Shown here: positions 1 to 58,149 of the stretch, one piece after another
Layout: each line of letters opens with the position of its first letter
Position numbering within the stretch: position 1 is the first letter of the stretch
Source: a virus
DNA length: 58,149 nucleotides
Reading direction: 5' to 3' (one strand)
IMG/VR virus record: IMGVR_UViG_3300034351_000038
Location: 1-58,149 of that record
Notes under the pieces: model-generated
What the model saw: only the letters and a program-made list of their open reading frames with translations
Told to the model about the DNA's origin: nothing
Database searches by the model: none
Made by a program: the position numbers and the translations under genes

Positions 1-5
1 AAAAG

Positions 6-299
6 ATGACGCAATTAGAATACATGAGATTGAGAGTTATTTTCAGTCCGTTTCGTGAGAAAGTTGGAATCAAGATTTACGATTTGATTACTGGAGATCT
101 GGTCAAAAAGAAGCTTAAAAATAGGCTGTGTGTCGAGTTGAACGATAAGGCTGAAAATAGCAGGTTAACGATTTGTAATGATGAAGAGGAGTTTTATATG
201 CCACTAAGCGAGATCGGCTTTCAGTGGTCTTATGGTGGGTTTATTCCCATTAAACTTGCTTATGACCTTATTAATTTGGCTGAGAACTATGGCAAATGA
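6..299 (+). CDS. Hypothetical protein, member of a three-copy phage family
   Basis: A 97-residue soluble protein with no recognised family. Its C-terminal third (MPLSEIGFQW, then a K-A-Y-D-L-I helix) matches the ends of two other proteins in this window: the 105-residue product at 51105 (IPFSSIGFRY ... YAEKLIE) and the 89-residue product at 54399 (VPLDDVSFQW ... ARKIIKK). The three are therefore probably paralogues of one small fold. The window opens only five bases before the ATG. The preceding AAAAG looks like the tail of the same GGAGGAAAAG ribosome site seen before the next gene, so the site itself may have been cut off by the window edge. Function unknown. Confidence 0.75.
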   Translation: MTQLEYMRLRVIFSPFREKVGIKIYDLITGDLVKKKLKNRLCVELNDKAENSRLTICNDEEEFYMPLSEIGFQWSYGGFIPIKLAYDLINLAENYGK

Positions 300-313
300 C
301 CTAGGAGGAAAAG

Positions 314-394
314 ATGAGTGATCGAGAAAGAAACAAGGTCGAGGATATTTTTAGCAGTCATCATCTCGTTGGAATACGCTATGCAGCTTATTGA
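314..394 (+). CDS. Very short ORF with strong ribosome site
   Basis: A 26-codon frame (begins MSDRERNKVEDIF). Its only support is an excellent Shine-Dalgarno, TAGGAGGAAAAG, directly before the ATG, and its fit between two same-strand genes. Charged N-terminus, no membrane segment. It could be a genuine micro-protein, a leader peptide coupling translation to the RusA gene that follows, or the remnant of a truncated gene. Confidence 0.4.
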   Translation: MSDRERNKVEDIFSSHHLVGIRYAAY

Positions 395-417
395 TGGTGC
401 AAGTGAGGAGAAAAAGT

Positions 418-843
418 ATGCAATCGTCACCTGAACCGGCACCAGAGTGCATCGAACTGTTTCTGCCCTTCCCTCCGAGCATCAATGACTACTACGGCAA
501 TCACGGTCACGTGAAATTCGTGAGGGCTAAGGGCAATCAATTCAGGAAAGATGTCAGGGATGCAGTGTTTCAGCAGCTTGGGCCGAATTTCCCAGTTATC
601 GACTGGAAGATGAAGATCGATATCATCGAGCATATGCCAGATCGCCGTAAGCGTGATTTGGACAACTACCTTAAGGCCCTGCTTGACTCACTATCCCCCC
701 TACCGAAGCACGACTGGCCTGGAATATGGGAGGACGACAGCTTGATTGACCAGCTGACCATCAAACGCGGAGAGTGTGTGAAGGAAGGAGTCGTCATCAT
801 GACCATCACAGAGGCCGAGGAGGTCGTCAAATGGACAAGGTGA
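418..843 (+). CDS. rusA: RusA-family Holliday junction resolvase
   Basis: Predicted crossover-junction endonuclease of the RusA family, which cuts four-way DNA junctions during phage recombination and before packaging. The family signature is visible: an N-terminal FPPSINDYYG segment, the acidic core RDLDNYLKALLDSL and a second acidic patch WEDDSLIDQL, whose aspartates coordinate the metal. The length (141 residues) is normal for the family. The frame is open from a TTG at 391, but the GAGGAG eight bases before the ATG at 418 makes that the likely start. It overlaps the next gene by 13 bases. The gene is G+C-richer than the structural genes, like the rest of this end of the window. Confidence 0.9.
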   Translation: MQSSPEPAPECIELFLPFPPSINDYYGNHGHVKFVRAKGNQFRKDVRDAVFQQLGPNFPVIDWKMKIDIIEHMPDRRKRDLDNYLKALLDSLSPLPKHDWPGIWEDDSLIDQLTIKRGECVKEGVVIMTITEAEEVVKWTR

Positions 844-1022
844 TAGGAAGGTACGTCACTGTGTATTATCGGCCAAAGAGCGCGCCCTCAGTGCCTCAGG
901 CTCCGTTTGTCGCAGTCATAGTTGGTGACAAGTTGAGGGATTGGTATCTGATGACGGAGGAAGGGATAAAATTTAGGGCCCTGAAGGGTGCCTGTTCGTC
1001 GGTACCCAGATCAGAGCCCTAG
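831..1022 (+). CDS. Hypothetical protein, 63 aa
   Basis: Small soluble protein starting inside the end of the rusA-like gene. The ATG is preceded by GAGGAGGT at a good distance, whereas the longer open frame (from 774) lacks a ribosome site. The core (YVTVYYRP ... FVAVIVGDKLRDWYLM) looks like a short beta-rich fold. No family recognised. It is the last gene of this short rightward operon and stops six bases before the terminator stem. Confidence 0.65.
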   Translation: MDKVIGRYVTVYYRPKSAPSVPQAPFVAVIVGDKLRDWYLMTEEGIKFRALKGACSSVPRSEP

Positions 1023-1027
1023 GGTTT

Positions 1028-1057
1028 GGGGTCGAGTTATTCGACCCCTTATTTTTT
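1028..1057 (+). terminator. Intrinsic terminator
   Basis: Perfect 8-bp stem GGGGTCGA / TCGACCCC around the loop GTTAT, followed by TTATTTTTT. It ends the rightward operon. The stop codon of the converging leftward operon lies in the T-tract itself, so this marks the boundary between two convergent units. Confidence 0.92.
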
Positions 1058-1231
1058 GGGTGATTGCAAAGAGCCAAACAGACAGTCGATGGCACCAGAG
1101 ATGAGGGTGGTGACGCAGACGACAGTCAATATCCATGCGATGCCGTAGAAGAACCAGATTCCTGTATCCTTTGTGATGTATGCCAGGAAATATGCGACGA
1201 TTGTCATGGCAAATATGATTGCTTTAGGCAT
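1049..1231 (-). CDS. Small membrane protein, two TM segments
   Basis: 60 residues starting MPKAIIFAMTIV. Two hydrophobic stretches (about residues 4-18 and 25-47) are separated by a short polar turn, so it is probably an inner-membrane protein. The frame extends further upstream, but GGAGGA lies six bases before this ATG, and the ATG overlaps the stop region of the upstream gene (GATGCCTAA), as expected for coupled translation. Last gene of the leftward small-gene operon. No family recognised. Confidence 0.7.
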   Translation of the reverse strand: MPKAIIFAMTIVAYFLAYITKDTGIWFFYGIAWILTVVCVTTLISGAIDCLFGSLQSPKK

Positions 1232-1400
1232 CACAATCCTCCTCGTCGTATGGGAAGGCAGCCAAATCGTCTGGGTACCTATAAAAATCAACGTAATAAG
1301 TCTTGGCTGACTCAGCGTGGTAGAGGGTGGCGTCCATACCAATGTGCTTCAGCTCTCGCAGCAGGATCTGTGCCTGCATGTGTGCGTCATGCTTGGTCAT
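1224..1400 (-). CDS. Hypothetical protein, 58 aa
   Basis: Short frame starting MTKHDAHMQAQ, with a GAGAGGGT ribosome site seven bases upstream and an 8-base overlap with the membrane-protein gene after it. The N-terminal half is helical and histidine-rich. The C-terminus is tyrosine- and acid-rich (YYVDFYRYPDD ... DEEDCDA). Its place in a tightly packed operon and its good start signal support it. Function unknown. Confidence 0.65.
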   Translation of the reverse strand: MTKHDAHMQAQILLRELKHIGMDATLYHAESAKTYYVDFYRYPDDLAAFPYDEEDCDA

Positions 1401-1462
1401 GTCGTTACCCTCTCAAAAGATATGGTAGAAATACAGCACAAACAGGATTAGGCATAAGGTAG

Positions 1463-1744
1463 TCATGATATATCACCATCTGTTTGGTTGTAGTAGGCAT
1501 CGAAGAACTCAGGTACACTCTTGGCTGCACCCAGCCTCGTGGCCTTGATTGCCTCGGTGATGTGGGGACGGCTCCAGTCTGCAGCCGGGTTGGCTGCAAA
1601 CAGGACATCTACCCCTTCGATCTCTCCAGTCTCTGGGTCGATGGTCTGATCTGGGTTAGGCCGTGGCACATATCTGGGCTGCACGCCATAGGTGGCAACG
1701 ATATGATCGATGTACTCTTGCCCGTAAAGTCTGTCAATTAACAT
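1463..1744 (-). CDS. Hypothetical protein, 93 aa
   Basis: Soluble protein starting MLIDRLYGQEYIDH. An AGGAG seven bases before this internal ATG decides the start over the longer frame, and that AGGAG overlaps the stop of the preceding 41-residue gene. It contains the phrase TIDPETGEIEGVDVLF, which looks like an acidic loop, and a helical C-terminal half. No recognised domain. A 17-codon hydrophobic frame follows its stop with an ATGA overlap (see the rejected items). Confidence 0.7.
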   Translation of the reverse strand: MLIDRLYGQEYIDHIVATYGVQPRYVPRPNPDQTIDPETGEIEGVDVLFAANPAADWSRPHITEAIKATRLGAAKSVPEFFDAYYNQTDGDIS

Positions 1745-1754
1745 GATATTACTC

Positions 1755-1880
1755 CTAATTGCTCCCATTTTGGGAGATTGATTCTATGCGCCGTCTGACT
1801 TCGAGTTTGCGCTCAAAATGGCTGCAGACAAGGTGCGCAACGAGTATGGCAATGGATATTGTGATGGCGACGTAGATCAT
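1755..1880 (-). CDS. Single-pass membrane micro-protein
   Basis: 41 residues: an N-terminal hydrophobic helix (MIYVAITISIAILVAHLV) followed by a basic tail (FERKLEVRRRIE). Predicted N-out/C-in inner-membrane protein. It has no clear ribosome site of its own, but its ATG overlaps the previous stop as ATGA, so translational coupling is likely. Function unknown. Confidence 0.6.
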   Translation of the reverse strand: MIYVAITISIAILVAHLVCSHFERKLEVRRRIESISQNGSN

Positions 1881-2011
1881 TTGTAGGTCACCAACCAACG
1901 GTGTCCACCTTCGGCCTTGGCATCCTTCATATCGACGACACGCAGTAGCTTGGTTGACCGTGCAGCTACGTAGCGACGGGCCTTCGCGCGAGATTTGAAG
2001 AGCTTTTTCAT
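1877..2011 (-). CDS. Basic micro-protein, 44 aa
   Basis: Starts MKKLFKSRAKARRYVAARS and is very rich in lysine and arginine, so nucleic-acid binding is possible (inference only). GGAG lies seven bases upstream, and its ATG overlaps the stop of the upstream gene as ATGA. The C-terminal GGHRWLVTY resembles the GGW.VF core of its two neighbours, so it may be a diverged relative of them. Confidence 0.6.
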   Translation of the reverse strand: MKKLFKSRAKARRYVAARSTKLLRVVDMKDAKAEGGHRWLVTYK

Positions 2012-2202
2012 GATTGCACTCCGCTTTGTTGGGTGATTTTTGAGCTTTTATGGCTATTGTAGCTATCCAGCCACTTGCCATACGACTCCGTATCCTTGAA
2101 GACGTACCAGCCACCAGGCGCACGCTCTATATGGATGGCACGAGGCACCTTCTCCAGGACAGACGAAAATGTAGGGCATTCTGAGTGGCGTATGAACAGC
2201 AT
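2008..2202 (-). CDS. Hypothetical protein, 64 aa, GGW-VF family
   Basis: Small protein with the core AIHIERAPGGWYVFKDTESYGKW. The 50-residue product at 2400-2552 has the parallel core AHIEHVDGGWLVF ... DDYHTW, so the two are paralogues lying two genes apart. Start supported by GGAG eight bases upstream. Probably a compact beta-beta-alpha fold. Role unknown, likely early host-interaction. Confidence 0.7.
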   Translation of the reverse strand: MLFIRHSECPTFSSVLEKVPRAIHIERAPGGWYVFKDTESYGKWLDSYNSHKSSKITQQSGVQS

Positions 2203-2215
2203 GGCAATTCTCCAG

Positions 2216-2389
2216 TTAGTCGATCAGGTACATAGCAGGTACGCTATTTAGGATCTCATCAGCGCGTTCCTGAGATGGCACAGGAGGCTCACCATCAGGG
2301 GTGTTGATGTACTCGGTCAGGGTGATGTCCAGCGACGGCGTATCGACGTCTGAGGCCGTCACAACATAGGGTTCGTGAATTGTGCTCAT
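2216..2389 (-). CDS. Hypothetical protein, 57 aa
   Basis: Starts MSTIHEPYVVTASDVD with AGGAG eight bases upstream. The longer open frame upstream overlaps the neighbouring gene and lacks a ribosome site. Acidic, proline-containing and soluble. No recognised family. Within the leftward micro-gene operon, 10 bases from the preceding gene. Confidence 0.65.
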   Translation of the reverse strand: MSTIHEPYVVTASDVDTPSLDITLTEYINTPDGEPPVPSQERADEILNSVPAMYLID

Positions 2390-2399
2390 GATACAACTC

Positions 2400-2552
2400 C
2401 TATATCTGCTTAACCCAGGTGTGGTAGTCATCCAAACTGGGAAACACAAGCCATCCACCATCAACATGCTCTATGTGGGCTGCTTCAGGATATGCTTCCC
2501 ATGCCTCTTCTGCAGTAGGATAGTCGGTGAGGGTTACGAATACGGCGCTCAT
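2400..2552 (-). CDS. Hypothetical protein, 50 aa, GGW-VF family
   Basis: Starts MSAVFVTLTDYPTAEEAW after an AGGAG site. The second half (HIEHVDGGWLVFPSLDDYHTWV) is paralogous to the 64-residue protein at 2008. Here the N-terminus adds a beta strand and an acidic helix. Two copies in one operon point to tandem duplication and divergence. Function unknown. Confidence 0.65.
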   Translation of the reverse strand: MSAVFVTLTDYPTAEEAWEAYPEAAHIEHVDGGWLVFPSLDDYHTWVKQI

Positions 2553-2561
2553 GGTCGTCTC

Positions 2562-2729
2562 CTAAGCGTGGTGGTTGTAGAAGTAGGAGGTAAGCACCCT
2601 GTGGACACGGCGAGGATAACTGCTGTCCAGAGGACTGATATTGATGCTATTGATGGTGGAGTATACCATTGCCATGCCATATATCGACACGAGATGGTTG
2701 ATTAACTCTCTGTTTCTATTAGTGTTCAT
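2562..2729 (-). CDS. Hypothetical protein, 55 aa
   Basis: First gene of the leftward micro-gene operon, starting MNTNRNRELINHLV with AGGAG eight bases upstream. Helical N-terminus, basic and histidine-containing C-terminus (RRVHRVLTSYFYNHHA). No family recognised. It follows a candidate promoter at 2774-2801. Confidence 0.6.
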   Translation of the reverse strand: MNTNRNRELINHLVSIYGMAMVYSTINSINISPLDSSYPRRVHRVLTSYFYNHHA

Positions 2730-2773
2730 GGTAGTCTCCTATGTCTTGTGCTCTTTCCTCTCCTTTCACCCCT

Positions 2774-2801
2774 AGTATGGCAGATACTGCAGTGTGTTCA
2801 A
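2774..2801 (-). promoter_or_regulatory. Candidate sigma70-like promoter for the leftward micro-gene operon
   Basis: Read leftward: TTGAAC at 2801-2796, a 16-base spacer and CATACT at 2779-2774. A transcript would begin around 2767, with a roughly 40-base leader containing AGGAG before the first ATG at 2729. The -10 box is imperfect and the spacer is one base short, so confidence is moderate. No better candidate is seen in the region. Confidence 0.45.
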
Positions 2802-2995
2802 TGGTGATATAGGAAATAAAAGGAGTATTTGTTATTGAATGTTTTGATTGTGATATCAGTAGTATTGATAGCTGCATCATCATTCGGATGCCCCCAAGAA
2901 GGGGGTATAGGGGTATAAGTTATATTGATGGGGGGTGCTTCCCCAAAGCCCCCGAGCCAGAGACCCCTCAGGGGGTTGGTTATAATAATAGTCAT

Positions 2996-3021
2996 TAACC
3001 CCCCTAAGGGTTATTTTTTTT
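2996..3021 (+). terminator. Intrinsic terminator before the terminase operon
   Basis: TAACCC / GGGTTA stem (6 bp) around CCCTAA, followed by eight consecutive T. It would stop rightward transcription arriving from the left, or attenuate a short transcript made within 2800-3000, and so isolate the late operon. Confidence 0.7.
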
Positions 3022-3085
3022 GTGTATAATTATAACACCCCCGTTATATTTTTAAAAATATCTTTTATTTATATTAGCGATAAGC

Positions 3086-3091
3086 TATACT
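3086..3091 (+). promoter_or_regulatory. Possible late -10 box (AGCTATACT) without a -35 box
   Basis: TATACT matches five of six -10 consensus positions, in an A/T-rich stretch, but no TTGACA-like box lies 16-18 bases upstream. The same nine bases AGCTATACT occur at 44133-44141 before another operon. If this is the late promoter, RNA would start near 3098, inside the annotated small-terminase start, favouring the internal ATG at 3123. Confidence 0.35.
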
Positions 3092-3092
3092 T

Positions 3093-3515
3093 ATGGTGAA
3101 GATCTCTAAACAGGTTTTGCCAATGTTTGACAAAGTGGAATTCAAAGATTTGAAATTATTCGTCGAAGACGACGGGTATATCATTAACCAGCTGGGTAAA
3201 GCATTGAACCCAGAGGACATTCTTGACGCTTGGGATATCACAAAAAAGGAGTTGATGGAACTTGAAAGTGATGATTACAAGTTCTTCATGCATCACTACA
3301 AACAGGGGCGTGTTGCAGGAAAAATGAAAGCTGTCAACACCATCATTGATTCCCTCGAAGGCAAAAACGCAGCGGAGGTTGCTGTCAAGTACCTGAAACA
3401 GTTCACCAGATCATGGGAGACCGTCGAGAACACTGCTCAGAAGGGGCCTGGCATCTTGAAGCTTGTTCTGGACAAATTTGAAGACACAGACTACAGAGAA
3501 GAAGACGAAGTATAA
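3093..3515 (+). CDS. terS: Putative terminase small subunit
   Basis: 140 residues, largely helical and acidic, directly upstream of the large terminase subunit, which is the normal place for the DNA-recognition subunit. The assignment is positional plus size. I see no unmistakable helix-turn-helix motif, although ALNPEDILDAWDIT is helix-turn-helix-like. The start is uncertain: the ATG at 3093 has no ribosome site, while an in-frame ATG at 3123 follows CAGG and would fit the possible -10 box at 3086. It ends nine bases before the next gene. Confidence 0.65.
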   Translation: MVKISKQVLPMFDKVEFKDLKLFVEDDGYIINQLGKALNPEDILDAWDITKKELMELESDDYKFFMHHYKQGRVAGKMKAVNTIIDSLEGKNAAEVAVKYLKQFTRSWETVENTAQKGPGILKLVLDKFEDTDYREEDEV

Positions 3516-3524
3516 TGCCCGGAT

Positions 3525-4838
3525 ATGGAAACAAACATTCAACTTTTAAAATTACTCCCCCATCAATGGAGGGCACTGAACTGTAAAAAACAGGAATTTG
3601 CTGATGTTTGTGGTTATGGATCTGGCAAAACTTTTGGGATGGCAGTCATAGTTTTAAGGGATCTACTCCAGTATCCAGGCATAAAGGTTGGTGTTTTTGC
3701 CCCAACATTCGACTTGTTGGCACTGAACAACCTACCACTGTTCGAGAAGCTTTTTGAGGCAAATGGAATTAAATACGACCATAACAAGGGTCGGAAGATT
3801 ATCAAAATCGAGAACGGATCGATGATCATTTACCGGTCACTGGACGACCCGACGAAGATTGTTGGCTTCGAGGTCGGACGCTCTCACATCGATGAGCTGG
3901 ACACGATGCCGAAAGAAAAAGGGCTTGATGCCTGGCGCAAGGTCAAGGCCAGGACAAGACAGGTTTTTTACGACGCCGACGGGAATGTTGGAATGAATCA
4001 ACAAGGTTGTTATACTACACCTGAGGGGTTTAATATTGCTTACCAGCTATTTGTCAAGGAACCTCGTCAAAATGAGGATTTAAAGGGAATAAGACAAATA
4101 ATTAAGGCAAAGTCTACTGACAATTATCATCTCCCACCAGGGTACGTAGCTGGATTAATTAGCTCATATCCCAAGAAGTTGCAGGATGCATATGTTAATG
4201 GGGAGTTTGTGAACCTCACCGGTGGTTGTGTTTATTACACATTTGACAGGGAAGCTCACCATCTGCCGTTCGATCTTGATAGAAGAGAGGATGAGCGATT
4301 TAACGAAGAGGCCCAGGCATTCTTAGCAGAACCTCTGCACATAGGCGTCGATTTTAACGTTGGTAATATGGCTGCGATTGTCCATAGAAAGCTCCCCACC
4401 GGTGGGCTTCACGCGATACAGGAATTCTCGAAGTTGCGTGATACCCCCGATCTGGTTGAAGCGATAAGTGAGTTGTACGGAAGGCACAAGTTGATTTTTT
4501 ACCCTGACGCTTCTGGAGCACATGCCAGTTCGAATGCTGCTGAATCTGACCATGTGTTATTGTCGAAGATCGGGCAGATCCGCTGTTTACCAAAGAACCC
4601 GAGGATAAAAGATCGGGTTGCAGCTTTTAACAATTTGATAGAGACGGGACGATATTTTGTTGATATTGACAGGTGTCCAGATCTTACCGAAGACCTCGAG
4701 CAACAGATCTACACACCATATGGGCTACCTGATAAGACTGCCGGCAAGGACCACAGACCAGATGCAGCCGGGTATTGCGTCAATTATCTTCATCCTATTG
4801 TTTCCAGAAAACTAAAACTTGCTTCGGTGGCACATTAA
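3525..4838 (+). CDS. terL: Terminase large subunit (ATPase-nuclease)
   Basis: DNA-packaging motor at the procapsid portal. An N-terminal ATPase shows Walker A GYGSGKT (residues 30-36) and a Walker B/catalytic segment HIDELD (121-126). The C-terminal RNase H-like nuclease shows the acidic residues expected for metal binding: VDFNVGN (Asp 276), YPDASG (Asp 328) and a final acidic motif in DHRPDAAGY near residue 400. The length of 437 residues is typical. It cuts concatemers and drives DNA into heads. Confidence 0.95.
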   Translation: METNIQLLKLLPHQWRALNCKKQEFADVCGYGSGKTFGMAVIVLRDLLQYPGIKVGVFAPTFDLLALNNLPLFEKLFEANGIKYDHNKGRKIIKIENGSMIIYRSLDDPTKIVGFEVGRSHIDELDTMPKEKGLDAWRKVKARTRQVFYDADGNVGMNQQGCYTTPEGFNIAYQLFVKEPRQNEDLKGIRQIIKAKSTDNYHLPPGYVAGLISSYPKKLQDAYVNGEFVNLTGGCVYYTFDREAHHLPFDLDRREDERFNEEAQAFLAEPLHIGVDFNVGNMAAIVHRKLPTGGLHAIQEFSKLRDTPDLVEAISELYGRHKLIFYPDASGAHASSNAAESDHVLLSKIGQIRCLPKNPRIKDRVAAFNNLIETGRYFVDIDRCPDLTEDLEQQIYTPYGLPDKTAGKDHRPDAAGYCVNYLHPIVSRKLKLASVAH

Positions 4839-4839
4839 T

Positions 4840-6339
4840 ATGACAACTAACACAACTAGTTTTGGCCAGGAATTTCCGACGCATAGTCAGTATTCTGAGC
4901 ATCTATACAATTTCTTTATTTCTAACACTTGTATGGCAGGTTTATATGAGATGCAGAAAAATTATGCATCCATACTGAATCTTCCGATTGGCCTTCTCAA
5001 CACCGGAATAGCAGGGAACACCACCTACGCCTTTTCACGTAAACGTCAGCTTATGGGCATTTCGAGTGAATACTCAGATGCTGCAGTTGGCTACATGACC
5101 GGTGGACGGGTCTCCAACCTGGCAGCACGAACACTGCAGGGCTACATTGGGCTTTACAACGAGTACCCAGCAACGATTAAACTCCCTAGTGAATTGGAAT
5201 ACCTGAAGAAAAAGGCGACAAAGGACGGAAAGGATCTACACACCACAACCATTGACATTTTGACCGAAATGCTCATCAATGGTAACTGTCATGTACTCAT
5301 TGATGTCGCAGACAACGGCAAACTCGGCCTCGTCCTTTACAGAAACGAATCGCGGATAAACTGGGATCAAGAGGGTGCCGACCAAGAAGATTACCGGTAC
5401 AAACAAGTCGTGTTCAAGGAAACCGTCACTACTGGCGACTTAATTGAAGGGACTGAGCACGAAGAAACTTATATAAAATATTATATAGAAGATGGTGTCT
5501 ATAAATATGTGAGATATAACGATGCGAAGGAGGTGATAGACGGTCCCTATGCCCCAAGGTATCTTGGCCGCACGCTCGACTACATCCCCATCGTTTCTGC
5601 AGGAGCAATAGACAACTCACCTGATATCGACCCTGCACCGCTAGAGCCGATAATGCAAGTGATGGTTGCTATCCTAGGGATGGATACAGAACTGTCCTAT
5701 ATCAACATGCTTACTACTGCACCGACGCTAGTTATCACCGGTGCCAACGAAGAGGATCTTCCGAGTGTCATGGGCGCAGGCGTAACCCTTCTGCTCCCTC
5801 AGTACACTTCAAAAGCCGAATACACAAAAGTGGATTCATCTTCACTCGAACACATTAGAACTAAAATCAACGATGCATACGCGGAGGCCCAGGAGTACGG
5901 GGCGTCACTGTTGGGTTCTAGTAAGAACATGTCTGAATCTGGCGAAGCCTTGAGGCTCAGGCAGCAGGCTACTACTGTGACATTGCGTTCTATCGTTACG
6001 AACATGGGTAAGGCAGTCGAAAGGCTGCTGAAAATGATGGCAGATTGGACAAAAGCTTCTGATGAGGCTATCGAATATATACCCAACAAAGACTTCTCTA
6101 CATTTTCACTGCCTGCTGAAGATCAGCAAGCGCTTGTACAGGCATGGCAGGCTAATGGTATTAGCCGTAGCACATTGCTTTACAATTTCAAGAGGGCAAA
6201 TATGCTCCAGCCCGGAGAAACAGTCGAGGATGAGGTTAAGAGACTGGAAGATCCAAAGGAGCAATTCGTCGATAAAAAGGCGGCTGATAGTAAACAGCCA
6301 TTTTTTGGTGATAAAGCAACACGTCCTTCTGGAGGATAA
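4840..6339 (+). CDS. Portal protein
   Basis: About 499 residues. The dodecameric portal forms the DNA entry/exit channel at one capsid vertex. Position (immediately after terL, before scaffold and capsid), length and layout support this. The N-terminal half has mixed alpha/beta segments (Y-MTGGRVSNLAARTLQGY, then ILTEMLINGNCHVLIDVADNG), and the C-terminal stem/crown is helical, with SGEALRLRQQATTVTLRSI and a DW at the end of a long helix. The pattern recalls DUF4055-type portals, but that family assignment is from memory. The ATG at 4840, just after the terL stop, is preferred to the frame-extending codon at 4819. Confidence 0.88.
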   Translation: MTTNTTSFGQEFPTHSQYSEHLYNFFISNTCMAGLYEMQKNYASILNLPIGLLNTGIAGNTTYAFSRKRQLMGISSEYSDAAVGYMTGGRVSNLAARTLQGYIGLYNEYPATIKLPSELEYLKKKATKDGKDLHTTTIDILTEMLINGNCHVLIDVADNGKLGLVLYRNESRINWDQEGADQEDYRYKQVVFKETVTTGDLIEGTEHEETYIKYYIEDGVYKYVRYNDAKEVIDGPYAPRYLGRTLDYIPIVSAGAIDNSPDIDPAPLEPIMQVMVAILGMDTELSYINMLTTAPTLVITGANEEDLPSVMGAGVTLLLPQYTSKAEYTKVDSSSLEHIRTKINDAYAEAQEYGASLLGSSKNMSESGEALRLRQQATTVTLRSIVTNMGKAVERLLKMMADWTKASDEAIEYIPNKDFSTFSLPAEDQQALVQAWQANGISRSTLLYNFKRANMLQPGETVEDEVKRLEDPKEQFVDKKAADSKQPFFGDKATRPSGG

Positions 6340-6342
6340 ACT

Positions 6343-7134
6343 ATGTTTCTTATGAAAAATGTGGTCCGTGACCAAGCTGGTGATAATGGTGGAGCCGGTG
6401 GTTCTGCAGATTTTACCAAAGAGCAGTTTGATGCTCTGCAAGCAGAAGTAGAAAGACTTCGCAATCATAGCAAGACGCTACTTGATGAAAAGAAGGTTCT
6501 TAAATCTCAATTCGATGAGTTTAAGAGTAGTTTCGAAGGGATCGATGCAAAAAACATCAAAAAGATGATGGATGTTTTCGAAAGTAGCGAAGAAGCTAAA
6601 TTGATTGCTGAGGGTAAACTTGACGAAGTAATAAGAAAACGTACTGAAAAAACCCTGACTGTAAAAGACAGTTTGATTGAAGAATTAGGTCTCAAAATGA
6701 CGGACCTTGAAAAGAACCTTGGAGAAGTCACGACTAGATACAAAAACGAAAAGATTACGAATGAGTTGAGAGCAGCTGCAGAGAAACACGGTGTGCTACC
6801 TACTGCAATTGATGACGTTGTTTATCGTGGTCTCAATTTGTTTTCTGTTGATGATAAAGGGAATATTGAGGCAAGAGATGCCAATGGAGAACTTGTGAAA
6901 GCTGGGACAAAGCTTTTGAATCCTGAGCTTTTTGTGAAAGACCTACAGGATAAGGCCCCGCATTTTTGGCCGCAAAGCCAAGGTGCCGGTGCAACAGGCA
7001 ATAGCAGCGCTCCGAGTGGTGTGAATCCATTCAAGAAGGGTAAGACCTACAACTTGACCGAACAGGCAAAAATCCAGAGGTCTGACCCTGAACTTGCTGC
7101 TAAATTGAGAAAAGAAGCTCAGGCTTCTGAATAA
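6343..7134 (+). CDS. Capsid scaffold / assembly protein
   Basis: 263 residues with a long acidic and lysine-rich coiled-coil centre (roughly residues 24-150) and a Gly/Ala/Ser-rich linker followed by a basic C-terminal helix (NPFKKGKTYNLTEQAKIQ). That is the usual arrangement of scaffolding proteins, which bind capsid subunits through a basic tail and are lost on maturation. It sits between portal and major capsid gene, preceded by GGAGG. No protease domain or catalytic motif is seen, so maturation may be protease-independent or use another enzyme. Confidence 0.82.
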   Translation: MFLMKNVVRDQAGDNGGAGGSADFTKEQFDALQAEVERLRNHSKTLLDEKKVLKSQFDEFKSSFEGIDAKNIKKMMDVFESSEEAKLIAEGKLDEVIRKRTEKTLTVKDSLIEELGLKMTDLEKNLGEVTTRYKNEKITNELRAAAEKHGVLPTAIDDVVYRGLNLFSVDDKGNIEARDANGELVKAGTKLLNPELFVKDLQDKAPHFWPQSQGAGATGNSSAPSGVNPFKKGKTYNLTEQAKIQRSDPELAAKLRKEAQASE

Positions 7135-7145
7135 CTTTGTGTTTT

Positions 7146-7165
7146 GGAATTGGCTGTGCCATTCC
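7146..7165 (+). promoter_or_regulatory. Hairpin in the leader of the major capsid gene
   Basis: GGAATTGGC and GCCATTCC pair (8 bp with one bulge) around a TGT loop, with no T-tract after it, so it is probably not a terminator. It lies 32 bases before the capsid ATG, where hairpins often stabilise processed mRNA. The following leader ATTGGAGAAACAAAAATG is identical to the one before the tail chaperone at 16162. Confidence 0.5.
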
Positions 7166-7196
7166 ATATTGATTAACTTTAATTGGAGAAACAAAA

Positions 7197-8210
7197 ATGG
7201 CATACGTCCAAATCGCTGATATCTATGATCCTCTTATTTTTGATGGTGCAGTACAAGAAGCGGCTATTGAGAATAATAGGTTTGTTCAATCTGGTGTAAT
7301 GACCCCTGATAGTACCCTTGGTGCAATGGCATCTGGCCCTGGCCAGGTTGGTGAACTTCCTTTCTTCTATGGTCTGACTAATGATGAGCCGGACTATGTT
7401 GATGATGATGCAACGCATCTTGCTACCCCTGCTAAGATTACCAGCAGCAAGCAGGTGTATATGTCTGCTCACCAACATAAGTCTTGGTCCACGATGGATC
7501 TGGCTCGTGAACTTGCCCTTCAAGATCCTCTTTCTGCTATTACTTCCAGGATCGGTAAGTATTGGGCAGTTAGCACCGAGAAGAGACTCATCAATAGTCT
7601 GGCTGGTATTCTGCTTGACAATGTTGCGAACGATGCTAGTGACATGACCAATGACATCTTCATTGAAGATGGCGATAATGCTCTTGCTGCTAATTTGATC
7701 TCTGCTGAAGCCGTGATCGATGCCGTGGCGACCGCTGGTGATCATCATGAAGTGTTTACTACGATTGCTATGCATTCCGTTCCTTATTTCACTCTGGTCA
7801 AGGCTGATCTGATTGATTTTGTTGCTGATTCCAGCGGCCGTTTGACCATTCCTACCTATCTTGGTAAGAGGGTGGTTGTTGATGATTCTCTTGCCCCTCG
7901 TGCAGGTACCACCAGTGGTTATGTGTACACCACCGTTCTCTTCGCTAACGGTGTTGTTGCCTATGGTAGTGGTTCTCCCGAGAAGGCTTCTGAGCTTGAG
8001 CGCGTTCCTAATGCCGGTTATGGTGGTGGTCAGGATATCATCCACACTCGTACCACCGAGATCGTACATCCTTATGGATTCAGCTTCAACACTGCGGGTC
8101 CTGCTGCTCAGTCTGCTACCTATGCCGAACTGGCTACGGTTACGAACTGGAATCGTGTTGTTGGTGAGCGTAAGAATGTTGGTATTGCCTTCCTTAGAAC
8201 TAACGGTTAG
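7197..8210 (+). CDS. Major capsid protein (HK97-type fold)
   Basis: 337 residues. It follows the scaffold gene, has an optimal GGAG leader and the even, T-ending codon use expected of the most expressed gene. The N-terminus (YDPLIFDGAVQEAAIENNRFVQSGVM), the central AMHSVPYFTLVKADLIDF segment and the late domain (IPTYLGKRVVVDDSLAP ... YGFSF) match the order found in single-domain coat proteins of the HK97 fold. It forms the icosahedral shell. A long leftward open frame across the whole gene is a codon-bias shadow. Confidence 0.93.
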   Translation: MAYVQIADIYDPLIFDGAVQEAAIENNRFVQSGVMTPDSTLGAMASGPGQVGELPFFYGLTNDEPDYVDDDATHLATPAKITSSKQVYMSAHQHKSWSTMDLARELALQDPLSAITSRIGKYWAVSTEKRLINSLAGILLDNVANDASDMTNDIFIEDGDNALAANLISAEAVIDAVATAGDHHEVFTTIAMHSVPYFTLVKADLIDFVADSSGRLTIPTYLGKRVVVDDSLAPRAGTTSGYVYTTVLFANGVVAYGSGSPEKASELERVPNAGYGGGQDIIHTRTTEIVHPYGFSFNTAGPAAQSATYAELATVTNWNRVVGERKNVGIAFLRTNG

Positions 8211-8271
8211 TCGTGGTGTTGCCAAGGACGGCATTTAACATTTCCGACAAAAGATACACAGGGCAAGGATG

Positions 8272-8286
8272 CCCCTTTAAAAGGGG
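8272..8286 (+). promoter_or_regulatory. Hairpin sequestering the holin ribosome site
   Basis: CCCCT-TTAAA-AGGGG forms a 5-bp G:C-rich hairpin whose 3' arm (AAGGGG) is the Shine-Dalgarno of the holin gene, eight bases before its ATG. Folding would hide the site and lower holin translation. This could set lysis timing within the otherwise highly transcribed late operon (inference). Confidence 0.5.
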
Positions 8287-8293
8287 TAATATT

Positions 8294-8809
8294 ATGGATT
8301 TCGACTGGAAAAAAATAGTGGGTGCAGTGGCTCCGACGCTCGCGACGGCATTAGGAGGGCCGCTTGCCGGGATGGCTACAAAGGCAATAGCAGCAAGCCT
8401 AACCGGAGACGAGAATGCTAGTGAAAAGGAGATATCGCTAGCTTTGCGTGGAGCTACACCAGAAACATTAACGACACTTAAGCAGGCTGATTTAGACTTT
8501 GAAGCAAAGCTCGCAGAGCTTGGCGTAGATTTAGTCAAGCTCTCTATCGAAGATAGAAAAGACGCTCGCTCTATGCAAATTTCTACAAGAAGCCGCATAG
8601 TACCAATTCTCTCTGTATTGACTGTTGCAGGGTTCTTCGTTGCTGTGGGTTGGGTGTTGACTGGTAATGTCACCCTTGATTCAACGTTGCTTGGTTTTGT
8701 TCTTGGCCAAATAAGTGCTAAGGCAGAGCAAGTGTACAATTACTTTTTTGGGTCTTCTGTAGGTTCTAAAGAGAAGACATTCCACCTTGCGCGCAAGAGC
8801 GAAAAATAA
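8294..8809 (+). CDS. 3TM-type phage holin
   Basis: 171 residues from the ATG at 8294 (MDFDWKKIVG). The layout matches the 'holin of 3 TMs' family also found with gene transfer agents: an Ala/Gly-rich N-terminal hydrophobic segment (about 9-34), a charged middle with EDRKDARSMQ, two further membrane helices (about 103-120 and 128-142) and the diagnostic end YNYFFGSSVGSKEKT. It permeabilises the inner membrane so that endolysin can reach the wall. The 27-codon extension back to 8213 runs through the hairpin and lacks a ribosome site. It sits in the structural operon, far from the endolysin at 35773. Confidence 0.85.
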   Translation: MDFDWKKIVGAVAPTLATALGGPLAGMATKAIAASLTGDENASEKEISLALRGATPETLTTLKQADLDFEAKLAELGVDLVKLSIEDRKDARSMQISTRSRIVPILSVLTVAGFFVAVGWVLTGNVTLDSTLLGFVLGQISAKAEQVYNYFFGSSVGSKEKTFHLARKSEK

Positions 8810-8819
8810 TGGAGGAACT

Positions 8820-9008
8820 ATGGCGGAGAGTAAACAGTCTACTTTCCAGCAATACGTTGCTCCAGTCTTGGTTGGAGTCACTGTTGCTGTCGTATTGGGG
8901 GTTTTTAATTGGGTCATTAACTCTGACCGCATTATTACAGAATTAAAAACTCAATATAAAACAATTGATTATAGATTAATGAACATAGAGAAAAAATTGG
9001 GACCGTAA
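8820..9008 (+). CDS. Small single-TM protein with cytoplasmic coiled coil
   Basis: 62 residues: a polar N-terminus, one membrane helix (about residues 14-34, VLVGVTVAVVLGVFNWVI) and a C-terminal helix with heptad spacing (IITELKTQYKTIDYRLMNIEKKL). Strong GGAGG site. Directly after the holin, so a second lysis component (antiholin or regulatory subunit) is likely. Haemolysin XhlA-like proteins have the reverse order (coiled coil, then membrane helix), so that match is not claimed. Confidence 0.72.
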   Translation: MAESKQSTFQQYVAPVLVGVTVAVVLGVFNWVINSDRIITELKTQYKTIDYRLMNIEKKLGP

Positions 9009-9009
9009 T

Positions 9010-9408
9010 ATGAAAAAATTGTTTTTTATCATTTCTTTGTTGGTTGCTGGAGTTGCAAATGCAGCATCTGTTACGTTTACTGTGAATCATCCTGGCACTC
9101 GTACCGATGGGGATGTTATTTCTCTTGACGACATGAGTATCGTTGTTGAGTGTGGAAAATCCGACGATGGTAATTTTGCTGATTGGACTTTCACTGTTGA
9201 TAATTTGACTAAAGTGAATAACACAGAACAGCTTATAGAATCTCCTGAGGCAGTTGATTATTGGTGCAGGGCAATTGCTATTGATAATGTCAATAACTTG
9301 AGAAGTGAGCCTAGTCCTGTGTACAAGGCTGATTTTATTGACCCTCCTACCACGTTGGAATTCACTATCAGATTTTCTCCTGCGCCTGCAGGAGCTGTGG
9401 GTGGTTAA
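9010..9408 (+). CDS. Secreted protein with signal peptide, Fn3/Ig-like
   Basis: 132 residues. The N-terminus MKKLFFIISLLVAGVANA is a textbook signal peptide with cleavage predicted after ANA. The rest is all-beta, ending with DYWCRAIAIDNVNNLRSEPS, a phrase typical of the last strands of fibronectin III or Ig-like domains. The two cysteines (C-G-K and W-C-R) may form a disulfide in the periplasm. Export of a late phage product is unusual. It may act at lysis, in superinfection exclusion or on the cell surface. Confidence 0.75.
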   Translation: MKKLFFIISLLVAGVANAASVTFTVNHPGTRTDGDVISLDDMSIVVECGKSDDGNFADWTFTVDNLTKVNNTEQLIESPEAVDYWCRAIAIDNVNNLRSEPSPVYKADFIDPPTTLEFTIRFSPAPAGAVGG

Positions 9409-9827
9409 TGGCAACTATCGTTCCCAAAAGTTGGATGTTGGTTTACCTAGGAACAGGTAACGGACCAAAGCAATGGCAGCGTGGTATGGTTATTCACGCT
9501 CAACCAATTGATGTGCCGTATGGTAGGCTTGAGGGACCTCCAGCTTTTGGGATAATTCAGACAGAACTCACTGTTGCTGAACTGGCAGATCTTTTAGAAG
9601 AGTATGTCATTTACTATACAGACGAAAATGGTCAAGATGTATCAAGGGTTTTAGGTTTAAGAAAACTAAGATTGAATATAGATGCAATGCCAGCTTTTAT
9701 AGATGATGGCATTTCACAAAGTGAGGTTTCTGCATTAAAGAAAATGACGGTTGGAGATGTACTAGCTTCTGTTGGCGTAGATAAGGCATTAACAAATGAT
9801 GTTACAAGCAACAAGGCAGCTCTATAA
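9408..9827 (+). CDS. Hypothetical structural-module protein, 139 aa
   Basis: Soluble alpha/beta protein overlapping the secreted protein by one base and the fibre-like protein by one base (TAATG), so the three genes are co-translated. The C-terminal part (DDGISQSEVSALKKMTVGDVLASVGVDKALTNDV) is helical and could be an attachment or trimerisation segment for the fibre that follows (inference). No recognised domain. Confidence 0.7.
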   Translation: MATIVPKSWMLVYLGTGNGPKQWQRGMVIHAQPIDVPYGRLEGPPAFGIIQTELTVAELADLLEEYVIYYTDENGQDVSRVLGLRKLRLNIDAMPAFIDDGISQSEVSALKKMTVGDVLASVGVDKALTNDVTSNKAAL

Positions 9828-12124
9828 TGACAATAATTGTTGACACAACAGGCGGAGGAGATTATACAACCCTGGCTGCTGCAGTTGCATCACTTGGGTC
9901 TTCTTTGTCTGCAGACACATACATAGAGTGCCGTGGCGGTGCTGATTCTACTGGCACTACCATCACTCTTACTTGCCTACCTTACACCCTTTATATCTAT
10001 TCTGACGCCAGTAATAGAGCTGTTCCGTCTGGATTTGATTCTGGCAAATATTACAGAAATAATCACATAACAATTCAAACACCAGGGGTTGATGTTGATG
10101 GATTACAATGGGCAACTCTTGCTTCAGCAAGCTATTGTCTGCTTGTTGACACTTCTGATTCATCCAATGCTGTTTATATAAAAAATTGTTATTTTAGAGA
10201 ACCAAATTATGGGTATCAAGGTAATAGATATGCAATAAACAATACAAGTGGGTTAGCCAATGTAGAAAATGTTATTTTGTATGATAACAATCAGGCAAGT
10301 AGTTCATCAAAGGGGTTTTATGCTAATGCATCTGGTACATTAAATATAAAAAACGCAACAATATCTGGTTGGGGTTATGGAATTTATTTTTCTTGTAACA
10401 CATGCTATTCTACTGTTTTTTACAATCAGAATAATTCTCCATATAGTGCAACACCTACAACAATTGCTTATTGTGGATCTGATACAGATATAACAGGAGA
10501 TGGTACCGGAAACTTTATTTTGGGTACTGCTTCATCAATTTGGAACAGTCCTACGACTGGCGACTACACATTACTGAATTTTACAGGCACTGGCGCAGTA
10601 ATCAATGCCGGTGATCCTAGCAACTCAACTGCAACAGACATGGAAGGTGTCACTAGGAGTGATCCTGATTGTGGAGCTTCAGAGTATGACCAAGGTGGTG
10701 GTCCTGTTGTATTGGTTGTGAATGACTCTCTTTATTCATTGACATTTGATGGTTTTGCACTAACGCAACAACATGTATTAGCGACAAACGATACTACGTT
10801 TTCATATGCGCTTGAGGGCGATTTTGGTTTGACGCAACAGAACACTATTGCTGTTGATGACGCTAACTACAGTTACTCACTTGAGGGTGATTTGTTGCTT
10901 ACGCAACAAAATACTGTTGCTGTTGATGATAGCCTCTATAGCTACTCACTTGAGGGCGATCTGTTGCTTACGCAACAAAATGTACTTGCTGCAGATGATA
11001 GCCTGTACAGCTATGCACTGGAAGGGAACTTAAATCTTGTGCAACAGAACATCCTAGCTGCTGATGATAGTGCCTACAGCTATTCAATCGACGGAACGAT
11101 TGGGCTTATCCAGCAGAACACGCTGGTGGCCGCAGACAGCGCTTATGCCTACTCTCTTGAGGGAGATTTGACCCTTGACGTCAGCTCGCTTCTTGCTGTG
11201 AATGACGCGGCTTACAGCTACTCTCTGGAGGGTGGTTTTGGGCTCACACAGCAGAACACTGTTGCTGTTGATGATAGCCTTTACAGCTACTCTCTTGAAG
11301 GTGACTTCGGTTTAACGCAGCAAAATACGCTGGTTGCCAATGATAACACATATTCTTATTCTTTGGAAGGTGATATAATATTAGATGTGGGATCTACATT
11401 ATCAGTTAATGATAGTGCCTATGATTATACGTTGGATGGAGACCTTAATTTAATTCAGCAGAATATATTGAATGTAAGTGAAAATCTTTATGATTATTCA
11501 CTAGAGGGGGGAATTGGTCTTATCCAGCAAAATATTTTGTCAGCTGCCGATAGTGCATATGACTATGCGCTTGAAGGGGATTTGACATTAGATGTAGGTT
11601 CTTTCTTGGCAGTTAATAATAGCGCTTACAACTATACTCTTGATGGTGATCTTGGTTTAACACAACAGAATATATTGAATGTGAATGATGCATCCTATTC
11701 TTACATAGCAGACAGTCTAATTTTAGCTGCTGAATATATATTATCTGTAGATGATACAGCTTTTGCTTTGTCGATAGAAAACGTTGATTTGTTGTCTGGG
11801 TATGTGCTGACTATATCAGATTCTATATATTCGTTGTCGATAGACAATATCGTTTTGGCACAAAACAATATATTGGCAATCGATGACACTTTGTTTTCTT
11901 ATACAACTGATGATTTCGGATTATCTGCGCATGAAACCTTGATTGTATCTGATTCTCTGTACAGCTACATAGTTGATAATGTAGCATTACAGTTTGATGT
12001 TTATTGGAATGATTCAAACGCAATTGTCGTTATGAGCAACAACAGGAAGTTTGCTATACTAGACACGAAACATTTAATCAATGTTAGTGGAATAAACAAC
12101 GTTATTAATCTTCATAACGTTTAA
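9827..12124 (+). CDS. Fibre-like protein: beta-helix head plus 19 tandem 23-residue repeats
   Basis: 765 residues in three parts. Residues 1 to about 290 are rich in Ser/Thr/Asn/Gly/Tyr, with successive short strands (VYIKNCYF, ANVENVILYDN, GTLNIKNATISG) that look like a right-handed parallel beta-helix, as in pectate-lyase-like capsid or tail spikes. Residues 296-726 are 19 imperfect repeats of 22-23 residues, consensus LAVDDSLYSYSLEGDLGLTQQNT. A 39-residue tail ends the protein. The repeats suggest an extended, stiff fibre or a capsid decoration. The place between holin and head-tail connector genes fits a head fibre at least as well as a tail fibre. Similar repeat phrases occur in other phage structural proteins as I recall, but their function is not established. 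Confidence 0.85.
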   Translation: MTIIVDTTGGGDYTTLAAAVASLGSSLSADTYIECRGGADSTGTTITLTCLPYTLYIYSDASNRAVPSGFDSGKYYRNNHITIQTPGVDVDGLQWATLASASYCLLVDTSDSSNAVYIKNCYFREPNYGYQGNRYAINNTSGLANVENVILYDNNQASSSSKGFYANASGTLNIKNATISGWGYGIYFSCNTCYSTVFYNQNNSPYSATPTTIAYCGSDTDITGDGTGNFILGTASSIWNSPTTGDYTLLNFTGTGAVINAGDPSNSTATDMEGVTRSDPDCGASEYDQGGGPVVLVVNDSLYSLTFDGFALTQQHVLATNDTTFSYALEGDFGLTQQNTIAVDDANYSYSLEGDLLLTQQNTVAVDDSLYSYSLEGDLLLTQQNVLAADDSLYSYALEGNLNLVQQNILAADDSAYSYSIDGTIGLIQQNTLVAADSAYAYSLEGDLTLDVSSLLAVNDAAYSYSLEGGFGLTQQNTVAVDDSLYSYSLEGDFGLTQQNTLVANDNTYSYSLEGDIILDVGSTLSVNDSAYDYTLDGDLNLIQQNILNVSENLYDYSLEGGIGLIQQNILSAADSAYDYALEGDLTLDVGSFLAVNNSAYNYTLDGDLGLTQQNILNVNDASYSYIADSLILAAEYILSVDDTAFALSIENVDLLSGYVLTISDSIYSLSIDNIVLAQNNILAIDDTLFSYTTDDFGLSAHETLIVSDSLYSYIVDNVALQFDVYWNDSNAIVVMSNNRKFAILDTKHLINVSGINNVINLHNV
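10712..12004 (+). repeat. 19 tandem coding repeats of about 69 bp
   Basis: Each unit encodes 22-23 residues: hydrophobic-x-V-x-D-S/A-x-Y-S-Y-x-L-E-G-D-x-x-L-T-Q-Q-N-x. Units 7, 10 and 13 replace the TQQN end with LDVSS/LDVGS. Units 8, 11 and 14 follow with L-x-V-N, so a higher 69-residue (207-bp) period is overlaid on units 7-15. Units 3 and 4 are close to identical in DNA, pointing to recent duplication. The last five units have lost the EGD and TQQ signatures. Confidence 0.93.
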
Positions 12125-12137
12125 TTGGAGAAAATAC

Positions 12138-12392
12138 ATGTCTGAAAAACTTGTTAAGGTAGAAATTCTTAAAAAATTTAAGCATTCTGATCCTGAAACA
12201 AACGTGTTTTATCAGGGTATACCTGGTGAAGTGTGGTTTGTTGGTGAAGAGTTTGCTACTTATGGTTGTAAAATGGGTTGGTTTAGGGATTTGGCCGACG
12301 TTATCCCCACCGGTAAACCGGACAAAAGTGAAGTTGTCCTTGCACCAAACAAAAGCATTTATGGCGCAAAATCGGAGAAAGTAAATGGCTAA
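12138..12392 (+). CDS. Hypothetical head-module protein, 84 aa
   Basis: Begins MSEKLVKVEILKKFKHSD after an ATTGGAGAAAATAC leader like that of the capsid gene, so it is likely well expressed. The middle (VFYQGIPGEVWFVGEEFATYGCKMGWFRDL) looks like a small SH3-like or beta-barrel fold, common in small head-completion or decoration proteins. It overlaps the next gene by eight bases. Exact role unknown. Confidence 0.7.
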   Translation: MSEKLVKVEILKKFKHSDPETNVFYQGIPGEVWFVGEEFATYGCKMGWFRDLADVIPTGKPDKSEVVLAPNKSIYGAKSEKVNG

Positions 12393-12747
12393 ACTTGCAA
12401 CAGACGCAATGATTGATGGTGGATTGGATAAATTCGCTACTTGTACAAAACTTACTGTGTGTGCAGGGCAACCAACCTCATACGCGGATATAGCAGCTAG
12501 GGAACTTGCATCAGTCACAATTGACGGTGCAGACTTCACTAAAGCTAATGGTGACACTTCCGGTAGAAAGGTTACAGTTGCGCAGCAGGCTAGCCTTTCG
12601 ATTACTTCTGACGGGACCGCAGATCACATCGCCATTGATAACGGTGTTGCTGATTATGTAATCACGACCTGTACTGCGCAGGGCCTGACTAGTGGTGGAA
12701 CTGTAACTGTACCTGCTCACGATCACGAAATTTCTGATCCTGCTTAA
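12385..12747 (+). CDS. Putative capsid decoration / head protein, 120 aa
   Basis: Ala/Thr/Ser-rich all-beta protein with short repeated strands (VTIDGADFTKANGD, KVTVAQQASLSITSDGTADHIAIDNG). Such small beta proteins between the capsid and connector genes often decorate the head. The first 40 residues (MIDGGLDKFATCTKLTVCAGQPTSYADI) occur in similar positions of other phages, as far as I recall, always annotated as hypothetical. Overlaps the previous gene by 8 bases. Confidence 0.65.
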   Translation: MAKLATDAMIDGGLDKFATCTKLTVCAGQPTSYADIAARELASVTIDGADFTKANGDTSGRKVTVAQQASLSITSDGTADHIAIDNGVADYVITTCTAQGLTSGGTVTVPAHDHEISDPA

Positions 12748-12760
12748 GGAGTAATAGAAG

Positions 12761-13294
12761 ATGGCTTTTATATATGATGTAGATCAAACTAAGCCATTGA
12801 AACCTAAAATCGTGCACGATCCCGATGAAAGTGTTTATTACACTCTAAGGTATCGTGCACCAATTTGGGCGTCTGAAACGGAGAAAAAGCAGGCAAGTGC
12901 AATAGATGATGTTGGCGATATCGTCATGCCAACAGTGAGAAATGGCTTTTATGCTGAATGTATTTCATCTGGCATTACAGGAACAACTGAACCGACTTGG
13001 GGTTCAGCAGTCAACGAACAGGTAACAGATGGGACCGTTACATGGAAAATGTTGACTGACTACTTTGAGTTAGAAAGTGGCGATGTTATCAGCTCAAGCT
13101 CTTGGACTGCTGATGATGTTGGTGTCGTTATGGATAACGATGGTACCTCAAACGGAGACGCCTATGTTAGGGTTACGGCAGTTCCAGCTGGAGCAACTTC
13201 GTTTACTCTAACCAATGAATTGACTATTCTAAGGGGCATCGGTACTACAGAGATAATTAATCGGTCGATCACCATTAAAATTAAAGAGAAGTAG
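12761..13294 (+). CDS. Structural protein with GTTEPTW motif, 177 aa
   Basis: Contains FYAECISSGITGTTEPTWGS ... VTDGTVTWK, a motif found in several phage structural proteins and resembling small carbohydrate-binding modules. The N-terminal third carries IDDVGDIVMPTV, typical of the module before this motif. The rest is beta-rich. It is probably virion-associated, perhaps a head decoration or adhesion protein (inference). GGAG precedes the ATG. Confidence 0.7.
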   Translation: MAFIYDVDQTKPLKPKIVHDPDESVYYTLRYRAPIWASETEKKQASAIDDVGDIVMPTVRNGFYAECISSGITGTTEPTWGSAVNEQVTDGTVTWKMLTDYFELESGDVISSSSWTADDVGVVMDNDGTSNGDAYVRVTAVPAGATSFTLTNELTILRGIGTTEIINRSITIKIKEK

Positions 13295-13297
13295 AAA

Positions 13298-13705
13298 ATG
13301 TCATTAACATTAGCTGTTAACGCATCATACGCTACAATCGACGAAGCAGATATTTATCTGGAGAACAATGCTGCTTGGAATGCTGCGTCTGATGAGACGA
13401 GAGAAGAGGCGTTGCTGTGGGCAAGATACTATATAGATTATCGTTTTAACTGCATAGATGTTCTTGATAGTATTCCAGATGAGCTTATTTTTGCAACTGC
13501 AATTTTGGCTGCAGAATATGTCGTTAGACCAAATGCTTTCAAGCCACAAGCAACAGTTATCAAAAAGGCAGTGCAGGTTGGATCGATTAAAACCTTTAAG
13601 CAATTTTCTTCTGACGATAAAGTAACACCAAGTGTTTCAAGAATGGCAAAAACTATGTTAAGAAGGATTGCAGGCGAAATTTCTAATAATAGGTTTGTAA
13701 GATAA
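13298..13705 (+). CDS. Head-tail connector / adaptor protein
   Basis: 135 residues starting with YATIDEADIYLENNAAWNAASDETREEALLWARYYID. The YA-x-EADAYL...AL..A...ID pattern and the helical bundle are characteristic of the gp6-like adaptor that docks under the portal ring. It has the expected position as first of the connector set. One-base overlap with the next gene. Confidence 0.82.
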   Translation: MSLTLAVNASYATIDEADIYLENNAAWNAASDETREEALLWARYYIDYRFNCIDVLDSIPDELIFATAILAAEYVVRPNAFKPQATVIKKAVQVGSIKTFKQFSSDDKVTPSVSRMAKTMLRRIAGEISNNRFVR

Positions 13706-14076
13706 TGTCTTTGATAGAAGAACTAACTGCAGATGTCGTAGAAGCATTTGATGATTTGGATGATGTAGTGTTTAACTTCACCATCTCATATTCGTCTGGT
13801 GGTACTTTCGTTGCTTCTACGCAAACCGTAACAGGAAGAAATTCAGGATCAGGATCCTGGCGCGGAGTTGAATTGGAATTCACCGAAAAGGATTTAAGAG
13901 ATTTACCTGTAGGTAAAACTGTTATTGGAATCATGGCTATTGCATCCGAAGCACCTTTTGTGATTGACACAAATGTAAACTATAAAATTACTGTTGATGG
14001 GAAGAATTATATTACACACAAGATAAAAAGAGATCCTGCAAAAGTAACATATGCTTTGGTGTGTATAGAAGCATGA
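13705..14076 (+). CDS. Head closure (stopper) protein
   Basis: 123 residues, an N-terminal helix followed by a beta barrel-like region (VFNFTISYSSGGTFV ... YKITVDGKNYITHKIKRDPAKVTYAL). Location between adaptor and gp10-like neck protein and length match the stopper ring that closes the head after packaging. The assignment is by gene order and fold impression, not a motif. Ends in a 4-base overlap with the next ATG. Confidence 0.68.
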   Translation: MSLIEELTADVVEAFDDLDDVVFNFTISYSSGGTFVASTQTVTGRNSGSGSWRGVELEFTEKDLRDLPVGKTVIGIMAIASEAPFVIDTNVNYKITVDGKNYITHKIKRDPAKVTYALVCIEA

Positions 14077-14456
14077 GTGGTGTCAAATACAAAGGTAAAA
14101 GTTTGGATGTAATAGCATCAGATATTGAAAATTTTGTTGCAAGAAAACAGAAGAAGTTTTTGATTGGGTTATGGAATAATTTGGTTGATGGTACACCAGT
14201 AGATACCGGTGCAGCAAGGTCAAATTGGACGTTGTCACCAGACAAACCATTGTTGACATTGAACCCAAAAGATGGAACGCAATACCAAAGACCAGATACT
14301 CCTTCTGTTGGTGATTTTCCTTATGTGCACAAAACTTGGTATATCGCTAATATGTCACCGTACATTCTCTATTTGAACGAGGGCCATTCGTGGGCAGCAG
14401 GTTGGATAGACACATCGATACAAAGAAACCTAGTTAAGTTTAGTACAGAGAAATAA
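14073..14456 (+). CDS. HK97 gp10-like neck / tail completion protein
   Basis: 127 residues starting MSGVKYKGKSLDVI. The hallmark of the gp10-like family is present: a long N-terminal helix, then TPVDTGAARSNWTLS, and a later PYILYLNEGHSWAAGWIDTSIQ. It bridges head stopper and tail terminator. Its ATG overlaps the previous TGA, replacing the slightly longer frame from 14061. Confidence 0.85.
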   Translation: MSGVKYKGKSLDVIASDIENFVARKQKKFLIGLWNNLVDGTPVDTGAARSNWTLSPDKPLLTLNPKDGTQYQRPDTPSVGDFPYVHKTWYIANMSPYILYLNEGHSWAAGWIDTSIQRNLVKFSTEK

Positions 14457-14468
14457 TAGGGAAAAACA

Positions 14469-14855
14469 ATGCCAAGTTTATATGACATTAAAGTATCATT
14501 TGACACGATGTTACAGGACAACTGGACTGCGACACCGATTGCATTTGACAACACTGATACTTACAAAAAAGGTTCGGTGCCTTGGCTTAACGCTGTGCTT
14601 CTGCCAAGCATCACAACAAATGCCGATCTTAATGGTTTGGAGAGGCATTATGGGATTTATAGAATCTCAGTTTTTGTTCCATTGTTTAGTGGGACAAAAG
14701 ATGCGTATACGTATGCAGAGCAATTGAGAGCACTATTCACTAACCAGCTTTTTGACCAAATAGTATGTTATGCTGCTGAAATTAGAAGAGTTGGGGATAA
14801 TGGAAACGGCTGGTTCATGATGAATGTTTTAGTTAACTTTTGGTCCGATCAATAG
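14469..14855 (+). CDS. Tail terminator protein (DUF4128-like)
   Basis: 128 residues with the features of tail terminators: an N-terminal helix, IAFDNTDTYKKGSVPWLNAVLLP, and the strand YRISVFVPLFSGTKDAYTYAEQLRALF. The protein forms the ring that stops tail-tube growth and joins it to the head. Position immediately before the tube gene agrees. GGGAAAAACA precedes the ATG. Confidence 0.83.
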   Translation: MPSLYDIKVSFDTMLQDNWTATPIAFDNTDTYKKGSVPWLNAVLLPSITTNADLNGLERHYGIYRISVFVPLFSGTKDAYTYAEQLRALFTNQLFDQIVCYAAEIRRVGDNGNGWFMMNVLVNFWSDQ

Positions 14856-14864
14856 AGGTATAAT

Positions 14865-16052
14865 ATGGCTATTTCAACCACAAATTATGTTCAGTTCTCT
14901 TACATCAAAGAAACTGTCCCTGGGGAAACCCCTGCAACTCCGCAATTTCAGAAGATCCCTGTAAAAAGCGTTGGTCTTTCTGACAATATTACAACTTCCA
15001 CTTCTGAAGTGATTCGCGACGACCGTCAAACTGACGATCTCACTATCGTTGATGCTGAAGTATCTGGTGATTGCAATTATGAGCTTTCGTATAGTCCTTT
15101 CAAACCATTGATTGTGTCTCTCCTTCAGGGTGGCGCGCTTATCTCTGTCAGTGAGGCTGGCAGTGATGTGACGGTGGCTCAAACTGGCAGCACGTATACC
15201 AGTGCCGCTACGATCAATTTTGGTACTTCTGGCTTACTACCTGGCATGAAAGTGCGCGTTGCTGGCTTTACTGATCCGGCCAACAACGGCATCAAGACAG
15301 TTGTCACTGCTACTGCTGGCGTACTTACTGTTGAGGAAACTCTTGCCGATGAGGCAGCTGGAGACTCCGTAACGTTCGATGTGGAATGTGTTCGTAATGG
15401 TGCCGAGACCATGGATACCTACACCTTCAAGAAGAAGATCAATGCCCCTGGAGCAACCAACGCATTCTTCTATTATCGTGGGTGTGCAATCAACAAAATG
15501 TCGTTTGATTTTGCTACTGGTGCGATTCTTACTGGTGCAATGGGTCTTATTGGTCGGACTGCAGAGGCAAGGACTTCTGATCTTACTGGTGAGCAAACGC
15601 CACTTGAGGTTCCTTCCTACAGAATCATGAACTCTGTATCGTCAATCACATCGATAACTGCTACTGGCCTCCCAACCACAGCGGAGTTCTCTAACCTTAA
15701 TCTGACCATCGATAATCAGGCTAAGGCAGCTAAGGCTATTGGTACTCTTGGTGCTGCTGATATTGCCCCACTTAGTTTACAAGTTACTGGTGACATTGAA
15801 CTTTATTTCGAAGACCTTTCGCTTTATAATATCTATAAGGCGGCTACTGAATTTGCGCTCTCGTTTACTTTGGAAGACGCTACTGCCAGTCAAAACATCA
15901 TGGTTATTGATCTTCCAAAATGTAAGTTCAATGAGTTGAGTGAGCCGGTTGATGGCAAAGACGCTTTCTTGATGGAGAGTGGTTCTCTTACCGCACTTCG
16001 TGATGCCACCAACAACTATACTGTACAGTTTAGTTTCTTTGACGCCGTATAG
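14865..16052 (+). CDS. Major tail (tube) protein
   Basis: 395 residues, beta-rich. The N-terminus (YVQFSYIKETVPGETPATPQFQKIPVKSVGL) and the DDRQTDDLTIVDAEVSGDCNYELSY segment are typical of the siphovirus tube family with an Ig-like inserted domain (about residues 96-172, VTVAQTGSTYTSAATINFGTSG). It polymerises into the non-contractile tail tube. It has the same highly biased codon use as the capsid gene, agreeing with high expression. Followed by a 109-base gap before the chaperone. Confidence 0.9.
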   Translation: MAISTTNYVQFSYIKETVPGETPATPQFQKIPVKSVGLSDNITTSTSEVIRDDRQTDDLTIVDAEVSGDCNYELSYSPFKPLIVSLLQGGALISVSEAGSDVTVAQTGSTYTSAATINFGTSGLLPGMKVRVAGFTDPANNGIKTVVTATAGVLTVEETLADEAAGDSVTFDVECVRNGAETMDTYTFKKKINAPGATNAFFYYRGCAINKMSFDFATGAILTGAMGLIGRTAEARTSDLTGEQTPLEVPSYRIMNSVSSITSITATGLPTTAEFSNLNLTIDNQAKAAKAIGTLGAADIAPLSLQVTGDIELYFEDLSLYNIYKAATEFALSFTLEDATASQNIMVIDLPKCKFNELSEPVDGKDAFLMESGSLTALRDATNNYTVQFSFFDAV

Positions 16053-16161
16053 TTTTATAGAATTCTGGTCATTGTGGATACACCGTTTAATATGACACCA
16101 AGCCAGTGGTAACGGGCAGAGTCCACAACTAATTATAAAGTCATATATTGGAGAAACAAAA

Positions 16162-16545
16162 ATGAGTAAGATTTGTATTACACCTGTCAATGAAGTAGCA
16201 GCAGAAACTGGAGTTTGGGGAAAGTATCGTGGAGTAGATATGCTCATCGCCAGATCTGGAAATCAGAAATTTGAACAGCTTATGCGTGTGTTGACTAAGC
16301 CACACGAAAGGGCTATTGAGAGGGGTAACCTAGATAAAAAGACGAGTGCTGATATTTGGGCTGAAGTGACTGGCAAAACAATCCTGCTTGATTGGAAGAA
16401 TTTTCCAGGTGGTGTTGAGTATTCTAATGAAAATGCCAAGGCACTCATTTTGAACGATAGAGATGCAGCAGAATACATCAAGGAGTTTTCTGAGACTCTT
16501 GAAAACTACCTCTCACAAGAAATTGATGATACGGTGGAAAAGTAA
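16162..16545 (+). CDS. Tail assembly chaperone, upstream frame (G-like)
   Basis: 127 residues, acidic and helical, between the tube gene and the tape measure. In long-tailed phages this slot encodes the chaperone that coats the tape measure during assembly, made in a short form and a frameshifted long form. A 106-codon frame in the -1 register continues from its last codons to the tape measure gene without its own start. The leader ATTGGAGAAACAAAAATG is identical to that of the capsid gene. Confidence 0.88.
   Translation: MSKICITPVNEVAAETGVWGKYRGVDMLIARSGNQKFEQLMRVLTKPHERAIERGNLDKKTSADIWAEVTGKTILLDWKNFPGGVEYSNENAKALILNDRDAAEYIKEFSETLENYLSQEIDDTVEK
16534..16542 (+). other. Programmed -1 frameshift site
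   Basis: Zero frame reads GTG GAA AAG TAA. The -1 frame is blocked by stops up to 16532 and open from there, so slipping must happen in TAC GGT GGA AAA GTA. GGAAAAG lets Lys-tRNA re-pair perfectly (AAG to AAA) just before the stop. It differs from lambda's GGGAAAG by one base. Slippage yields a fusion of about 231 residues. No strong downstream stem is evident. Confidence 0.75.
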
Positions 16546-16856
16546 CAAAACTCTTTAGTTGGTTTTTAGAATATGGCAAAAATATAGAGTTTTTCAAAAA
16601 ATTAGAAAAAGAAGGAAAACCTAGCCCACTAGACGATATACCAAAAGGAGATACAGTAACAGAATGGTATATCGAAATGTTCTACAGACTAAAACACCCA
16701 TGGGACACGGATGTCTCAATCCAAAATCAATTGTTTGTAATTAAAGAGTTTGTATTGATTGGTTCTGCTGACGAATTTCTACAAGTGATGAGATCACTTA
16801 ACAAGACTTACAGGGAGTATCACGAAAGGCACAAAAACAAAGGGCAAAAGCAATGA
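16536..16856 (+). CDS. Tail assembly chaperone, downstream frame (T-like), expressed by frameshift
   Basis: Open frame of 106 codons in the -1 register (GKVTKLFSWFLEYGKNIEF ... YREYHERHKNKGQKQ) with no start codon or ribosome site near its 5' end. It ends in an ATGA overlap with the tape measure gene. It encodes a helical, charged domain with EWYIEMFYRLKHPWD. By analogy with lambda GT, the fused product recruits tube subunits to the tape measure. Confidence 0.8.
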   Translation, partial: GKVTKLFSWFLEYGKNIEFFKKLEKEGKPSPLDDIPKGDTVTEWYIEMFYRLKHPWDTDVSIQNQLFVIKEFVLIGSADEFLQVMRSLNKTYREYHERHKNKGQKQ

Positions 16857-19800
16857 GTGAAAACTTTGGTGCTATCGTCAGTATTGATTTTGGTAATAGC
16901 AAGAAAAATACCGACAATTTGGTTGCAGCGCTACATAGCGCTGCGACCGCTATTTTTCAAATAGACAACGCAATAAAGGGGTTTACATCAACCTCTAAAA
17001 CACTGTCGTCTTCAATAAAAGACGTCAATAAGGAATTCAAGGGTATCTTAAGCGTCAATGGGAAATACCTTAGAACATTAGAGAAAAACAATATATTGAA
17101 CAACAAAGTGATCGCGGACAACAATAGTCTCGCGGGCACACTTAGGTCTGTAAATACAGAACTAAATTCTGTAAGTAAAAAGACAGCATCATATGATTCT
17201 AGTAACAGCAAAGTATCAAAGACTATCAGAACTGTTAATGCAGAGAACGAAAAATTGGCCATTAATATGGCTGGCAATGTTGTTGGTGCCTACATAAAGG
17301 CAAACACAGCAGCAAAAAATTATGGCATAAGTTCAAGTAAAATCTCAAGAACGATAAGGGAAGTATCATCTGATAATGCAAAACTTGGTTTAAATATCGC
17401 TGGTAATGTTGTTGGTGCATATACGAAGGCATCAGCAGCAGCAATATCATATGGCACAGCCAATAGTAGAATAGGAAAAACTATCCGCGCTGTTGCTAAA
17501 GAATCCAGGAAGTTAGGTATAACAGTTGCTGGTGATGTCGTTGGCTCATTTAAAAAGGCTGCTGTTGAAGCATATAATAAAAATCGTTCCCTTGAACAAC
17601 TCATAAAAGGATTCAAAAGATTAAATGTAAACATATTAACAAATGTTGCAGCGTTTAATAAATTAAAGAAAGCTGGAAGGATTGAGGGAATGTTTAGGTC
17701 TGCCAAATCATCAATGGGTGACTTTTTTGGAGGCTTAAAGGTTGGCCACGCACTTCTTAGAAGTGTTGCTTTTGGCATCATTGAATTGGGTAGGAGATTT
17801 TTGGCTTGGTCGTTTAATGTGCATAAGATCGCTTCTGATTTTCTAGGATTCAGAAATGCGATACAGGTTGCTACTGGCTCGTTAGAAGGGGCAAACAGTC
17901 AAATGCAATACGCAATAGGTGTTGCAAGAAAATACAAGGTAGATGTAGCAGAGACCACAAGGGCCTATTCAAAGTTTGTTAACGCCGTAACCCTTGCCAA
18001 TATACCATTGAGAGAGGCTAACAAAGAGTTTGCAATACTAGCGCAAGTAGGGCGTGTACTTAATATCTCTACAACCAACATGCGCGGACTATTCCTTGCC
18101 ATTGAACAAATGGCATCGAAGGGTTTTGTTTCACTTGAAGAATTAAGGAGACAGCTTGGTGAGCATTTGCCAGGCGCTGTTTCTATTGCTGCTAAGGCGT
18201 GGGGTAAATATATAAAGAGAACAATCAGTGTTGGCGAGTTCATGAAGATGGTTGAGAATCGCGCTGTTGAAACGACAAAGTTTTTGAAGCCGTTTACCCA
18301 AGAACTCGACAAGATGACAAAACCTCTTCTTGAACAATCTCTGAAGAAATCGTCTGCTGCTTTTGTTGATCTTAACAGCAGTGTTGAATTGCTTGGTGCA
18401 AACATAGGAACTACTTTACAACCAGCATTTACGGCGTTGGCAAATGGTCTCAATTACGTCGTTAAAACGTTTGGTCGCCTTTGGCCAGAGGCAGATCATT
18501 TGAAGGAGGCCTTAGAAGAGCAAATTGAATTGTTTGAATTAGCTGACAATAATACTGGTAAATATTCAGGCGCTATAGAGGAGTTGAAAAAGAAATTATC
18601 TAATTTAAACGAAACAATGGGTGATGTTTCAAAACAAACAGAAAGTTTTGGAGAGAAGATACTAGGTCTATCTATTTCGTTTCTTAGTTTATCGGCAGCA
18701 ACCGGAGGCGGTGGTTTTTCAACTTCTCTTGGCCATATGATAGGTTCTATGATAGGAGTAGAAGATTCATTAGGTTCTGCAACCAAAAAAGCAAAGTCAT
18801 TAGAAGAACAATTGAAATACACCGGCGTAAGTGCATCTGCAACAGCAGAACAAATAGAAGAATATGCATCAGCAATTGATAGTATAAGAAATCTTAATCC
18901 AGTAACTCAGTCTTTTGAAGTGTTGAAATTACAAGAAACAGGTGTTAAGGATGCAATTACTGATCTTGAAAAGACAAAAGCTAAATTCATAGAATTAAAG
19001 AATCAAGCAGAGATAACCTATGAAGAAGGTGGAGCTACAGCTTTAAAATATGCTGCTGCTATTAATTCTATCAACATCCAAATTGACAACCAAACACGGA
19101 AACTAAAGGGGCTTGGTGAACAACAAGATTGGATAAAGAATACATATAGTGGCATTGGTATGTCAAAAGAAGATTTAGACGAAGTAAATTTAATGTCTGA
19201 GAAGTTTGCTGAGATCAATGAAAGGATAGGGTTATTTGGAGAGACATCAACCGTAGCAGCAGTTAAATTTTGGGCATTTAAAAAAGGCCTTAAGATTAGT
19301 GATGGTGAATCTAAGGGGTTTTATAATGCATTGATTAATCGTGCAGCGATGTTCGATGACATAAAACTTGCTGACAAGATAAATAAAAAGATAGACGAGT
19401 TAAAAACAAAACTAAGACAAGGCGGAAACGAAACACAGTATGCTGCTGCAAAAGCTCTAATCTTAGCTGAGAATATTGACAAGAGTAAGCCAAGGGCAAA
19501 TGCATTGGTGAAAGAGTTATTGTCTGTCTCTAAAGCATTGGATAACGAAAAACTTATACAAGAAATGGATGACAGAATGAAGGAGTTTGCAGAAAGCTCA
19601 AAGAATGTTGGTTGGCACATACAAGAAGCAGCAGCTAACGCACTTCTCCTTGCTAACAACATCAAGCTTGGAGAAGATAGAGTTGGTAAAAAAGCTAATT
19701 TGTTTATTGAAGCTGCAAAGGCTAAAGATGAAGAGGAAGCAATAAAGAGGTTGACTGATAAGTTAGAAAGTCTTAATAACAAAACTAGCGAGTATGTAAA

Positions 19801-20782
19801 CAATGCAATAGAAGCAGAGACGAAAACCTGGCTTTTGAAAAATGGTTTTGAAGTTGGTGCAGATGCAGTTGGTAAGATTGCTGAAAAGATAATTAATGTT
19901 ACAAAAGAATTAGACAAGAACGCAATGATGGACGATTTTTCTAAATCTATCAACGGACTCAACGCTAATTTCGGTAGCCTAAGCGAAGAGCAAAACTTTG
20001 CTGCAGCAAAATCTCTTTTATTGGCGCACAACATTGACTTGAGTGATGATGCAGTAAGAGGGATGTCTGGCTCTCTGTCTGGTTTAAATTTAGATCTGGC
20101 TAATTTCTACAGAGGTGCAAATGAGGCTGCAGTCAGGGCTGAGATACTGAGAAGGGGTATAGATCTGAATTCAGAAGGTGCCGGTAAGATGGCAGCAGAA
20201 TATTTAAAGCTTGCCAAGGTTATTGATGACAGACAGACGTTCTTGAGCGCTGCAGAAAGGACGGCTAGATCGATAGAGGGAGCCTTCGCAGATTACTTAT
20301 TTGATCCGTTTGACAAGGGTGTAAAGGGAATGGTCCAGGCTATGAGCGATGCCATGAGAAGGATGGCAGCTGAAATGCTTGCTCACCAAGTTATGAAGAC
20401 GGTGACTAGCTTCATATCTGGTACCAGTTCAGGAGGGTCCGCTGGTGGTGGTGGCGATGCATCTAGTTTATTTGCGGCCATAGCATCTGCTTTTGTATCT
20501 GGTGGTACACCAACCCCAATGGCAACTGGTGGTCCAGTTAGCGCTGGAACCCCATACTGGGTTGGTGAGACAGGTACAAAAGAACTATTTGTTCCAAACC
20601 AAAATGGCGAGATCATAACGAAGAGAAATGTTGAGAAACAAGAAGGTAGAGATTCCAGCGACACATATGTGATTAATATGAACATAACAGGCGTCACAAA
20701 CCCACGCGAGTTCTTGGCTAGTGAAGCACAGTTGACCGGTAGGTTGGTTGAAGCCATAAAGGCGAGAACGAGGAGAAAATAA
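16853..20782 (+). CDS. Tape measure protein
   Basis: 1309 residues, one of the longest genes here. It sets tail length and leaves the tail during DNA injection. The standard tape-measure signature is present (LRRQLGEHLPGAVSIAAKAWG, near residue 430), preceded by a hydrophobic stretch HALLRSVAFGIIELGRRFLAWSF. Residues 119-247 are three tandem 43-residue repeats. The C-terminal third (about 780-1140) has six looser 55-65-residue helical repeats with A..A..LLLAxNI-L. The end is Gly/Ser-rich (SGTSSGGSAGGGG) with GETGTKELFVPN, common at tape-measure C-termini. Length times 1.5 Angstrom per residue suggests a tail near 200 nm (inference). Confidence 0.95.
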   Translation: MSENFGAIVSIDFGNSKKNTDNLVAALHSAATAIFQIDNAIKGFTSTSKTLSSSIKDVNKEFKGILSVNGKYLRTLEKNNILNNKVIADNNSLAGTLRSVNTELNSVSKKTASYDSSNSKVSKTIRTVNAENEKLAINMAGNVVGAYIKANTAAKNYGISSSKISRTIREVSSDNAKLGLNIAGNVVGAYTKASAAAISYGTANSRIGKTIRAVAKESRKLGITVAGDVVGSFKKAAVEAYNKNRSLEQLIKGFKRLNVNILTNVAAFNKLKKAGRIEGMFRSAKSSMGDFFGGLKVGHALLRSVAFGIIELGRRFLAWSFNVHKIASDFLGFRNAIQVATGSLEGANSQMQYAIGVARKYKVDVAETTRAYSKFVNAVTLANIPLREANKEFAILAQVGRVLNISTTNMRGLFLAIEQMASKGFVSLEELRRQLGEHLPGAVSIAAKAWGKYIKRTISVGEFMKMVENRAVETTKFLKPFTQELDKMTKPLLEQSLKKSSAAFVDLNSSVELLGANIGTTLQPAFTALANGLNYVVKTFGRLWPEADHLKEALEEQIELFELADNNTGKYSGAIEELKKKLSNLNETMGDVSKQTESFGEKILGLSISFLSLSAATGGGGFSTSLGHMIGSMIGVEDSLGSATKKAKSLEEQLKYTGVSASATAEQIEEYASAIDSIRNLNPVTQSFEVLKLQETGVKDAITDLEKTKAKFIELKNQAEITYEEGGATALKYAAAINSINIQIDNQTRKLKGLGEQQDWIKNTYSGIGMSKEDLDEVNLMSEKFAEINERIGLFGETSTVAAVKFWAFKKGLKISDGESKGFYNALINRAAMFDDIKLADKINKKIDELKTKLRQGGNETQYAAAKALILAENIDKSKPRANALVKELLSVSKALDNEKLIQEMDDRMKEFAESSKNVGWHIQEAAANALLLANNIKLGEDRVGKKANLFIEAAKAKDEEEAIKRLTDKLESLNNKTSEYVNNAIEAETKTWLLKNGFEVGADAVGKIAEKIINVTKELDKNAMMDDFSKSINGLNANFGSLSEEQNFAAAKSLLLAHNIDLSDDAVRGMSGSLSGLNLDLANFYRGANEAAVRAEILRRGIDLNSEGAGKMAAEYLKLAKVIDDRQTFLSAAERTARSIEGAFADYLFDPFDKGVKGMVQAMSDAMRRMAAEMLAHQVMKTVTSFISGTSSGGSAGGGGDASSLFAAIASAFVSGGTPTPMATGGPVSAGTPYWVGETGTKELFVPNQNGEIITKRNVEKQEGRDSSDTYVINMNITGVTNPREFLASEAQLTGRLVEAIKARTRRK
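17207..17593 (+). repeat. Three tandem 129-bp coding repeats in the tape measure gene
   Basis: Units start at 17207, 17336 and 17465, each 43 codons: S-K-[VI]-[SG]-[KR]-T-I-R ... N-[VMI]-AG-[ND]-VVG-[AS]-[YF] ... AA.. . They are clear at protein level and only partly conserved in DNA. They may have arisen by unequal recombination that lengthened the tail. Confidence 0.9.
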
Positions 20783-20783
20783 A

Positions 20784-21419
20784 ATGGCGTTTTTAACAGA
20801 GCGTTTCCCAGTCAACATCTCTTATGGCAGTTCTGGTGGGCCAGGCTACAAAACAAAGATTGTTGAAAGCCCTAGTGGATTCGAGTACAGAAACCAGAAC
20901 TGGAGCAAGGCGAGGCATAAATACAACGCAGCAACAGGCATCCAAAAAGCGGACGATCTTGATGCCCTTGTTGCGTTCTTCCATCTTGCTGCTGGGAGGG
21001 CTAACTCGTTTGGTTTCAAGGATTGGGCAGATTACAAAACTTGTGCCACAAGTCAACAGGTTCAGAACGACGATCAGGTTCTTGTGGCTTCTGCTACGGG
21101 TGGCGAACAACAGATACAGCTATTCAAAACATACACTGTGGGGGCAATATCTTCAAACAGGGATATTATCTTGCCCGTAAACGGAACTGTTTTAATAGCC
21201 CTAAATACGGTACAATTGACTGAAACAACAGATTATTCTATCAATTACACCACGGGTTTGTTGTCACTTGTAGTTCCATTAGGAGTGGGCGATCTGCTCA
21301 CTGCTGGTTTTGAATTTGATGTGCTGTGTAGATTTGGAGTAGATGAGCTGTCGCTCTCATTTGATGCCTACAGGGTTAATTCAACTACCGTGCCAATCTT
21401 GGAGGTTCGCGAACAATGA
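20784..21419 (+). CDS. Distal tail protein, DUF2460 family
   Basis: 211 residues. The opening FLTERFPVNISYGSSGGPGYKTKIVESPSGFEYRNQNWSKARHKYN and the HLAAGRANSFGFKDWADY phrase are the signature of the DUF2460 (TIGR02217-like) family, the distal tail protein of gene transfer agents and related siphophages. It links tape measure to hub. Starts two bases after the tape-measure stop and overlaps the next gene by 4 bases. Confidence 0.9.
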   Translation: MAFLTERFPVNISYGSSGGPGYKTKIVESPSGFEYRNQNWSKARHKYNAATGIQKADDLDALVAFFHLAAGRANSFGFKDWADYKTCATSQQVQNDDQVLVASATGGEQQIQLFKTYTVGAISSNRDIILPVNGTVLIALNTVQLTETTDYSINYTTGLLSLVVPLGVGDLLTAGFEFDVLCRFGVDELSLSFDAYRVNSTTVPILEVREQ

Positions 21420-22189
21420 GTACAGACGCCACATGCTGGAAAATAACCAGAGCAGATTCTACTGTTTTGGGTTTTACAGATCATGATCAGGATTTACTTA
21501 TTGACAGTGTTAATTATTTGGCTTCCGTTGGATATTCTCCTTCGGCTATTGAGCATGACAATATTGGTTCGAGTCATAGTATGGAGGTTTCAGGGGTCGT
21601 TAATTTTTCAGGGATATCAGAAGACGACCTAAGAGCAGGGCTTTTTGATTACGCCACCATTGAGTGTTTCAAGGTAAATTGGTCAACATTGCTTGACAAG
21701 GTGGTATTGGTTAAGGGGTGGCTTGGTCAGGTATCGATAGGTGACGGTGTGTTTAACGCAGATCTGAAGGGTCTGTCACACAAACTCCACAACAACATTG
21801 GTGAGCAATATATGCCAACGTGTGCTGCTCAGCTTGGAGATACTAGGTGTGGCCTAACGATCACACCAGTTAACTTCACCGTCACCGCCAGCGGGACACA
21901 GAGGACTTTCACGGCATCTGGCCTTACACAGCCAGATGACTTTTTTAAGGGTGGTATTGTAACCTTCACTAGTGGAGCCAATGACACATATTCTATGGAT
22001 GTCAAGGAGTTTTCTGCTGGAGTGGTTGAACTCTATGAGCCCCTTCCTAATCAGATTCTTATTGGCGTTACCGGCACCATAACACAGGGATGTGACGGTA
22101 CCATCGGAACATGTGAAACAGTATTTGATAATGTTGTGAATTTTAGAGGATTCCCACATTTACCAGGTATAGGAGAGTTAGTGAGATGA
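21416..22189 (+). CDS. Tail tip protein, DUF2163 / BR0599-like
   Basis: 257 residues. Recognisable by ATCWKITRADSTVLGFTDHDQDL at the start, CAAQLGDTRCGL in the middle and the C-terminal CDGTIGTCETVFDNVVNFRGFPHLPG, the cysteine-bearing end typical of this family (GTA gp13-like). It forms part of the tail hub. 4-base overlaps with both neighbours indicate a tightly coupled tail-tip operon. Confidence 0.9.
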   Translation: MSTDATCWKITRADSTVLGFTDHDQDLLIDSVNYLASVGYSPSAIEHDNIGSSHSMEVSGVVNFSGISEDDLRAGLFDYATIECFKVNWSTLLDKVVLVKGWLGQVSIGDGVFNADLKGLSHKLHNNIGEQYMPTCAAQLGDTRCGLTITPVNFTVTASGTQRTFTASGLTQPDDFFKGGIVTFTSGANDTYSMDVKEFSAGVVELYEPLPNQILIGVTGTITQGCDGTIGTCETVFDNVVNFRGFPHLPGIGELVR

Positions 22190-22599
22190 TCACCGCACAA
22201 GAATTCATTGATGAGGCAGAAACCTGGATAGGAACAAAATTCATGCATCAAGGAAGAGTAAAGGGGGTCGGTGTTGATTGTTATGGTCTAGTTATTGAGG
22301 TAGCAAGACATTTTAACCTGACAACCTTCAAATCTGGCGCTTATGGAAGACAACCAAAAGCAGATGTGATGTGGGCTGCCCTAAGAACACACATGGTTGA
22401 AGTAGACAAAGAAAATCTTATACCAGGAACAGTTTTATTTATGGCCTTTGAGAGAGATCCACAGCATCTGGCTATTTTTGATGGCAAGAACATAATTCAT
22501 GCTTACGCATTTGCGAGAAAGGTCGTTAAACACAGATTCGACTCACAATGGAAGGCAAGGGTTCGTGGAGCATTCCAATTTAAAGGAGTGCAGTACTAA
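22186..22599 (+). CDS. NlpC/P60-type tail peptidase, copy 1
   Basis: 137 residues. NlpC/P60 (CHAP-like) peptidoglycan hydrolases at the tail tip open the wall locally during DNA entry. The catalytic Cys is Cys32 in GVDCYGLVIEVA, the His is His94 in PQHLAIFDG, and a third polar residue is likely His105 in NIIHA. The gene directly after it is a full-length paralogue with all three residues kept. Overlaps the previous gene by 4 bases and the next by one (TAATG). Confidence 0.92.
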   Translation: MITAQEFIDEAETWIGTKFMHQGRVKGVGVDCYGLVIEVARHFNLTTFKSGAYGRQPKADVMWAALRTHMVEVDKENLIPGTVLFMAFERDPQHLAIFDGKNIIHAYAFARKVVKHRFDSQWKARVRGAFQFKGVQY

Positions 22600-23012
22600 T
22601 GATCACTGCACAAGAAATTATCAAAGAAGCAGAGACTTGGTTAGGCACAAAATACATGCGTAAGGGAAGAATAAAGGGAGTTGGTGTTGATTGTTGTGGT
22701 CTCATTATTGAAGTAGCAAGATATTTAAATATTACAAAATCTATTTATGTCGATTATAAAAGACGATCAGATCCAGATATGATATGGGATACACTAAGAA
22801 AACATATGGTTGAAGTAGACAAAGAAAAACTTATGCCTGGAACAGTTTTACTTATGGAGTTTTGTGGAATCCAACACCACTTGGCTATTTTTGATGGCGA
22901 GAATATAATTCATGCCTCAATCACTAGAAAAAAGGTAACCAAACATAAATTCGACTCAGAATGGAAGGCAAGTGTCTGTGGGGCGTTTCAGTTTAGAGGA
23001 GTACAGTACTAA
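22599..23012 (+). CDS. NlpC/P60-type tail peptidase, copy 2
   Basis: Same length (137 residues) and same plan as the gene before it: MITAQE start, Cys32 in GVDCCGLIIEVA, His94 in QHHLAIFDG and the same end QF.GVQY. Differences concentrate in residues 45-65 and 88-92 (substrate-side loops in this fold) and 107-112. Both copies look functional, so this is a tandem duplication with possible specialisation rather than decay. One-base overlaps on both sides keep it in the operon. Confidence 0.92.
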   Translation: MITAQEIIKEAETWLGTKYMRKGRIKGVGVDCCGLIIEVARYLNITKSIYVDYKRRSDPDMIWDTLRKHMVEVDKEKLMPGTVLLMEFCGIQHHLAIFDGENIIHASITRKKVTKHKFDSEWKASVCGAFQFRGVQY

Positions 23013-26000
23013 TGGCCGTTTTAGCTGTCGCTGCTGTTGGCTCTGCTGCGTTTAGCGCCGCAGGCATAGCTTGGTTCGGTATGTCTGCAGCTGCCACAGG
23101 GTGGACTGTGGGCTCGCTCATAGGTGGGTATTTATTCCGCCCGGATGTTCCAGATGTGAACAATGTTGGTCCTAGACTGGATGATTTGCGTGTTACGACG
23201 TCTTCTTATGGCGTAGCCAGACCATTTGGATACGGAACGTATCCTGTAGCAGGTAATATCATAGCCTCATCTGATATACGAGAATCATCGCACACAGACA
23301 TTCAAAGAAGTGGTGGTAAAGGTGGTGGTGGACAGAAAACCAAAACCACAACCTACTCATACTCTGCTGATATTGCGCTTGGTCTTGGGTATGGAGAGAT
23401 AGGCGACGTACTTCTCATATACGCAAACGAAACTTTGATTTATGATGCAGAGTCGTCAGGGGCTACCTTCGCGGATTATTTTTCAATGAAGATTTACAAG
23501 GGAGATGAAACACAGGAGCCAGATCCGACACTTCAGAGTATTTTTGGTACTGCAACACCAGGATATAGGGGTGAAGCCTATATAGTTTTTGTTGATCTAC
23601 AACTTGCGTCTTTTGGTAACAGTATACCTGCATTTAGGGTAGTTGTTGCTAAAAACGTACAAGATGTAGCTGATACTAGTGCCACAGACGAAAAAAGTTA
23701 TTTGTGTGAAACAGATTACAGCTCTAGTAGAACTACTATGGTTAAAGGTGAAACGGGGTTGATATATGTTGCTTATGGGGGAGGTGCATCTGCATATCAT
23801 GATAAACTTATGTGTGCTGTTGATCCAGCCACTATGGAAACAAAATTTGTCGTAGGGCAAACAACTGATAAACCTGGCACTGGTAATCTAAAAAATTGCA
23901 AATGTGTACATTATTGCCATATGAATTTTGGTACATCTTTAATACCAAAATATAAACCTGTAATTGTTACTAAAGTTAACGACAATACACATTCTTATAT
24001 AGCAATTATTAATCCATATAATGGTTCATATTACGGACTTATAGATCTCTCAAGCGTATTACCACCAATATACGAATATCATAGTCTATACAACAGAAGA
24101 GTCTCACTTGCTGGTGGTGAGATAACCATAACTGTAATTGATTGTAACAATCTTTGGGAGGCTTCAAAACATAGTATTGATGTTTCATATCCACTTGATT
24201 GTGGTGTACCACAAGCGATAAAAAAAATGGATTCCTCTGGTGCCATTATTATGGGGATTATTAATGTTCCTGGAGAACCAATATCAAACGGCGTTTCTTG
24301 GGTAAGCGACCCCGGCGGGTTTATGTATGACGCTTACTTACCAAGAGTATACGAGATACAGGGGCTTACATATGATTCTCGTCGTGATTTAGTGTGGGTA
24401 ACACAATATGATACAGTTACAACACACCAGTATCTTTCAGCTTTCGATATGGATGGAAATCTTGTACATGATTTAAACTTGACAGTTGATTATGGTATGC
24501 CTGCAGATGAGAGACTTTTTGACAACATTTCTTACGGTACTTATGAGGGGGAAATGGCATATTATGATGAAATAACATCTACAATCTTGTACCCTGGGAA
24601 AATCCCACAGTATGCAACCGACTCAACTAGATGGATGTTCGATACGATTAAACTTGAACTTACTCAAGTAGAAATGCTTGGAAGGTTATATTATAAAGAT
24701 CTTCTTTATGACGGTACAGTAAACAAGGCATTTGCTCTTGATTATATTTGGAAGGATTCTACGTCAAGTTGGTGGGTCTCACTAAGATACAAAAAAATTC
24801 ATCAAATCGAAAGTCTCCCTGAATCATTAGATGTAGTTGTGTCTGATATATGTCTTAGGGCTGGATATGATGCATCTGAAATAGACGTAACTGATTTAGC
24901 AGGAATCAATGTTGAAGGATATAGAATAGCTCGTCTTGGTACTGCATACGATTTATTACAGCCTTTGACTTCATCGTATTTCTTTGATGTGATCGATGAC
25001 GGCAATAAACTTACCTTTACTCGTCATGGGCAGGGTACACCAGTTGGTATATATGAAAATGAACTTGGATGCGCAGCTGAAGGTGATGTAAACAATAAAG
25101 TTACTATAAATAAGGCGAGTAGAGAGGAGCTTCCGTCTTGTGTTAGTGTAACTTATATGGATAGAGAGAAATTTTATGAGAACAATACACAGTTGGTTTA
25201 CAGAAGAATCAGCTCGCATAAAAATTTACAGGATGTTCAATTAGCACTTGCGTTTACTGCGAATGAAGCAAAGAGAATAGCAGATTCTATTTTGCATGTT
25301 GTTAATGTAGAATCAGAGGTTTACACAATACACTTGCCTCCTCATTACATAAATATCCGCTGTGGTGACATAGTTACGTTTACAAGTGAAAATGTAACAT
25401 ATGTTGGTAGAGTAGTTAATACAACATACGAAAGTGGATTTGTAACTGTAAAGGCTGTGAAGTATGATTCAACTGTTAGAACGTCAACTGCAACTGGAGG
25501 AAGCGCTCTTCCAGGAACATCTGTTATGCAGGTTTCAACCTCAACGGCTCTTGTTATGATGGATCTACCTGCTATAAACAGTGTGACGGCTTGTACGGGT
25601 TTGGTTTTTGCCTCTGGTTCGTATGGTGCAAACTGGCCCGGTGGAACATTATACAAAGCTGCTACTGATGATGATCCAAAACAAATAGACAGCCTTGTGC
25701 ATTCTACTTTTGGTATGGTTGTGACTATCCCAACACAAGTTAGTCATAATGTTTGGGACAACAAAAACATATTGACTGTTAATATGATAAGTGGGACACT
25801 AGAAAGCATAACAGAGACGCAGACTTGTAATAATCTTAATGTTGCAGCTTGGGGTAAAGATGGTAGATGGGAAATCGTAGCTTTCCAAAACGCGGTTCTT
25901 CAGGCTGATGGTAGTTATCAAGTAAGTAAAATGATAAGAGGTCTTAGGTTTACAACCGAATGGATGGATACACACGATGTGAATGATTATTTCGTTTTGC

Positions 26001-26503
26001 TTACTGGGTCGATTGGTTGGCATCAAATGGAAAATTCTGAGATAGGAACAGCTTATGATTTTATTGGTGTTACTTATGGAAAGTTTTTGAATAGCCCAGA
26101 TAATGAGGTAGTAACAGCTACGTCGCAAGGGCTTGGTATTAAACCAGTTCCTCCAATAATTAAAGCTGGGATTATGTATACCAATTATTGGTTAGGGTAT
26201 TTTTTTAAAACAAGTAGATTCACTGCTCCTATGCTTCACGCCCCACTAGTAAGCGACAATGAATACGAGGCAGACATATGGTATAATGGTTCATTAGTAA
26301 GGACGATAACAACAACCGCGACGCCAAATGGAACAAAAATGTATATTAGTTCACCACAATATATTATGTATGACGAAACAGATATGGCTAACGATGGAAT
26401 CCCACTTAATGGCCAATTCTATGTTTATCTTTATCAAATATCTTCAATCATACCTGGGTGGCGTAGTACACCAGATATTCTTCTAACAATGAGGACTCAG
26501 TAA
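23012..26503 (+). CDS. Tail hub / tip protein with inserted beta-propeller-like region
   Basis: 1163 residues. The N-terminus has a hydrophobic Gly/Ala stretch (residues 1-45), then GYLFRPDVPDVNNVGPRLDDLRVTTSSYGVARPFGYGT and YSADIALGLGYGEIGDVLLI, the usual start of GTA-like (rcc01698 type) hub proteins. From about 230 to 600 there is an insertion with propeller-like strands (GLTYDSRRDLVWVTQ, YLSAFDMDGNLVHDL). The hub core resumes at SLDVVVSDICLRAGYDASEIDVTDL and continues to a beta-rich C-terminus. It is the central adsorption/injection protein. The insertion may carry receptor specificity. Confidence 0.88.
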   Translation: MAVLAVAAVGSAAFSAAGIAWFGMSAAATGWTVGSLIGGYLFRPDVPDVNNVGPRLDDLRVTTSSYGVARPFGYGTYPVAGNIIASSDIRESSHTDIQRSGGKGGGGQKTKTTTYSYSADIALGLGYGEIGDVLLIYANETLIYDAESSGATFADYFSMKIYKGDETQEPDPTLQSIFGTATPGYRGEAYIVFVDLQLASFGNSIPAFRVVVAKNVQDVADTSATDEKSYLCETDYSSSRTTMVKGETGLIYVAYGGGASAYHDKLMCAVDPATMETKFVVGQTTDKPGTGNLKNCKCVHYCHMNFGTSLIPKYKPVIVTKVNDNTHSYIAIINPYNGSYYGLIDLSSVLPPIYEYHSLYNRRVSLAGGEITITVIDCNNLWEASKHSIDVSYPLDCGVPQAIKKMDSSGAIIMGIINVPGEPISNGVSWVSDPGGFMYDAYLPRVYEIQGLTYDSRRDLVWVTQYDTVTTHQYLSAFDMDGNLVHDLNLTVDYGMPADERLFDNISYGTYEGEMAYYDEITSTILYPGKIPQYATDSTRWMFDTIKLELTQVEMLGRLYYKDLLYDGTVNKAFALDYIWKDSTSSWWVSLRYKKIHQIESLPESLDVVVSDICLRAGYDASEIDVTDLAGINVEGYRIARLGTAYDLLQPLTSSYFFDVIDDGNKLTFTRHGQGTPVGIYENELGCAAEGDVNNKVTINKASREELPSCVSVTYMDREKFYENNTQLVYRRISSHKNLQDVQLALAFTANEAKRIADSILHVVNVESEVYTIHLPPHYINIRCGDIVTFTSENVTYVGRVVNTTYESGFVTVKAVKYDSTVRTSTATGGSALPGTSVMQVSTSTALVMMDLPAINSVTACTGLVFASGSYGANWPGGTLYKAATDDDPKQIDSLVHSTFGMVVTIPTQVSHNVWDNKNILTVNMISGTLESITETQTCNNLNVAAWGKDGRWEIVAFQNAVLQADGSYQVSKMIRGLRFTTEWMDTHDVNDYFVLLTGSIGWHQMENSEIGTAYDFIGVTYGKFLNSPDNEVVTATSQGLGIKPVPPIIKAGIMYTNYWLGYFFKTSRFTAPMLHAPLVSDNEYEADIWYNGSLVRTITTTATPNGTKMYISSPQYIMYDETDMANDGIPLNGQFYVYLYQISSIIPGWRSTPDILLTMRTQ

Positions 26504-26850
26504 TGGCACAAGGTTTACAAGCATCACAACAGAATCCTGAGGTCGTAGTTAATAGTATGATCTTTGGTATGGCAACCCTAGATGTGACAGGAGGGTCAGA
26601 TTACACAATATCAGACGATGAGTTCAACAACGCCATTTTTAGATGTACTGGAGCACTAACAGCGGACATAAATATCATTGTACCTGGCGGAATATATGGT
26701 CCTAAGATATATCATTTTTTAAACAAAACAACTGGTGCATATACCATAACTGTAAAACATGCGACAGGAACAGGAGGAACTGTACCACAAGGAGGAACCG
26801 CTATTTTTTTATGTGATGAAGACAGCACAGTAGTTTATAAAATTGTGTAA
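26503..26850 (+). CDS. Small tail-tip / fibre protein, 115 aa
   Basis: Beta-rich. The phrase YHFLNKTTGAYTITVKHATGTGGTVPQGGTAIFLCDEDSTVVYKIV is common at the end of phage tail fibres and small tip proteins. It overlaps the hub gene by one base and is the last gene of the late operon, 7 bases before the terminator stem. It may bind the hub and contribute to host recognition. Confidence 0.78.
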   Translation: MAQGLQASQQNPEVVVNSMIFGMATLDVTGGSDYTISDDEFNNAIFRCTGALTADINIIVPGGIYGPKIYHFLNKTTGAYTITVKHATGTGGTVPQGGTAIFLCDEDSTVVYKIV

Positions 26851-26857
26851 AAAAGAA

Positions 26858-26880
26858 GGGGCTCAATAAGAGCCCCTTTT
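26858..26880. terminator. Terminator at the convergence of late and replication operons
   Basis: Perfect 7-bp stem GGGGCTC / GAGCCCC around AATAA, with TTTTCTTT after it and a run of A before it. It therefore works, or at least looks good, in both directions and separates the two convergent long operons. Confidence 0.93.
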
Positions 26881-26882
26881 CT

Positions 26883-27089
26883 TTATGTGCGCATCTCTAT
26901 TGATAGAGAGTTGAATCCAATAGGTGTCAATACAATATCGTTTCCTACTATTTCTATCATCTTCATATGAAGCAAATCATCAAGAAGCCCCTTTGCATTC
27001 CTATCAAAATACATTTCGAAGTCGTCTACATTAGGTGTCTTGCCTGCTTTAATCAAATTAAGTGCAGTTGAGTACCTTGATCTCATCAT
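26883..27089 (-). CDS. Hypothetical protein, 68 aa, winged-helix-like
   Basis: Small helical protein (MRSRYSTALNLIKAGKTPNVDDF ... GLLDDLLHMKMIEIVGNDIVLTPIGFNSL). The helix-helix-wing order and the ending 'IEIVGNDIVLTPIG' resemble winged-helix DNA-binding domains. That reading is inference. It is the last gene of the leftward module, after an AGGGGGG ribosome site, overlapping the MazG-like gene by 4 bases. Confidence 0.65.
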   Translation of the reverse strand: MMRSRYSTALNLIKAGKTPNVDDFEMYFDRNAKGLLDDLLHMKMIEIVGNDIVLTPIGFNSLSIEMRT

Positions 27090-27466
27090 ATCTTTTTCCC
27101 CCCTTCCTTAATTCTGTTTTCAATCTTATGATCTGCCCTATTCCTGTTATACTCAACCTTTTCCCTAATAGCACCCGCGAGATCCAGCCCCTCTGCACCA
27201 GCTGTGTCAAAGATCCTAATCACTGCGTCAGCCAGTTCAACCTCTACACCACTCCTGTGCGGCAAATGATCATCCATAGTGTTCTTTCTATATGATTCCA
27301 ATGCCTCTGAAAGTTCAGAATGCATAAGGGCAATGGCTTCTCCAAAGTTGCGATGTTTTCTCTCGCCGGTTTTCAGATCTGTATGCCACCCAGCATCAAC
27401 AGCAGCACCGTGAATTAACCTCTGAACCTCAGTGAGCATCTGCTCGTGTAATTGAGATATCATCAT
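27086..27466 (-). CDS. MazG-like nucleotide pyrophosphohydrolase
   Basis: 126 residues, all-helical NTP-PPase domain. The acidic metal-binding motif EALALMHSELSEALE has the form ALMHSELSEALE (ExxE). A second motif, HLPHRSGVEVELADAVIRIFD (ExxxD), follows. The enzyme hydrolyses (d)NTPs to monophosphates. Phage versions may clean up non-canonical nucleotides or alter (p)ppGpp-linked signalling in infected cells. It follows the CsrA-like gene with a TAATG junction. Confidence 0.87.
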   Translation of the reverse strand: MMISQLHEQMLTEVQRLIHGAAVDAGWHTDLKTGERKHRNFGEAIALMHSELSEALESYRKNTMDDHLPHRSGVEVELADAVIRIFDTAGAEGLDLAGAIREKVEYNRNRADHKIENRIKEGGKKI

Positions 27467-27663
27467 TATTTGTTACCCCAGTTATCGTCTTTCTTCATGT
27501 CGTGGATATACTTCTCTTCTCGATCTATCTTGATGTGATTTGGTGCTTCAAATCCAAGGCTAGTACCATATTGATTTTCCCCAAGAACAGTTATCACAAC
27601 TTGTTCGTTTTCAGGCAACTGAATAATAACCTTCGTCCCAGCTTTTCTATTTAGTATTAGCAT
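27466..27663 (-). CDS. csrA: CsrA-family RNA-binding regulator
   Basis: 65 residues. Aligns along its length with bacterial CsrA/RsmA: MLILNRKAG at the N-terminus, a VVITVLG strand, LGFEAPNHIKIDREEKY at the C-terminus. The RNA-contacting Leu4 and the Arg of the REEIY motif (here Arg48, equivalent to Arg44 of E. coli) are kept. Four extra residues lie in the first loop. Bacterial CsrA binds GGA-containing leaders as a dimer and represses or stabilises mRNAs. A phage copy could reprogramme host carbon storage, motility or biofilm, or time phage genes. It starts inside the end of the polymerase gene (17-base overlap), after GAGGACA. Confidence 0.9.
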   Translation of the reverse strand: MLILNRKAGTKVIIQLPENEQVVITVLGENQYGTSLGFEAPNHIKIDREEKYIHDMKKDDNWGNK

Positions 27664-30526
27664 GCTGTGTCCTCATAAAGTTTTTTAGATTAGTTATTGA
27701 ATCTATAGATATTGACCTCCACCCACCTGAAACCTCGCCACGTATTATATACCATGTTTCACCCTCTACTGCCTCGCTAGCAATCGCGGACCCATTCAAC
27801 TCTTCGAATTGCATAGGAGATATCGAACAGCGTATCACGCCGGTATCATCTTCTATTTGTAAGTTAAGAAAGAATTGATTTTTGTCAACTCTCTTACCCT
27901 TTCTTTTTGCTAATGATGCAGCATCATTTCTATCTCTCAACTCACTTTTAGCGACACACCCAATGATTACGTAGTCGCCAGGCTCGCGAACATCCTTGAT
28001 GAGGGTGGGCGCTTTAGCCAACCCATAATCATTTGGGTTTTCAAAGATGTGGCCAAAGTAGTGTTTCGTCGGAAACAATATGTCAAACGGCGTCACTGGA
28101 TTAGCCATCTTTTCTGCTATCGCCTTCGTAAATGATCCTGTTTCCCTATCCTTGATTATCTTTTGAGCCTTCTTCACACCAATACCATGAAGGTTCGTCA
28201 GACCACCAACCAGCTTACCACCCTTGATTGACCAAAGGACTTCAGACTCTTTGGCGTCAAAAGGGATATACTCTATCCCATCATACGTTACGAAATCACG
28301 CAACAGCCTAGTGGAGACCTCATCACTCTTGGCGTTATTCAGGTTTGCTGCAGCAAACTCCAGCGGATAGTGTGCCTTGCACCACGCCGTCCAATAGCTG
28401 ATCAGGGAATACGCAACTGCGTGTGACTTGTTGAAGCCATATGATCCCATCGAAGACACTGCTTGCCATACCTCTTCTGCCTCCTCCTCCGTGTGACCTT
28501 GCTCTACTGCACCAGAAACGAATCTGTCCTTGTATTTAGCAAAAAACTCATCACCAAGTGATTTCGACATTGCCTTTCTTAATATGTCTACGTCACCCCA
28601 GCTCAGATTACCGAACTCCTTGAGAATCATCATCGTCTGCTCTTGGTACACCACGATCCCATATGTGTTTTTGGTGATCCTTTCGTACACATCCCCATAA
28701 TATTTTGGCTCTGATACACCTGTCCTTTTTTGAACATACATCTCAGCGCCACCAGAGCTTAGGGCCCCAGGCCTGGCAAGTGATGTTATGGCGCATATAT
28801 CATCAAAACTTTCCACCCCCATTTGGCTCGTTATGTTTGCAAGTGTGTCACCCTCAAACTGGAAGACGCCGTAAACCCTTCCATCATTAAATATTTTAAA
28901 CGTATCTACATCATCTAGTGGTAGTTCATAAAAATCATGATAATCAAAACCAGCCAGCCTCGCAGTCTCTTGCAATACAGACAGAGTCCTTACACCAAGA
29001 ACATCAATCTTCAGTAGATTGATCGATTCTGCCTCCTTGCCCTCAAGCATAATTGTTGATTCTCTGGCATCTATCCCTGCGTACTTATACAGTGGCTCGT
29101 TAGATACGATCACCCCTGCAGCGTGTTTCCCGGCGTGCCTTGCATGATCCTCAATATACTTGACAACCTCCATCCCAGGGTACATACCAAGAAATAACTT
29201 CCCAGCTTCTGTAGTGTGTAGGGTGTCTTCTATGCACTTTTTCGCCCTATCGTCGCCAGATCTGCGCTCAATGATGCTGCTTTTTAGGTCACTAGTCTCA
29301 CTCTCAGGGACCCCAAGCGCCTTTGAGAAATCTATGATGGCAGACCTACCTTTGTACCTTGCAATCGTGCATATGGCCCTCACGTTGTCCTGACCATACT
29401 TCTTAGTGAGATACCTTATGACACTTTGCCGGTTCACATCAGGTATGTCAGTGTCGATGTCTGGCAGATTCGACCGATTGACATCTATGAATCTCTCAAA
29501 AAGCAACCCGAACTTAATTGGGTCGATCTCTGTTATGCCAAGCAAGTAACACACTAGCGAGCCACCAGACGATCCGCGTGCAGGACCCACAAGGCAATAC
29601 TTCTTTGCTGCCATGAGCATATCGGCCACTATTAAAAAATAGTCATCGTAGTCACGACTTTTGATCATCTCCAGTTCATATTCAAACCTATCTCCATATA
29701 CTTTGTCTGTCAGATCTATTTTTAGCTTCTTTGCTCTCTTTATACACTCATCTCTTAAATTTTTATCCTCCTTAAACTTCACCATTGGCGCATCTTGGAT
29801 GTCTGCATTACACTGCTCAGCAAGAATATGTGTGTTCTCGATTGCCTCAGCAGACATACCATTTACTACCATCTCATCTTCATTTAGGATCCATTGTGGG
29901 TGTGGAGACAGATCCATCCTTGGGTAAGAAAGAGTCTCATACACCTCCTTGTCCTCAACACGCGGATATTTGTTGTCTAACAGCGCGATTCTTGGCTTTT
30001 CGCTTACCGTTCCGTGCTCCTGTGCGAATCTAAATGATCTATCCAGGATAACTGGCCCTGAAATCAGCTCTCCGAAGAAATCTATCCGGTGATATGCGAG
30101 CAGTTTGTTCTTGGCGATACCATTAGCTATCACAAACACGTTTTTTGAGACAAGTATCACATCGTCATACGTCAGCCTGGGGAAATAGTAGAAGTTCTCA
30201 TATGCAGTGTTAACAAGTTTGTATATTTCTGTCAGCCCATCGTTATTCTTGGCTATGAAAACGAATTCAGCTATGTGGTTGTATGACCCCCTCGCTGAGG
30301 TTTTTTGATTACAGCAGTCCGTTACCTTCAACCTCACCCCGTATATTGGTTTGATGCCATATGTATTACAGTGTTTTCTTAATTTTATGTGAGCGTATGT
30401 ATTTGCATTGTCAGCAATACCAATATGGGATTCTCCCCTGCACGCAGCATCCTTGACCATTTGTTCCAAATGACCATAGCAATCCTTAAAGGTAAATTCT
30501 GAATGTAATGCTATGTGTATCATCAT
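27647..30526 (-). CDS. dnaE: DNA polymerase III alpha subunit (C-family), replicative
   Basis: 959 residues, shorter than E. coli DnaE (about 1160). It has an N-terminal PHP domain (IHIALHSEFTFKDCYG, GIKPIYGV). The polymerase core has GPARGSSGGS (314-323), catalytic Asp356 and Asp358 in LPDIDTDIPD, and Asp508 in KIDVLGVRTL. The fingers/thumb have ITSLARPGAL, GIVVYQEQTMMI and GSYGFNKSHAVAYSLISY. A helix-hairpin-helix follows (GLTNLHGIGVKKAQKII). A C-terminal OB fold (about 850-950) has NLQIEDDTGVIRCSISPMQF. A tau-binding tail seems absent. It copies the phage genome. The proofreading exonuclease is encoded just upstream with an ATGA overlap. Confidence 0.97.
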   Translation of the reverse strand: MMIHIALHSEFTFKDCYGHLEQMVKDAACRGESHIGIADNANTYAHIKLRKHCNTYGIKPIYGVRLKVTDCCNQKTSARGSYNHIAEFVFIAKNNDGLTEIYKLVNTAYENFYYFPRLTYDDVILVSKNVFVIANGIAKNKLLAYHRIDFFGELISGPVILDRSFRFAQEHGTVSEKPRIALLDNKYPRVEDKEVYETLSYPRMDLSPHPQWILNEDEMVVNGMSAEAIENTHILAEQCNADIQDAPMVKFKEDKNLRDECIKRAKKLKIDLTDKVYGDRFEYELEMIKSRDYDDYFLIVADMLMAAKKYCLVGPARGSSGGSLVCYLLGITEIDPIKFGLLFERFIDVNRSNLPDIDTDIPDVNRQSVIRYLTKKYGQDNVRAICTIARYKGRSAIIDFSKALGVPESETSDLKSSIIERRSGDDRAKKCIEDTLHTTEAGKLFLGMYPGMEVVKYIEDHARHAGKHAAGVIVSNEPLYKYAGIDARESTIMLEGKEAESINLLKIDVLGVRTLSVLQETARLAGFDYHDFYELPLDDVDTFKIFNDGRVYGVFQFEGDTLANITSQMGVESFDDICAITSLARPGALSSGGAEMYVQKRTGVSEPKYYGDVYERITKNTYGIVVYQEQTMMILKEFGNLSWGDVDILRKAMSKSLGDEFFAKYKDRFVSGAVEQGHTEEEAEEVWQAVSSMGSYGFNKSHAVAYSLISYWTAWCKAHYPLEFAAANLNNAKSDEVSTRLLRDFVTYDGIEYIPFDAKESEVLWSIKGGKLVGGLTNLHGIGVKKAQKIIKDRETGSFTKAIAEKMANPVTPFDILFPTKHYFGHIFENPNDYGLAKAPTLIKDVREPGDYVIIGCVAKSELRDRNDAASLAKRKGKRVDKNQFFLNLQIEDDTGVIRCSISPMQFEELNGSAIASEAVEGETWYIIRGEVSGGWRSISIDSITNLKNFMRTQHANTK

Positions 30527-31077
30527 CCTAATCTTTTAATATCGATATAATTATTATCTACAAGCATTTTGAAAGCGTTGTATAAACCACGCACATCGTT
30601 TCTAGCTCTATGTGCATCTTTCAACGGCTTTCCAGCCAACTCACACAGTTCAGACAGCTTAAGTCTGTGTCCTTTTATTTGTTTACTGGCCTGAACAGTA
30701 CAAATGTGATGCCTTGGCCATGGGAAATTTATAAGTTTATCAATTCTGAGAAGCTCATTAGCGAGCATGCTAGTATCAAAAGATATATTATGCGCAACAA
30801 GGACATCTACTCCAGTCATAAATTTAGAAAATTCCGGATAGCATTTTAAAAACGATGGGCTTGACGAAACCATTTCGTTTGATATGCCAGTGAGCCTTTC
30901 AATCTCACTATCAATTGGAATTAATGGTTTAAAGAAGCTTTCGTATTCGCGCAGAAAATTAAAGTTTTCATCAATAACAGCACAATAGATCTCAATGATT
31001 TCTGGTTGCTCAATAAGACCAGCTGGGCTTGGTTTAAGCAGTCCAGTTGTTTCAGTGTCGAACAGGCAAAATTCCAT
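30523..31077 (-). CDS. dnaQ: DEDDh 3'-5' exonuclease (DnaQ/epsilon-like)
   Basis: 184 residues. The proofreading exonuclease motifs are complete: Exo I FDTETTG (Asp/Glu), Exo II VAHNISFDTSML (Asp) and Exo III HRARNDV (His and Asp). It probably proofreads for the C-family polymerase encoded after it, with a 4-base stop/start overlap. The second Met (MEFCLFDTETTG) lies six bases after AGGAG and is preferred, because the first ATG at 31083 abuts the ribosome site. A terminator-like hairpin precedes the gene. Confidence 0.93.
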   Translation of the reverse strand: MEFCLFDTETTGLLKPSPAGLIEQPEIIEIYCAVIDENFNFLREYESFFKPLIPIDSEIERLTGISNEMVSSSPSFLKCYPEFSKFMTGVDVLVAHNISFDTSMLANELLRIDKLINFPWPRHHICTVQASKQIKGHRLKLSELCELAGKPLKDAHRARNDVRGLYNAFKMLVDNNYIDIKRLG

Positions 31078-31094
31078 ATCCATCTCCTAATTTG

Positions 31095-31126
31095 AAAAAG
31101 TGGGAGGCATATGACAGCCCCCCCAC
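31095..31126 (-). terminator. Intrinsic terminator or attenuator ahead of exonuclease-polymerase
   Basis: Read leftward: GTGGGGGGGC and GCCTCCCAC pair (9 bp with one bulged G) around TGTCATAT, followed by TTTTT. It lies between the 186-residue protein gene and the exonuclease gene inside one operon, so it probably lowers transcription of the polymerase genes compared with the genes before it. Confidence 0.75.
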
Positions 31127-31135
31127 AACAGATTG

Positions 31136-31696
31136 TTACTGACTCAGCTTAGCTGCCAAATCATTAACAAGCTTTCTGATCCCCTGGAGACCAATTTCAC
31201 GCTTCAATGTTTTTTCTGTACCATTGGCCACAATAAAATCATGGACTTCCTCTTCGGTCATATTGGGGTTGTCGATGAGCGCGGCATAAAAATTCCTTGT
31301 GAATGAGCGACCAGTTCCGGATACCACTTCCTTCTTATATACTTCCATCCCGGTAGCCTTGGCATATCCACGCACAAGTGCAGCAGCAGATTTTTTACTT
31401 GTCCCATTCAACCTAGATACAAGATCGTCAACCACTGCATTAAATGCTTCAACAGTAGAAAGATCGCGACCAATAACACTTGCTTCTACAATAGAATCCC
31501 TCTTCTGTTTTGGAATAACCAAACCAGCATCAATAGACAGTTTATTGTACATTCGAGCAACATTCTTGAATTTTGCCCCTGCCTCGATCATATCAAGCTT
31601 GATTTCTTCCTCTTCTTTCCCTGCAGCAACACCAGCATTAAACGCATTCTTAATTTCTACAGAAATCTCTTGTTCGTTTTTGTTTTCTTCAGTCAT
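31136..31696 (-). CDS. Hypothetical replication-module protein, 186 aa
   Basis: Highly helical, mixed charge, no cysteines. Distinct segments: an acidic N-terminus (MTEENKNEQEISVEIKNAF), a repeated-looking basic middle with RDLSTVEAFNAVVDDLVSRL and a C-terminus with MTEEEVHDFIVANGTEKTLKREIG. The NPNMTEEEVHDFI unit resembles a helix-turn-helix-like start. It is encoded between helicase and exonuclease, with GAGGGATAAT before the ATG and a terminator after its stop, so it should be made in greater amounts than the polymerase. A DNA-binding or accessory replication role is plausible. No family recognised. Confidence 0.75.
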   Translation of the reverse strand: MTEENKNEQEISVEIKNAFNAGVAAGKEEEEIKLDMIEAGAKFKNVARMYNKLSIDAGLVIPKQKRDSIVEASVIGRDLSTVEAFNAVVDDLVSRLNGTSKKSAAALVRGYAKATGMEVYKKEVVSGTGRSFTRNFYAALIDNPNMTEEEVHDFIVANGTEKTLKREIGLQGIRKLVNDLAAKLSQ

Positions 31697-31753
31697 ATTA
31701 TCCCTCGATTAGTCATGTGTGTTTTGGAAAATTATATATTTACCTCCACAAAA

Positions 31754-33310
31754 TTAGTTGAATTTGTAATCGCAAACGGTATTAAACCGTTTCTCTTGTT
31801 TTATCAAAATACCAACTGGCACATCAAGATCTTCTCTAACAGCATATAATTCATCGACTGTGTTTATGCTATTCTTACCAAGTCTAAGTTCAATCCAGCG
31901 CGCTGCCATCAATCTTGCATACCCTGAGTGCTCAAGACACACCCATTCTTTCGCCTCAAGCCCATCTAACGTATGATATGTAACAACCAAACTCGGAGGA
32001 CGCCCAAGCTTACGATAGATCTTGTAATCAACTTTTGAAACCTCAGTCCAAAACGTATCCCTCCTTAATATTTGTACATTGGTTGCATCATCAAGACCAT
32101 GCTTAAATTTAAACTCATGACCACAATGACAATGTGTAACCCTTGGGTGATGAATCGCACCACACGCGGGACACTTCTTAGTTATCGGGGCCCCTCCTGT
32201 CTTTTCCCTCTTTCGCGCAACTACAACATCATTTATTGGCCCAAGCCTTTGTGTGTTACCTGCAAAATCCATCACACCGAAATGGGTTTTCCCTGGGAAG
32301 ATCCTTGTGCCCCTGCCAACCATCTGAACGTGGTAGACAGGAGATTTTGTTGATCTACCACATACAATCAAATCAACCTGCTTTGAGTTATATCCAGTTG
32401 TCAATGCATTGACACTAACAATTGCTTTATAGTAACCCTCTTCGTGCTGCCTCAGAATCTTTTCTCTATCACCATCCATTTTTGAATGAACAACATTGGC
32501 TCTAATACCAGATCGAATTAGATATTCGGCCATATGATCCGCGTGGTTGATGTCTATTGCGAACAATAACCATTTCTTATAATCTTCACCTACCCTTATT
32601 ACCTCATCTATGAGTGCTCTGGTTACTCTATCCCTATCAAAAGCACGAGACAGATCTCCTGATGCGAAATCTCCTGCTACAGTCCTTATCCCTTTTACAT
32701 CAAAATTCATTTTTGTCGCTAGTGTCCTTGGTGGACATAAAAATCCTCTATCTATCAATTCATTGAATTTATCATATGATGTATAATCATAAATCAAATC
32801 ATCAAAGAATGAATCTGACTGTCCGTATATGTACCCCACACCAAGTCTGTATTTTGTAGCAGTAAGACCAACACAAGCAACATTACTAAACTCCTTCAAG
32901 AACGTCCTATACATCCCTTCCTCTTTTGGTGGGATAAGATGTGCCTCATCTATTATAATTAACTTAACATCATTGAACAAGCTAGGGTTCTTATAAATTG
33001 ATTGTATGCCTGCAACAGAAACCTGGTCAGTAGTTCTCGAATTTAATCCTGCAGAATACAGCCCTGGAGAGATATCAGTTAGCTCATTTATCGTGTCGTA
33101 ATCTTGCTGAAGTATCTCTCTAACGTGAGATATAATTAGGACGTTTATCCCCCACCTACTAACTGCCTGCTCGACTATATCTGCTATCACAACGGTTTTG
33201 CCCGTCCCAGTAGGCAACCCTATGACTGGGTTCTTACCCTTGTTCTTCCTCAAATAATTGAACAATGTCTCTGGGATAGGCTCTTGATAGTAATATGGTT
33301 TGATTTTCAT
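31754..33310 (-). CDS. SF2 DEAH-box helicase with zinc finger
   Basis: 518 residues. The helicase motifs are in order: Walker A GLPTGTGKT (31-39), DEAH (121-124), LTATKYR (149-155), ALTTGYN (302-308) and motif VI QMVGRGTR (329-336). A four-cysteine zinc finger follows (Cys380, 383, 394, 396), then a C-terminal domain of about 110 residues. The layout matches phage UvsW/type III restriction-like repair helicases that remodel forks and recombination intermediates. It stands next to a PD-(D/E)XK nuclease, SSB-like protein and Sak4-like ATPase, forming a recombination set. Confidence 0.93.
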   Translation of the reverse strand: MKIKPYYYQEPIPETLFNYLRKNKGKNPVIGLPTGTGKTVVIADIVEQAVSRWGINVLIISHVREILQQDYDTINELTDISPGLYSAGLNSRTTDQVSVAGIQSIYKNPSLFNDVKLIIIDEAHLIPPKEEGMYRTFLKEFSNVACVGLTATKYRLGVGYIYGQSDSFFDDLIYDYTSYDKFNELIDRGFLCPPRTLATKMNFDVKGIRTVAGDFASGDLSRAFDRDRVTRALIDEVIRVGEDYKKWLLFAIDINHADHMAEYLIRSGIRANVVHSKMDGDREKILRQHEEGYYKAIVSVNALTTGYNSKQVDLIVCGRSTKSPVYHVQMVGRGTRIFPGKTHFGVMDFAGNTQRLGPINDVVVARKREKTGGAPITKKCPACGAIHHPRVTHCHCGHEFKFKHGLDDATNVQILRRDTFWTEVSKVDYKIYRKLGRPPSLVVTYHTLDGLEAKEWVCLEHSGYARLMAARWIELRLGKNSINTVDELYAVREDLDVPVGILIKQEKRFNTVCDYKFN

Positions 33311-33337
33311 TTTGTCCTATCCTACGAGTTTTTGTTC

Positions 33338-34177
33338 TTATGTAATAAATAGATCTGAAACAGAATACTTATCACATCCAACAATTTGCTTTTCAAACGG
33401 TATAGAATCAATCTTATTGGCACTGCAAGACCAGCGTCCACCATCTTCTAAATCTGAATATTCGCATGTCCTACAATTCTTATCTACAGGTTCCATTGCA
33501 AAACACTTTTCCCTTGCACCACACATACGACACTCAAACCATGTTTTTTCTCCGTTCCCTATCCTTTCGAATTGGTTTTTCGCAGTCAATATATCAACCT
33601 CTGCGCGGAGAGCCATATCATAGACGCTCTTGTCGAAATTTATAATGAAGTAAAGTCTTTCATCTGTGTTTTTATTTTTAACAACAAACAATGTCTTATT
33701 AAGATTCATTTTCCCCATATATAAATTGATCTGCCATATATATGCTGGCTCATAATCAATAAGGCCCTTATGATTTGTTTCTGGGTCATAAAGATTCTTG
33801 AATGCATTAAACCTTTCGTTATTAGCTGTTTTGCACTCAAGCAAGAACGTCTCTTCTGGATCGTCTATGACACCTAGTACCTTAGCATCAATATGGCCAC
33901 CAGAATGCCCCTGTAGGCCTGGCACTTCTAATTGCTGATCAAATACGGTGCACCCTACATCCTCAAGCTCATTTATGAGGATATCCTCTTCTGCGTGCCC
34001 TACATTTAAAAGTCTTTCCTTTCTTGGATTAATTGGTTTGTAAAAAGCCAATCTGAACGAATACAATACATATCTTTTGCATTTATGTCCTATAATAGAA
34101 TACCCAAGATACTCACGTTTAGAAGGGAAGACATCCATGTCTTCGATTTGTTGTTCTATCAACGTTCTACTTTCCAT
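33338..34177 (-). CDS. PD-(D/E)XK nuclease with C-terminal cysteine cluster
   Basis: 279 residues. The nuclease core shows GHID (Asp97), ECK (Glu114/Lys116) and a downstream helix YIWQINLYM with Gln149, as in RecB/Cas4-type exonucleases. The C-terminal region has at least eight cysteines, beginning FECRMCGAREKC and including CRTCEYSD, which could hold a 4Fe-4S cluster (Cas4/AddB-like) or zinc. Probably the exonuclease that makes single-stranded ends for the annealing system encoded upstream. Confidence 0.87.
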   Translation of the reverse strand: MESRTLIEQQIEDMDVFPSKREYLGYSIIGHKCKRYVLYSFRLAFYKPINPRKERLLNVGHAEEDILINELEDVGCTVFDQQLEVPGLQGHSGGHIDAKVLGVIDDPEETFLLECKTANNERFNAFKNLYDPETNHKGLIDYEPAYIWQINLYMGKMNLNKTLFVVKNKNTDERLYFIINFDKSVYDMALRAEVDILTAKNQFERIGNGEKTWFECRMCGAREKCFAMEPVDKNCRTCEYSDLEDGGRWSCSANKIDSIPFEKQIVGCDKYSVSDLFIT

Positions 34178-34183
34178 TTTTGC

Positions 34184-34672
34184 TCAAAACGGAGTATCAT
34201 CATCATCTTCCTGTTCATCGACACTTGTATCAACAGGACCAGACACAGGCATAACACCATCAGCCTTTTTAAATGCAACGATCCTATTACCAGCTGGGTA
34301 TTTACCTTGTGCTTCCTGTTTAACAAGCTTAATAGTCATAGGTTTCCCATGTAATACTTCCGTGACCTCTAAATCTCCTGCGAACCCAACTGCGTCGCAA
34401 ATACTACGCAGTCTTGAGTGGGCACTACGTTCTGCTTCTTTATTTTTGTTTACTATACATAGATTCTCATAAATAACTCGACCTTTACCTTTTGGTCCAA
34501 CAATATCAAAACGCAACGCAAGAATCTTTCCGCTTTGATCTTTTGCATTAGGGCCAGGTGCTTTGATTTCACTCTTTGTTATTTTTGCAAGATACTCTCC
34601 CTCAGGCAGAGGCAAAAAATCACCCATTGGTTCGTGATCACTGGTATTAAATGCTTTTGGTAATGTAGGCAT
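34184..34672 (-). CDS. DUF669-like single-stranded-DNA-binding protein
   Basis: 162 residues. The N-terminal FLPLPEGEYLAKITKSEIKAP and KGRVIYENLCIVN phrases match the DUF669 family, which lies beside Sak4 ATPases in many phages. The C-terminus ends in an acidic tail with DDDDTPF, very close to the DDDIPF tip by which bacterial SSB recruits partner enzymes. It likely protects ssDNA and recruits host or phage repair proteins. GAGAGGAAT precedes the ATG. Confidence 0.87.
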   Translation of the reverse strand: MPTLPKAFNTSDHEPMGDFLPLPEGEYLAKITKSEIKAPGPNAKDQSGKILALRFDIVGPKGKGRVIYENLCIVNKNKEAERSAHSRLRSICDAVGFAGDLEVTEVLHGKPMTIKLVKQEAQGKYPAGNRIVAFKKADGVMPVSGPVDTSVDEQEDDDDTPF

Positions 34673-34676
34673 GGTG

Positions 34677-35384
34677 TTATTCCTCTCTCTCTTGTTCTAC
34701 TTCGCTTTTCTGCTCTTTGGTTTTTTTAGCTTGAATTTTTTCAAATATATGAGTTAAGTTTGGTTTCTCGATTTGATTTAATTTCCCACTCCTATCTTTT
34801 GCAGCATATGAAATATCTGGCTGCGTTTGTAAATACCTATACTTCTTTCCTTTTTCTGTAACACCGATCCTCAAACAAAACAGCTCATCGAAATAAAACG
34901 GCAAATTAAGCTGATTTGTTTTTCCTGGCATCATCGGTCTATATGATGTAATACCACTGTAATCATCAGTAAAGACACCTTGTTTGGCTGTGAAGTATAC
35001 ATGCTTATCTTCGATGTTTCTAAATTTTGTAATCCATTTATGCATTAAATCATTTAACTTCCCATACGCTTGCCTCCCATCACTAACATTTTGTTTGTTT
35101 GTCAGTAATATTGATTCTGCTATATCAGAAATTGAATCTAAACAAATTGTACTATAGCTAGATGCAACAGCATAATCAAAACTTTCCTCTAACTCATCAA
35201 CAGTGTTAACAACCACAAACGGCAATCCAAACTCTTGCAAAGACAGCAATCCATTTTCTGTCGATATAATAAGTGGATTTGGAGCAGTTGCACACAATCT
35301 AGTTTTGCCAATTCCAGCATCACTATAGACAATCACTTTGACTGTACCACCCAAGTCAGCGGTATTTTTTACGGTTATCGCCAC
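34677..35384 (-). CDS. Sak4-like RecA-fold annealing ATPase (AAA_24)
   Basis: 235 residues. Walker A is YSDAGIGKTRL (near residues 20-30) and Walker B is in SYSTICLDSISDI. TAKQGVFTD and SYRPMMPGKTNQL are typical for Sak4/AAA_24 ATPases that anneal single strands together with an SSB-like partner, encoded next. The start is GTG at 35384 after GAGGAGGAAT. The charged C-terminus is rich in Glu/Lys. Confidence 0.88.
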   Translation of the reverse strand: MAITVKNTADLGGTVKVIVYSDAGIGKTRLCATAPNPLIISTENGLLSLQEFGLPFVVVNTVDELEESFDYAVASSYSTICLDSISDIAESILLTNKQNVSDGRQAYGKLNDLMHKWITKFRNIEDKHVYFTAKQGVFTDDYSGITSYRPMMPGKTNQLNLPFYFDELFCLRIGVTEKGKKYRYLQTQPDISYAAKDRSGKLNQIEKPNLTHIFEKIQAKKTKEQKSEVEQEREE

Positions 35385-35387
35385 TAG

Positions 35388-35771
35388 TTATTCCTCCTCA
35401 AGCACTGGCTTGGTTTTTATAGTTGGGGCACTAGGCTTTGTTTCTACACACTCGTCTAAATTCTTGCGCTCTTCCTCAGAAAGCTTTTTGTACTTGCTTA
35501 GTGACAATTCGTATTTTACAGAAACGCAATCTTTCTCTTTTTCTGTAAACTTATCTTTGTTTTTCTCATAATCCTTGAGTACGATTTTGTAGCTATAATC
35601 TCTTTTTACATCTGCAATATCTCCATTGGTGATAATAGTCTCCTTACCTTTTTTATCATCACCAAGAACCATAGAAGCTATCTCCTTACGCAAACTCATC
35701 TCTCTTTCTTTGTAAAATGATAGTTCAGTACTTGCGAATTTCCACTCTTCGAAAAGCTCTTCTCTATTCAT
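35388..35771 (-). CDS. Hypothetical helical protein, 127 aa
   Basis: Starts MNREELFEEWKFASTELSFYKEREMSLRKEIA and is almost entirely charged helix, ending KPSAPTIKTKPVLEEE. Proteins of this form often precede Sak4/DUF669 genes in phages, and a role in the recombination complex is plausible but not shown. The start at 35771 avoids the 26-base overlap with the endolysin that the longer frame (from 35798) would need. Confidence 0.7.
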   Translation of the reverse strand: MNREELFEEWKFASTELSFYKEREMSLRKEIASMVLGDDKKGKETIITNGDIADVKRDYSYKIVLKDYEKNKDKFTEKEKDCVSVKYELSLSKYKKLSEEERKNLDECVETKPSAPTIKTKPVLEEE

Positions 35772-35772
35772 A

Positions 35773-36180
35773 TTAAGGCCTAAATGTTTTGATACCAATG
35801 TGGTTTCTCACATCTATATGCAACCACGGTACGTTAAGTTCAAGACCCCTTATCAAATTGTAAGGACTCCTATGTTGATTATTCAATATATCCTCTCTTA
35901 CTTTATCTACAGTAGTCTTTGAAAAAAGACAATCGACAGCTCTACCAAATGAATGCTGACTGTATTTTCTGTAATACTTGCAGCCAGGAACTCTCAACCC
36001 AGACTCTGATCTATTCCCTCCATCATCCCAAGTGTTTATGATAATAGGACCATATATATTCCTAAGTGAGTCGATCAAAGATAACAGTGTTGGATCTAAT
36101 AGTTCCCACGCTTTACGTCCACGATCTGCATACACACTAGGCGGAACCAATTCTTGAATTTTAAAATACCTACACTCCAT
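35773..36180 (-). CDS. Peptidase M15 endolysin
   Basis: 135 residues. The metallopeptidase M15 motif SQHSFGRAVD (His76, Asp83) and the second motif WLHIDVR (His121) give the zinc site of D-Ala-D-Ala carboxypeptidase/L-Ala-D-Glu endopeptidase lysins. It cuts the peptide stems of peptidoglycan at lysis. It has no signal peptide, so it needs a holin. It is encoded in the replication operon, far from the 3TM holin at 8294 but next to a two-TM protein. Confidence 0.92.
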   Translation of the reverse strand: MECRYFKIQELVPPSVYADRGRKAWELLDPTLLSLIDSLRNIYGPIIINTWDDGGNRSESGLRVPGCKYYRKYSQHSFGRAVDCLFSKTTVDKVREDILNNQHRSPYNLIRGLELNVPWLHIDVRNHIGIKTFRP

Positions 36181-36469
36181 TCATAGCCTCTATTAATCTT
36201 CTCAAAGCACTTTCTGTAGCCATCGCTCTAGTTAATGCATCTTTGTATACCTTTTCAATCAATCCTAGAGCGGTTTTATGAAACTCTTTTGATTGGTCAG
36301 CTAACCTCGCGGACCTTTTAAATAAAGACGAAGCAAAAAATAAAACAAATTCCATTTGAATATATATAAAAGAGAATGCAGCAGCAAGTAAAAAACCATA
36401 ATATTTGTACAACATAATAGCAAAAAACGCAGACACTCCAATCCTAATAAAATTAAACAAATATCTCAT
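36170..36469 (-). CDS. Two-TM membrane protein, possible second holin or lysis regulator
   Basis: 99 residues: two N-terminal membrane helices (about residues 5-25 and 27-48, rich in Phe/Ala) and a basic amphipathic C-terminal half (LFKRSARLADQSKEFH ... LTRAMATESALRRLIEAM). It overlaps the endolysin start by 11 bases and the metallophosphoesterase stop by 4 bases. The neighbour suggests a holin, antiholin or spanin-like role. No family match recognised. Confidence 0.72.
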   Translation of the reverse strand: MRYLFNFIRIGVSAFFAIMLYKYYGFLLAAAFSFIYIQMEFVLFFASSLFKRSARLADQSKEFHKTALGLIEKVYKDALTRAMATESALRRLIEAMNGV

Positions 36470-38001
36470 TTTAGTCTCCTCATTATTGGTGACAACTCAC
36501 CTTTTACGATGCTATGCAAACAACATTTTCCATTGTCATATATTATTCCATTTGTTTTCATTGTGGAATCATATCCCTTTACATATGGTGGTGTTGACAT
36601 CGCCCCAACCTGATAGCATCCCTTCTCTATTCCTCCAGCGTGGTCATGTCCACACATAACCTTGTGCCCAGTCCTAGCAAAGGATTTAAGGCTTCCTCTG
36701 GCCCCTCTACCACCTCTGTGACCGTGTTGAGAGCAGTCTATGCCAGCCACCGAGAAGTAATCGTTGTAGTCAACGAACGTCAATTCGTTACTGCAGTATT
36801 TTTGCAAAAACAACCTATACAAATGACCATCACCACCCACAAGAAAGTCACCCCTTGCCATTTCACCGAGTTCGAAATAAAGATCAAGGTTTACCACATC
36901 GTTCTTTGGGTTGAATCTATTGAACCATTGATCTAAATGCTCGTGATGATTTGACCTAATCACTACTGCATTTTTCTTATCTTTCAAAAAATCAACAGAC
37001 AACATTAATTCGTCGCGAATTGAAAACTCACAATCAGTGTTCTTCCACAAATGAAACAATACATCATCTTTATGGTGATGTGATCCAATATGGTGATCGT
37101 GTACATCATTAAAAATTTGATATCTTGGGTTAAACACATCCGCGAGATATCTCATCTTTTCATGTATGTTTTTATCCAAAAATCTTACATGGATGTCTCC
37201 ATACATAAGTCCTGCAACACCATCAATCTTTGTGATCGTGTCTGGGGTGTAGTATTTGTCGAATAAATACGCTCCGGTACCATCGAAGTGAATTTGAGTT
37301 ACCCAAAACTTATCACCTTCCACTTCCACAAACAACGCGGAGATCGAGTGGTGCCTAGATGCTTTGGTTGCCTGCCTTGACATACCATAGTTTTGCTTAC
37401 TGATTGTTCCAGTAGTATGCAACATCTTTGGAAGAAACTCATAGGCAGTAGGCACAAACTTCAAAGCTACCTGCTGATGGCCATATATCTCTGATTGTAT
37501 GCGACCATTGTTATCAAGGCCATTCAACGGGCTTACGCTTGTGTACGGAATTCTCGATGCATCTCCACCACGAACTATTATTGATTCGTTCAAAGAAATG
37601 TCTGTATTACATATATATTTATATATCTCCACAGGCCAACTATAACCAGAAGATACACCCATATGAAACAAATCTGGGTTTTTATACACCGTTGGTATAA
37701 TAGCCAAAGATGCATCGAGATCACCCTTGATGTTTTCAAATGTCATAAGTGCGTCCATTACTACATCAGTGTCGTTTACAGCAGATGTGATTATGAATCT
37801 ATCCTTACTCAATATCTTATCTACTTTTGCCTTTGGCAAAAGACTTGGTTTTTCCTTAAGCGGTCTCGTTGTTCTAAAATTACACAATGGGCAACGATAT
37901 CTTCTCTTACCACTCTCTGCATATGTATCCCAATTATTCATTCCCTTATTACCACACTTTGGACAATATAGATTTTCATCTAATTTTTTTGACTCTGTCA
38001 T
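36466..38001 (-). CDS. Metallophosphoesterase with N-terminal zinc ribbon
   Basis: 511 residues. A four-cysteine zinc ribbon (Cys13, 16, 37, 40) is followed by a calcineurin-type phosphoesterase with all motifs: GDIH (Asp269/His271), FNDVHDHH (Asp299), RSNHHE (Asn351/His352), SQHGH (His426) and CGHDH (His452/His454). The zinc ribbon and histidine-rich insert suggest a DNA substrate. Phage T5 protein A1, needed for host DNA degradation and second-step transfer, is the kind of protein I would compare first, but similarity was not tested. It overlaps its neighbours by 4 bases on both sides. Confidence 0.85.
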   Translation of the reverse strand: MTESKKLDENLYCPKCGNKGMNNWDTYAESGKRRYRCPLCNFRTTRPLKEKPSLLPKAKVDKILSKDRFIITSAVNDTDVVMDALMTFENIKGDLDASLAIIPTVYKNPDLFHMGVSSGYSWPVEIYKYICNTDISLNESIIVRGGDASRIPYTSVSPLNGLDNNGRIQSEIYGHQQVALKFVPTAYEFLPKMLHTTGTISKQNYGMSRQATKASRHHSISALFVEVEGDKFWVTQIHFDGTGAYLFDKYYTPDTITKIDGVAGLMYGDIHVRFLDKNIHEKMRYLADVFNPRYQIFNDVHDHHIGSHHHKDDVLFHLWKNTDCEFSIRDELMLSVDFLKDKKNAVVIRSNHHEHLDQWFNRFNPKNDVVNLDLYFELGEMARGDFLVGGDGHLYRLFLQKYCSNELTFVDYNDYFSVAGIDCSQHGHRGGRGARGSLKSFARTGHKVMCGHDHAGGIEKGCYQVGAMSTPPYVKGYDSTMKTNGIIYDNGKCCLHSIVKGELSPIMRRLK

Positions 38002-38363
38002 TTTATCTGCTCCGCGTGTGTGCCATCATCTACACTTAGGAAATGATAATTAGGATGATTTTTTGTCAGAAAAATAGCCATAGCAAAAGTAGCAATATCG
38101 CGCAGACATTCACCGTTGCCAGTTTTTCGAAATATCTTAGTTCGTCTTATGATCTCCTTTGCTTGATCATAATTCCATTTGTTTTCTGTTTGGAGTCCGT
38201 ATCTAAACCTGGCCATAATACTAGCGTTGCGCATTAACTCAAAAAATTCCTCTGAATACATAGCCTCACATATGTAATCAAAATCTTCTTTCTTATCCCC
38301 AACTGGGGTTACCAATACGTTTGACAAAAGGTGATCTCTGATATGTTCGGTAACGCTTTTCAT
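37998..38363 (-). CDS. Conserved phage hypothetical protein, 121 aa
   Basis: Helical protein with SIMARFRYGLQTENKWNYDQAKEIIRRTKIF and GECLRDIATFAMAIFLTKNHPNYHF, a pattern I recall in many unrelated phages near nucleotide-metabolism genes, always without known function. Ends LSVDDGTHAEQIK. AAGAGGA site upstream. Overlaps the phosphoesterase start by 4 bases. Confidence 0.75.
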   Translation of the reverse strand: MKSVTEHIRDHLLSNVLVTPVGDKKEDFDYICEAMYSEEFFELMRNASIMARFRYGLQTENKWNYDQAKEIIRRTKIFRKTGNGECLRDIATFAMAIFLTKNHPNYHFLSVDDGTHAEQIK

Positions 38364-38381
38364 GTTGTATTCCTCTTAGCC

Positions 38382-40178
38382 TTAATCACATTCTTTGCGG
38401 CCAGTTGTTGGATCTATCCTGCACGCCTTACCTTCGTCATTAGATTCAATAATCCCCTTTTTGCTACCTGCATCCCTGTACGTAGTACAACCCTTGGCAC
38501 CACCATCCCATGCTCTAACATATATATCCTTGAAGTCTTCCCAGGTTATATCAGACGGCAGATTACACGTCTTGCTAACTGCAGAATCTACATTAGCGGC
38601 AGCAGTAAACAATACTTTAAGATGTTCATCCACTGTGACATCAGCGCATCTTTTGCCATTGACACCAAGAAACGCATGACCGTAGTCAACTTGATCCACG
38701 ATTCTTGGGCCATTAAAATCAATGATCTGCCTCTTTGTGTTATACGCAAAAACAGGCTCGATGCCAGATGATACGTTATCTGCGCACATCGAAATAGTTC
38801 CGGTTGGGGCTATGGATGTTAGATGTGAATTTCTGATCCCATATTTTGCTATTAGATCCACTGTATCTTCATCAAGTGTTTTAATAAACTTAGACTCAAG
38901 ATATTTATCCTTGTCAAACAGCTTGAATACACCCTTCTTTCTTGCTACCTCTACACTTGTCTTATAAGCTACATTTTTTAGGTGAGATAGGATATGATTC
39001 TCAAAACGACAAAAATTATCTGATCCGTATTCAAATCCAAGAGCTTCACCAGTGTTAGCTAAGCCTGTAACACCAATCCCCATCCTACGCTTTGTATAAG
39101 CCTCTACCCTTTGCTCTTCCAAAGGGAACCTAGACTTCTCTGGTACATTGTCCATTGCCATAACTACTACCCTTACATCATCATCAAATTGATCATAGTC
39201 AAATGAATATCTTCCGAATGTGTCCCTGTACAAATATCTTGTCAAGTTAAAAGAGCCAAGGAGACATGCACCATAAGGAGGAAGAGGTTGTTCCCCACAT
39301 GGGTTTGTTGCGACTATAGTTTCGCAATAATGAAGATTGTTCATCTCATTTATTCTATCAACGAAAAGAACCCCAGGATCGTCCCAGTCCCAAGTGCTAC
39401 GCATAAGCTCATCCCACAACCAGCGGGGATCAACTTCCCTATATATCTTGCCATTGAATTTTAATGGAAATGGCTTATCGTTAATCAAACATTTCATGAA
39501 CCTATCGGTTATTGCTACAGAAATATTGAACGCACTCAAAGCAAGAGTTGATTGCAGAGCAACCTTCATATCATTCTTTCTATCACATTCCTCAAGATCT
39601 TCTACCATATCCCATACATCTTGCATTCCTTGAGATGGATGTTTCGATCTAATGAACTCTTCGATATCTGGATGATCGATCCTGATAACACCCATCTGAG
39701 CCCCGCGTCTGTGGCCTGCTGAAGACACACGACCGCACACAGCATTATAAATATGCATAAAGCTGACTGCACCAGATGAATATGATTGCAGTTTTTTTAT
39801 CAAATCTCCACGTGGCCGAAGGGTACTAAAATCGTACCCAATTCCACCACCCATGCGCATAGTTTGTGCAGCTTGCTTGGCAACCTCCATTATTGAATTT
39901 TCTCCTTCAACAAAAGAGTCTCTGATTGTTCCAGACACAAAGCAGTTGTATGCCGTCACATTTTTTGTTGACCCAATAGCTGATTGCACCCTACCGCCAG
40001 GCATAAACCGCATATTAAGCAAGATTTCTCTTAGCGCAGAATAGTGTTCATCATCATCCTTCAGTGTGCTAGCAACACGTGTTACAACCTCCTCAAAAGT
40101 CTCTCCTTCCCCACAATATTTTTCTTTATATAGCCGTTTAGCAAATGTCGTTTGAGGTCCGATGATATTTTTATTCAA
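38382..40178 (-). CDS. nrdJ: Class II (B12-dependent) ribonucleotide reductase
   Basis: 598 residues. Reduces ribonucleotides to deoxyribonucleotides using adenosylcobalamin, so it needs no oxygen and no small subunit. The active site shows Cys79 in AYNCF, the radical Cys294 in TNPCGE and Cys305 in GACLLGSFNL (11 apart as in class II enzymes), plus APTGTIS. The C-terminus ends in a cysteine pair (CRIDPTTGRKECD), probably for re-reduction. No separate NrdB-like gene is seen. The start is TTG at 40178, eight bases after GAGGG. Confidence 0.95.
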   Translation of the reverse strand: MNKNIIGPQTTFAKRLYKEKYCGEGETFEEVVTRVASTLKDDDEHYSALREILLNMRFMPGGRVQSAIGSTKNVTAYNCFVSGTIRDSFVEGENSIMEVAKQAAQTMRMGGGIGYDFSTLRPRGDLIKKLQSYSSGAVSFMHIYNAVCGRVSSAGHRRGAQMGVIRIDHPDIEEFIRSKHPSQGMQDVWDMVEDLEECDRKNDMKVALQSTLALSAFNISVAITDRFMKCLINDKPFPLKFNGKIYREVDPRWLWDELMRSTWDWDDPGVLFVDRINEMNNLHYCETIVATNPCGEQPLPPYGACLLGSFNLTRYLYRDTFGRYSFDYDQFDDDVRVVVMAMDNVPEKSRFPLEEQRVEAYTKRRMGIGVTGLANTGEALGFEYGSDNFCRFENHILSHLKNVAYKTSVEVARKKGVFKLFDKDKYLESKFIKTLDEDTVDLIAKYGIRNSHLTSIAPTGTISMCADNVSSGIEPVFAYNTKRQIIDFNGPRIVDQVDYGHAFLGVNGKRCADVTVDEHLKVLFTAAANVDSAVSKTCNLPSDITWEDFKDIYVRAWDGGAKGCTTYRDAGSKKGIIESNDEGKACRIDPTTGRKECD

Positions 40179-40202
40179 ATTGTTACCCTCTATTTTTATG
40201 TT

Positions 40203-40571
40203 TTACGTCTCCTTCAGTGGAAAAGGAGTTTTGTGGGTTGGCGCTTTCCTATTGACAACCCTACGGACGATATTTTCTGGTGTCAAAGGTTGAAGATTCC
40301 TTCCAACCTCAGAGTTTCTAAAGAGATAATAAGCAAATCGTGTATAACCAAGAGTTTCAAGAGCGCGTTTCGCGATACACCACGTTCTTTCATTGACTAA
40401 TGAAGCATAGTTTCCCCAACCATAATAGGTTTCTCTTTCGTCAAGATATTTATTATCAAGTGTAAAAAACTCCCAATTGCCACTTTTACCTTTTGAGATT
40501 TTGGTGACAAGCCTCCTAGCACACTTAATTGCGAATCTAATTTCTTTTTCAGAGAAAGCTTTGGTACTCAT
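40203..40571 (-). CDS. Hypothetical protein, 122 aa
   Basis: Basic, aromatic-rich soluble protein (FAIKCARRLVTKISKGKSGNWEFFTLDNKY ... TWCIAKRALETLGYTRFAYYLF). The end is proline- and lysine-rich. GGAG precedes the ATG. It overlaps the upstream gene by 23 bases. No family recognised. Confidence 0.7.
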   Translation of the reverse strand: MSTKAFSEKEIRFAIKCARRLVTKISKGKSGNWEFFTLDNKYLDERETYYGWGNYASLVNERTWCIAKRALETLGYTRFAYYLFRNSEVGRNLQPLTPENIVRRVVNRKAPTHKTPFPLKET

Positions 40572-40806
40572 AATTTAAACTCCTAAGATAGTTTTCAGCT
40601 GCCTTATACATACAATCGATTAAGTCATCGCTAACAAAATCAATTATATTGACATTTTTGTAGGCTACCTCCCTCAAATATATCTCTTCACAACTACCCG
40701 GTGAAAATGCGCCTTCTACTACACACGGCGCTTCAGCCGGTTCATATTCAAAAACAACCTCAAGCTGTTTGTCACAATAAAGTGTATTGAACCTATATTG
40801 TATCAT
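40549..40806 (-). CDS. Conserved phage hypothetical protein, 85 aa
   Basis: Contains LEVVFEYEPAEAPCVVEGAFSPGSCEEIYLREVAYKNVNIIDF. The EYEPAE...G...PG...E..L..V....I pattern is frequent in short phage proteins of unknown function. Start supported by GGAG and an ATGA overlap with the gene before it. Confidence 0.75.
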   Translation of the reverse strand: MIQYRFNTLYCDKQLEVVFEYEPAEAPCVVEGAFSPGSCEEIYLREVAYKNVNIIDFVSDDLIDCMYKAAENYLRSLNYEYQSFL

Positions 40807-41225
40807 GATAACAACTCCCGTAGTTTAGCTGTTTGACGCTCAGCTTCCCATTTATCTCCGGCGTACCATCTGGTAGCTCTGGCTGCCCGATTGGCCCAGT
40901 CAGCAGCCTCGGAGATTCTATCTGAGTATGGGGTGTGATCATCTGCTAATTCTGAAGCCCTCTCAGCGGCCTCAGTGACCTCATCTACTGGTCCACCTGT
41001 CAGTATAGCTGCTCGTTCAGCGCACCAATGAGCGAACTCTGCAGCAACCCTAGGACATGCTCGCAGGCACCAGATAGTATCATGCAGCCCACGAATATCC
41101 AGGATTGTAACCAACGGAAAAGGATCATTGTCAATCTTGCGCCTACGGAGATGATCAAAAATCTCATCCCATGGCCTTCCATATGGGAAGAAGGTGTGTA
41201 TCTCTTTAAGGGTTGTGTATATCAT
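40803..41225 (-). CDS. Ala-rich hypothetical protein, 140 aa
   Basis: Starts MIYTTLKEIHTFFPYG after AGGAAAAACAGT. The longer frame to 41285 would run through a hairpin and lacks a ribosome site. The central GLHDTIWCLRACPRVAAEFAHWCAERA and the following Ala-rich segment (EAADWANRAARATRWYAGDKWEAERQ) are amphipathic helices. Similar GL.DA.WCLR proteins occur in other phages without a known role. First protein gene after the tRNA in the leftward operon. Confidence 0.75.
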   Translation of the reverse strand: MIYTTLKEIHTFFPYGRPWDEIFDHLRRRKIDNDPFPLVTILDIRGLHDTIWCLRACPRVAAEFAHWCAERAAILTGGPVDEVTEAAERASELADDHTPYSDRISEAADWANRAARATRWYAGDKWEAERQTAKLRELLS

Positions 41226-41254
41226 ACTGTTTTTCCTAAGAAAGAGGTTAAGGT

Positions 41255-41270
41255 GCCGGTCTTTCCCGGC
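41255..41270 (-). other. G/C-rich hairpin between tRNA and first protein gene
   Basis: GCCGG / CCGGC (5 bp) around a 6-base loop. It has no T-tract. It may mark the 3' boundary for processing the tRNA out of the leftward transcript, or stabilise the mRNA. A second small pair, GTCCA/TGGAC, lies at about 41311-41327. Confidence 0.4.
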
Positions 41271-41359
41271 TGTCAGCCACCGCAACCATTAGGGATATGT
41301 TATGTCCATCTAATTTGGACCTTTATTTCCTAGGTGCTTTCTCATGGCGAACTCGATAA

Positions 41360-41436
41360 TGGTCGGGACGGGAGGATTCGAACCTCCGACAACCAACTCC
41401 CAAGGCTGGGGCTCTACCAGGCTGAGCTACGTCCCG
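41360..41436 (-). tRNA. tRNA-Pro (anticodon UGG)
   Basis: A full cloverleaf reads leftward: acceptor CGGGACG / CGTCCCG, D-stem GCTC/GAGC, anticodon stem CCAGC/GTTGG with loop CTTGGGA (anticodon TGG, reading CCA and probably CCN), T-arm GGAGG-TTCGAAT-CCTCC, discriminator A. The 3' CCA is encoded. It begins about nine bases after the expected start of the leftward transcript, so it is the first gene of the replication operon. Confidence 0.96.
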
Positions 41437-41451
41437 CGTTTTATGACTTTA

Positions 41452-41480
41452 AGTATAAGCATAATCAAATAAGAATGCAA
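41452..41480 (-). promoter_or_regulatory. Leftward promoter of the replication operon
   Basis: Read leftward: TTGCAT (41480-41475), 17-base spacer, TATACT (41457-41452). RNA would begin near 41445, just before the tRNA. Together with the rightward promoter at 41483-41511 it forms a divergent pair with identical hexamers and -35 boxes separated by only two bases. Confidence 0.82.
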
Positions 41481-41482
41481 GA

Positions 41483-41511
41483 TTGCATTGCCACCAACAT
41501 GCATATATACT
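41483..41511 (+). promoter_or_regulatory. Rightward promoter for the primase-helicase operon
   Basis: TTGCAT (41483-41488), 17-base spacer, TATACT (41506-41511). The hexamers are identical to those of the leftward promoter. The transcript would begin near 41518 with a leader of roughly 115 bases containing the inverted repeat GGTGGCCAGCCACC at 41568-41581, then the zinc-ribbon and primase genes. Confidence 0.82.
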
Positions 41512-41631
41512 TCTATATTAGGTGGTTATGATGTTTTATCGTAAAAACCACTATGCCAAATAGGAAGGTGGCCAGCCACCATCATATGGATGCAGGATTA
41601 GGAAACAACTCAATTTAAATAAGGTACCAAC

Positions 41632-41802
41632 ATGTGTGAACCAGTTGTAAGATGTCCTTTGTGTGGGAATATTATTCATAATGCAAAACCTGGAGAAGCC
41701 GAAGAATGTGATTATTGCCATGATGAATTTTATGAAGAAGAGCGCAACACAAAAAGGACGTTCAAAAAGACACTGAGAAAGATGAACAAACCAAAAGATT
41801 AG
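41632..41802 (+). CDS. Zinc-ribbon micro-protein, 56 aa
   Basis: Starts MCEPVVRCPLCGN, with a CPLCG ... CDYCH pair of CxxC knuckles about 15 residues apart (zinc ribbon) and a basic tail (RNTKRTFKKTLRKMNKPKD). AAGGT lies before the ATG, and the primase-helicase gene follows within 14 bases. Probably a nucleic-acid-binding helper of replication or a transcription factor. First gene of the rightward early operon. Confidence 0.78.
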   Translation: MCEPVVRCPLCGNIIHNAKPGEAEECDYCHDEFYEEERNTKRTFKKTLRKMNKPKD

Positions 41803-41815
41803 CAGGATAATAAAA

Positions 41816-44134
41816 ATGTCTATCAAGACAACCAATTTCGTTGGAAATCAATATAACGTCGATAATGGCGTTGTTCGTGAATACTCTTTTATTCAGTTGG
41901 CAAAGCAATTTAGTAAACCAATACAAGGCGAAAAGCATATTGGTTATTTTGTACGTGGTGAGTTAGTCCCTCTACACAGAGATAATGGGAATCTCTCTTA
42001 CAGTGAACTACTTATCATTGACGGAGACAGCTCGCTAGACAACCCTCATAGTGCCCCCAAGGCGGAAGATGTTCATAATGCGCTGACAAAAATGAACATC
42101 CGTCATTTCCTTTATACATCTCATAGCCATAGCCCAAAAGAAAACATTCACAAATATCGTGTTGTGATACATTGTGTGTTGCCCGAAGAAAAGTATTTGA
42201 AACCGACGGCAATGAAAATCATTTATGATCTAAACAATGCTGGGGTGCCGATAAAATATGTGAAGGAAATGGGAACATGGACGCAGCCGTGGTTTATTCC
42301 TAGTAGAGATGACATAAATGATGGTGCATTCGAGTTTTATTACAATGGAGATGAATGTTACGAAGACGGCCGCAAGACAAAAATGTACGAGGCCGTAAGG
42401 GAAGTTGATATACCAGAGGAAGTGGAGTGTAATGGCGTCAAGTACGACACTCAATTTGACAGCAGTGCTTGGGATGGCAAAATCCTTAAGATGTATGAGG
42501 CTGGCTCTTTTCACAATGAAGTTAGGGATATCCTATACGGGTTTCTGAAAGACGGCGTAGCTGCGCCTATGGCTTTCAAACTGGTAAAGGGGATATTAGA
42601 CGCTGTCCCAGAGAGTAAGAAAAATGAGTCATGGCACAGAGAAACAAAGGACAACTACGCAGAGGTCAGACGTTCATTAGAGGGTGTACTGCAGAAGTTT
42701 GATATTGGTTCTGAAAACTCCGAGATTGGAGAACTAGCAAACCCGTTGCCAAGTGAGCATGTAGATGATATAGACTGGCCTCCTGGGCTCATGGGTGAGT
42801 TAGCTCAAAGCGTCCATGAATACAGCTATCATCAGTATAAGATCGTTAGTATCATCACGGCACTTGCTTTGGTGGCTGGCATAGCAGGAAGAAAATTCAA
42901 TGTGTCTGGAACTGGTTTGAATCTTTACATAACTCTGTTAATGAGAATGGGTGCAGGTAAGAATGTCATTCAAGAATACATCAGCCAGTTTCTAAGTAGA
43001 GATATTTTAAGCATGAACAGGAATTTTCTCGGGCCAAAAAGATTTACATCGCCCAAGGCAATATTGGATACCCTGGCAATGTCTCCAAGTATTGTAAGTG
43101 TGCAAACCGAGGCTGGATTGATGTTTAAGTCTTCCGCTGGTGATCAGCATGGCATTTTGCGCGCTATGCTTGATCTATATAGCAGCTCTGGGAAAAATCA
43201 GTACAGCGGCGCTGAGGCATATAGTTCAAAAGATGCTAGCATACAGGCATTAAGGGCCCCAGCCTTGACCATCGTGAATGAGGCTACACCAAAAACATTC
43301 GAAGATGAACTCGTCAATCGCGGGAGTGTGGAGAGTGGCGAATTGGCCAGGATGCACATTTTCAAATATGATGTCCCGAAGCCATACCGGAACCCGAATG
43401 GTGGCAAGATGGTATTGAGCAAGAGGCTTGATTCTCATATGAACAAACTGATGTCGCACTGCAACAATCAGAAGGCATCTGGAGAGGGAAGTGATCCTAG
43501 GGCGATGGATATCCCATTCCCAGTCGATCTATTTGATGCCTTTAGCCGTGCGTGCGTAGACTGTGAAAACAAATTTGTCAATGAAGACTCGTTAAAATTG
43601 GCCATGATCACCCGGGCCCCCATAAAAGTGTTGAAGGTAGCTGGTCTGCTCGCTGTCATGGACAATCAAGTTATCACAGATGAGCACTGGGCATGGGCAC
43701 TTAAGTTGTTTCACTATGAGTTCTCTATGATGCAAGCTCTAGTCGGTGTGACAAGAAGCTCTGCTAACGAATTAGATTCTGCAATAGACAACACAATGAT
43801 CCCATGTATCGTGAAGTTGCTCAACAACGAATATGATTCGTCCATAAGGAGAGTTAATGAGAATCTAAGGAAACTTGGGATCTTCACGATGAGCGCAATC
43901 AACAATATTGTCAAGGCCAAAAAGGATATCTCAGATCTCTCCACCAGCGGAAAGAGTGGTGTGGTAAGATGCCTTGATCATATGGTTATGTTGGGTTATT
44001 TGGAAAGGGTTTCGAAGGAAAGGATGCAACAGATTTCCTTGAAAAACAAAGATTATAGCGCTGGTTATGAAATCACAAGGAACTTTGCTATTTATTGGAA
44101 GAACATAAACACTAGGAAAACTTTAAAAATATAG
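41816..44134 (+). CDS. Primase-helicase (AEP-like N-terminus, DUF3987-like C-terminus)
   Basis: 772 residues. The N-terminal third has LLIIDGDSSLDNPH (an acidic metal-binding DxD site) and LYTSHSHSPKENIHKYRVVIH, typical of archaeo-eukaryotic-type primases. The C-terminal half begins PPGLMGELAQSVHEYSYHQYKIVSIITALALVAGIAGR and has LLMRMGAGKN in the Walker A position (GKN rather than GKS/T), as in DUF3987-like helicase modules. It likely opens the duplex and primes synthesis for the C-family polymerase. The last 100 residues look like a winged helix. Confidence 0.82.
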   Translation: MSIKTTNFVGNQYNVDNGVVREYSFIQLAKQFSKPIQGEKHIGYFVRGELVPLHRDNGNLSYSELLIIDGDSSLDNPHSAPKAEDVHNALTKMNIRHFLYTSHSHSPKENIHKYRVVIHCVLPEEKYLKPTAMKIIYDLNNAGVPIKYVKEMGTWTQPWFIPSRDDINDGAFEFYYNGDECYEDGRKTKMYEAVREVDIPEEVECNGVKYDTQFDSSAWDGKILKMYEAGSFHNEVRDILYGFLKDGVAAPMAFKLVKGILDAVPESKKNESWHRETKDNYAEVRRSLEGVLQKFDIGSENSEIGELANPLPSEHVDDIDWPPGLMGELAQSVHEYSYHQYKIVSIITALALVAGIAGRKFNVSGTGLNLYITLLMRMGAGKNVIQEYISQFLSRDILSMNRNFLGPKRFTSPKAILDTLAMSPSIVSVQTEAGLMFKSSAGDQHGILRAMLDLYSSSGKNQYSGAEAYSSKDASIQALRAPALTIVNEATPKTFEDELVNRGSVESGELARMHIFKYDVPKPYRNPNGGKMVLSKRLDSHMNKLMSHCNNQKASGEGSDPRAMDIPFPVDLFDAFSRACVDCENKFVNEDSLKLAMITRAPIKVLKVAGLLAVMDNQVITDEHWAWALKLFHYEFSMMQALVGVTRSSANELDSAIDNTMIPCIVKLLNNEYDSSIRRVNENLRKLGIFTMSAINNIVKAKKDISDLSTSGKSGVVRCLDHMVMLGYLERVSKERMQQISLKNKDYSAGYEITRNFAIYWKNINTRKTLKI

Positions 44135-44163
44135 CTATACTACTATATAACGACACTTTTTTG
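44133..44163 (+). promoter_or_regulatory. Possible -10 box AGCTATACT and small hairpin
   Basis: The same nine bases occur before the terminase genes, again without a -35 box. Eight bases later CGACA-CTTTTT-TGTCG forms a 5-bp hairpin in the leader of the 206-residue gene. The leader then has TCTTAGGATAA and a second AGG site before the ATG. Late, factor-dependent transcription is possible. Confidence 0.35.
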
Positions 44164-44208
44164 TCGAAGTCACTCCTCTTAGGATAAATTCAATTTATAG
44201 GTGATATT

Positions 44209-44829
44209 ATGAAAGCATGGTGGTTTGAGCCAGCAGATGGCAAACTTGCCTATGGTGATGGTCGCACTCCTGCAGTTGGTGTCATGCACACTGCTGATCT
44301 AAACAGTGAAGTGAAGAGGTTTCATAATGGTATGCATGGTTGTAGTAGTGTATTAAGTGCTTTGGCATTTGCAAAATCAACAACTCTCTGGCGTGTTGAA
44401 TTGGCAGGTGAGATTTTTCAATCACCAGGTGGAGTATTAGTTGCAAGACATAGAAGATATCTATGGAAGATCGATGTTGCTGAAGTGTTAAAAAAATTTG
44501 CAAGAATGTGTGTATTAGACGATATAAACAAAGATAGTGTTGACCCCAAGGTAATTAAGTTTTTAAAGACTGGAGATGTAGATCTTGTAATCCCTACTAT
44601 GATTCACACTGTCGATTGTAATAAAAGAGACGTTTCACGAGCATTTAGTGCTGCCCTAGCATATACCATTTTGGAACTTGGTAAGGAAGAACCGGCGTAT
44701 TTAAGAAGTTTTTTTAATCGTATTAACTACTCAGCTAATATTAATTGTTTTTATCATAGTAATGATGAAAAGCAAAAAAAGCTATCAAAACGGTTAACCA
44801 GACTAGTAATGGAAGAGCACAAAAATTAG
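44209..44829 (+). CDS. DUF7666-like hypothetical protein, 206 aa
   Basis: Begins MKAWWFEPADGKLAYGDGRTPAVGV and continues FHNGMHGCSSVLSALAFAKSTTLWRVELAGEIFQSPGGVLVARHRRYLW. The MHG..S.L.AL.YA....LWRVEL pattern is that of a short conserved domain seen in phage and bacterial genomes (I recall DUF7666). Function unknown. C-terminal 100 residues are less conserved, helical. It is the first gene after the primase unit, preceded by ATAGGTGATATT. Confidence 0.75.
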   Translation: MKAWWFEPADGKLAYGDGRTPAVGVMHTADLNSEVKRFHNGMHGCSSVLSALAFAKSTTLWRVELAGEIFQSPGGVLVARHRRYLWKIDVAEVLKKFARMCVLDDINKDSVDPKVIKFLKTGDVDLVIPTMIHTVDCNKRDVSRAFSAALAYTILELGKEEPAYLRSFFNRINYSANINCFYHSNDEKQKKLSKRLTRLVMEEHKN

Positions 44830-44842
44830 AGGAGATAAATAC

Positions 44843-44959
44843 ATGAACGAAGCAATCGAAGATGTAATAGAAAAAATAGGGTTTGCTGCTTTATTTATTT
44901 TTGCATTTGGTCCGTATGTAGCTTTGATATTTACTTTTATGTATCTTTTATTTCGGTGA
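44843..44959 (+). CDS. Single-TM micro-protein, 38 aa
   Basis: Starts MNEAIEDVIEKIGF after GAGGAGATAAATAC, followed by one long hydrophobic segment (AALFIFAFGPYVALIFTFMYLLF) that ends the protein. Predicted N-in membrane peptide. Strong ribosome site and tight spacing to both neighbours support it. Confidence 0.6.
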   Translation: MNEAIEDVIEKIGFAALFIFAFGPYVALIFTFMYLLFR

Positions 44960-44963
44960 AAAA

Positions 44964-45755
44964 ATGGAAATGGATAAAAACAAAACAGAAACAGACAATG
45001 GGCACGAAGGAGAGGGTGCAATTGCGCTAAGCGAAATTTTAACCATTAAGGGTAAGGAAGAAAAACAACAACCTAAAACAAAGCAACGTTCACGTTCACT
45101 TGCTGCAAAAGAGAAACAGAGATGGGCTGATATTGGCGGCAAAGAGATTTACAACAAGGGTGGTGTATATCAATTGCATTTTGATGCCACCAGTTTATTC
45201 AACTCAGTGTTAGATGGAGAACAACTAAATTCAAATGACTCAGTGTTTATTGTGACTAGGGTAAACACGCTATTCGATAGTAAGAGTGATGTCGGTAGAG
45301 TGTGTATAAGAATGGGCAAGGCAGTATTTCATCCATCAGATGATTTTTCAGTGAAATACTCAGAGTTCCCATTGATCGAGAGGTTTTTAAGGAACGCAAC
45401 CAGAACAATAGCAAAACATTCTGCAAACAAATATCTACCTTTGTTCGCCAAGAGAGTAATCGTAAAACTGATAAACGGCAGATACGCAAACATAAAACCT
45501 AAGCCAGATATGGCCAAAAACAAGTTGTTTACCTTCTCTGAATTTTTGCAAGTGATCAGAAACAACTCACAAGTGTTTCAGTTAGGCTACAGCATTTGTG
45601 ATGTGGAAGATTCCCCCGCTGTGATTAGGCGCAAGGGGGCCAAGGCGTGTTTGGATATCTTGTGCAGAGAGGGTGTAGTCAAAAAGATAGAAAAGGATGA
45701 TTTGCCAATTGCGATAAGCGCTAAGGTTTTGGATGTATATCAACTAATTAATTAA
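44964..45755 (+). CDS. Hypothetical protein, 263 aa, possible DNA-binding
   Basis: N-terminal 60 residues are polar, Lys/Gln/Arg-rich and probably disordered. The rest contains a beta-rich middle (FIVTRVNTLFDSKSDVGRVCIRMGK) and helical basic segments (RFLRNATRTIAKHSANKYLPLFAKRVIVKL). The C-terminal KACLDILCREGVVKKIEKDDLPIAI resembles a winged helix. Replication-initiator-like or regulatory function is possible. Nothing specific is recognised. Confidence 0.7.
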   Translation: MEMDKNKTETDNGHEGEGAIALSEILTIKGKEEKQQPKTKQRSRSLAAKEKQRWADIGGKEIYNKGGVYQLHFDATSLFNSVLDGEQLNSNDSVFIVTRVNTLFDSKSDVGRVCIRMGKAVFHPSDDFSVKYSEFPLIERFLRNATRTIAKHSANKYLPLFAKRVIVKLINGRYANIKPKPDMAKNKLFTFSEFLQVIRNNSQVFQLGYSICDVEDSPAVIRRKGAKACLDILCREGVVKKIEKDDLPIAISAKVLDVYQLIN

Positions 45756-45772
45756 CTCAATAGGTTTTTCTT

Positions 45773-46261
45773 ATGACAACTATCATAGCTGATGCAAAAA
45801 GCAAGATCATGATATCAGACACAAGCGCAAATGGTGGATATGGAACGTTTGCAAGCAAGAAGGTTTTTAAGGACGACAATGTTGCTGTGGGAATAGCAGG
45901 TGATGCAATTATTGGTAAACGACTTGCAGAATTTATTTTATCTTCTGATTATCTTGATGAAGAAGATCTATTAAATCTAAAAGAGTCAGCAGCTTTTGAC
46001 GAAGATAAAGGTAACGATTCAGAGGCCTTGATTCTAACAAGTGATGGAAGAATATTCTTCATGGAAAATGAATATTTTGAAAAGATTGAGGTGTTTGATG
46101 ATTATTTCGCCATTGGCAGCGGAGCAAAATTCGCCAGGGGAGCAATGCATGCTGCGTCATTGTATAATGACGACCCTGTAGCTGTTATCAAGACGGCTCT
46201 TCAGGTTGCAGCTAAACTAGACCCTTTCACTGGCTCTGAGTTCAAAATTTTTCATTTTTAG
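45773..46261 (+). CDS. Proteasome/HslV-like Ntn hydrolase
   Basis: 162 residues. The start MTTIIAD puts Thr at position 2, the N-terminal nucleophile after Met removal, as in HslV (TTIV). The MISDTSANGG motif carries the conserved Asp, and KKVFK carries the catalytic Lys. GIAGDAIIGKRLAEFI, LTSDGRIFFME, DYFAIGSGAKFARGAMHA and AAKLDPFTG are the standard order of proteasome beta-fold strands and helices. A self-compartmentalised protease or peptidase may result. No partner ATPase (HslU/Clp) is seen in the window. It may assist capsid or host-protein turnover. Confidence 0.87.
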   Translation: MTTIIADAKSKIMISDTSANGGYGTFASKKVFKDDNVAVGIAGDAIIGKRLAEFILSSDYLDEEDLLNLKESAAFDEDKGNDSEALILTSDGRIFFMENEYFEKIEVFDDYFAIGSGAKFARGAMHAASLYNDDPVAVIKTALQVAAKLDPFTGSEFKIFHF

Positions 46262-46277
46262 ATTGAGTTTTAGTAAG

Positions 46278-46370
46278 ATGAGAAGATTTATATACTTGAC
46301 TCTTCTTATGACAGTAGTCATTTATGTATTGCTACAAAGTGTATTAAACCTTATTGATTATGTATTCTGA
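46278..46370 (+). CDS. Hydrophobic micro-protein, 30 aa
   Basis: MRRFIYLTLLMTVVIYVLLQSVLNLIDYVF: a single membrane helix after two arginines. The ribosome site is weak (TAAG). It fits the gap between two genes, and membrane micro-proteins are common in this phage, but support is limited. Confidence 0.4.
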   Translation: MRRFIYLTLLMTVVIYVLLQSVLNLIDYVF

Positions 46371-46380
46371 GGATTCAATT

Positions 46381-46629
46381 ATGCAACTCGTTAAAACAGG
46401 TTCGTCAATCTTCACAATTCCTTTTGAGATCCCAGCTACTTTTGCGTTCCACAAACATGCATTCAAATATATCCCTGGGGTGTGGAAATTCGCCAAGTAC
46501 GGCGGGAACAACCCAGTGATAGGAGTGGTTGATTCATATGAAGCCAGGGCAGAAGCAGTAAAACTCAAAAGGACCTACATCACGCAAAACATCACTGTCC
46601 CAGAATGGCTAGAGGAACTTACAAAATGA
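46381..46629 (+). CDS. Hypothetical protein, 82 aa
   Basis: Starts MQLVKTGSSIFTIPF, with TGAGGA upstream. Contains FHKHAFKYIPGVWKFAKYGGNNPVIGVVDSYEARAEAVKLKRTY, a beta-alpha pattern of unknown family. The end overlaps the ATG of the lipoprotein-like gene by 4 bases. Confidence 0.68.
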   Translation: MQLVKTGSSIFTIPFEIPATFAFHKHAFKYIPGVWKFAKYGGNNPVIGVVDSYEARAEAVKLKRTYITQNITVPEWLEELTK

Positions 46630-46811
46630 AACCCTTCATTGTGATCGTGTGTTCGTTGTTTGCTGTGTCTTGTGCAAAAATGCCACATAGACTTGAGATT
46701 GAAGACGCAGGTGTTATTAAGGTGACTCCAATCGAAATACCATACGAGAAGGAACATGATATTGGTTTTTGTACACCACTTGGTTTCACCAAGTGTATCT
46801 ATTCACTTTAA
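46626..46811 (+). CDS. Putative lipoprotein, 61 aa
   Basis: Starts MKPFIVIVCSLFAVSCAK: short basic N-terminus, hydrophobic core and a Cys in an acceptable lipobox (A-V-S-C). The mature part would be about 46 residues, with two more cysteines near the end (GFCTPLGFTKC) that could form a disulfide in the periplasm. Small phage lipoproteins are known to block receptors against superinfecting phage (T5 Llp is the classic case). That role is inference here. Rz1-type spanins are usually proline-rich, unlike this. Confidence 0.7.
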   Translation: MKPFIVIVCSLFAVSCAKMPHRLEIEDAGVIKVTPIEIPYEKEHDIGFCTPLGFTKCIYSL

Positions 46812-46825
46812 TTTGGAGTTAATAT

Positions 46826-47074
46826 ATGAACGAATCATTAGAAGAGCTTCATGAATTTGCTATGGTGCAAGATAAGTGGCAACTAGCTATCAAACAGCAA
46901 GAGGAAGGAGACTACGGAAGGGAACTTATTCTTTTGTCTCGCTGGCTATCTGGAGGGGCTTATTTTTCAGAGTATGGTACAAATAAATATCATGATCTTC
47001 ATTTGTTGTCTATGATAGCACTAGAAAGAGTTGATGTCGTTAATAGGTGTAATTCCAATATCGATTTACTATGA
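46826..47074 (+). CDS. Hypothetical protein, 82 aa
   Basis: Helical, acidic N-terminal half (MNESLEELHEFAMVQDKWQLAIKQQEEGDYGRELILLSRWL) and a Tyr/His-rich centre. TTTGGAG precedes the ATG. No family recognised. 4-base overlap with the next gene. Confidence 0.66.
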   Translation: MNESLEELHEFAMVQDKWQLAIKQQEEGDYGRELILLSRWLSGGAYFSEYGTNKYHDLHLLSMIALERVDVVNRCNSNIDLL

Positions 47075-47271
47075 GTGAGCACACACCACAATTTTCCTTA
47101 TGGCTCTACATCGACTACTGGGATAAAAGAGAGCAAACAATGACAGATTGTCACTATGATAAAAAGACACATATAGATTGTATATTGCAAGCATACATTT
47201 ACGATAAGATATGTTCTTTTAATCTGTCAATCGATAACTTCATAGCCTATAAAAAAACTGCAAATATTTGA
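47071..47271 (+). CDS. Hypothetical protein, 66 aa
   Basis: Contains LWLYIDYWDKREQTMTDCHYDKKTHIDCILQAYIYDKI, rich in Tyr, Asp and Lys, with three cysteines and no hydrophobic segment. Supported by the ATGA overlap with the upstream gene. Function unknown. A 68-base non-coding gap follows. Confidence 0.6.
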   Translation: MSEHTPQFSLWLYIDYWDKREQTMTDCHYDKKTHIDCILQAYIYDKICSFNLSIDNFIAYKKTANI

Positions 47272-47339
47272 TATATAGCAACTGGGTTGTTGTTGTCAGT
47301 TGATATCAAACAAACTTAGAGATATGTCAGGGGTACAAA

Positions 47340-47660
47340 ATGAGTAAAAAACAAGATACTATTGGTCCACTTACTTATGAAGGACTTTGTACTGGGTTTA
47401 TAGATGGAGGTGGAAACCAGATTATATGTGGAAGGTTTTTACGGAGACTTGGATATTATCCAAGCTACTATAAGACATATTATGCAAGATGGTCAACTAA
47501 AAAACCAAAACATAATCATTATATTGTTTTTGAATGGCACTCAAATAAAGCTATTGTTAATGATGTAGGGAATGTTGCTACAACCCTTATGTTTGATTAT
47601 ATGATGAAAGATACACCAACAAACATACCACTATATGGTTGGCTTGAAGAAGAGGTATGA
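47340..47660 (+). CDS. Hypothetical protein, 106 aa
   Basis: Aromatic and basic (LRRLGYYPSYYKTYYARWSTKKPKHNHYIVFEWHSNKAIVNDVG). Beta-rich C-terminal half. AGGGG lies eight bases before the ATG. No recognised domain. Confidence 0.66.
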   Translation: MSKKQDTIGPLTYEGLCTGFIDGGGNQIICGRFLRRLGYYPSYYKTYYARWSTKKPKHNHYIVFEWHSNKAIVNDVGNVATTLMFDYMMKDTPTNIPLYGWLEEEV

Positions 47661-47661
47661 A

Positions 47662-47850
47662 ATGAAAACTGGTGTTCAATCAAGAATGGTTTATTCGTGT
47701 TTAAACGAAGCATATGCATCTGAATTTTCTGAAATGGAAGATTGGAGTGAGAATTTAATGTCGATTGTTGATATGGGTATCCTTGATGCAGTTATACTTG
47801 GTTGGTCAATTAAAGTAAGCACAGAATACCTAGACACATTAAATATATAA
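47662..47850 (+). CDS. Hypothetical protein, 62 aa
   Basis: Starts MKTGVQSRMVYSCLNEAYASEFSEMEDW, with GAGG upstream inside the end of the previous gene. The longer frame overlaps that gene more. Acidic, helical, Met-rich. Family unknown. Confidence 0.62.
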   Translation: MKTGVQSRMVYSCLNEAYASEFSEMEDWSENLMSIVDMGILDAVILGWSIKVSTEYLDTLNI

Positions 47851-47861
47851 TAGACAAGCAC

Positions 47862-48302
47862 ATGAATATTAAATGGTATAAAAGATTTCTTGATTTAGCT
47901 CTGCATATCTCCGAATGGAGCAAAGATCCATCATCGAAGGTTGGTGCGGTTATCACCGAAGGTAACCGTATCGTGTCGCTTGGTTACAATGGGTTTGCTG
48001 CTGGTGTTGAAGACAACGATCATAGACTTAATAACAGGGATATAAAACTCAACCTGACAATCCACGCGGAAGAGAATGCCATGATCTTTGCCAAACAAGA
48101 TATCTCAGGTTGCACCATCTATCTGACTCACCCGCCTTGTCCTAGATGTGCATCAAAACTGATCCAGGAGGGTATCAGACTCATTGTCTACCGTGAACCA
48201 ACTGAAGATTTTCTTTCTAGGTGGGAAAAGGACATTAATTTATCCAAAAAGATTTGTGAGGAAGCTGGCGTAACAATGCTATGTTATCATTTAACGAAAT
48301 AA
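47862..48302 (+). CDS. dCMP (deoxycytidylate) deaminase-like
   Basis: 146 residues. Zinc-dependent cytidine-deaminase fold with HAE (His68, Glu70) and PPCPRCA (Cys93, Cys96). GYNGF ... DHRLNNRDIKLNLTIHAEENA is the deoxycytidylate-deaminase version of the site. It converts dCMP to dUMP, the substrate for the thymidylate synthase encoded downstream, so the two work together with the class II reductase in making dTTP. Confidence 0.93.
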   Translation: MNIKWYKRFLDLALHISEWSKDPSSKVGAVITEGNRIVSLGYNGFAAGVEDNDHRLNNRDIKLNLTIHAEENAMIFAKQDISGCTIYLTHPPCPRCASKLIQEGIRLIVYREPTEDFLSRWEKDINLSKKICEEAGVTMLCYHLTK

Positions 48303-48366
48303 TCAAGATAAATCATTTAGTCTAAAACATATTGTTTGTCAATAGTTTTAACTACAAAATTATAGG

Positions 48367-48395
48367 TTGTAATTTTAATCTGGTGGTGCTATAGT
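48367..48395 (+). promoter_or_regulatory. Sigma70-like promoter
   Basis: TTGTAA, 17-base spacer, TATAGT. RNA would start near 48402 with a short leader ending in TCTCTCTTAGGAAACAAAATCC before the ATG at 48434. This serves the cysteine-peptidase-like to thyA unit. It shares the spacer length and relaxed -35 with the promoters at 41483 and 50337. Confidence 0.7.
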
Positions 48396-48433
48396 TTTAT
48401 ATATAGACGTGTCTCTCTTAGGAAACAAAATCC

Positions 48434-48901
48434 ATGATCACTTATACAAACTGTACAGGTTTTTCTACATCATTGCAGGAAAGACAAGATTGTGCTGTTA
48501 TTGCCGTTGCAGTTGCAACACAAACACCATATTTAGAAGTGAACAGATTGTTTACGTCATTTGGCAGGCAGTATAGATGGCCTACATCATTTTCCATTAC
48601 ATTAAAAGTATTGAATTACTTGGGGTTCACCACTGAGTTTCCAAGTGGTGATTGGTTTCTTACGAAGAGGGAATTTTATAATAAGCATGGATTTATTGAA
48701 CCGTTCCAAAAGAACCTAAGGAGGTTTACCCCGATATCGCTGGAAAGAGCTGCAGATAAAGAATCTATCTACTTAGTGAAAACCAAAGGCCACATATACA
48801 CCCTTTACAAGGGTAGCACTGAGTGCTATGTTTATGGAACACGAAAGAGAGTACTCTGGTTAACAAAAGTGGTAAAATCACACAATGAGGATATATTATG
48901 A
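48434..48901 (+). CDS. Cysteine-peptidase-like protein, 155 aa
   Basis: Starts with ERQDCAVIAVAVATQTPYLEVNRLF: a Cys (Cys20) at the N-terminus of a hydrophobic helix is the arrangement of papain-fold peptidases. Later VKTKGHIYTLYKG supplies a Gly-His pair (His120) on a strand, as for the catalytic His. A third residue is not assigned. It might act as a peptidase/deubiquitinase-like or transglutaminase-like enzyme on host proteins. Activity is untested. First gene after the promoter at 48367. Confidence 0.68.
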   Translation: MITYTNCTGFSTSLQERQDCAVIAVAVATQTPYLEVNRLFTSFGRQYRWPTSFSITLKVLNYLGFTTEFPSGDWFLTKREFYNKHGFIEPFQKNLRRFTPISLERAADKESIYLVKTKGHIYTLYKGSTECYVYGTRKRVLWLTKVVKSHNEDIL

Positions 48902-49098
48902 CTACATTCAAACAAACATCTGTTTTGGAATATGACCCAAAGCTTAGGGTGTATAGAGATAAAGCAAAGAGGTTTTATCTTGTGTGGGAAGGAAGAATTG
49001 ATGGAAGCCTCATTCTTAGAAAAGAGCAAATCGAGCCATTTTTAGCAACTAGGCTGATTAAGGATGGTATTGAGTATTCAAACTTCTGCGACGATTGA
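48898..49098 (+). CDS. Hypothetical protein, 66 aa
   Basis: Basic, beta-rich (MTTFKQTSVLEYDPKLRVYRDKAKRFYLVWEGRIDGSLILRKEQIEPFL). ATGA overlap with the previous gene and with the next. No recognised family. Confidence 0.65.
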   Translation: MTTFKQTSVLEYDPKLRVYRDKAKRFYLVWEGRIDGSLILRKEQIEPFLATRLIKDGIEYSNFCDD

Positions 49099-49367
49099 TG
49101 GAGTATACTTCCATGTTGATGTTTGACGATTTGTTGAAAATGACAGATCAAGAAAGACTTGATTATCTCGATCAAGAAGCAGAAAAGATTTTTGCGAGAG
49201 CGAATCCAAACAATGTGCTTAAGCTCAGGGCTATACATGCACGTCTGTCGCAGAAGAGAAAGAAAATCAAGAACAGATACGTGGCAGCACAGATGATGTA
49301 TCATGATATGCTAATCGCACTCGAATACCTTAACGACGCGCTAAAGGGAACCGTAAAACCAAAGTAG
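49098..49367 (+). CDS. DUF3135-like helical protein, 89 aa
   Basis: Starts MEYTSMLMFDDLLKMTDQERLDYL. The phrases FDDLLKMT ... LKLRAIHARLSQKRKKIKNRYVAAQMMYHDMLIALEYL follow the plan of the DUF3135 family from gammaproteobacteria (acidic start, basic middle helix, long last helix). That assignment is from memory. A short two-helix RNA- or protein-binding role is possible. The ATG overlaps the previous TGA. Confidence 0.62.
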   Translation: MEYTSMLMFDDLLKMTDQERLDYLDQEAEKIFARANPNNVLKLRAIHARLSQKRKKIKNRYVAAQMMYHDMLIALEYLNDALKGTVKPK

Positions 49368-49410
49368 TAACCTATGCTTACTCGTTTGTTGATTTTGAGA
49401 GGATTAATCG

Positions 49411-50205
49411 ATGAAACAATATCTCGAACTAATGAGTTATGTCTTAAGAAATGGAGATGAAAAGAGTGATCGCACAGGTACAGGTACCCGTAGTGTCTTC
49501 GGTTATCAGATGCGTTTCTGTCTTGAAGAAGGATTTCCACTAGTGACAACCAAGAAGATACATCTGCGCTCGATCATCCACGAGCTTCTCTGGTTTCTCA
49601 AGGGTGACACAAACGTGAGATACCTGCAGGAGAACGGTGTCAGGATCTGGAATGAGTGGGCTGATGAAAACGGCGATCTAGGGCCCGTCTACGGTCATCA
49701 GTGGCGTTCCTGGCCTACCCCGGACGGTGGTCATATCGACCAGATCAGCCAGCTGGTGGAACAGATTCGCCGAAATCCAGTCTCGCGGAGGCTCATCGTA
49801 TCCGCCTGGAACCCCGCTGAGGTGGATCAGATGGCATTGCCCCCTTGTCACTGCCTGTTCCAGTTCTACGTGAACGAGGGGCGCCTCTCCTGCCAGCTCT
49901 ACCAGCGCAGCGCTGATGTCTTCCTGGGAGTGCCGTTCAATATTGCCTCATATGCTTTGTTGACGATGATGGTGGCTCAGGTATGTGAGCTTGAAGTTGG
50001 TGATTTCGTGCATACCCTCGGCGACGCCCATTTGTACAAAAACCATATTGGCCAGGCACTGCTGCAGCTGAGCAGAAACCCACGAACTAAGCCTATAATG
50101 CAGATTAACCCTGATGTCAAGAATATTTTTGATTTCAAATTCGATGATTTTCAACTGAGTGAATATGATCCCTACCCCCGCATCTCTGCGCCAGTGTCTG
50201 TGTGA
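49411..50205 (+). CDS. thyA: Thymidylate synthase ThyA
   Basis: 264 residues, the same length as E. coli ThyA. It makes dTMP from dUMP with methylene-tetrahydrofolate. Visible motifs: [36 protein letters not shown], the catalytic Cys146 in PPCHCLFQF, and [22 protein letters not shown]. The coding sequence is markedly G+C-richer than its neighbours (39 of 60 bases in 49681-49740 against 23 of 60 in 48961-49020), a sign of recent acquisition from a bacterium. It partners the upstream dCMP deaminase. Confidence 0.97.
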
Positions 50206-50225
50206 TGGTGGTGATCTGGGGATGG

Positions 50226-50251
50226 CCACCTAGTGTTGATTAGGTGGTTTT
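50226..50251 (+). terminator. Intrinsic terminator after thyA
   Basis: CCACCTA / TAGGTGG (7 bp) around GTGTTGAT, followed by TTTT. It ends the thyA transcript, and the promoter at 50337 starts a new unit. Confidence 0.8.
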
Positions 50252-50336
50252 CCCCACAATTTCATATAGTTACGTCGCGCATACAGTGGTGACCTCTACT
50301 TCCTGCCTATATCTCCCCTCCTTAAAAATATAAACT

Positions 50337-50365
50337 TTGCAAAATAATATAGGTTAATCTATAAT
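50337..50365 (+). promoter_or_regulatory. Strong promoter of the right-hand accessory operon
   Basis: TTGCAA, 17-base spacer, perfect TATAAT, in A/T-rich DNA. RNA starts near 50372, with the leader ending GTCTTAGGAGTCAAATC at the ATG 50405. No other promoter or terminator of comparable quality is visible up to 57727, so this may drive the whole gene array. Confidence 0.85.
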
Positions 50366-50404
50366 ATTAGTTACAGCACAATATTTCGTCTTAGGAGTCA
50401 AATC

Positions 50405-50548
50405 ATGAATCACCTTCGCGGGTGGAATGCCTTCGTAACTATTCATCATTTTGCCACTGGATGCTATATCATAGCTGACTGCAATACACTACTGAGTGAC
50501 AAATTATATGCTTGGTATCTTCGTCTTGAAGACGACAAGACTTTTTAG
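50405..50548 (+). CDS. Hypothetical protein, 47 aa
   Basis: MNHLRGWNAFVTIHHFATGCYIIADCNTLL..., aromatic and histidine-rich with two cysteines, preceded by TTAGGAG. First gene after the promoter. Family unknown. Confidence 0.65.
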   Translation: MNHLRGWNAFVTIHHFATGCYIIADCNTLLSDKLYAWYLRLEDDKTF

Positions 50549-50559
50549 GAGACTAATTC

Positions 50560-51108
50560 ATGTGTGACGACAAGGTCATTCTTTACGATTCACCAGAAGC
50601 AGCACAGTATCGCACAAATATCTCTGGGTGGGTAAATAGCAGAAACCAGTTTTTCGGCGAAAACGAACATGCTGCTCGGTATTCTGGAGCCACTCACACC
50701 AAATGTGCAAAGTGTGGATCCATTATGCCAATCAGGGGCCTGATAATTTGTAACGATTGCTACCACGCAAAGAGAGTTGAGGAATACAATGCTTTCCCCG
50801 CTGTGGAGTGGGATGGTAAAACGCCGTTGTGTTCGTTGACGACTGGCGATTTTATCATGAACGAAGGTCAACTAGAAGAGGCACTGGAAGACTACGTGGT
50901 GTTTGGTGACCTTATGATTGTTATTTGTGAACCAAATTACTATCCAAAGATAGATGATGATTATTTCGAGTCCCCCATCACAGATGAAGAGTTTGACATT
51001 CAATTCATCCCACAAGAGTTGGGTGAGAAGATAGATGAACTCAATGCGCTAATCGACACACTACCCCCTGCATCCTGGTCACCAGGTAAGACGAGGCCTA
51101 TATTATGA
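50560..51108 (+). CDS. Conserved phage zinc-finger protein, 182 aa
   Basis: Opens VILYDSPEAAQYRTNISGWVNSRNQFFGENEHAARYSGATHTKCAKCGSIMPIRGLIICNDC. The YDSPEAA...GW(V)...FWG..E..AR..G.TH..C..CG....K..L.C..C pattern recurs in many enterobacterial and marine phages as a conserved protein of unknown role, with four cysteines forming a zinc ribbon. The C-terminus is acidic. GGAG before the ATG. Confidence 0.84.
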   Translation: MCDDKVILYDSPEAAQYRTNISGWVNSRNQFFGENEHAARYSGATHTKCAKCGSIMPIRGLIICNDCYHAKRVEEYNAFPAVEWDGKTPLCSLTTGDFIMNEGQLEEALEDYVVFGDLMIVICEPNYYPKIDDDYFESPITDEEFDIQFIPQELGEKIDELNALIDTLPPASWSPGKTRPIL

Positions 51109-51422
51109 ACAAATCCGAAACTACAAAAGGCAATGTGATTTTCTCCAAAGATCGCGAGAGGCTCGGCATAGAGTTAGTTAATGTTTACAACAAAGAAAAA
51201 ATTGATATATCTGGATCAACAATTCGTCGATTCGATGCGTCTTCATGGCCAGAAGGTAGTGATAAACCACCGCATTTTCTTTGTATTTTTTCTAGTCCTG
51301 GAGTTACGGAGTATATACCATTCTCGTCCATAGGGTTTCGATACAAAGGAGTAATGATCACAAGCGATTATGCTGAAAAATTAATCGAAAGAGAGGCCCG
51401 TAATGTTCCAAATGAGAACTAA
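51105..51422 (+). CDS. Hypothetical protein of the three-copy family, 105 aa
   Basis: Paralogue of the proteins at 6 and 54399: same end YIPFSSIGFRYKGVMITSDYAEKLIERE. The first half (RERLGIELVNVYNKEKIDISGSTIRRFDASSW) corresponds to the F-REKVGIKIYDLITGDLV region of the first copy. A small beta-rich domain with a C-terminal helix. ATGA overlap with the upstream gene. Confidence 0.75.
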   Translation: MNKSETTKGNVIFSKDRERLGIELVNVYNKEKIDISGSTIRRFDASSWPEGSDKPPHFLCIFSSPGVTEYIPFSSIGFRYKGVMITSDYAEKLIEREARNVPNEN

Positions 51423-51540
51423 ATACGTGTCAGTTGAAAAAGTGCGCGCGTTCGTTAATGGCGTAAGCATCATATCTGGCCTCATCGCGGGGGTCTTTGC
51501 AGTTGTCTGGGGCTTCTGGTATCTGGCGCAGCAATTCTAG
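51403..51540 (+). CDS. Single-TM micro-protein, 45 aa
   Basis: Starts MFQMRTKYVSVEKVRAFVNG after GAGAGG inside the end of the previous gene, followed by a membrane helix (SIISGLIAGVFAVVWGFWYLAQQF). Predicted inner-membrane peptide. Confidence 0.6.
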   Translation: MFQMRTKYVSVEKVRAFVNGVSIISGLIAGVFAVVWGFWYLAQQF

Positions 51541-51557
51541 CCTAGTGGGAGGATATC

Positions 51558-51644
51558 ATGGAAAAAGTAAAACTCATTATTCATATTGGCATTGTTGTCA
51601 CTATATTTGCTTGGGTTGGTTGTATTTATTACTTTTTTAATTAG
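51558..51644 (+). CDS. Single-TM micro-protein, 28 aa
   Basis: MEKVKLIIHIGIVVTIFAWVGCIYYFFN after GGGAGGATATC, an excellent ribosome site. One membrane helix with one cysteine. Precedes the SH3-like array. Confidence 0.6.
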   Translation: MEKVKLIIHIGIVVTIFAWVGCIYYFFN

Positions 51645-51674
51645 ATGTGGTTTCTTCTTGGGAGGAATGAAATA

Positions 51675-51905
51675 GTGAAAAAGAATACAGAGCTGTCGAA
51701 AGGAGATACAGTGAGAATGGATCCCGATGGATACGCGCTCATCAATAATGATGAGTCTACATCACCAATTCCCATGTGGATCCCAGGTATTGGAGAAGTC
51801 ATAAGGTGTGAAGAAGGTCAAACCTGGGTAGAGTGGGATAATGGCCTAGAGACCGTTCATCAATCGACACGCACATATTTGATGAGAGTAGAAGATGAGC
51901 AATAG
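51675..51905 (+). CDS. SH3-like (WDNG) family, one domain, diverged first copy
   Basis: 76 residues from a GTG start (VKKNTELSKGDTVRM) nine bases after GGGAGG. The frame is open further back but lacks a better start. It has the KGDTV opening and the WVEWDNGLETV end of the family, with an insertion (NNDESTSPIPMWIPGIGEVI) replacing NPLGV. It is the most diverged and the first member of the array. It overlaps the next gene by 11 bases. Confidence 0.75.
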   Translation: MKKNTELSKGDTVRMDPDGYALINNDESTSPIPMWIPGIGEVIRCEEGQTWVEWDNGLETVHQSTRTYLMRVEDEQ

Positions 51906-52314
51906 AGCTGTTGTTAGAGGCGATAGAGTTATTCTGTCTGAGCTTACTGAGTGGGATTATTCTTACGCAAATCCACTTGGTGTTGTGGGGACCGTTGATT
52001 ATATATACCCAGTTGATCAAGATAACTCTGTATGGATTGAGGTTTTGTGGGATAACGGAGAGATAAATCAATACGACAGAGATGAATACGATCTAATAAA
52101 GGTGCAAGAAATCGAAGACAATCGACAATTGTCAAAAGGAGACAGAGTGACGTTGTTAGCTAATGCTAAGTGGCAAAAATTTACTCAAAACAAACTGGGC
52201 ATAGTGGGGTCTGTTGTTCATATTGGGAAATACGTAATCTTGATACATTGGGACAACGGATTTGAAAATTTTAGTAGCACCAAAGACAATGGTATTGTAA
52301 AGGTGATAAAATGA
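51895..52314 (+). CDS. Two-domain SH3-like (WDNG) protein
   Basis: 139 residues. Domain 1: RGDRVILSEL ... YANPLGVVGTV ... VLWDNGEINQYDRDEYDLIKV. Domain 2: KGDRVTLLANAKW ... NKLGIVGSV ... IHWDNGFENF ... VKVIK. Domain 1 is longer in the strand after GTV. The second has lost the Tyr in the WDNG...Y motif. ATGA overlap with the next gene keeps translation coupled. Confidence 0.85.
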   Translation: MSNRAVVRGDRVILSELTEWDYSYANPLGVVGTVDYIYPVDQDNSVWIEVLWDNGEINQYDRDEYDLIKVQEIEDNRQLSKGDRVTLLANAKWQKFTQNKLGIVGSVVHIGKYVILIHWDNGFENFSSTKDNGIVKVIK

Positions 52315-52763
52315 AAAACAAAGATTTGATTAAAGGCGATAGGGTAGTGTTATCAGATGATACAAGATGGAATACAAAACGTGAATCTAATCCTTTGGGG
52401 GTAATGGGAACAGTAATTGATCCAGATGAAAGTTATTGTATGAATCTTTTTTCAGGTCATGTGTTCGTTAGGTGGGACAATGGGGTTGAGAACTCATACG
52501 CCCCATATGAAGATGACTTAGTGAGGGTAAGAAAAACGATCAATAGTGATTTAATGCGTGGTGATAGAGTAATGTTGTTAGCTAATACGAAATGGAACAC
52601 AAACTATGAATCTAATCCTTTGGGTGTAAAAGGAACAGTAATTGATCCAGATGAAAGTGATTATGGTATTGTTTCTTCAAAAAATGTGGTAGTTAAGTGG
52701 GATAATGGGTTTGAGAACACATACAAAGAATATGAATATGACTTGGTGAGGGTAGAAAAATGA
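52311..52763 (+). CDS. Two-domain SH3-like protein with near-identical halves
   Basis: 150 residues. Both units contain ESNPLGV-GTVIDPDES, and their DNA is almost identical across this stretch, so they are recent duplicates. The junction (VRVRKTINSDLMRGDRVML) corresponds to the stop/start junction between this gene and the next (VEK, stop; MINSDLVRGDRVVL), which shows a domain fusion or fission by one indel and a substitution. See findings. Confidence 0.87.
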   Translation: MKNKDLIKGDRVVLSDDTRWNTKRESNPLGVMGTVIDPDESYCMNLFSGHVFVRWDNGVENSYAPYEDDLVRVRKTINSDLMRGDRVMLLANTKWNTNYESNPLGVKGTVIDPDESDYGIVSSKNVVVKWDNGFENTYKEYEYDLVRVEK

Positions 52764-52981
52764 TCAATAGTGATTTAGTTCGTGGTGATAGAGTGGTTCT
52801 TTCCATAAATACACGTTGGAATTATGATTATCCATCCAATCCAGCTGGGATTAAAGGAAGAGTCACTAACCCTCGATTCGTAGATTACAGTGGTTATCTG
52901 TGTGTTGAGGTTCGGTGGGATAACGGGGAATTTAATACTTACAAACTAGATGATAATGATTTGATCAAGGTGGCACCATGA
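52760..52981 (+). CDS. Single-domain SH3-like (WDNG) protein
   Basis: 73 residues: MINSDLVRGDRVVLSINTRWNYDYPSNPAGIKGRV ... VEVRWDNGEFNTYKLDDNDLIKV. It is the clearest stand-alone unit and defines the domain borders. ATGA overlaps on both sides. Confidence 0.85.
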   Translation: MINSDLVRGDRVVLSINTRWNYDYPSNPAGIKGRVTNPRFVDYSGYLCVEVRWDNGEFNTYKLDDNDLIKVAP

Positions 52982-53382
52982 GCAACCGTGATTTGATTAA
53001 AGACGATAGAGTCATGTTGTCGCATGACAATGTATGGATGATTGGAAATGACAACCCCTTAGGTGTGGTTGGGACTGTTTCTTATGACATATCCATTGGT
53101 TGGATTAGTGTTTATTGGGATAATGGGACACTTAACACCTATTATGAAGGTGATAGTGATCTGGTGAAAGTAAGAGAACTCGAATTCAACGAGGAACTTG
53201 AAGAGGGCGACAGAGTAATGTTGTTGGCTACCACTAAGAATGCTATTGGCCCCACAAACCCTTTGGGTGTTAAAGGAACAGCCACTTACCTTGGGAAACA
53301 TACATTGTCGGTAAGATGGGATACTGGAGAAGAAAACGTTTATTATGGAGAGGACAATGAATTAGTGAAGGTAGAATCATGA
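52978..53382 (+). CDS. Two-domain SH3-like (WDNG) protein
   Basis: 134 residues. Domain 1: KDDRVMLSHD ... NPLGVVGTV ... VYWDNGTLNTYYEGDSDLVKV. Domain 2: EGDRVMLLATTKN ... NPLGVKGTA ... VRWDTGEENVYYGEDNELVKV. Both domains have the full signature. Four-base overlaps with neighbours. Confidence 0.86.
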   Translation: MSNRDLIKDDRVMLSHDNVWMIGNDNPLGVVGTVSYDISIGWISVYWDNGTLNTYYEGDSDLVKVRELEFNEELEEGDRVMLLATTKNAIGPTNPLGVKGTATYLGKHTLSVRWDTGEENVYYGEDNELVKVES

Positions 53383-53798
53383 GTAATTCAACCATATCAA
53401 ACGACGATCTAGTCATGTTGTTGGCAGACCATAAATTTGATAGGGTCGAAGACAACATATTAGGAGAGCCAGGATGGGTTACTACTGCTACACCAGATAT
53501 GTTATGGGTAGAATGGGACACCGGAGAAGAAACCGTTTATAACCTTGAAGACCATGACTTGGTAAAGGTGGTTAGACTTAGAAGCAATGAAGACCTATCG
53601 AAAGGAGATAGAGTCATGCTATTGGCTACTACTGATTGGAGTGTTTGTTATGAACACCCACTTGGAGTTATTGGAGAAGTCACTAGTATTGACAGCTATA
53701 CGATGAGAGTCTACTGGGACAACGGAGTTGAGAACGTTTATTTTGTACAAGATAACGATCTGATAAAGGTTGTTAAGGAGTGGGGTAATGCCTATTAG
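53379..53798 (+). CDS. Two-domain SH3-like protein
   Basis: 139 residues. Domain 1 is diverged (NDDLVMLLADHKFD ... ILGEPGWV ... VEWDTGEETVYNLEDHDLVKV). Domain 2 is canonical (KGDRVMLLATTDW ... HPLGVIGEV ... VYWDNGVENVYFVQDNDLIKV). Its end overlaps the winged-helix gene by 11 bases. Confidence 0.85.
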   Translation: MSNSTISNDDLVMLLADHKFDRVEDNILGEPGWVTTATPDMLWVEWDTGEETVYNLEDHDLVKVVRLRSNEDLSKGDRVMLLATTDWSVCYEHPLGVIGEVTSIDSYTMRVYWDNGVENVYFVQDNDLIKVVKEWGNAY

Positions 53799-54060
53799 TG
53801 AAATCAAAAATATGAATGAGGTCATACGCATTAGTGATATAGAAGGGCGTGTTGTTGGTATTCTGAAGGAACACCCAATATACGGATGCTCTGTGTCTTA
53901 TGTTACTCAGAGATTAAAAATACTTGAGCAGGATACAAGACGTCTATTAAACAAATTGATTACACGCGGGTTTGTATTCCGACAAATCTCCTTTTTCTTT
54001 GAATCGACAACGATGTATAAACTGACAGATCTTGGGGTGTATGAATCACGAAAGTGGTAG
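53788..54060 (+). CDS. Winged helix-turn-helix protein, 90 aa
   Basis: MPISEIKNMNEVIRISDIEGRVVGILKEHPIYGCSVSYVTQRLKILEQDTRRLLNKLITRGFVFRQ...: helices plus a wing ending YKLTDLG, the layout of MarR-type transcription regulators. VSYVTQRLKILEQDTRRLLNKL is the recognition segment. AAGGAGTGGGGTA precedes the ATG. It lies inside the SH3-like array and may control it (inference). Confidence 0.78.
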   Translation: MPISEIKNMNEVIRISDIEGRVVGILKEHPIYGCSVSYVTQRLKILEQDTRRLLNKLITRGFVFRQISFFFESTTMYKLTDLGVYESRKW

Positions 54061-54065
54061 GGGTT

Positions 54066-54164
54066 ATGAAGATGATGAAAGACTCAACTCAGTTTGTTAT
54101 AGCCATGGCTCTTTTGGTTGGATGGATAGTGTTCACAGTCTTCCTCGTGTCTGACTCTATTTAA
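54066..54164 (+). CDS. Single-TM micro-protein, 32 aa
   Basis: MKMMKDSTQFVIAMALLVGWIVFTVFLVSDSI, with GGGGTT before the ATG. One membrane helix. Begins six bases after the winged-helix gene. Confidence 0.5.
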   Translation: MKMMKDSTQFVIAMALLVGWIVFTVFLVSDSI

Positions 54165-54176
54165 CTGGGACAAATC

Positions 54177-54353
54177 ATGTTAGAAAATTTGTTGGTTGTT
54201 GCATCTTCGTGCGTAGCAGAAGGTTATGAGTCTATGATAGAAGGTGCATTGATTTTCTTTGTTGGGGTTTTGTAGGCTACTTATTGTTCTGGTTTGGTTT
54301 TGGTGATTGGTGGGATTTTTAGAGTTCTGCTACTCATTGTGTGCTCCATTTAA
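54177..54353 (+). CDS. Small membrane protein, 58 aa
   Basis: MLENLLVVASSCVAEGYESMIGRCIDFLCWGFVGYLLFWFGLVIGGIFRVLLLIVCSI: a polar N-terminal half and one long or two short membrane helices, with four cysteines. GGGACAAATC precedes the ATG. Moderate support, in frame with good spacing in the operon. Confidence 0.5.
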
Positions 54354-54398
54354 ATTGAAGAGGTGAATTATGAAAACTATGACTAAACGTGAAAAAAG

Positions 54399-54668
54399 AT
54401 GCTTAACACTATTTTTAGTTATGAAAGAAAGGAAAACGATATCTTTTTGTTCTTAAACACTACTGGTGAGGTAATTCAGCACGACGTTGATGATCTTTAT
54501 GCGCTGTTAGGATTTTACAACACTGATAAGGAACAACTTTTCATTGCCGGTGATGACAATGGTGGAGAAACATTCGGGTTCTGTGTGCCATTGGACGATG
54601 TCAGTTTCCAGTGGAACGATGAGGAAATCTCTCTCAAGGAAGCGCGGAAGATCATCAAGAAAGGTTGA
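54399..54668 (+). CDS. Hypothetical protein of the three-copy family, 89 aa
   Basis: MLNTIFSYERKENDIFLFLNTTGEVIQHDVDDLYALLGFYNTDKEQLFIAG ... FCVPLDDVSFQWNDEEISLKEARKIIK. Ends like the products at 6 and 51105. The ribosome site is weak (GAAAAAAG), but another ATG at 54370 with GAGGTG begins a 28-codon frame overlapping this start, which may be a leader peptide. Function unknown. Confidence 0.72.
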   Translation: MLNTIFSYERKENDIFLFLNTTGEVIQHDVDDLYALLGFYNTDKEQLFIAGDDNGGETFGFCVPLDDVSFQWNDEEISLKEARKIIKKG

Positions 54669-54669
54669 C

Positions 54670-54675
54670 TATACT
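54670..54675 (+). promoter_or_regulatory. Possible -10 box (GACTATACT) without a -35
   Basis: TATACT about 55 bases before the second group of SH3-like genes. As at 3086 and 44136 there is no matching -35 hexamer at the right distance. Weak evidence on its own. Confidence 0.25.
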
Positions 54676-54729
54676 AAGAGCACTAACAGCTACGTGGGGT
54701 GGGTAACACACCCTATAAGAGGTTGCAAC

Positions 54730-55116
54730 ATGAGCAATATAAATTTGGAAAAATTCAGCAGTGTGATGCTGTTGGCTTCCACTAGGTGGGATGTTGACCA
54801 TACTAACCCATTAGGAGTATTAGGTACTATTATTGGCAAGGGCCTTGGTTTAATTTGTGTCAAATGGGACAATCAAAACAGAAACGATTATATGGGTGAT
54901 GATAGTGATTTGGTGAAGGTAGTTGAAGTCAAGGATAATGGAAATTTATGTAAGGATGATAAGGTGATGATGTTGGCTAATATTGGTTATGGATATCCAC
55001 TTGGAGTCATTGGAAATGTTGTTGATGTTAAAGAAAACGAAATGCGAGTAGAATGGGATAAGGGTTTTGTCAGTAGTTACTTAAAAAAACATAACAACCT
55101 TGTGAGGGTGGCATAA
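54730..55116 (+). CDS. Two-domain SH3-like protein
   Basis: 128 residues from MSNINLEKFSSVMLLAS (AAGAGGT seven bases upstream). Domain 1: SSVMLLASTRWDVDHTNPLGVLGTI ... VKWDNQNRNDYMGDDSDLVKV. Domain 2: KDDKVMMLANIGYGYPLGVIGNV ... VEWDKGFVSSYLKKHNNLVRV. In both, the canonical WDNG-EN is eroded (WDNQNRND, WDKGFVSS). Starts the second group of the array. Confidence 0.84.
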   Translation: MSNINLEKFSSVMLLASTRWDVDHTNPLGVLGTIIGKGLGLICVKWDNQNRNDYMGDDSDLVKVVEVKDNGNLCKDDKVMMLANIGYGYPLGVIGNVVDVKENEMRVEWDKGFVSSYLKKHNNLVRVA

Positions 55117-55508
55117 TGTACAACAAACATCTTGAATTAGACGATAGAGTAATGCTATTGGCTACCACTAGGTGGGATACAGATGATCATAACAACCCAT
55201 TGGGGGTAGTTGGAACTGTCACTGGCGTTGACTCTGGTTGGGTTTCCGTTAGCTGGGATAGCAAAAACAATAACAGCTATAGGGTAAGAGATGATGATCT
55301 GATTAAGTTGGCAAAAAACAGGAGTCATGAAAGGTTACATAATGGCGATAGAGTAATGATAGTGGCTACACCTGGAAGTCAAAGACAATTGGGGGTGGTT
55401 GGGGCAGTTGCTAATATCAACAAACGTTCTGTAGCGATACGCTGGGACAATTATGTTGATAGCTACTACGTAAATTACTCCAAGCTGGTGGTGGTGGATG
55501 ATGAGTAA
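55116..55508 (+). CDS. Two-domain SH3-like protein
   Basis: 130 residues. Domain 1 (LDDRVMLLATTRWDTDDHNNPLGVVGTV ... VSWDSKNNNSYRVRDDDLIKL) is near the family consensus. Domain 2 (NGDRVMIVATPGSQRQLGVVGAV ... IRWDNYVDSYYVNYSKLVVV) is shorter. TAATG junction with the previous gene. Confidence 0.85.
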   Translation: MYNKHLELDDRVMLLATTRWDTDDHNNPLGVVGTVTGVDSGWVSVSWDSKNNNSYRVRDDDLIKLAKNRSHERLHNGDRVMIVATPGSQRQLGVVGAVANINKRSVAIRWDNYVDSYYVNYSKLVVVDDE

Positions 55509-55896
55509 CAAAGATCTCGAAAAAGGTGATAGGGTAATGCTGCTGCAGTCTACTAAGTGGCTTATGAATATTCGTAATCCACTTGGGGTAATTGGAACTG
55601 TTAGAGGCGAAGACGATGAAGGTTGGATTTACGTCCGTTGGGATAACAGAGAAAAGAATAATTACGAGGGGATACATAGTGATTTGGTTGAGGTAATAGA
55701 GATTAAATCAAATGAAGATTTGTGGAAGGGCGATCGGGTGATGATGTTATCTTCTCTTAGAAGCTATTATCAATTGGGAATAGTTGGAACGGTTGACGAG
55801 ATTAAGAAAGATACAGTGCTAGTAAAATGGGATAATGGGGTTAACTATAGCTACATCAAAGAGCACAACAACCTGGTAATTGTGGCTGTTGAGTGA
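55498..55896 (+). CDS. Two-domain SH3-like protein, last of the array
   Basis: 132 residues, ATGATG start (either Met possible). Domain 1: KGDRVMLLQSTKWLMNIRNPLGVIGTV ... VRWDNREKNNYEGIHSDLVEV. Domain 2: KGDRVMMLSSLRSYYQLGIVGTV ... VKWDNGVNYSYIKEHNNLVIV. The EHNNLV end resembles the KHNNLV of the gene at 54730, suggesting block duplication. Confidence 0.85.
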   Translation: MMSNKDLEKGDRVMLLQSTKWLMNIRNPLGVIGTVRGEDDEGWIYVRWDNREKNNYEGIHSDLVEVIEIKSNEDLWKGDRVMMLSSLRSYYQLGIVGTVDEIKKDTVLVKWDNGVNYSYIKEHNNLVIVAVE

Positions 55897-55934
55897 ATGT
55901 CATGACAGATGTACAGGTTAAGAGGTGATAAGAT

Positions 55935-56042
55935 ATGAGTTCAGAGGATCTGTTTATAGCCGTATTCTTTTTAGCAGTAATGTTATTGGGTTTATACGTA
56001 AGTGGCTTGGTGGTATGGGCGTTCACTTTGGCGCTCAATTGA
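55935..56042 (+). CDS. Single-TM micro-protein, 35 aa
   Basis: MSSEDLFIAVFFLAVMLLGLYVSGLVVWAFTLALN after AAGAGGTGATAAGAT. One long membrane segment. Followed by a GACGC/GCGTC hairpin (56041-56059) without a T-tract. Confidence 0.6.
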   Translation: MSSEDLFIAVFFLAVMLLGLYVSGLVVWAFTLALN

Positions 56043-56125
56043 CGCACCCTCCCCGCGTCGTAAGTTAACCTAATGAATGAATGTCAAGTGCAAATATTCC
56101 ACACAGAACCACTTAAGAGGTATAT

Positions 56126-56467
56126 ATGAGTCACATAGCTCCAGGAACAAAATGCGTAATCGTAGGGTGCGTTCGTGCTAACGAAGGTATGGTCGTAACA
56201 GTCGTCTCTCAGGCAAACGACTGGTCTGAATGTGCTACCTGCGGGCATGATATCGGGTACATGATCGATAAGACCTTGCCAGAGTATGGTAGCAACGTAA
56301 TCAATGGATCGCGCTTGCAGCCTCTCAATGGCGACGAGGAGAGGGACAGTAGCGAGACAGACAGGGAGAGGGATAAGCCAGTGTCTATCAGCCTCTCGGA
56401 CATCATCAAACAAATGAACCCCGCTGATTTTGAGCACGAAGAGACAGGAGAAGAAGTCTATGGATAA
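56126..56467 (+). CDS. SH3-like phage protein, 113 aa
   Basis: Starts IAPGTKCVIVGCVRANEGMVVTVVSQANDW and contains a CATCGHD knuckle and RLQPLNGD. The pattern 'pG..C.IV......N.G..V.V' is a common phage fold of unknown role and distantly resembles the array domains by its barrel-like opening. The C-terminal 40 residues are charged and helical. AAGAGGTATAT lies before the ATG. Confidence 0.78.
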   Translation: MSHIAPGTKCVIVGCVRANEGMVVTVVSQANDWSECATCGHDIGYMIDKTLPEYGSNVINGSRLQPLNGDEERDSSETDRERDKPVSISLSDIIKQMNPADFEHEETGEEVYG

Positions 56468-56660
56468 CAAGCGCAATATGAACTACGAGCAAGCCAAAGC
56501 GGCGGCAAAAGCACTTGAGCAGGAACTGGAATCTAAAAAGTGGCATGTCGTAGTAAAAGAAGAAAAGGATAAACGTGTGATTACCGTGCAGGGTAGGTCA
56601 TATTTATCATACGGGGGGAACCTTCAGCAGAGTTTCCCGTATATCTGGGAGGTGGTTTAG
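56460..56660 (+). CDS. Hypothetical protein, 66 aa, first of a tandem pair
   Basis: MDNKRNMNYEQAKAAAKALEQELESKKWHVVVKEEKDKRVITVQGRSYLSYGGNLQQSFPYIWEVV. A helix followed by three or four strands. The gene after it encodes a clear paralogue. Start chosen at the ATG with AGGAGAAG upstream. Role unknown. Confidence 0.74.
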   Translation: MDNKRNMNYEQAKAAAKALEQELESKKWHVVVKEEKDKRVITVQGRSYLSYGGNLQQSFPYIWEVV

Positions 56661-56661
56661 T

Positions 56662-56850
56662 ATGGATAACAAGCACAGTATGACCTATGAAGAAGCCAGG
56701 TTTGCAGCACGTGCACTCGAACAGGATATGGAGTCTAGGGGGTGGCACGTCGTGGTGGGGGATAATAGGGAACGTCGCGAGATCTTTGTCCAGGGTAGCT
56801 CATATTCGCCATACGGTGGGTCACTGCAACGTAGCTTCCCGTACATCTGA
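56662..56850 (+). CDS. Hypothetical protein, 62 aa, second of a tandem pair
   Basis: MDNKHSMTYEEARFAARALEQDMESRGWHVVVGDNRERREIFVQGSSYSPYGGSLQRSFPYI: same plan as its neighbour, but it stops after FPYI instead of continuing WEVV. GGAGG nine bases upstream. Tandem duplication with a small C-terminal truncation. Confidence 0.74.
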   Translation: MDNKHSMTYEEARFAARALEQDMESRGWHVVVGDNRERREIFVQGSSYSPYGGSLQRSFPYI

Positions 56851-56865
56851 GGAGAGTATTTTAGA

Positions 56866-57069
56866 ATGTCAGATATACATTATTTACTTATGTTTTGTGC
56901 TGTGCTCTCAGTGGTGTGTGCTGCTATCGTGACACTAGTTCACCCGCTTGAGGAAATTTCCAAGTGGAAAGGAGGGTGTGCGATATTGGTTGTTTTGTTC
57001 GAATGTATGTCGGTGGCCATTGCTCTGGTTGTGATTTATATCGTCTACTTGGTATCGACTGGAGGGTGA
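56866..57069 (+). CDS. Two-TM membrane protein, 67 aa
   Basis: Two hydrophobic segments (about 4-24 and 37-62) with a short polar turn (HPLEEISKWKGG). GGAG upstream. Unknown family, in a run of four membrane-protein genes. Confidence 0.7.
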   Translation: MSDIHYLLMFCAVLSVVCAAIVTLVHPLEEISKWKGGCAILVVLFECMSVAIALVVIYIVYLVSTGG

Positions 57070-57073
57070 ATAC

Positions 57074-57337
57074 ATGTCATATCTAGTTTCAACCCCTGTG
57101 TTTGGTTTTGGGATCCTACTAATTTCATGTGGCATTTGGGGATCCCTGAGTTATAGTAAGAATTGGGACACCACAAAGCGACATAAGAGAATCGCCCTCA
57201 TATTCCTATTAGTGGAAGGTGGGTTACTCACAGCGTTCTCGTATCCCTTCTTCTCAGATGCTTTTTTTAATGGAATGTTGGTAGGCCAGATATATGTGGT
57301 TTTGTGGTCTTCATATAAGGAAAGAGTGAATCAATGA
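57074..57337 (+). CDS. Three-TM membrane protein, 87 aa
   Basis: MSYLVSTPVFGFGILLISCGIWGSL ... KNWDTTKRHKRIALIFLLVEGGLLTAF ... FNGMLVGQIYVVLWSSYKERVNQ: three membrane segments separated by basic turns. GGAGGGTGAATAC precedes the ATG. Ends with an ATGA overlap. Confidence 0.7.
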   Translation: MSYLVSTPVFGFGILLISCGIWGSLSYSKNWDTTKRHKRIALIFLLVEGGLLTAFSYPFFSDAFFNGMLVGQIYVVLWSSYKERVNQ

Positions 57338-57513
57338 TTTTAATGTACACATTAGTGTTTTTTATATCAACCCTCACAGAGCTATTCCAACCGATAGCTT
57401 CAGTTGTCCTAGAAAACCTCTCAGCGGAGTGTTACATCTGGCTGGGGATTTCAATCGCAGTAGCCATCGCCCAGGGGTGTGTGGTTTGTTTTTATAACGT
57501 AATTGAAGGATGA
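57334..57513 (+). CDS. Two-TM membrane protein, 59 aa
   Basis: MILMYTLVFFISTLTELFQPIASVVLENLSAECYIWLGISIAVAIAQGCVVCFYNVIEG. Two hydrophobic segments. Starts by ATGA overlap with the previous stop, with AAGGAAAGAG upstream. Confidence 0.65.
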   Translation: MILMYTLVFFISTLTELFQPIASVVLENLSAECYIWLGISIAVAIAQGCVVCFYNVIEG

Positions 57514-57517
57514 AATT

Positions 57518-57727
57518 ATGAGAAATATTATGAAAGAAATCATGAAAGATTTTATGTCCGCATTAGTATTTTCTATACTGGTTTTCATGGGGATCGCACA
57601 GATGGTCCTTACCCTTGCGTTTGCTGGAGCAAACGTGTCTGAAGATCCATTTTGGTTGGTGTCTTTTGTTGCGATAGCATTCACGCAAATTTGTGTACTT
57701 GGTTTATATTTATATTGTAGGAAATAG
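57518..57727 (+). CDS. Two-TM membrane protein, 69 aa
   Basis: MRNIMKEIMKDFMSALVFSILVFMGIAQMVLTLAFAGANVSEDPFWLVSFVAIAFTQICVLGLYLYCRK. N-terminal amphipathic Met/Lys helix, then two membrane helices. GAAGGA upstream decides the start. Last convincing gene before the right-hand non-coding region. Confidence 0.7.
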   Translation: MRNIMKEIMKDFMSALVFSILVFMGIAQMVLTLAFAGANVSEDPFWLVSFVAIAFTQICVLGLYLYCRK

Positions 57728-57802
57728 TTTTTAGTTGTTGGGTAATTATAGTGACAATGGTAAAATGACTGTAGGTTTGGGGGAAAGGTGGTTCATTAGT
57801 AA

Positions 57803-57907
57803 ATGATAAAAGGAATTTATGACGGCATAAAAAAGATCGATGAATGCCAACAGTATAGGTACGGCGTTGGTAGGTTACCTGTAACCCAGCGGACAAAATT
57901 CAACTAG
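57803..57907 (+). CDS. Doubtful ORF, 34 aa
   Basis: MIKGIYDGIKKIDECQQYRYGVGRLPVTQ..., with a distant AAAGGTGG. It does not overlap other genes, and its residue mix is plausible. A short host-derived remnant or chance frame is equally possible. Confidence 0.35.
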   Translation: MIKGIYDGIKKIDECQQYRYGVGRLPVTQRTKFN

Positions 57908-58149
57908 ATGAACATGTTATCAGTTAGAATTAAATGTCAAAAATTGAGGTACCCCCCCTCGCGGGGCCCTGGGGGAGAAAAAGCGACCGAGCGAATATCA
58001 GGTAGCTTGATAAAGACCCTTTTTGAGTGAAACAGCGATTTCGAGACAGAATGTGAATACTGTAAGTATATGATATATAATATATATATATATATTCTTA
58101 CCTATACACTACACTAGCCATACATATGCCATTGGCATTCCTGACTATT
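57908..58149. other. Right-hand non-coding region with C/G tracts, TA tract and dyad
   Basis: No gene seen. It contains a seven-C tract followed by TCGCGGGGCCCTGGGGG (57952-57975), with CCCC-TCGC-GGGG able to pair, a TA-rich tract around 58069-58096 (with a possible -10 TATAAT at 58076 and a weak -35 GTGAAT at 58053), and the dyad ATGCCA-T-TGGCAT at 58126-58138. If the genome is circular or circularly permuted, this joins the region before the gene at 6 and could be its control region. Confidence 0.5.

Follow-up and report, generated by a model that had tools for sequence, protein, structure and literature searches.

The short region that separates two divergently oriented gene blocks in this viral genome raises the question of whether it holds a pair of promoters, a binding site for a regulator or some other kind of inverted repeat. 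An exact-match search of the window, by which we mean the whole stretch analyzed (an IMG/VR virus record of 58,149 bases), recovered TTGCAT-N17-TATACT exactly twice, once per strand, at 41452-41480 (minus) and 41483-41511 (plus), as the preliminary description had reported correctly to the letter and the coordinate. The leftward copy is composed of a -35 box at 41475-41480 and a -10 box at 41452-41457, both on the minus strand, and the rightward copy of a -35 box at 41483-41488 and a -10 box at 41506-41511, both on the plus strand; all four are exact matches to TTGCAT or TATACT. The 17-bp spacer falls within the 16-18 bp range on each strand, the -35 box matches only three of six consensus positions, and neither promoter carries an extended -10 (TGn). 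The two -35 boxes are adjacent, parted by the 2-bp gap GA (41481-41482), and transcription would proceed outward into divergent genes. From the usual distance between -10 and +1, the leftward start is predicted at about 41445-41444 (minus) and the rightward start at about 41518-41520 (plus), which places the starts 73 bp apart, with the -10 boxes separated by 48 bp (41457 to 41506). We consider it likely that these elements are back-to-back host sigma70-type promoters that launch two divergent early transcription units of the phage.

The position of the pair is consistent with this reading. The structural genes are read rightward as far as 26,850, a leftward arm extends from 41,222 to 26,883, and a rightward arm from 41,632 to approximately 57,700; given this layout, 41437-41631 is the only clear divergent junction of the record, and the promoter pair lies within it, at the switch of coding strand. 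(The 2.2 kb ahead of the terminase, 844-3092, carry no convincing rightward genes and are left unassigned.) The junction is A+T-rich (65%) and the GC skew changes sign there. Both features could also be expected if the 60-bp region, instead of being a pair of promoters, were a structural inverted repeat, whether replication-origin-like or of another kind, but we regard this as highly improbable, since the skew flips because the coding strand changes at the junction, and only the hexamers are symmetric, iterons and long repeats being absent.

The leftward unit opens with a tRNA-Pro(TGG) gene (41360-41436, minus; identified by ARAGORN and, at 64.6 bits, by the Rfam tRNA model), the sole match of the Rfam scan, whose 5' end is 8-9 nt downstream of the predicted leftward start. 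The first protein gene of this arm (40803-41222, minus) belongs to phrog_18326, of unknown function. The arm as a whole (26,883-41,222, minus, about 14 kb) encodes, within 27466-41222, a ribonucleotide reductase (RNR), an A1-like protein, an endolysin-like protein, Sak4-like, SSB and Cas4-like exonuclease proteins, a helicase, a 3'-5' exonuclease, a DnaE-type polymerase and a CsrA-like regulator. By one strict rule, the leftward promoter is the only sigma70-like intergenic candidate on the minus strand in the entire leftward arm. Two products of this arm deserve mention in their own right. A CsrA-like RNA-binding regulator (27466-27663, minus; Pfam CsrA 39.8 bits against a cut-off of 27) is encoded directly downstream of the DnaE polymerase gene, and a protein of the T5 A1 (DNA transfer) family (36466-38001, minus; phrog_1745, E 1e-91) is encoded by a phage that is otherwise unlike T5.

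On the other side, the first rightward gene encodes a 56-aa cysteine-rich, zinc-ribbon-like protein (41632-41802, plus), called from its ORF and from weak, sub-threshold matches. It is followed by a primase-helicase (41816-44134, plus; phrog_3022, 1.2e-75; DUF3987, 33.5 bits against a cut-off of 27) and by genes for an HslV-like peptidase, dCMP deaminase, thymidylate synthase and many small proteins. Position and gene content thus support well that the divergent promoters feed the two gene blocks, with tRNA, RNR, recombination and polymerase genes on one side and primase-helicase on the other, as originally proposed. Between the rightward -10 box and the first gene lies a leader (41512-41631, plus) that contains short ORFs as well as two small hairpins, and whose folding is no more stable than that of shuffled sequences (z 0.14). 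The short ORFs (41528-41618, plus) overlap, reading MMFYRKNHYAK and MPNRKVASHHHMDAGLGNNSI, are accompanied by the hairpin GGTGGCCAGCCACC, and could be leader peptides. Further along this arm we noted the HslV/proteasome-like peptidase (45773-46261, plus; phrog_1040, 1.7e-26) and a run of similar small proteins of the phrog_9469 family (51895-55896, plus), which share a 'DRVxLS...NPLGVxGTV' motif, have no known function and are apparently tandem gene duplicates.

How readily could such a pair arise by chance? The exact motif TTGCAT-N17-TATACT occurs on average 0.06 times per shuffled window, an expectation that is post hoc because the motif was picked after it had been seen, and two copies were found in 0 of 100 shuffles. 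A general rule (TTG-type -35 with at least 3/6 matches, -10 with at least 5/6, spacer 16-18 bp, gap 0-20 bp) yielded one back-to-back pair in the window, compared to a mean of 0.195 per shuffled window, and a pair with identical boxes arose once in 200 shuffled windows. When the 195-bp junction was shuffled alone, any pair appeared in 0.3% of cases and one with identical boxes in none of 20,000. Over 1.33 Mb of viral loci the same rule returned 13 pairs, duplicates of the window's own pair included, so that non-identical back-to-back pairs are not rare. The identical mirrored boxes are, in this sense, statistically unusual yet mechanistically modest.

Taken individually, the promoters are probably of moderate strength, as judged from the score of 10.2 bits that each obtains with an approximate sigma70 matrix, exceeded by 37 of the 116,226 window positions. 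TTGCAT is a weak -35, with three of the six bases of TTGACA, although the host's own sigma consensus may differ; because of these three matches the pair is absent from a standard, stricter promoter scan. The poor -35 boxes leave room for a reading in which just one promoter is real, most plausibly the leftward one ahead of the tRNA, the other being coincidental and the right arm starting elsewhere. Indeed, the strict rule places other candidates within the rightward arm, at 48367, 50337 and 57738, and the first two could serve as such starts. We nevertheless find this reading distinctly unlikely: the rightward site scores as high as the leftward one and is outscored by no other plus-strand site in the junction, and identical boxes on both strands of a divergent junction would very seldom arise by chance. 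The same candidates limit the earlier proposal that the locus is the control center of early transcription, which agrees with the left arm, where the promoter is the sole intergenic candidate, but is less apt for the right arm, which has the further sites at 48367 and 50337. The candidate at 50337-50365 (plus), TTGCAA-N17-TATAAT, lies in the gap after the thymidylate synthase gene and is a third of the TTGCA type, this time without a dyad.

We then consider the dyad itself. Together the -35 boxes form AATGCAA-GA-TTGCATT (41474-41489, unstranded), a candidate operator; previously described as a near-perfect inverted repeat, it is in fact perfect, with 7-bp arms. It could be bound by a dimer of a phage or host regulator that would cover both -35 boxes and silence both arms, or recruit polymerase to them. 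In agreement with this possibility, the palindrome is single and unique, lies exactly over both -35 boxes, and includes in each box the same non-consensus CAT, beyond what sigma70 alone requires. Nevertheless, a palindrome arises of necessity wherever identical hexamers stand back to back, and the dyad is thus not independent evidence. The 14-bp core ATGCAA-NN-TTGCAT has one exact copy in the window, with no second exact dyad, and the eight copies found there with up to two mismatches are at chance level (5.7 expected). No HTH repressor was recognized among the genes scanned, which include part of the small ones, the CsrA-like RNA-binding protein being the only regulator found, and the TTGCA of the 50337 site, which lacks a dyad, points to a promoter preference. 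An operator here is thus unlikely, though it should be kept in mind; the regulator-binding site put forward in the preliminary description cannot be separated from the -35 boxes, where the symmetry ends.

The extent of that symmetry is informative. The 60-bp region comprises 30 symmetric pairs, half of which (15) match; 12 of these matches are box positions, and over the pairs compared the symmetry of the spacers is at background. This confinement to the boxes fits two promoters and not an inverted duplication. A long operator or origin was rejected on the same grounds, together with the absence of iterons.

If the locus is, as we favor, a promoter pair, a host sigma70-type polymerase would most likely fire both promoters early in infection; a phage RNA polymerase was not recognized in the set of window proteins scanned. 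The leftward transcript would begin 8-9 nt ahead of tRNA-Pro and run on into the nucleotide-metabolism, recombination and DNA polymerase genes, and the rightward transcript would carry a leader of approximately 115 nt before the zinc-ribbon-like gene and the primase. Each promoter would serve as the upstream region of the other. With starts 73 bp apart, a polymerase initiating at one promoter should crowd or slow the other, and polymerases present at both would touch or overlap upstream of the -35 boxes, so that the two probably fire in alternation or in partial competition. Neither full mutual exclusion nor a dedicated regulator would be needed. Of the earlier suggestion that only one promoter can be occupied at a time, the crowding is thus predicted by the distance, whereas full exclusion goes a step beyond it. 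Despite their identical boxes the promoters need not match in strength, since the DNA upstream of the rightward promoter is A+T-rich (GCATAATCAAATAAGAATGCAAGAT) and that upstream of the leftward promoter less so. A more ambitious proposal is that the mirrored element works as an either/or timer: at any moment a single polymerase would enter either the DNA polymerase/RNR arm or the primase arm, so that both parts of the replication machinery would be made at a fixed ratio with no regulator involved, and a dimeric factor might sit on the -35 dyad; taken jointly, we judge these claims very unlikely.

The closest familiar arrangement is that of the lambda PR and PRM promoters, which are back-to-back, divergent and sigma70-dependent, with starts 82 bp apart. 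The resemblance is that, at a divergent control junction of a phage, two promoters face outward with their -35 regions side by side, close enough for their polymerases to interfere. The lambda promoters are unequal and accompanied by three CI/Cro operators, whereas in the window the boxes are identical, the starts are approximately 73 bp apart, and neither a repressor gene nor a set of operators was found. The neighboring genes encode tRNA-Pro, the phrog_18326 protein and the zinc-ribbon-like 56-aa protein, with no match to a repressor family, and in place of several dyad operators there is one exact dyad with mismatched copies at chance level. The T5 early promoters N25 and H207 are used by host sigma70 and carry a non-consensus, TTGC-type -35, a 17-bp spacer, TATAAT and strong A+T-rich flanks. 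The window pair has the TTGC-type -35 and the 17-bp spacer in common with them, and we do not claim it as a member of the T5 group; to our knowledge, the T5 early promoters are not mirrored pairs of this kind.

The bidirectional promoters described by Warman, Grainger and co-workers also consist of pseudo-symmetric DNA transcribed both ways, with potential for competition (PMC12825309). These share one -10 element and have starts most often 18 bp apart, and also 10 or 23 bp apart (PMC12825309). The window differs in that its -10 boxes are separate and distant and its -35 boxes adjacent: where a shared or overlapping -10 and starts about 10-23 bp apart would be expected, the distances are 48 bp and 73 bp, respectively. 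In E. coli promoters with overlapping -10 elements exclusion is obligatory, and yet there was no competition at basal strength; strong activation of one direction was required to bring it out (PMC12825309). A search of the available literature returned no paper that sets a direct precedent for back-to-back promoter interference. The pair is a tidy, real-looking divergent one with a well-known architecture, an ordinary start for two gene blocks. If its starts are confirmed, it would offer a naturally occurring and unusually symmetric system for testing polymerase interference, in which boxes and spacing are identical, 73 bp separate the starts, and only spacer and upstream sequence differ, and it would identify the early control point of a phage without close relatives among sequenced genomes.

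Similar dyads can be found in other viruses. ATGCAANNTTGCAT-N16-18-TATA has 68 matches in IMG/VR, most of them inside genes, and in one alone, on the unrelated viral contig L059, are there good -10 boxes on both sides in a divergent junction; with just one such case, the dyad cannot count as a conserved module shared by many viruses. In L059 the mirrored pair (1702-1761) reads ATGCAA-TG-TTGCAT, with a 2-bp gap, 17-bp spacers and -10 boxes TATACT (left) and TATAAT (right). The layout between divergent genes is that of the window, but the genes are different, and none of the window proteins searched matched L059, with no homology seen. It is likely an independent case of the mirrored arrangement, which speaks for a promoter pair, and, having been found by a motif search, a selected example.

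Conservation could be followed only at a distance. The window has no nucleotide match in phage records, and no relatives of its TerL and A1-like protein were found in IMG/VR. For DnaE, identity to the viral contigs found does not exceed 50% and is 46% in the case of Cronobacter phage Ss1, RNR matches reach at most 57% identity in contigs that share no other searched gene, and primase relatives at most 35%; a scan of a genome collection gave a distant DnaE as its sole match. These nucleotide, TerL, A1-like, DnaE, RNR and primase searches provided no close homolog of the junction to align, and this absence of close relatives counts against the support for a promoter pair. Ss1 and Vibrio phage VA-RY-3, which are related, each have a single co-directional block that unites genes for primase, Sak4-like protein, SSB, exonuclease, helicase and polymerase, whereas in the window the primase is split off in the opposite direction. 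The nearest, still distant, primase relatives (L113 and L003) lack a mirrored promoter pair, which also counts against our preferred reading, and in the remaining primase relatives, where the upstream sequence extends far enough, the genes in it are mainly co-directional. In both L113 (268-627) and L003 (418-639), a small gene judged by eye to be helix-turn-helix-like lies directly upstream of the primase, with an opposite-strand ORF beyond it, and occupies the place that the zinc-ribbon-like gene has in the window.
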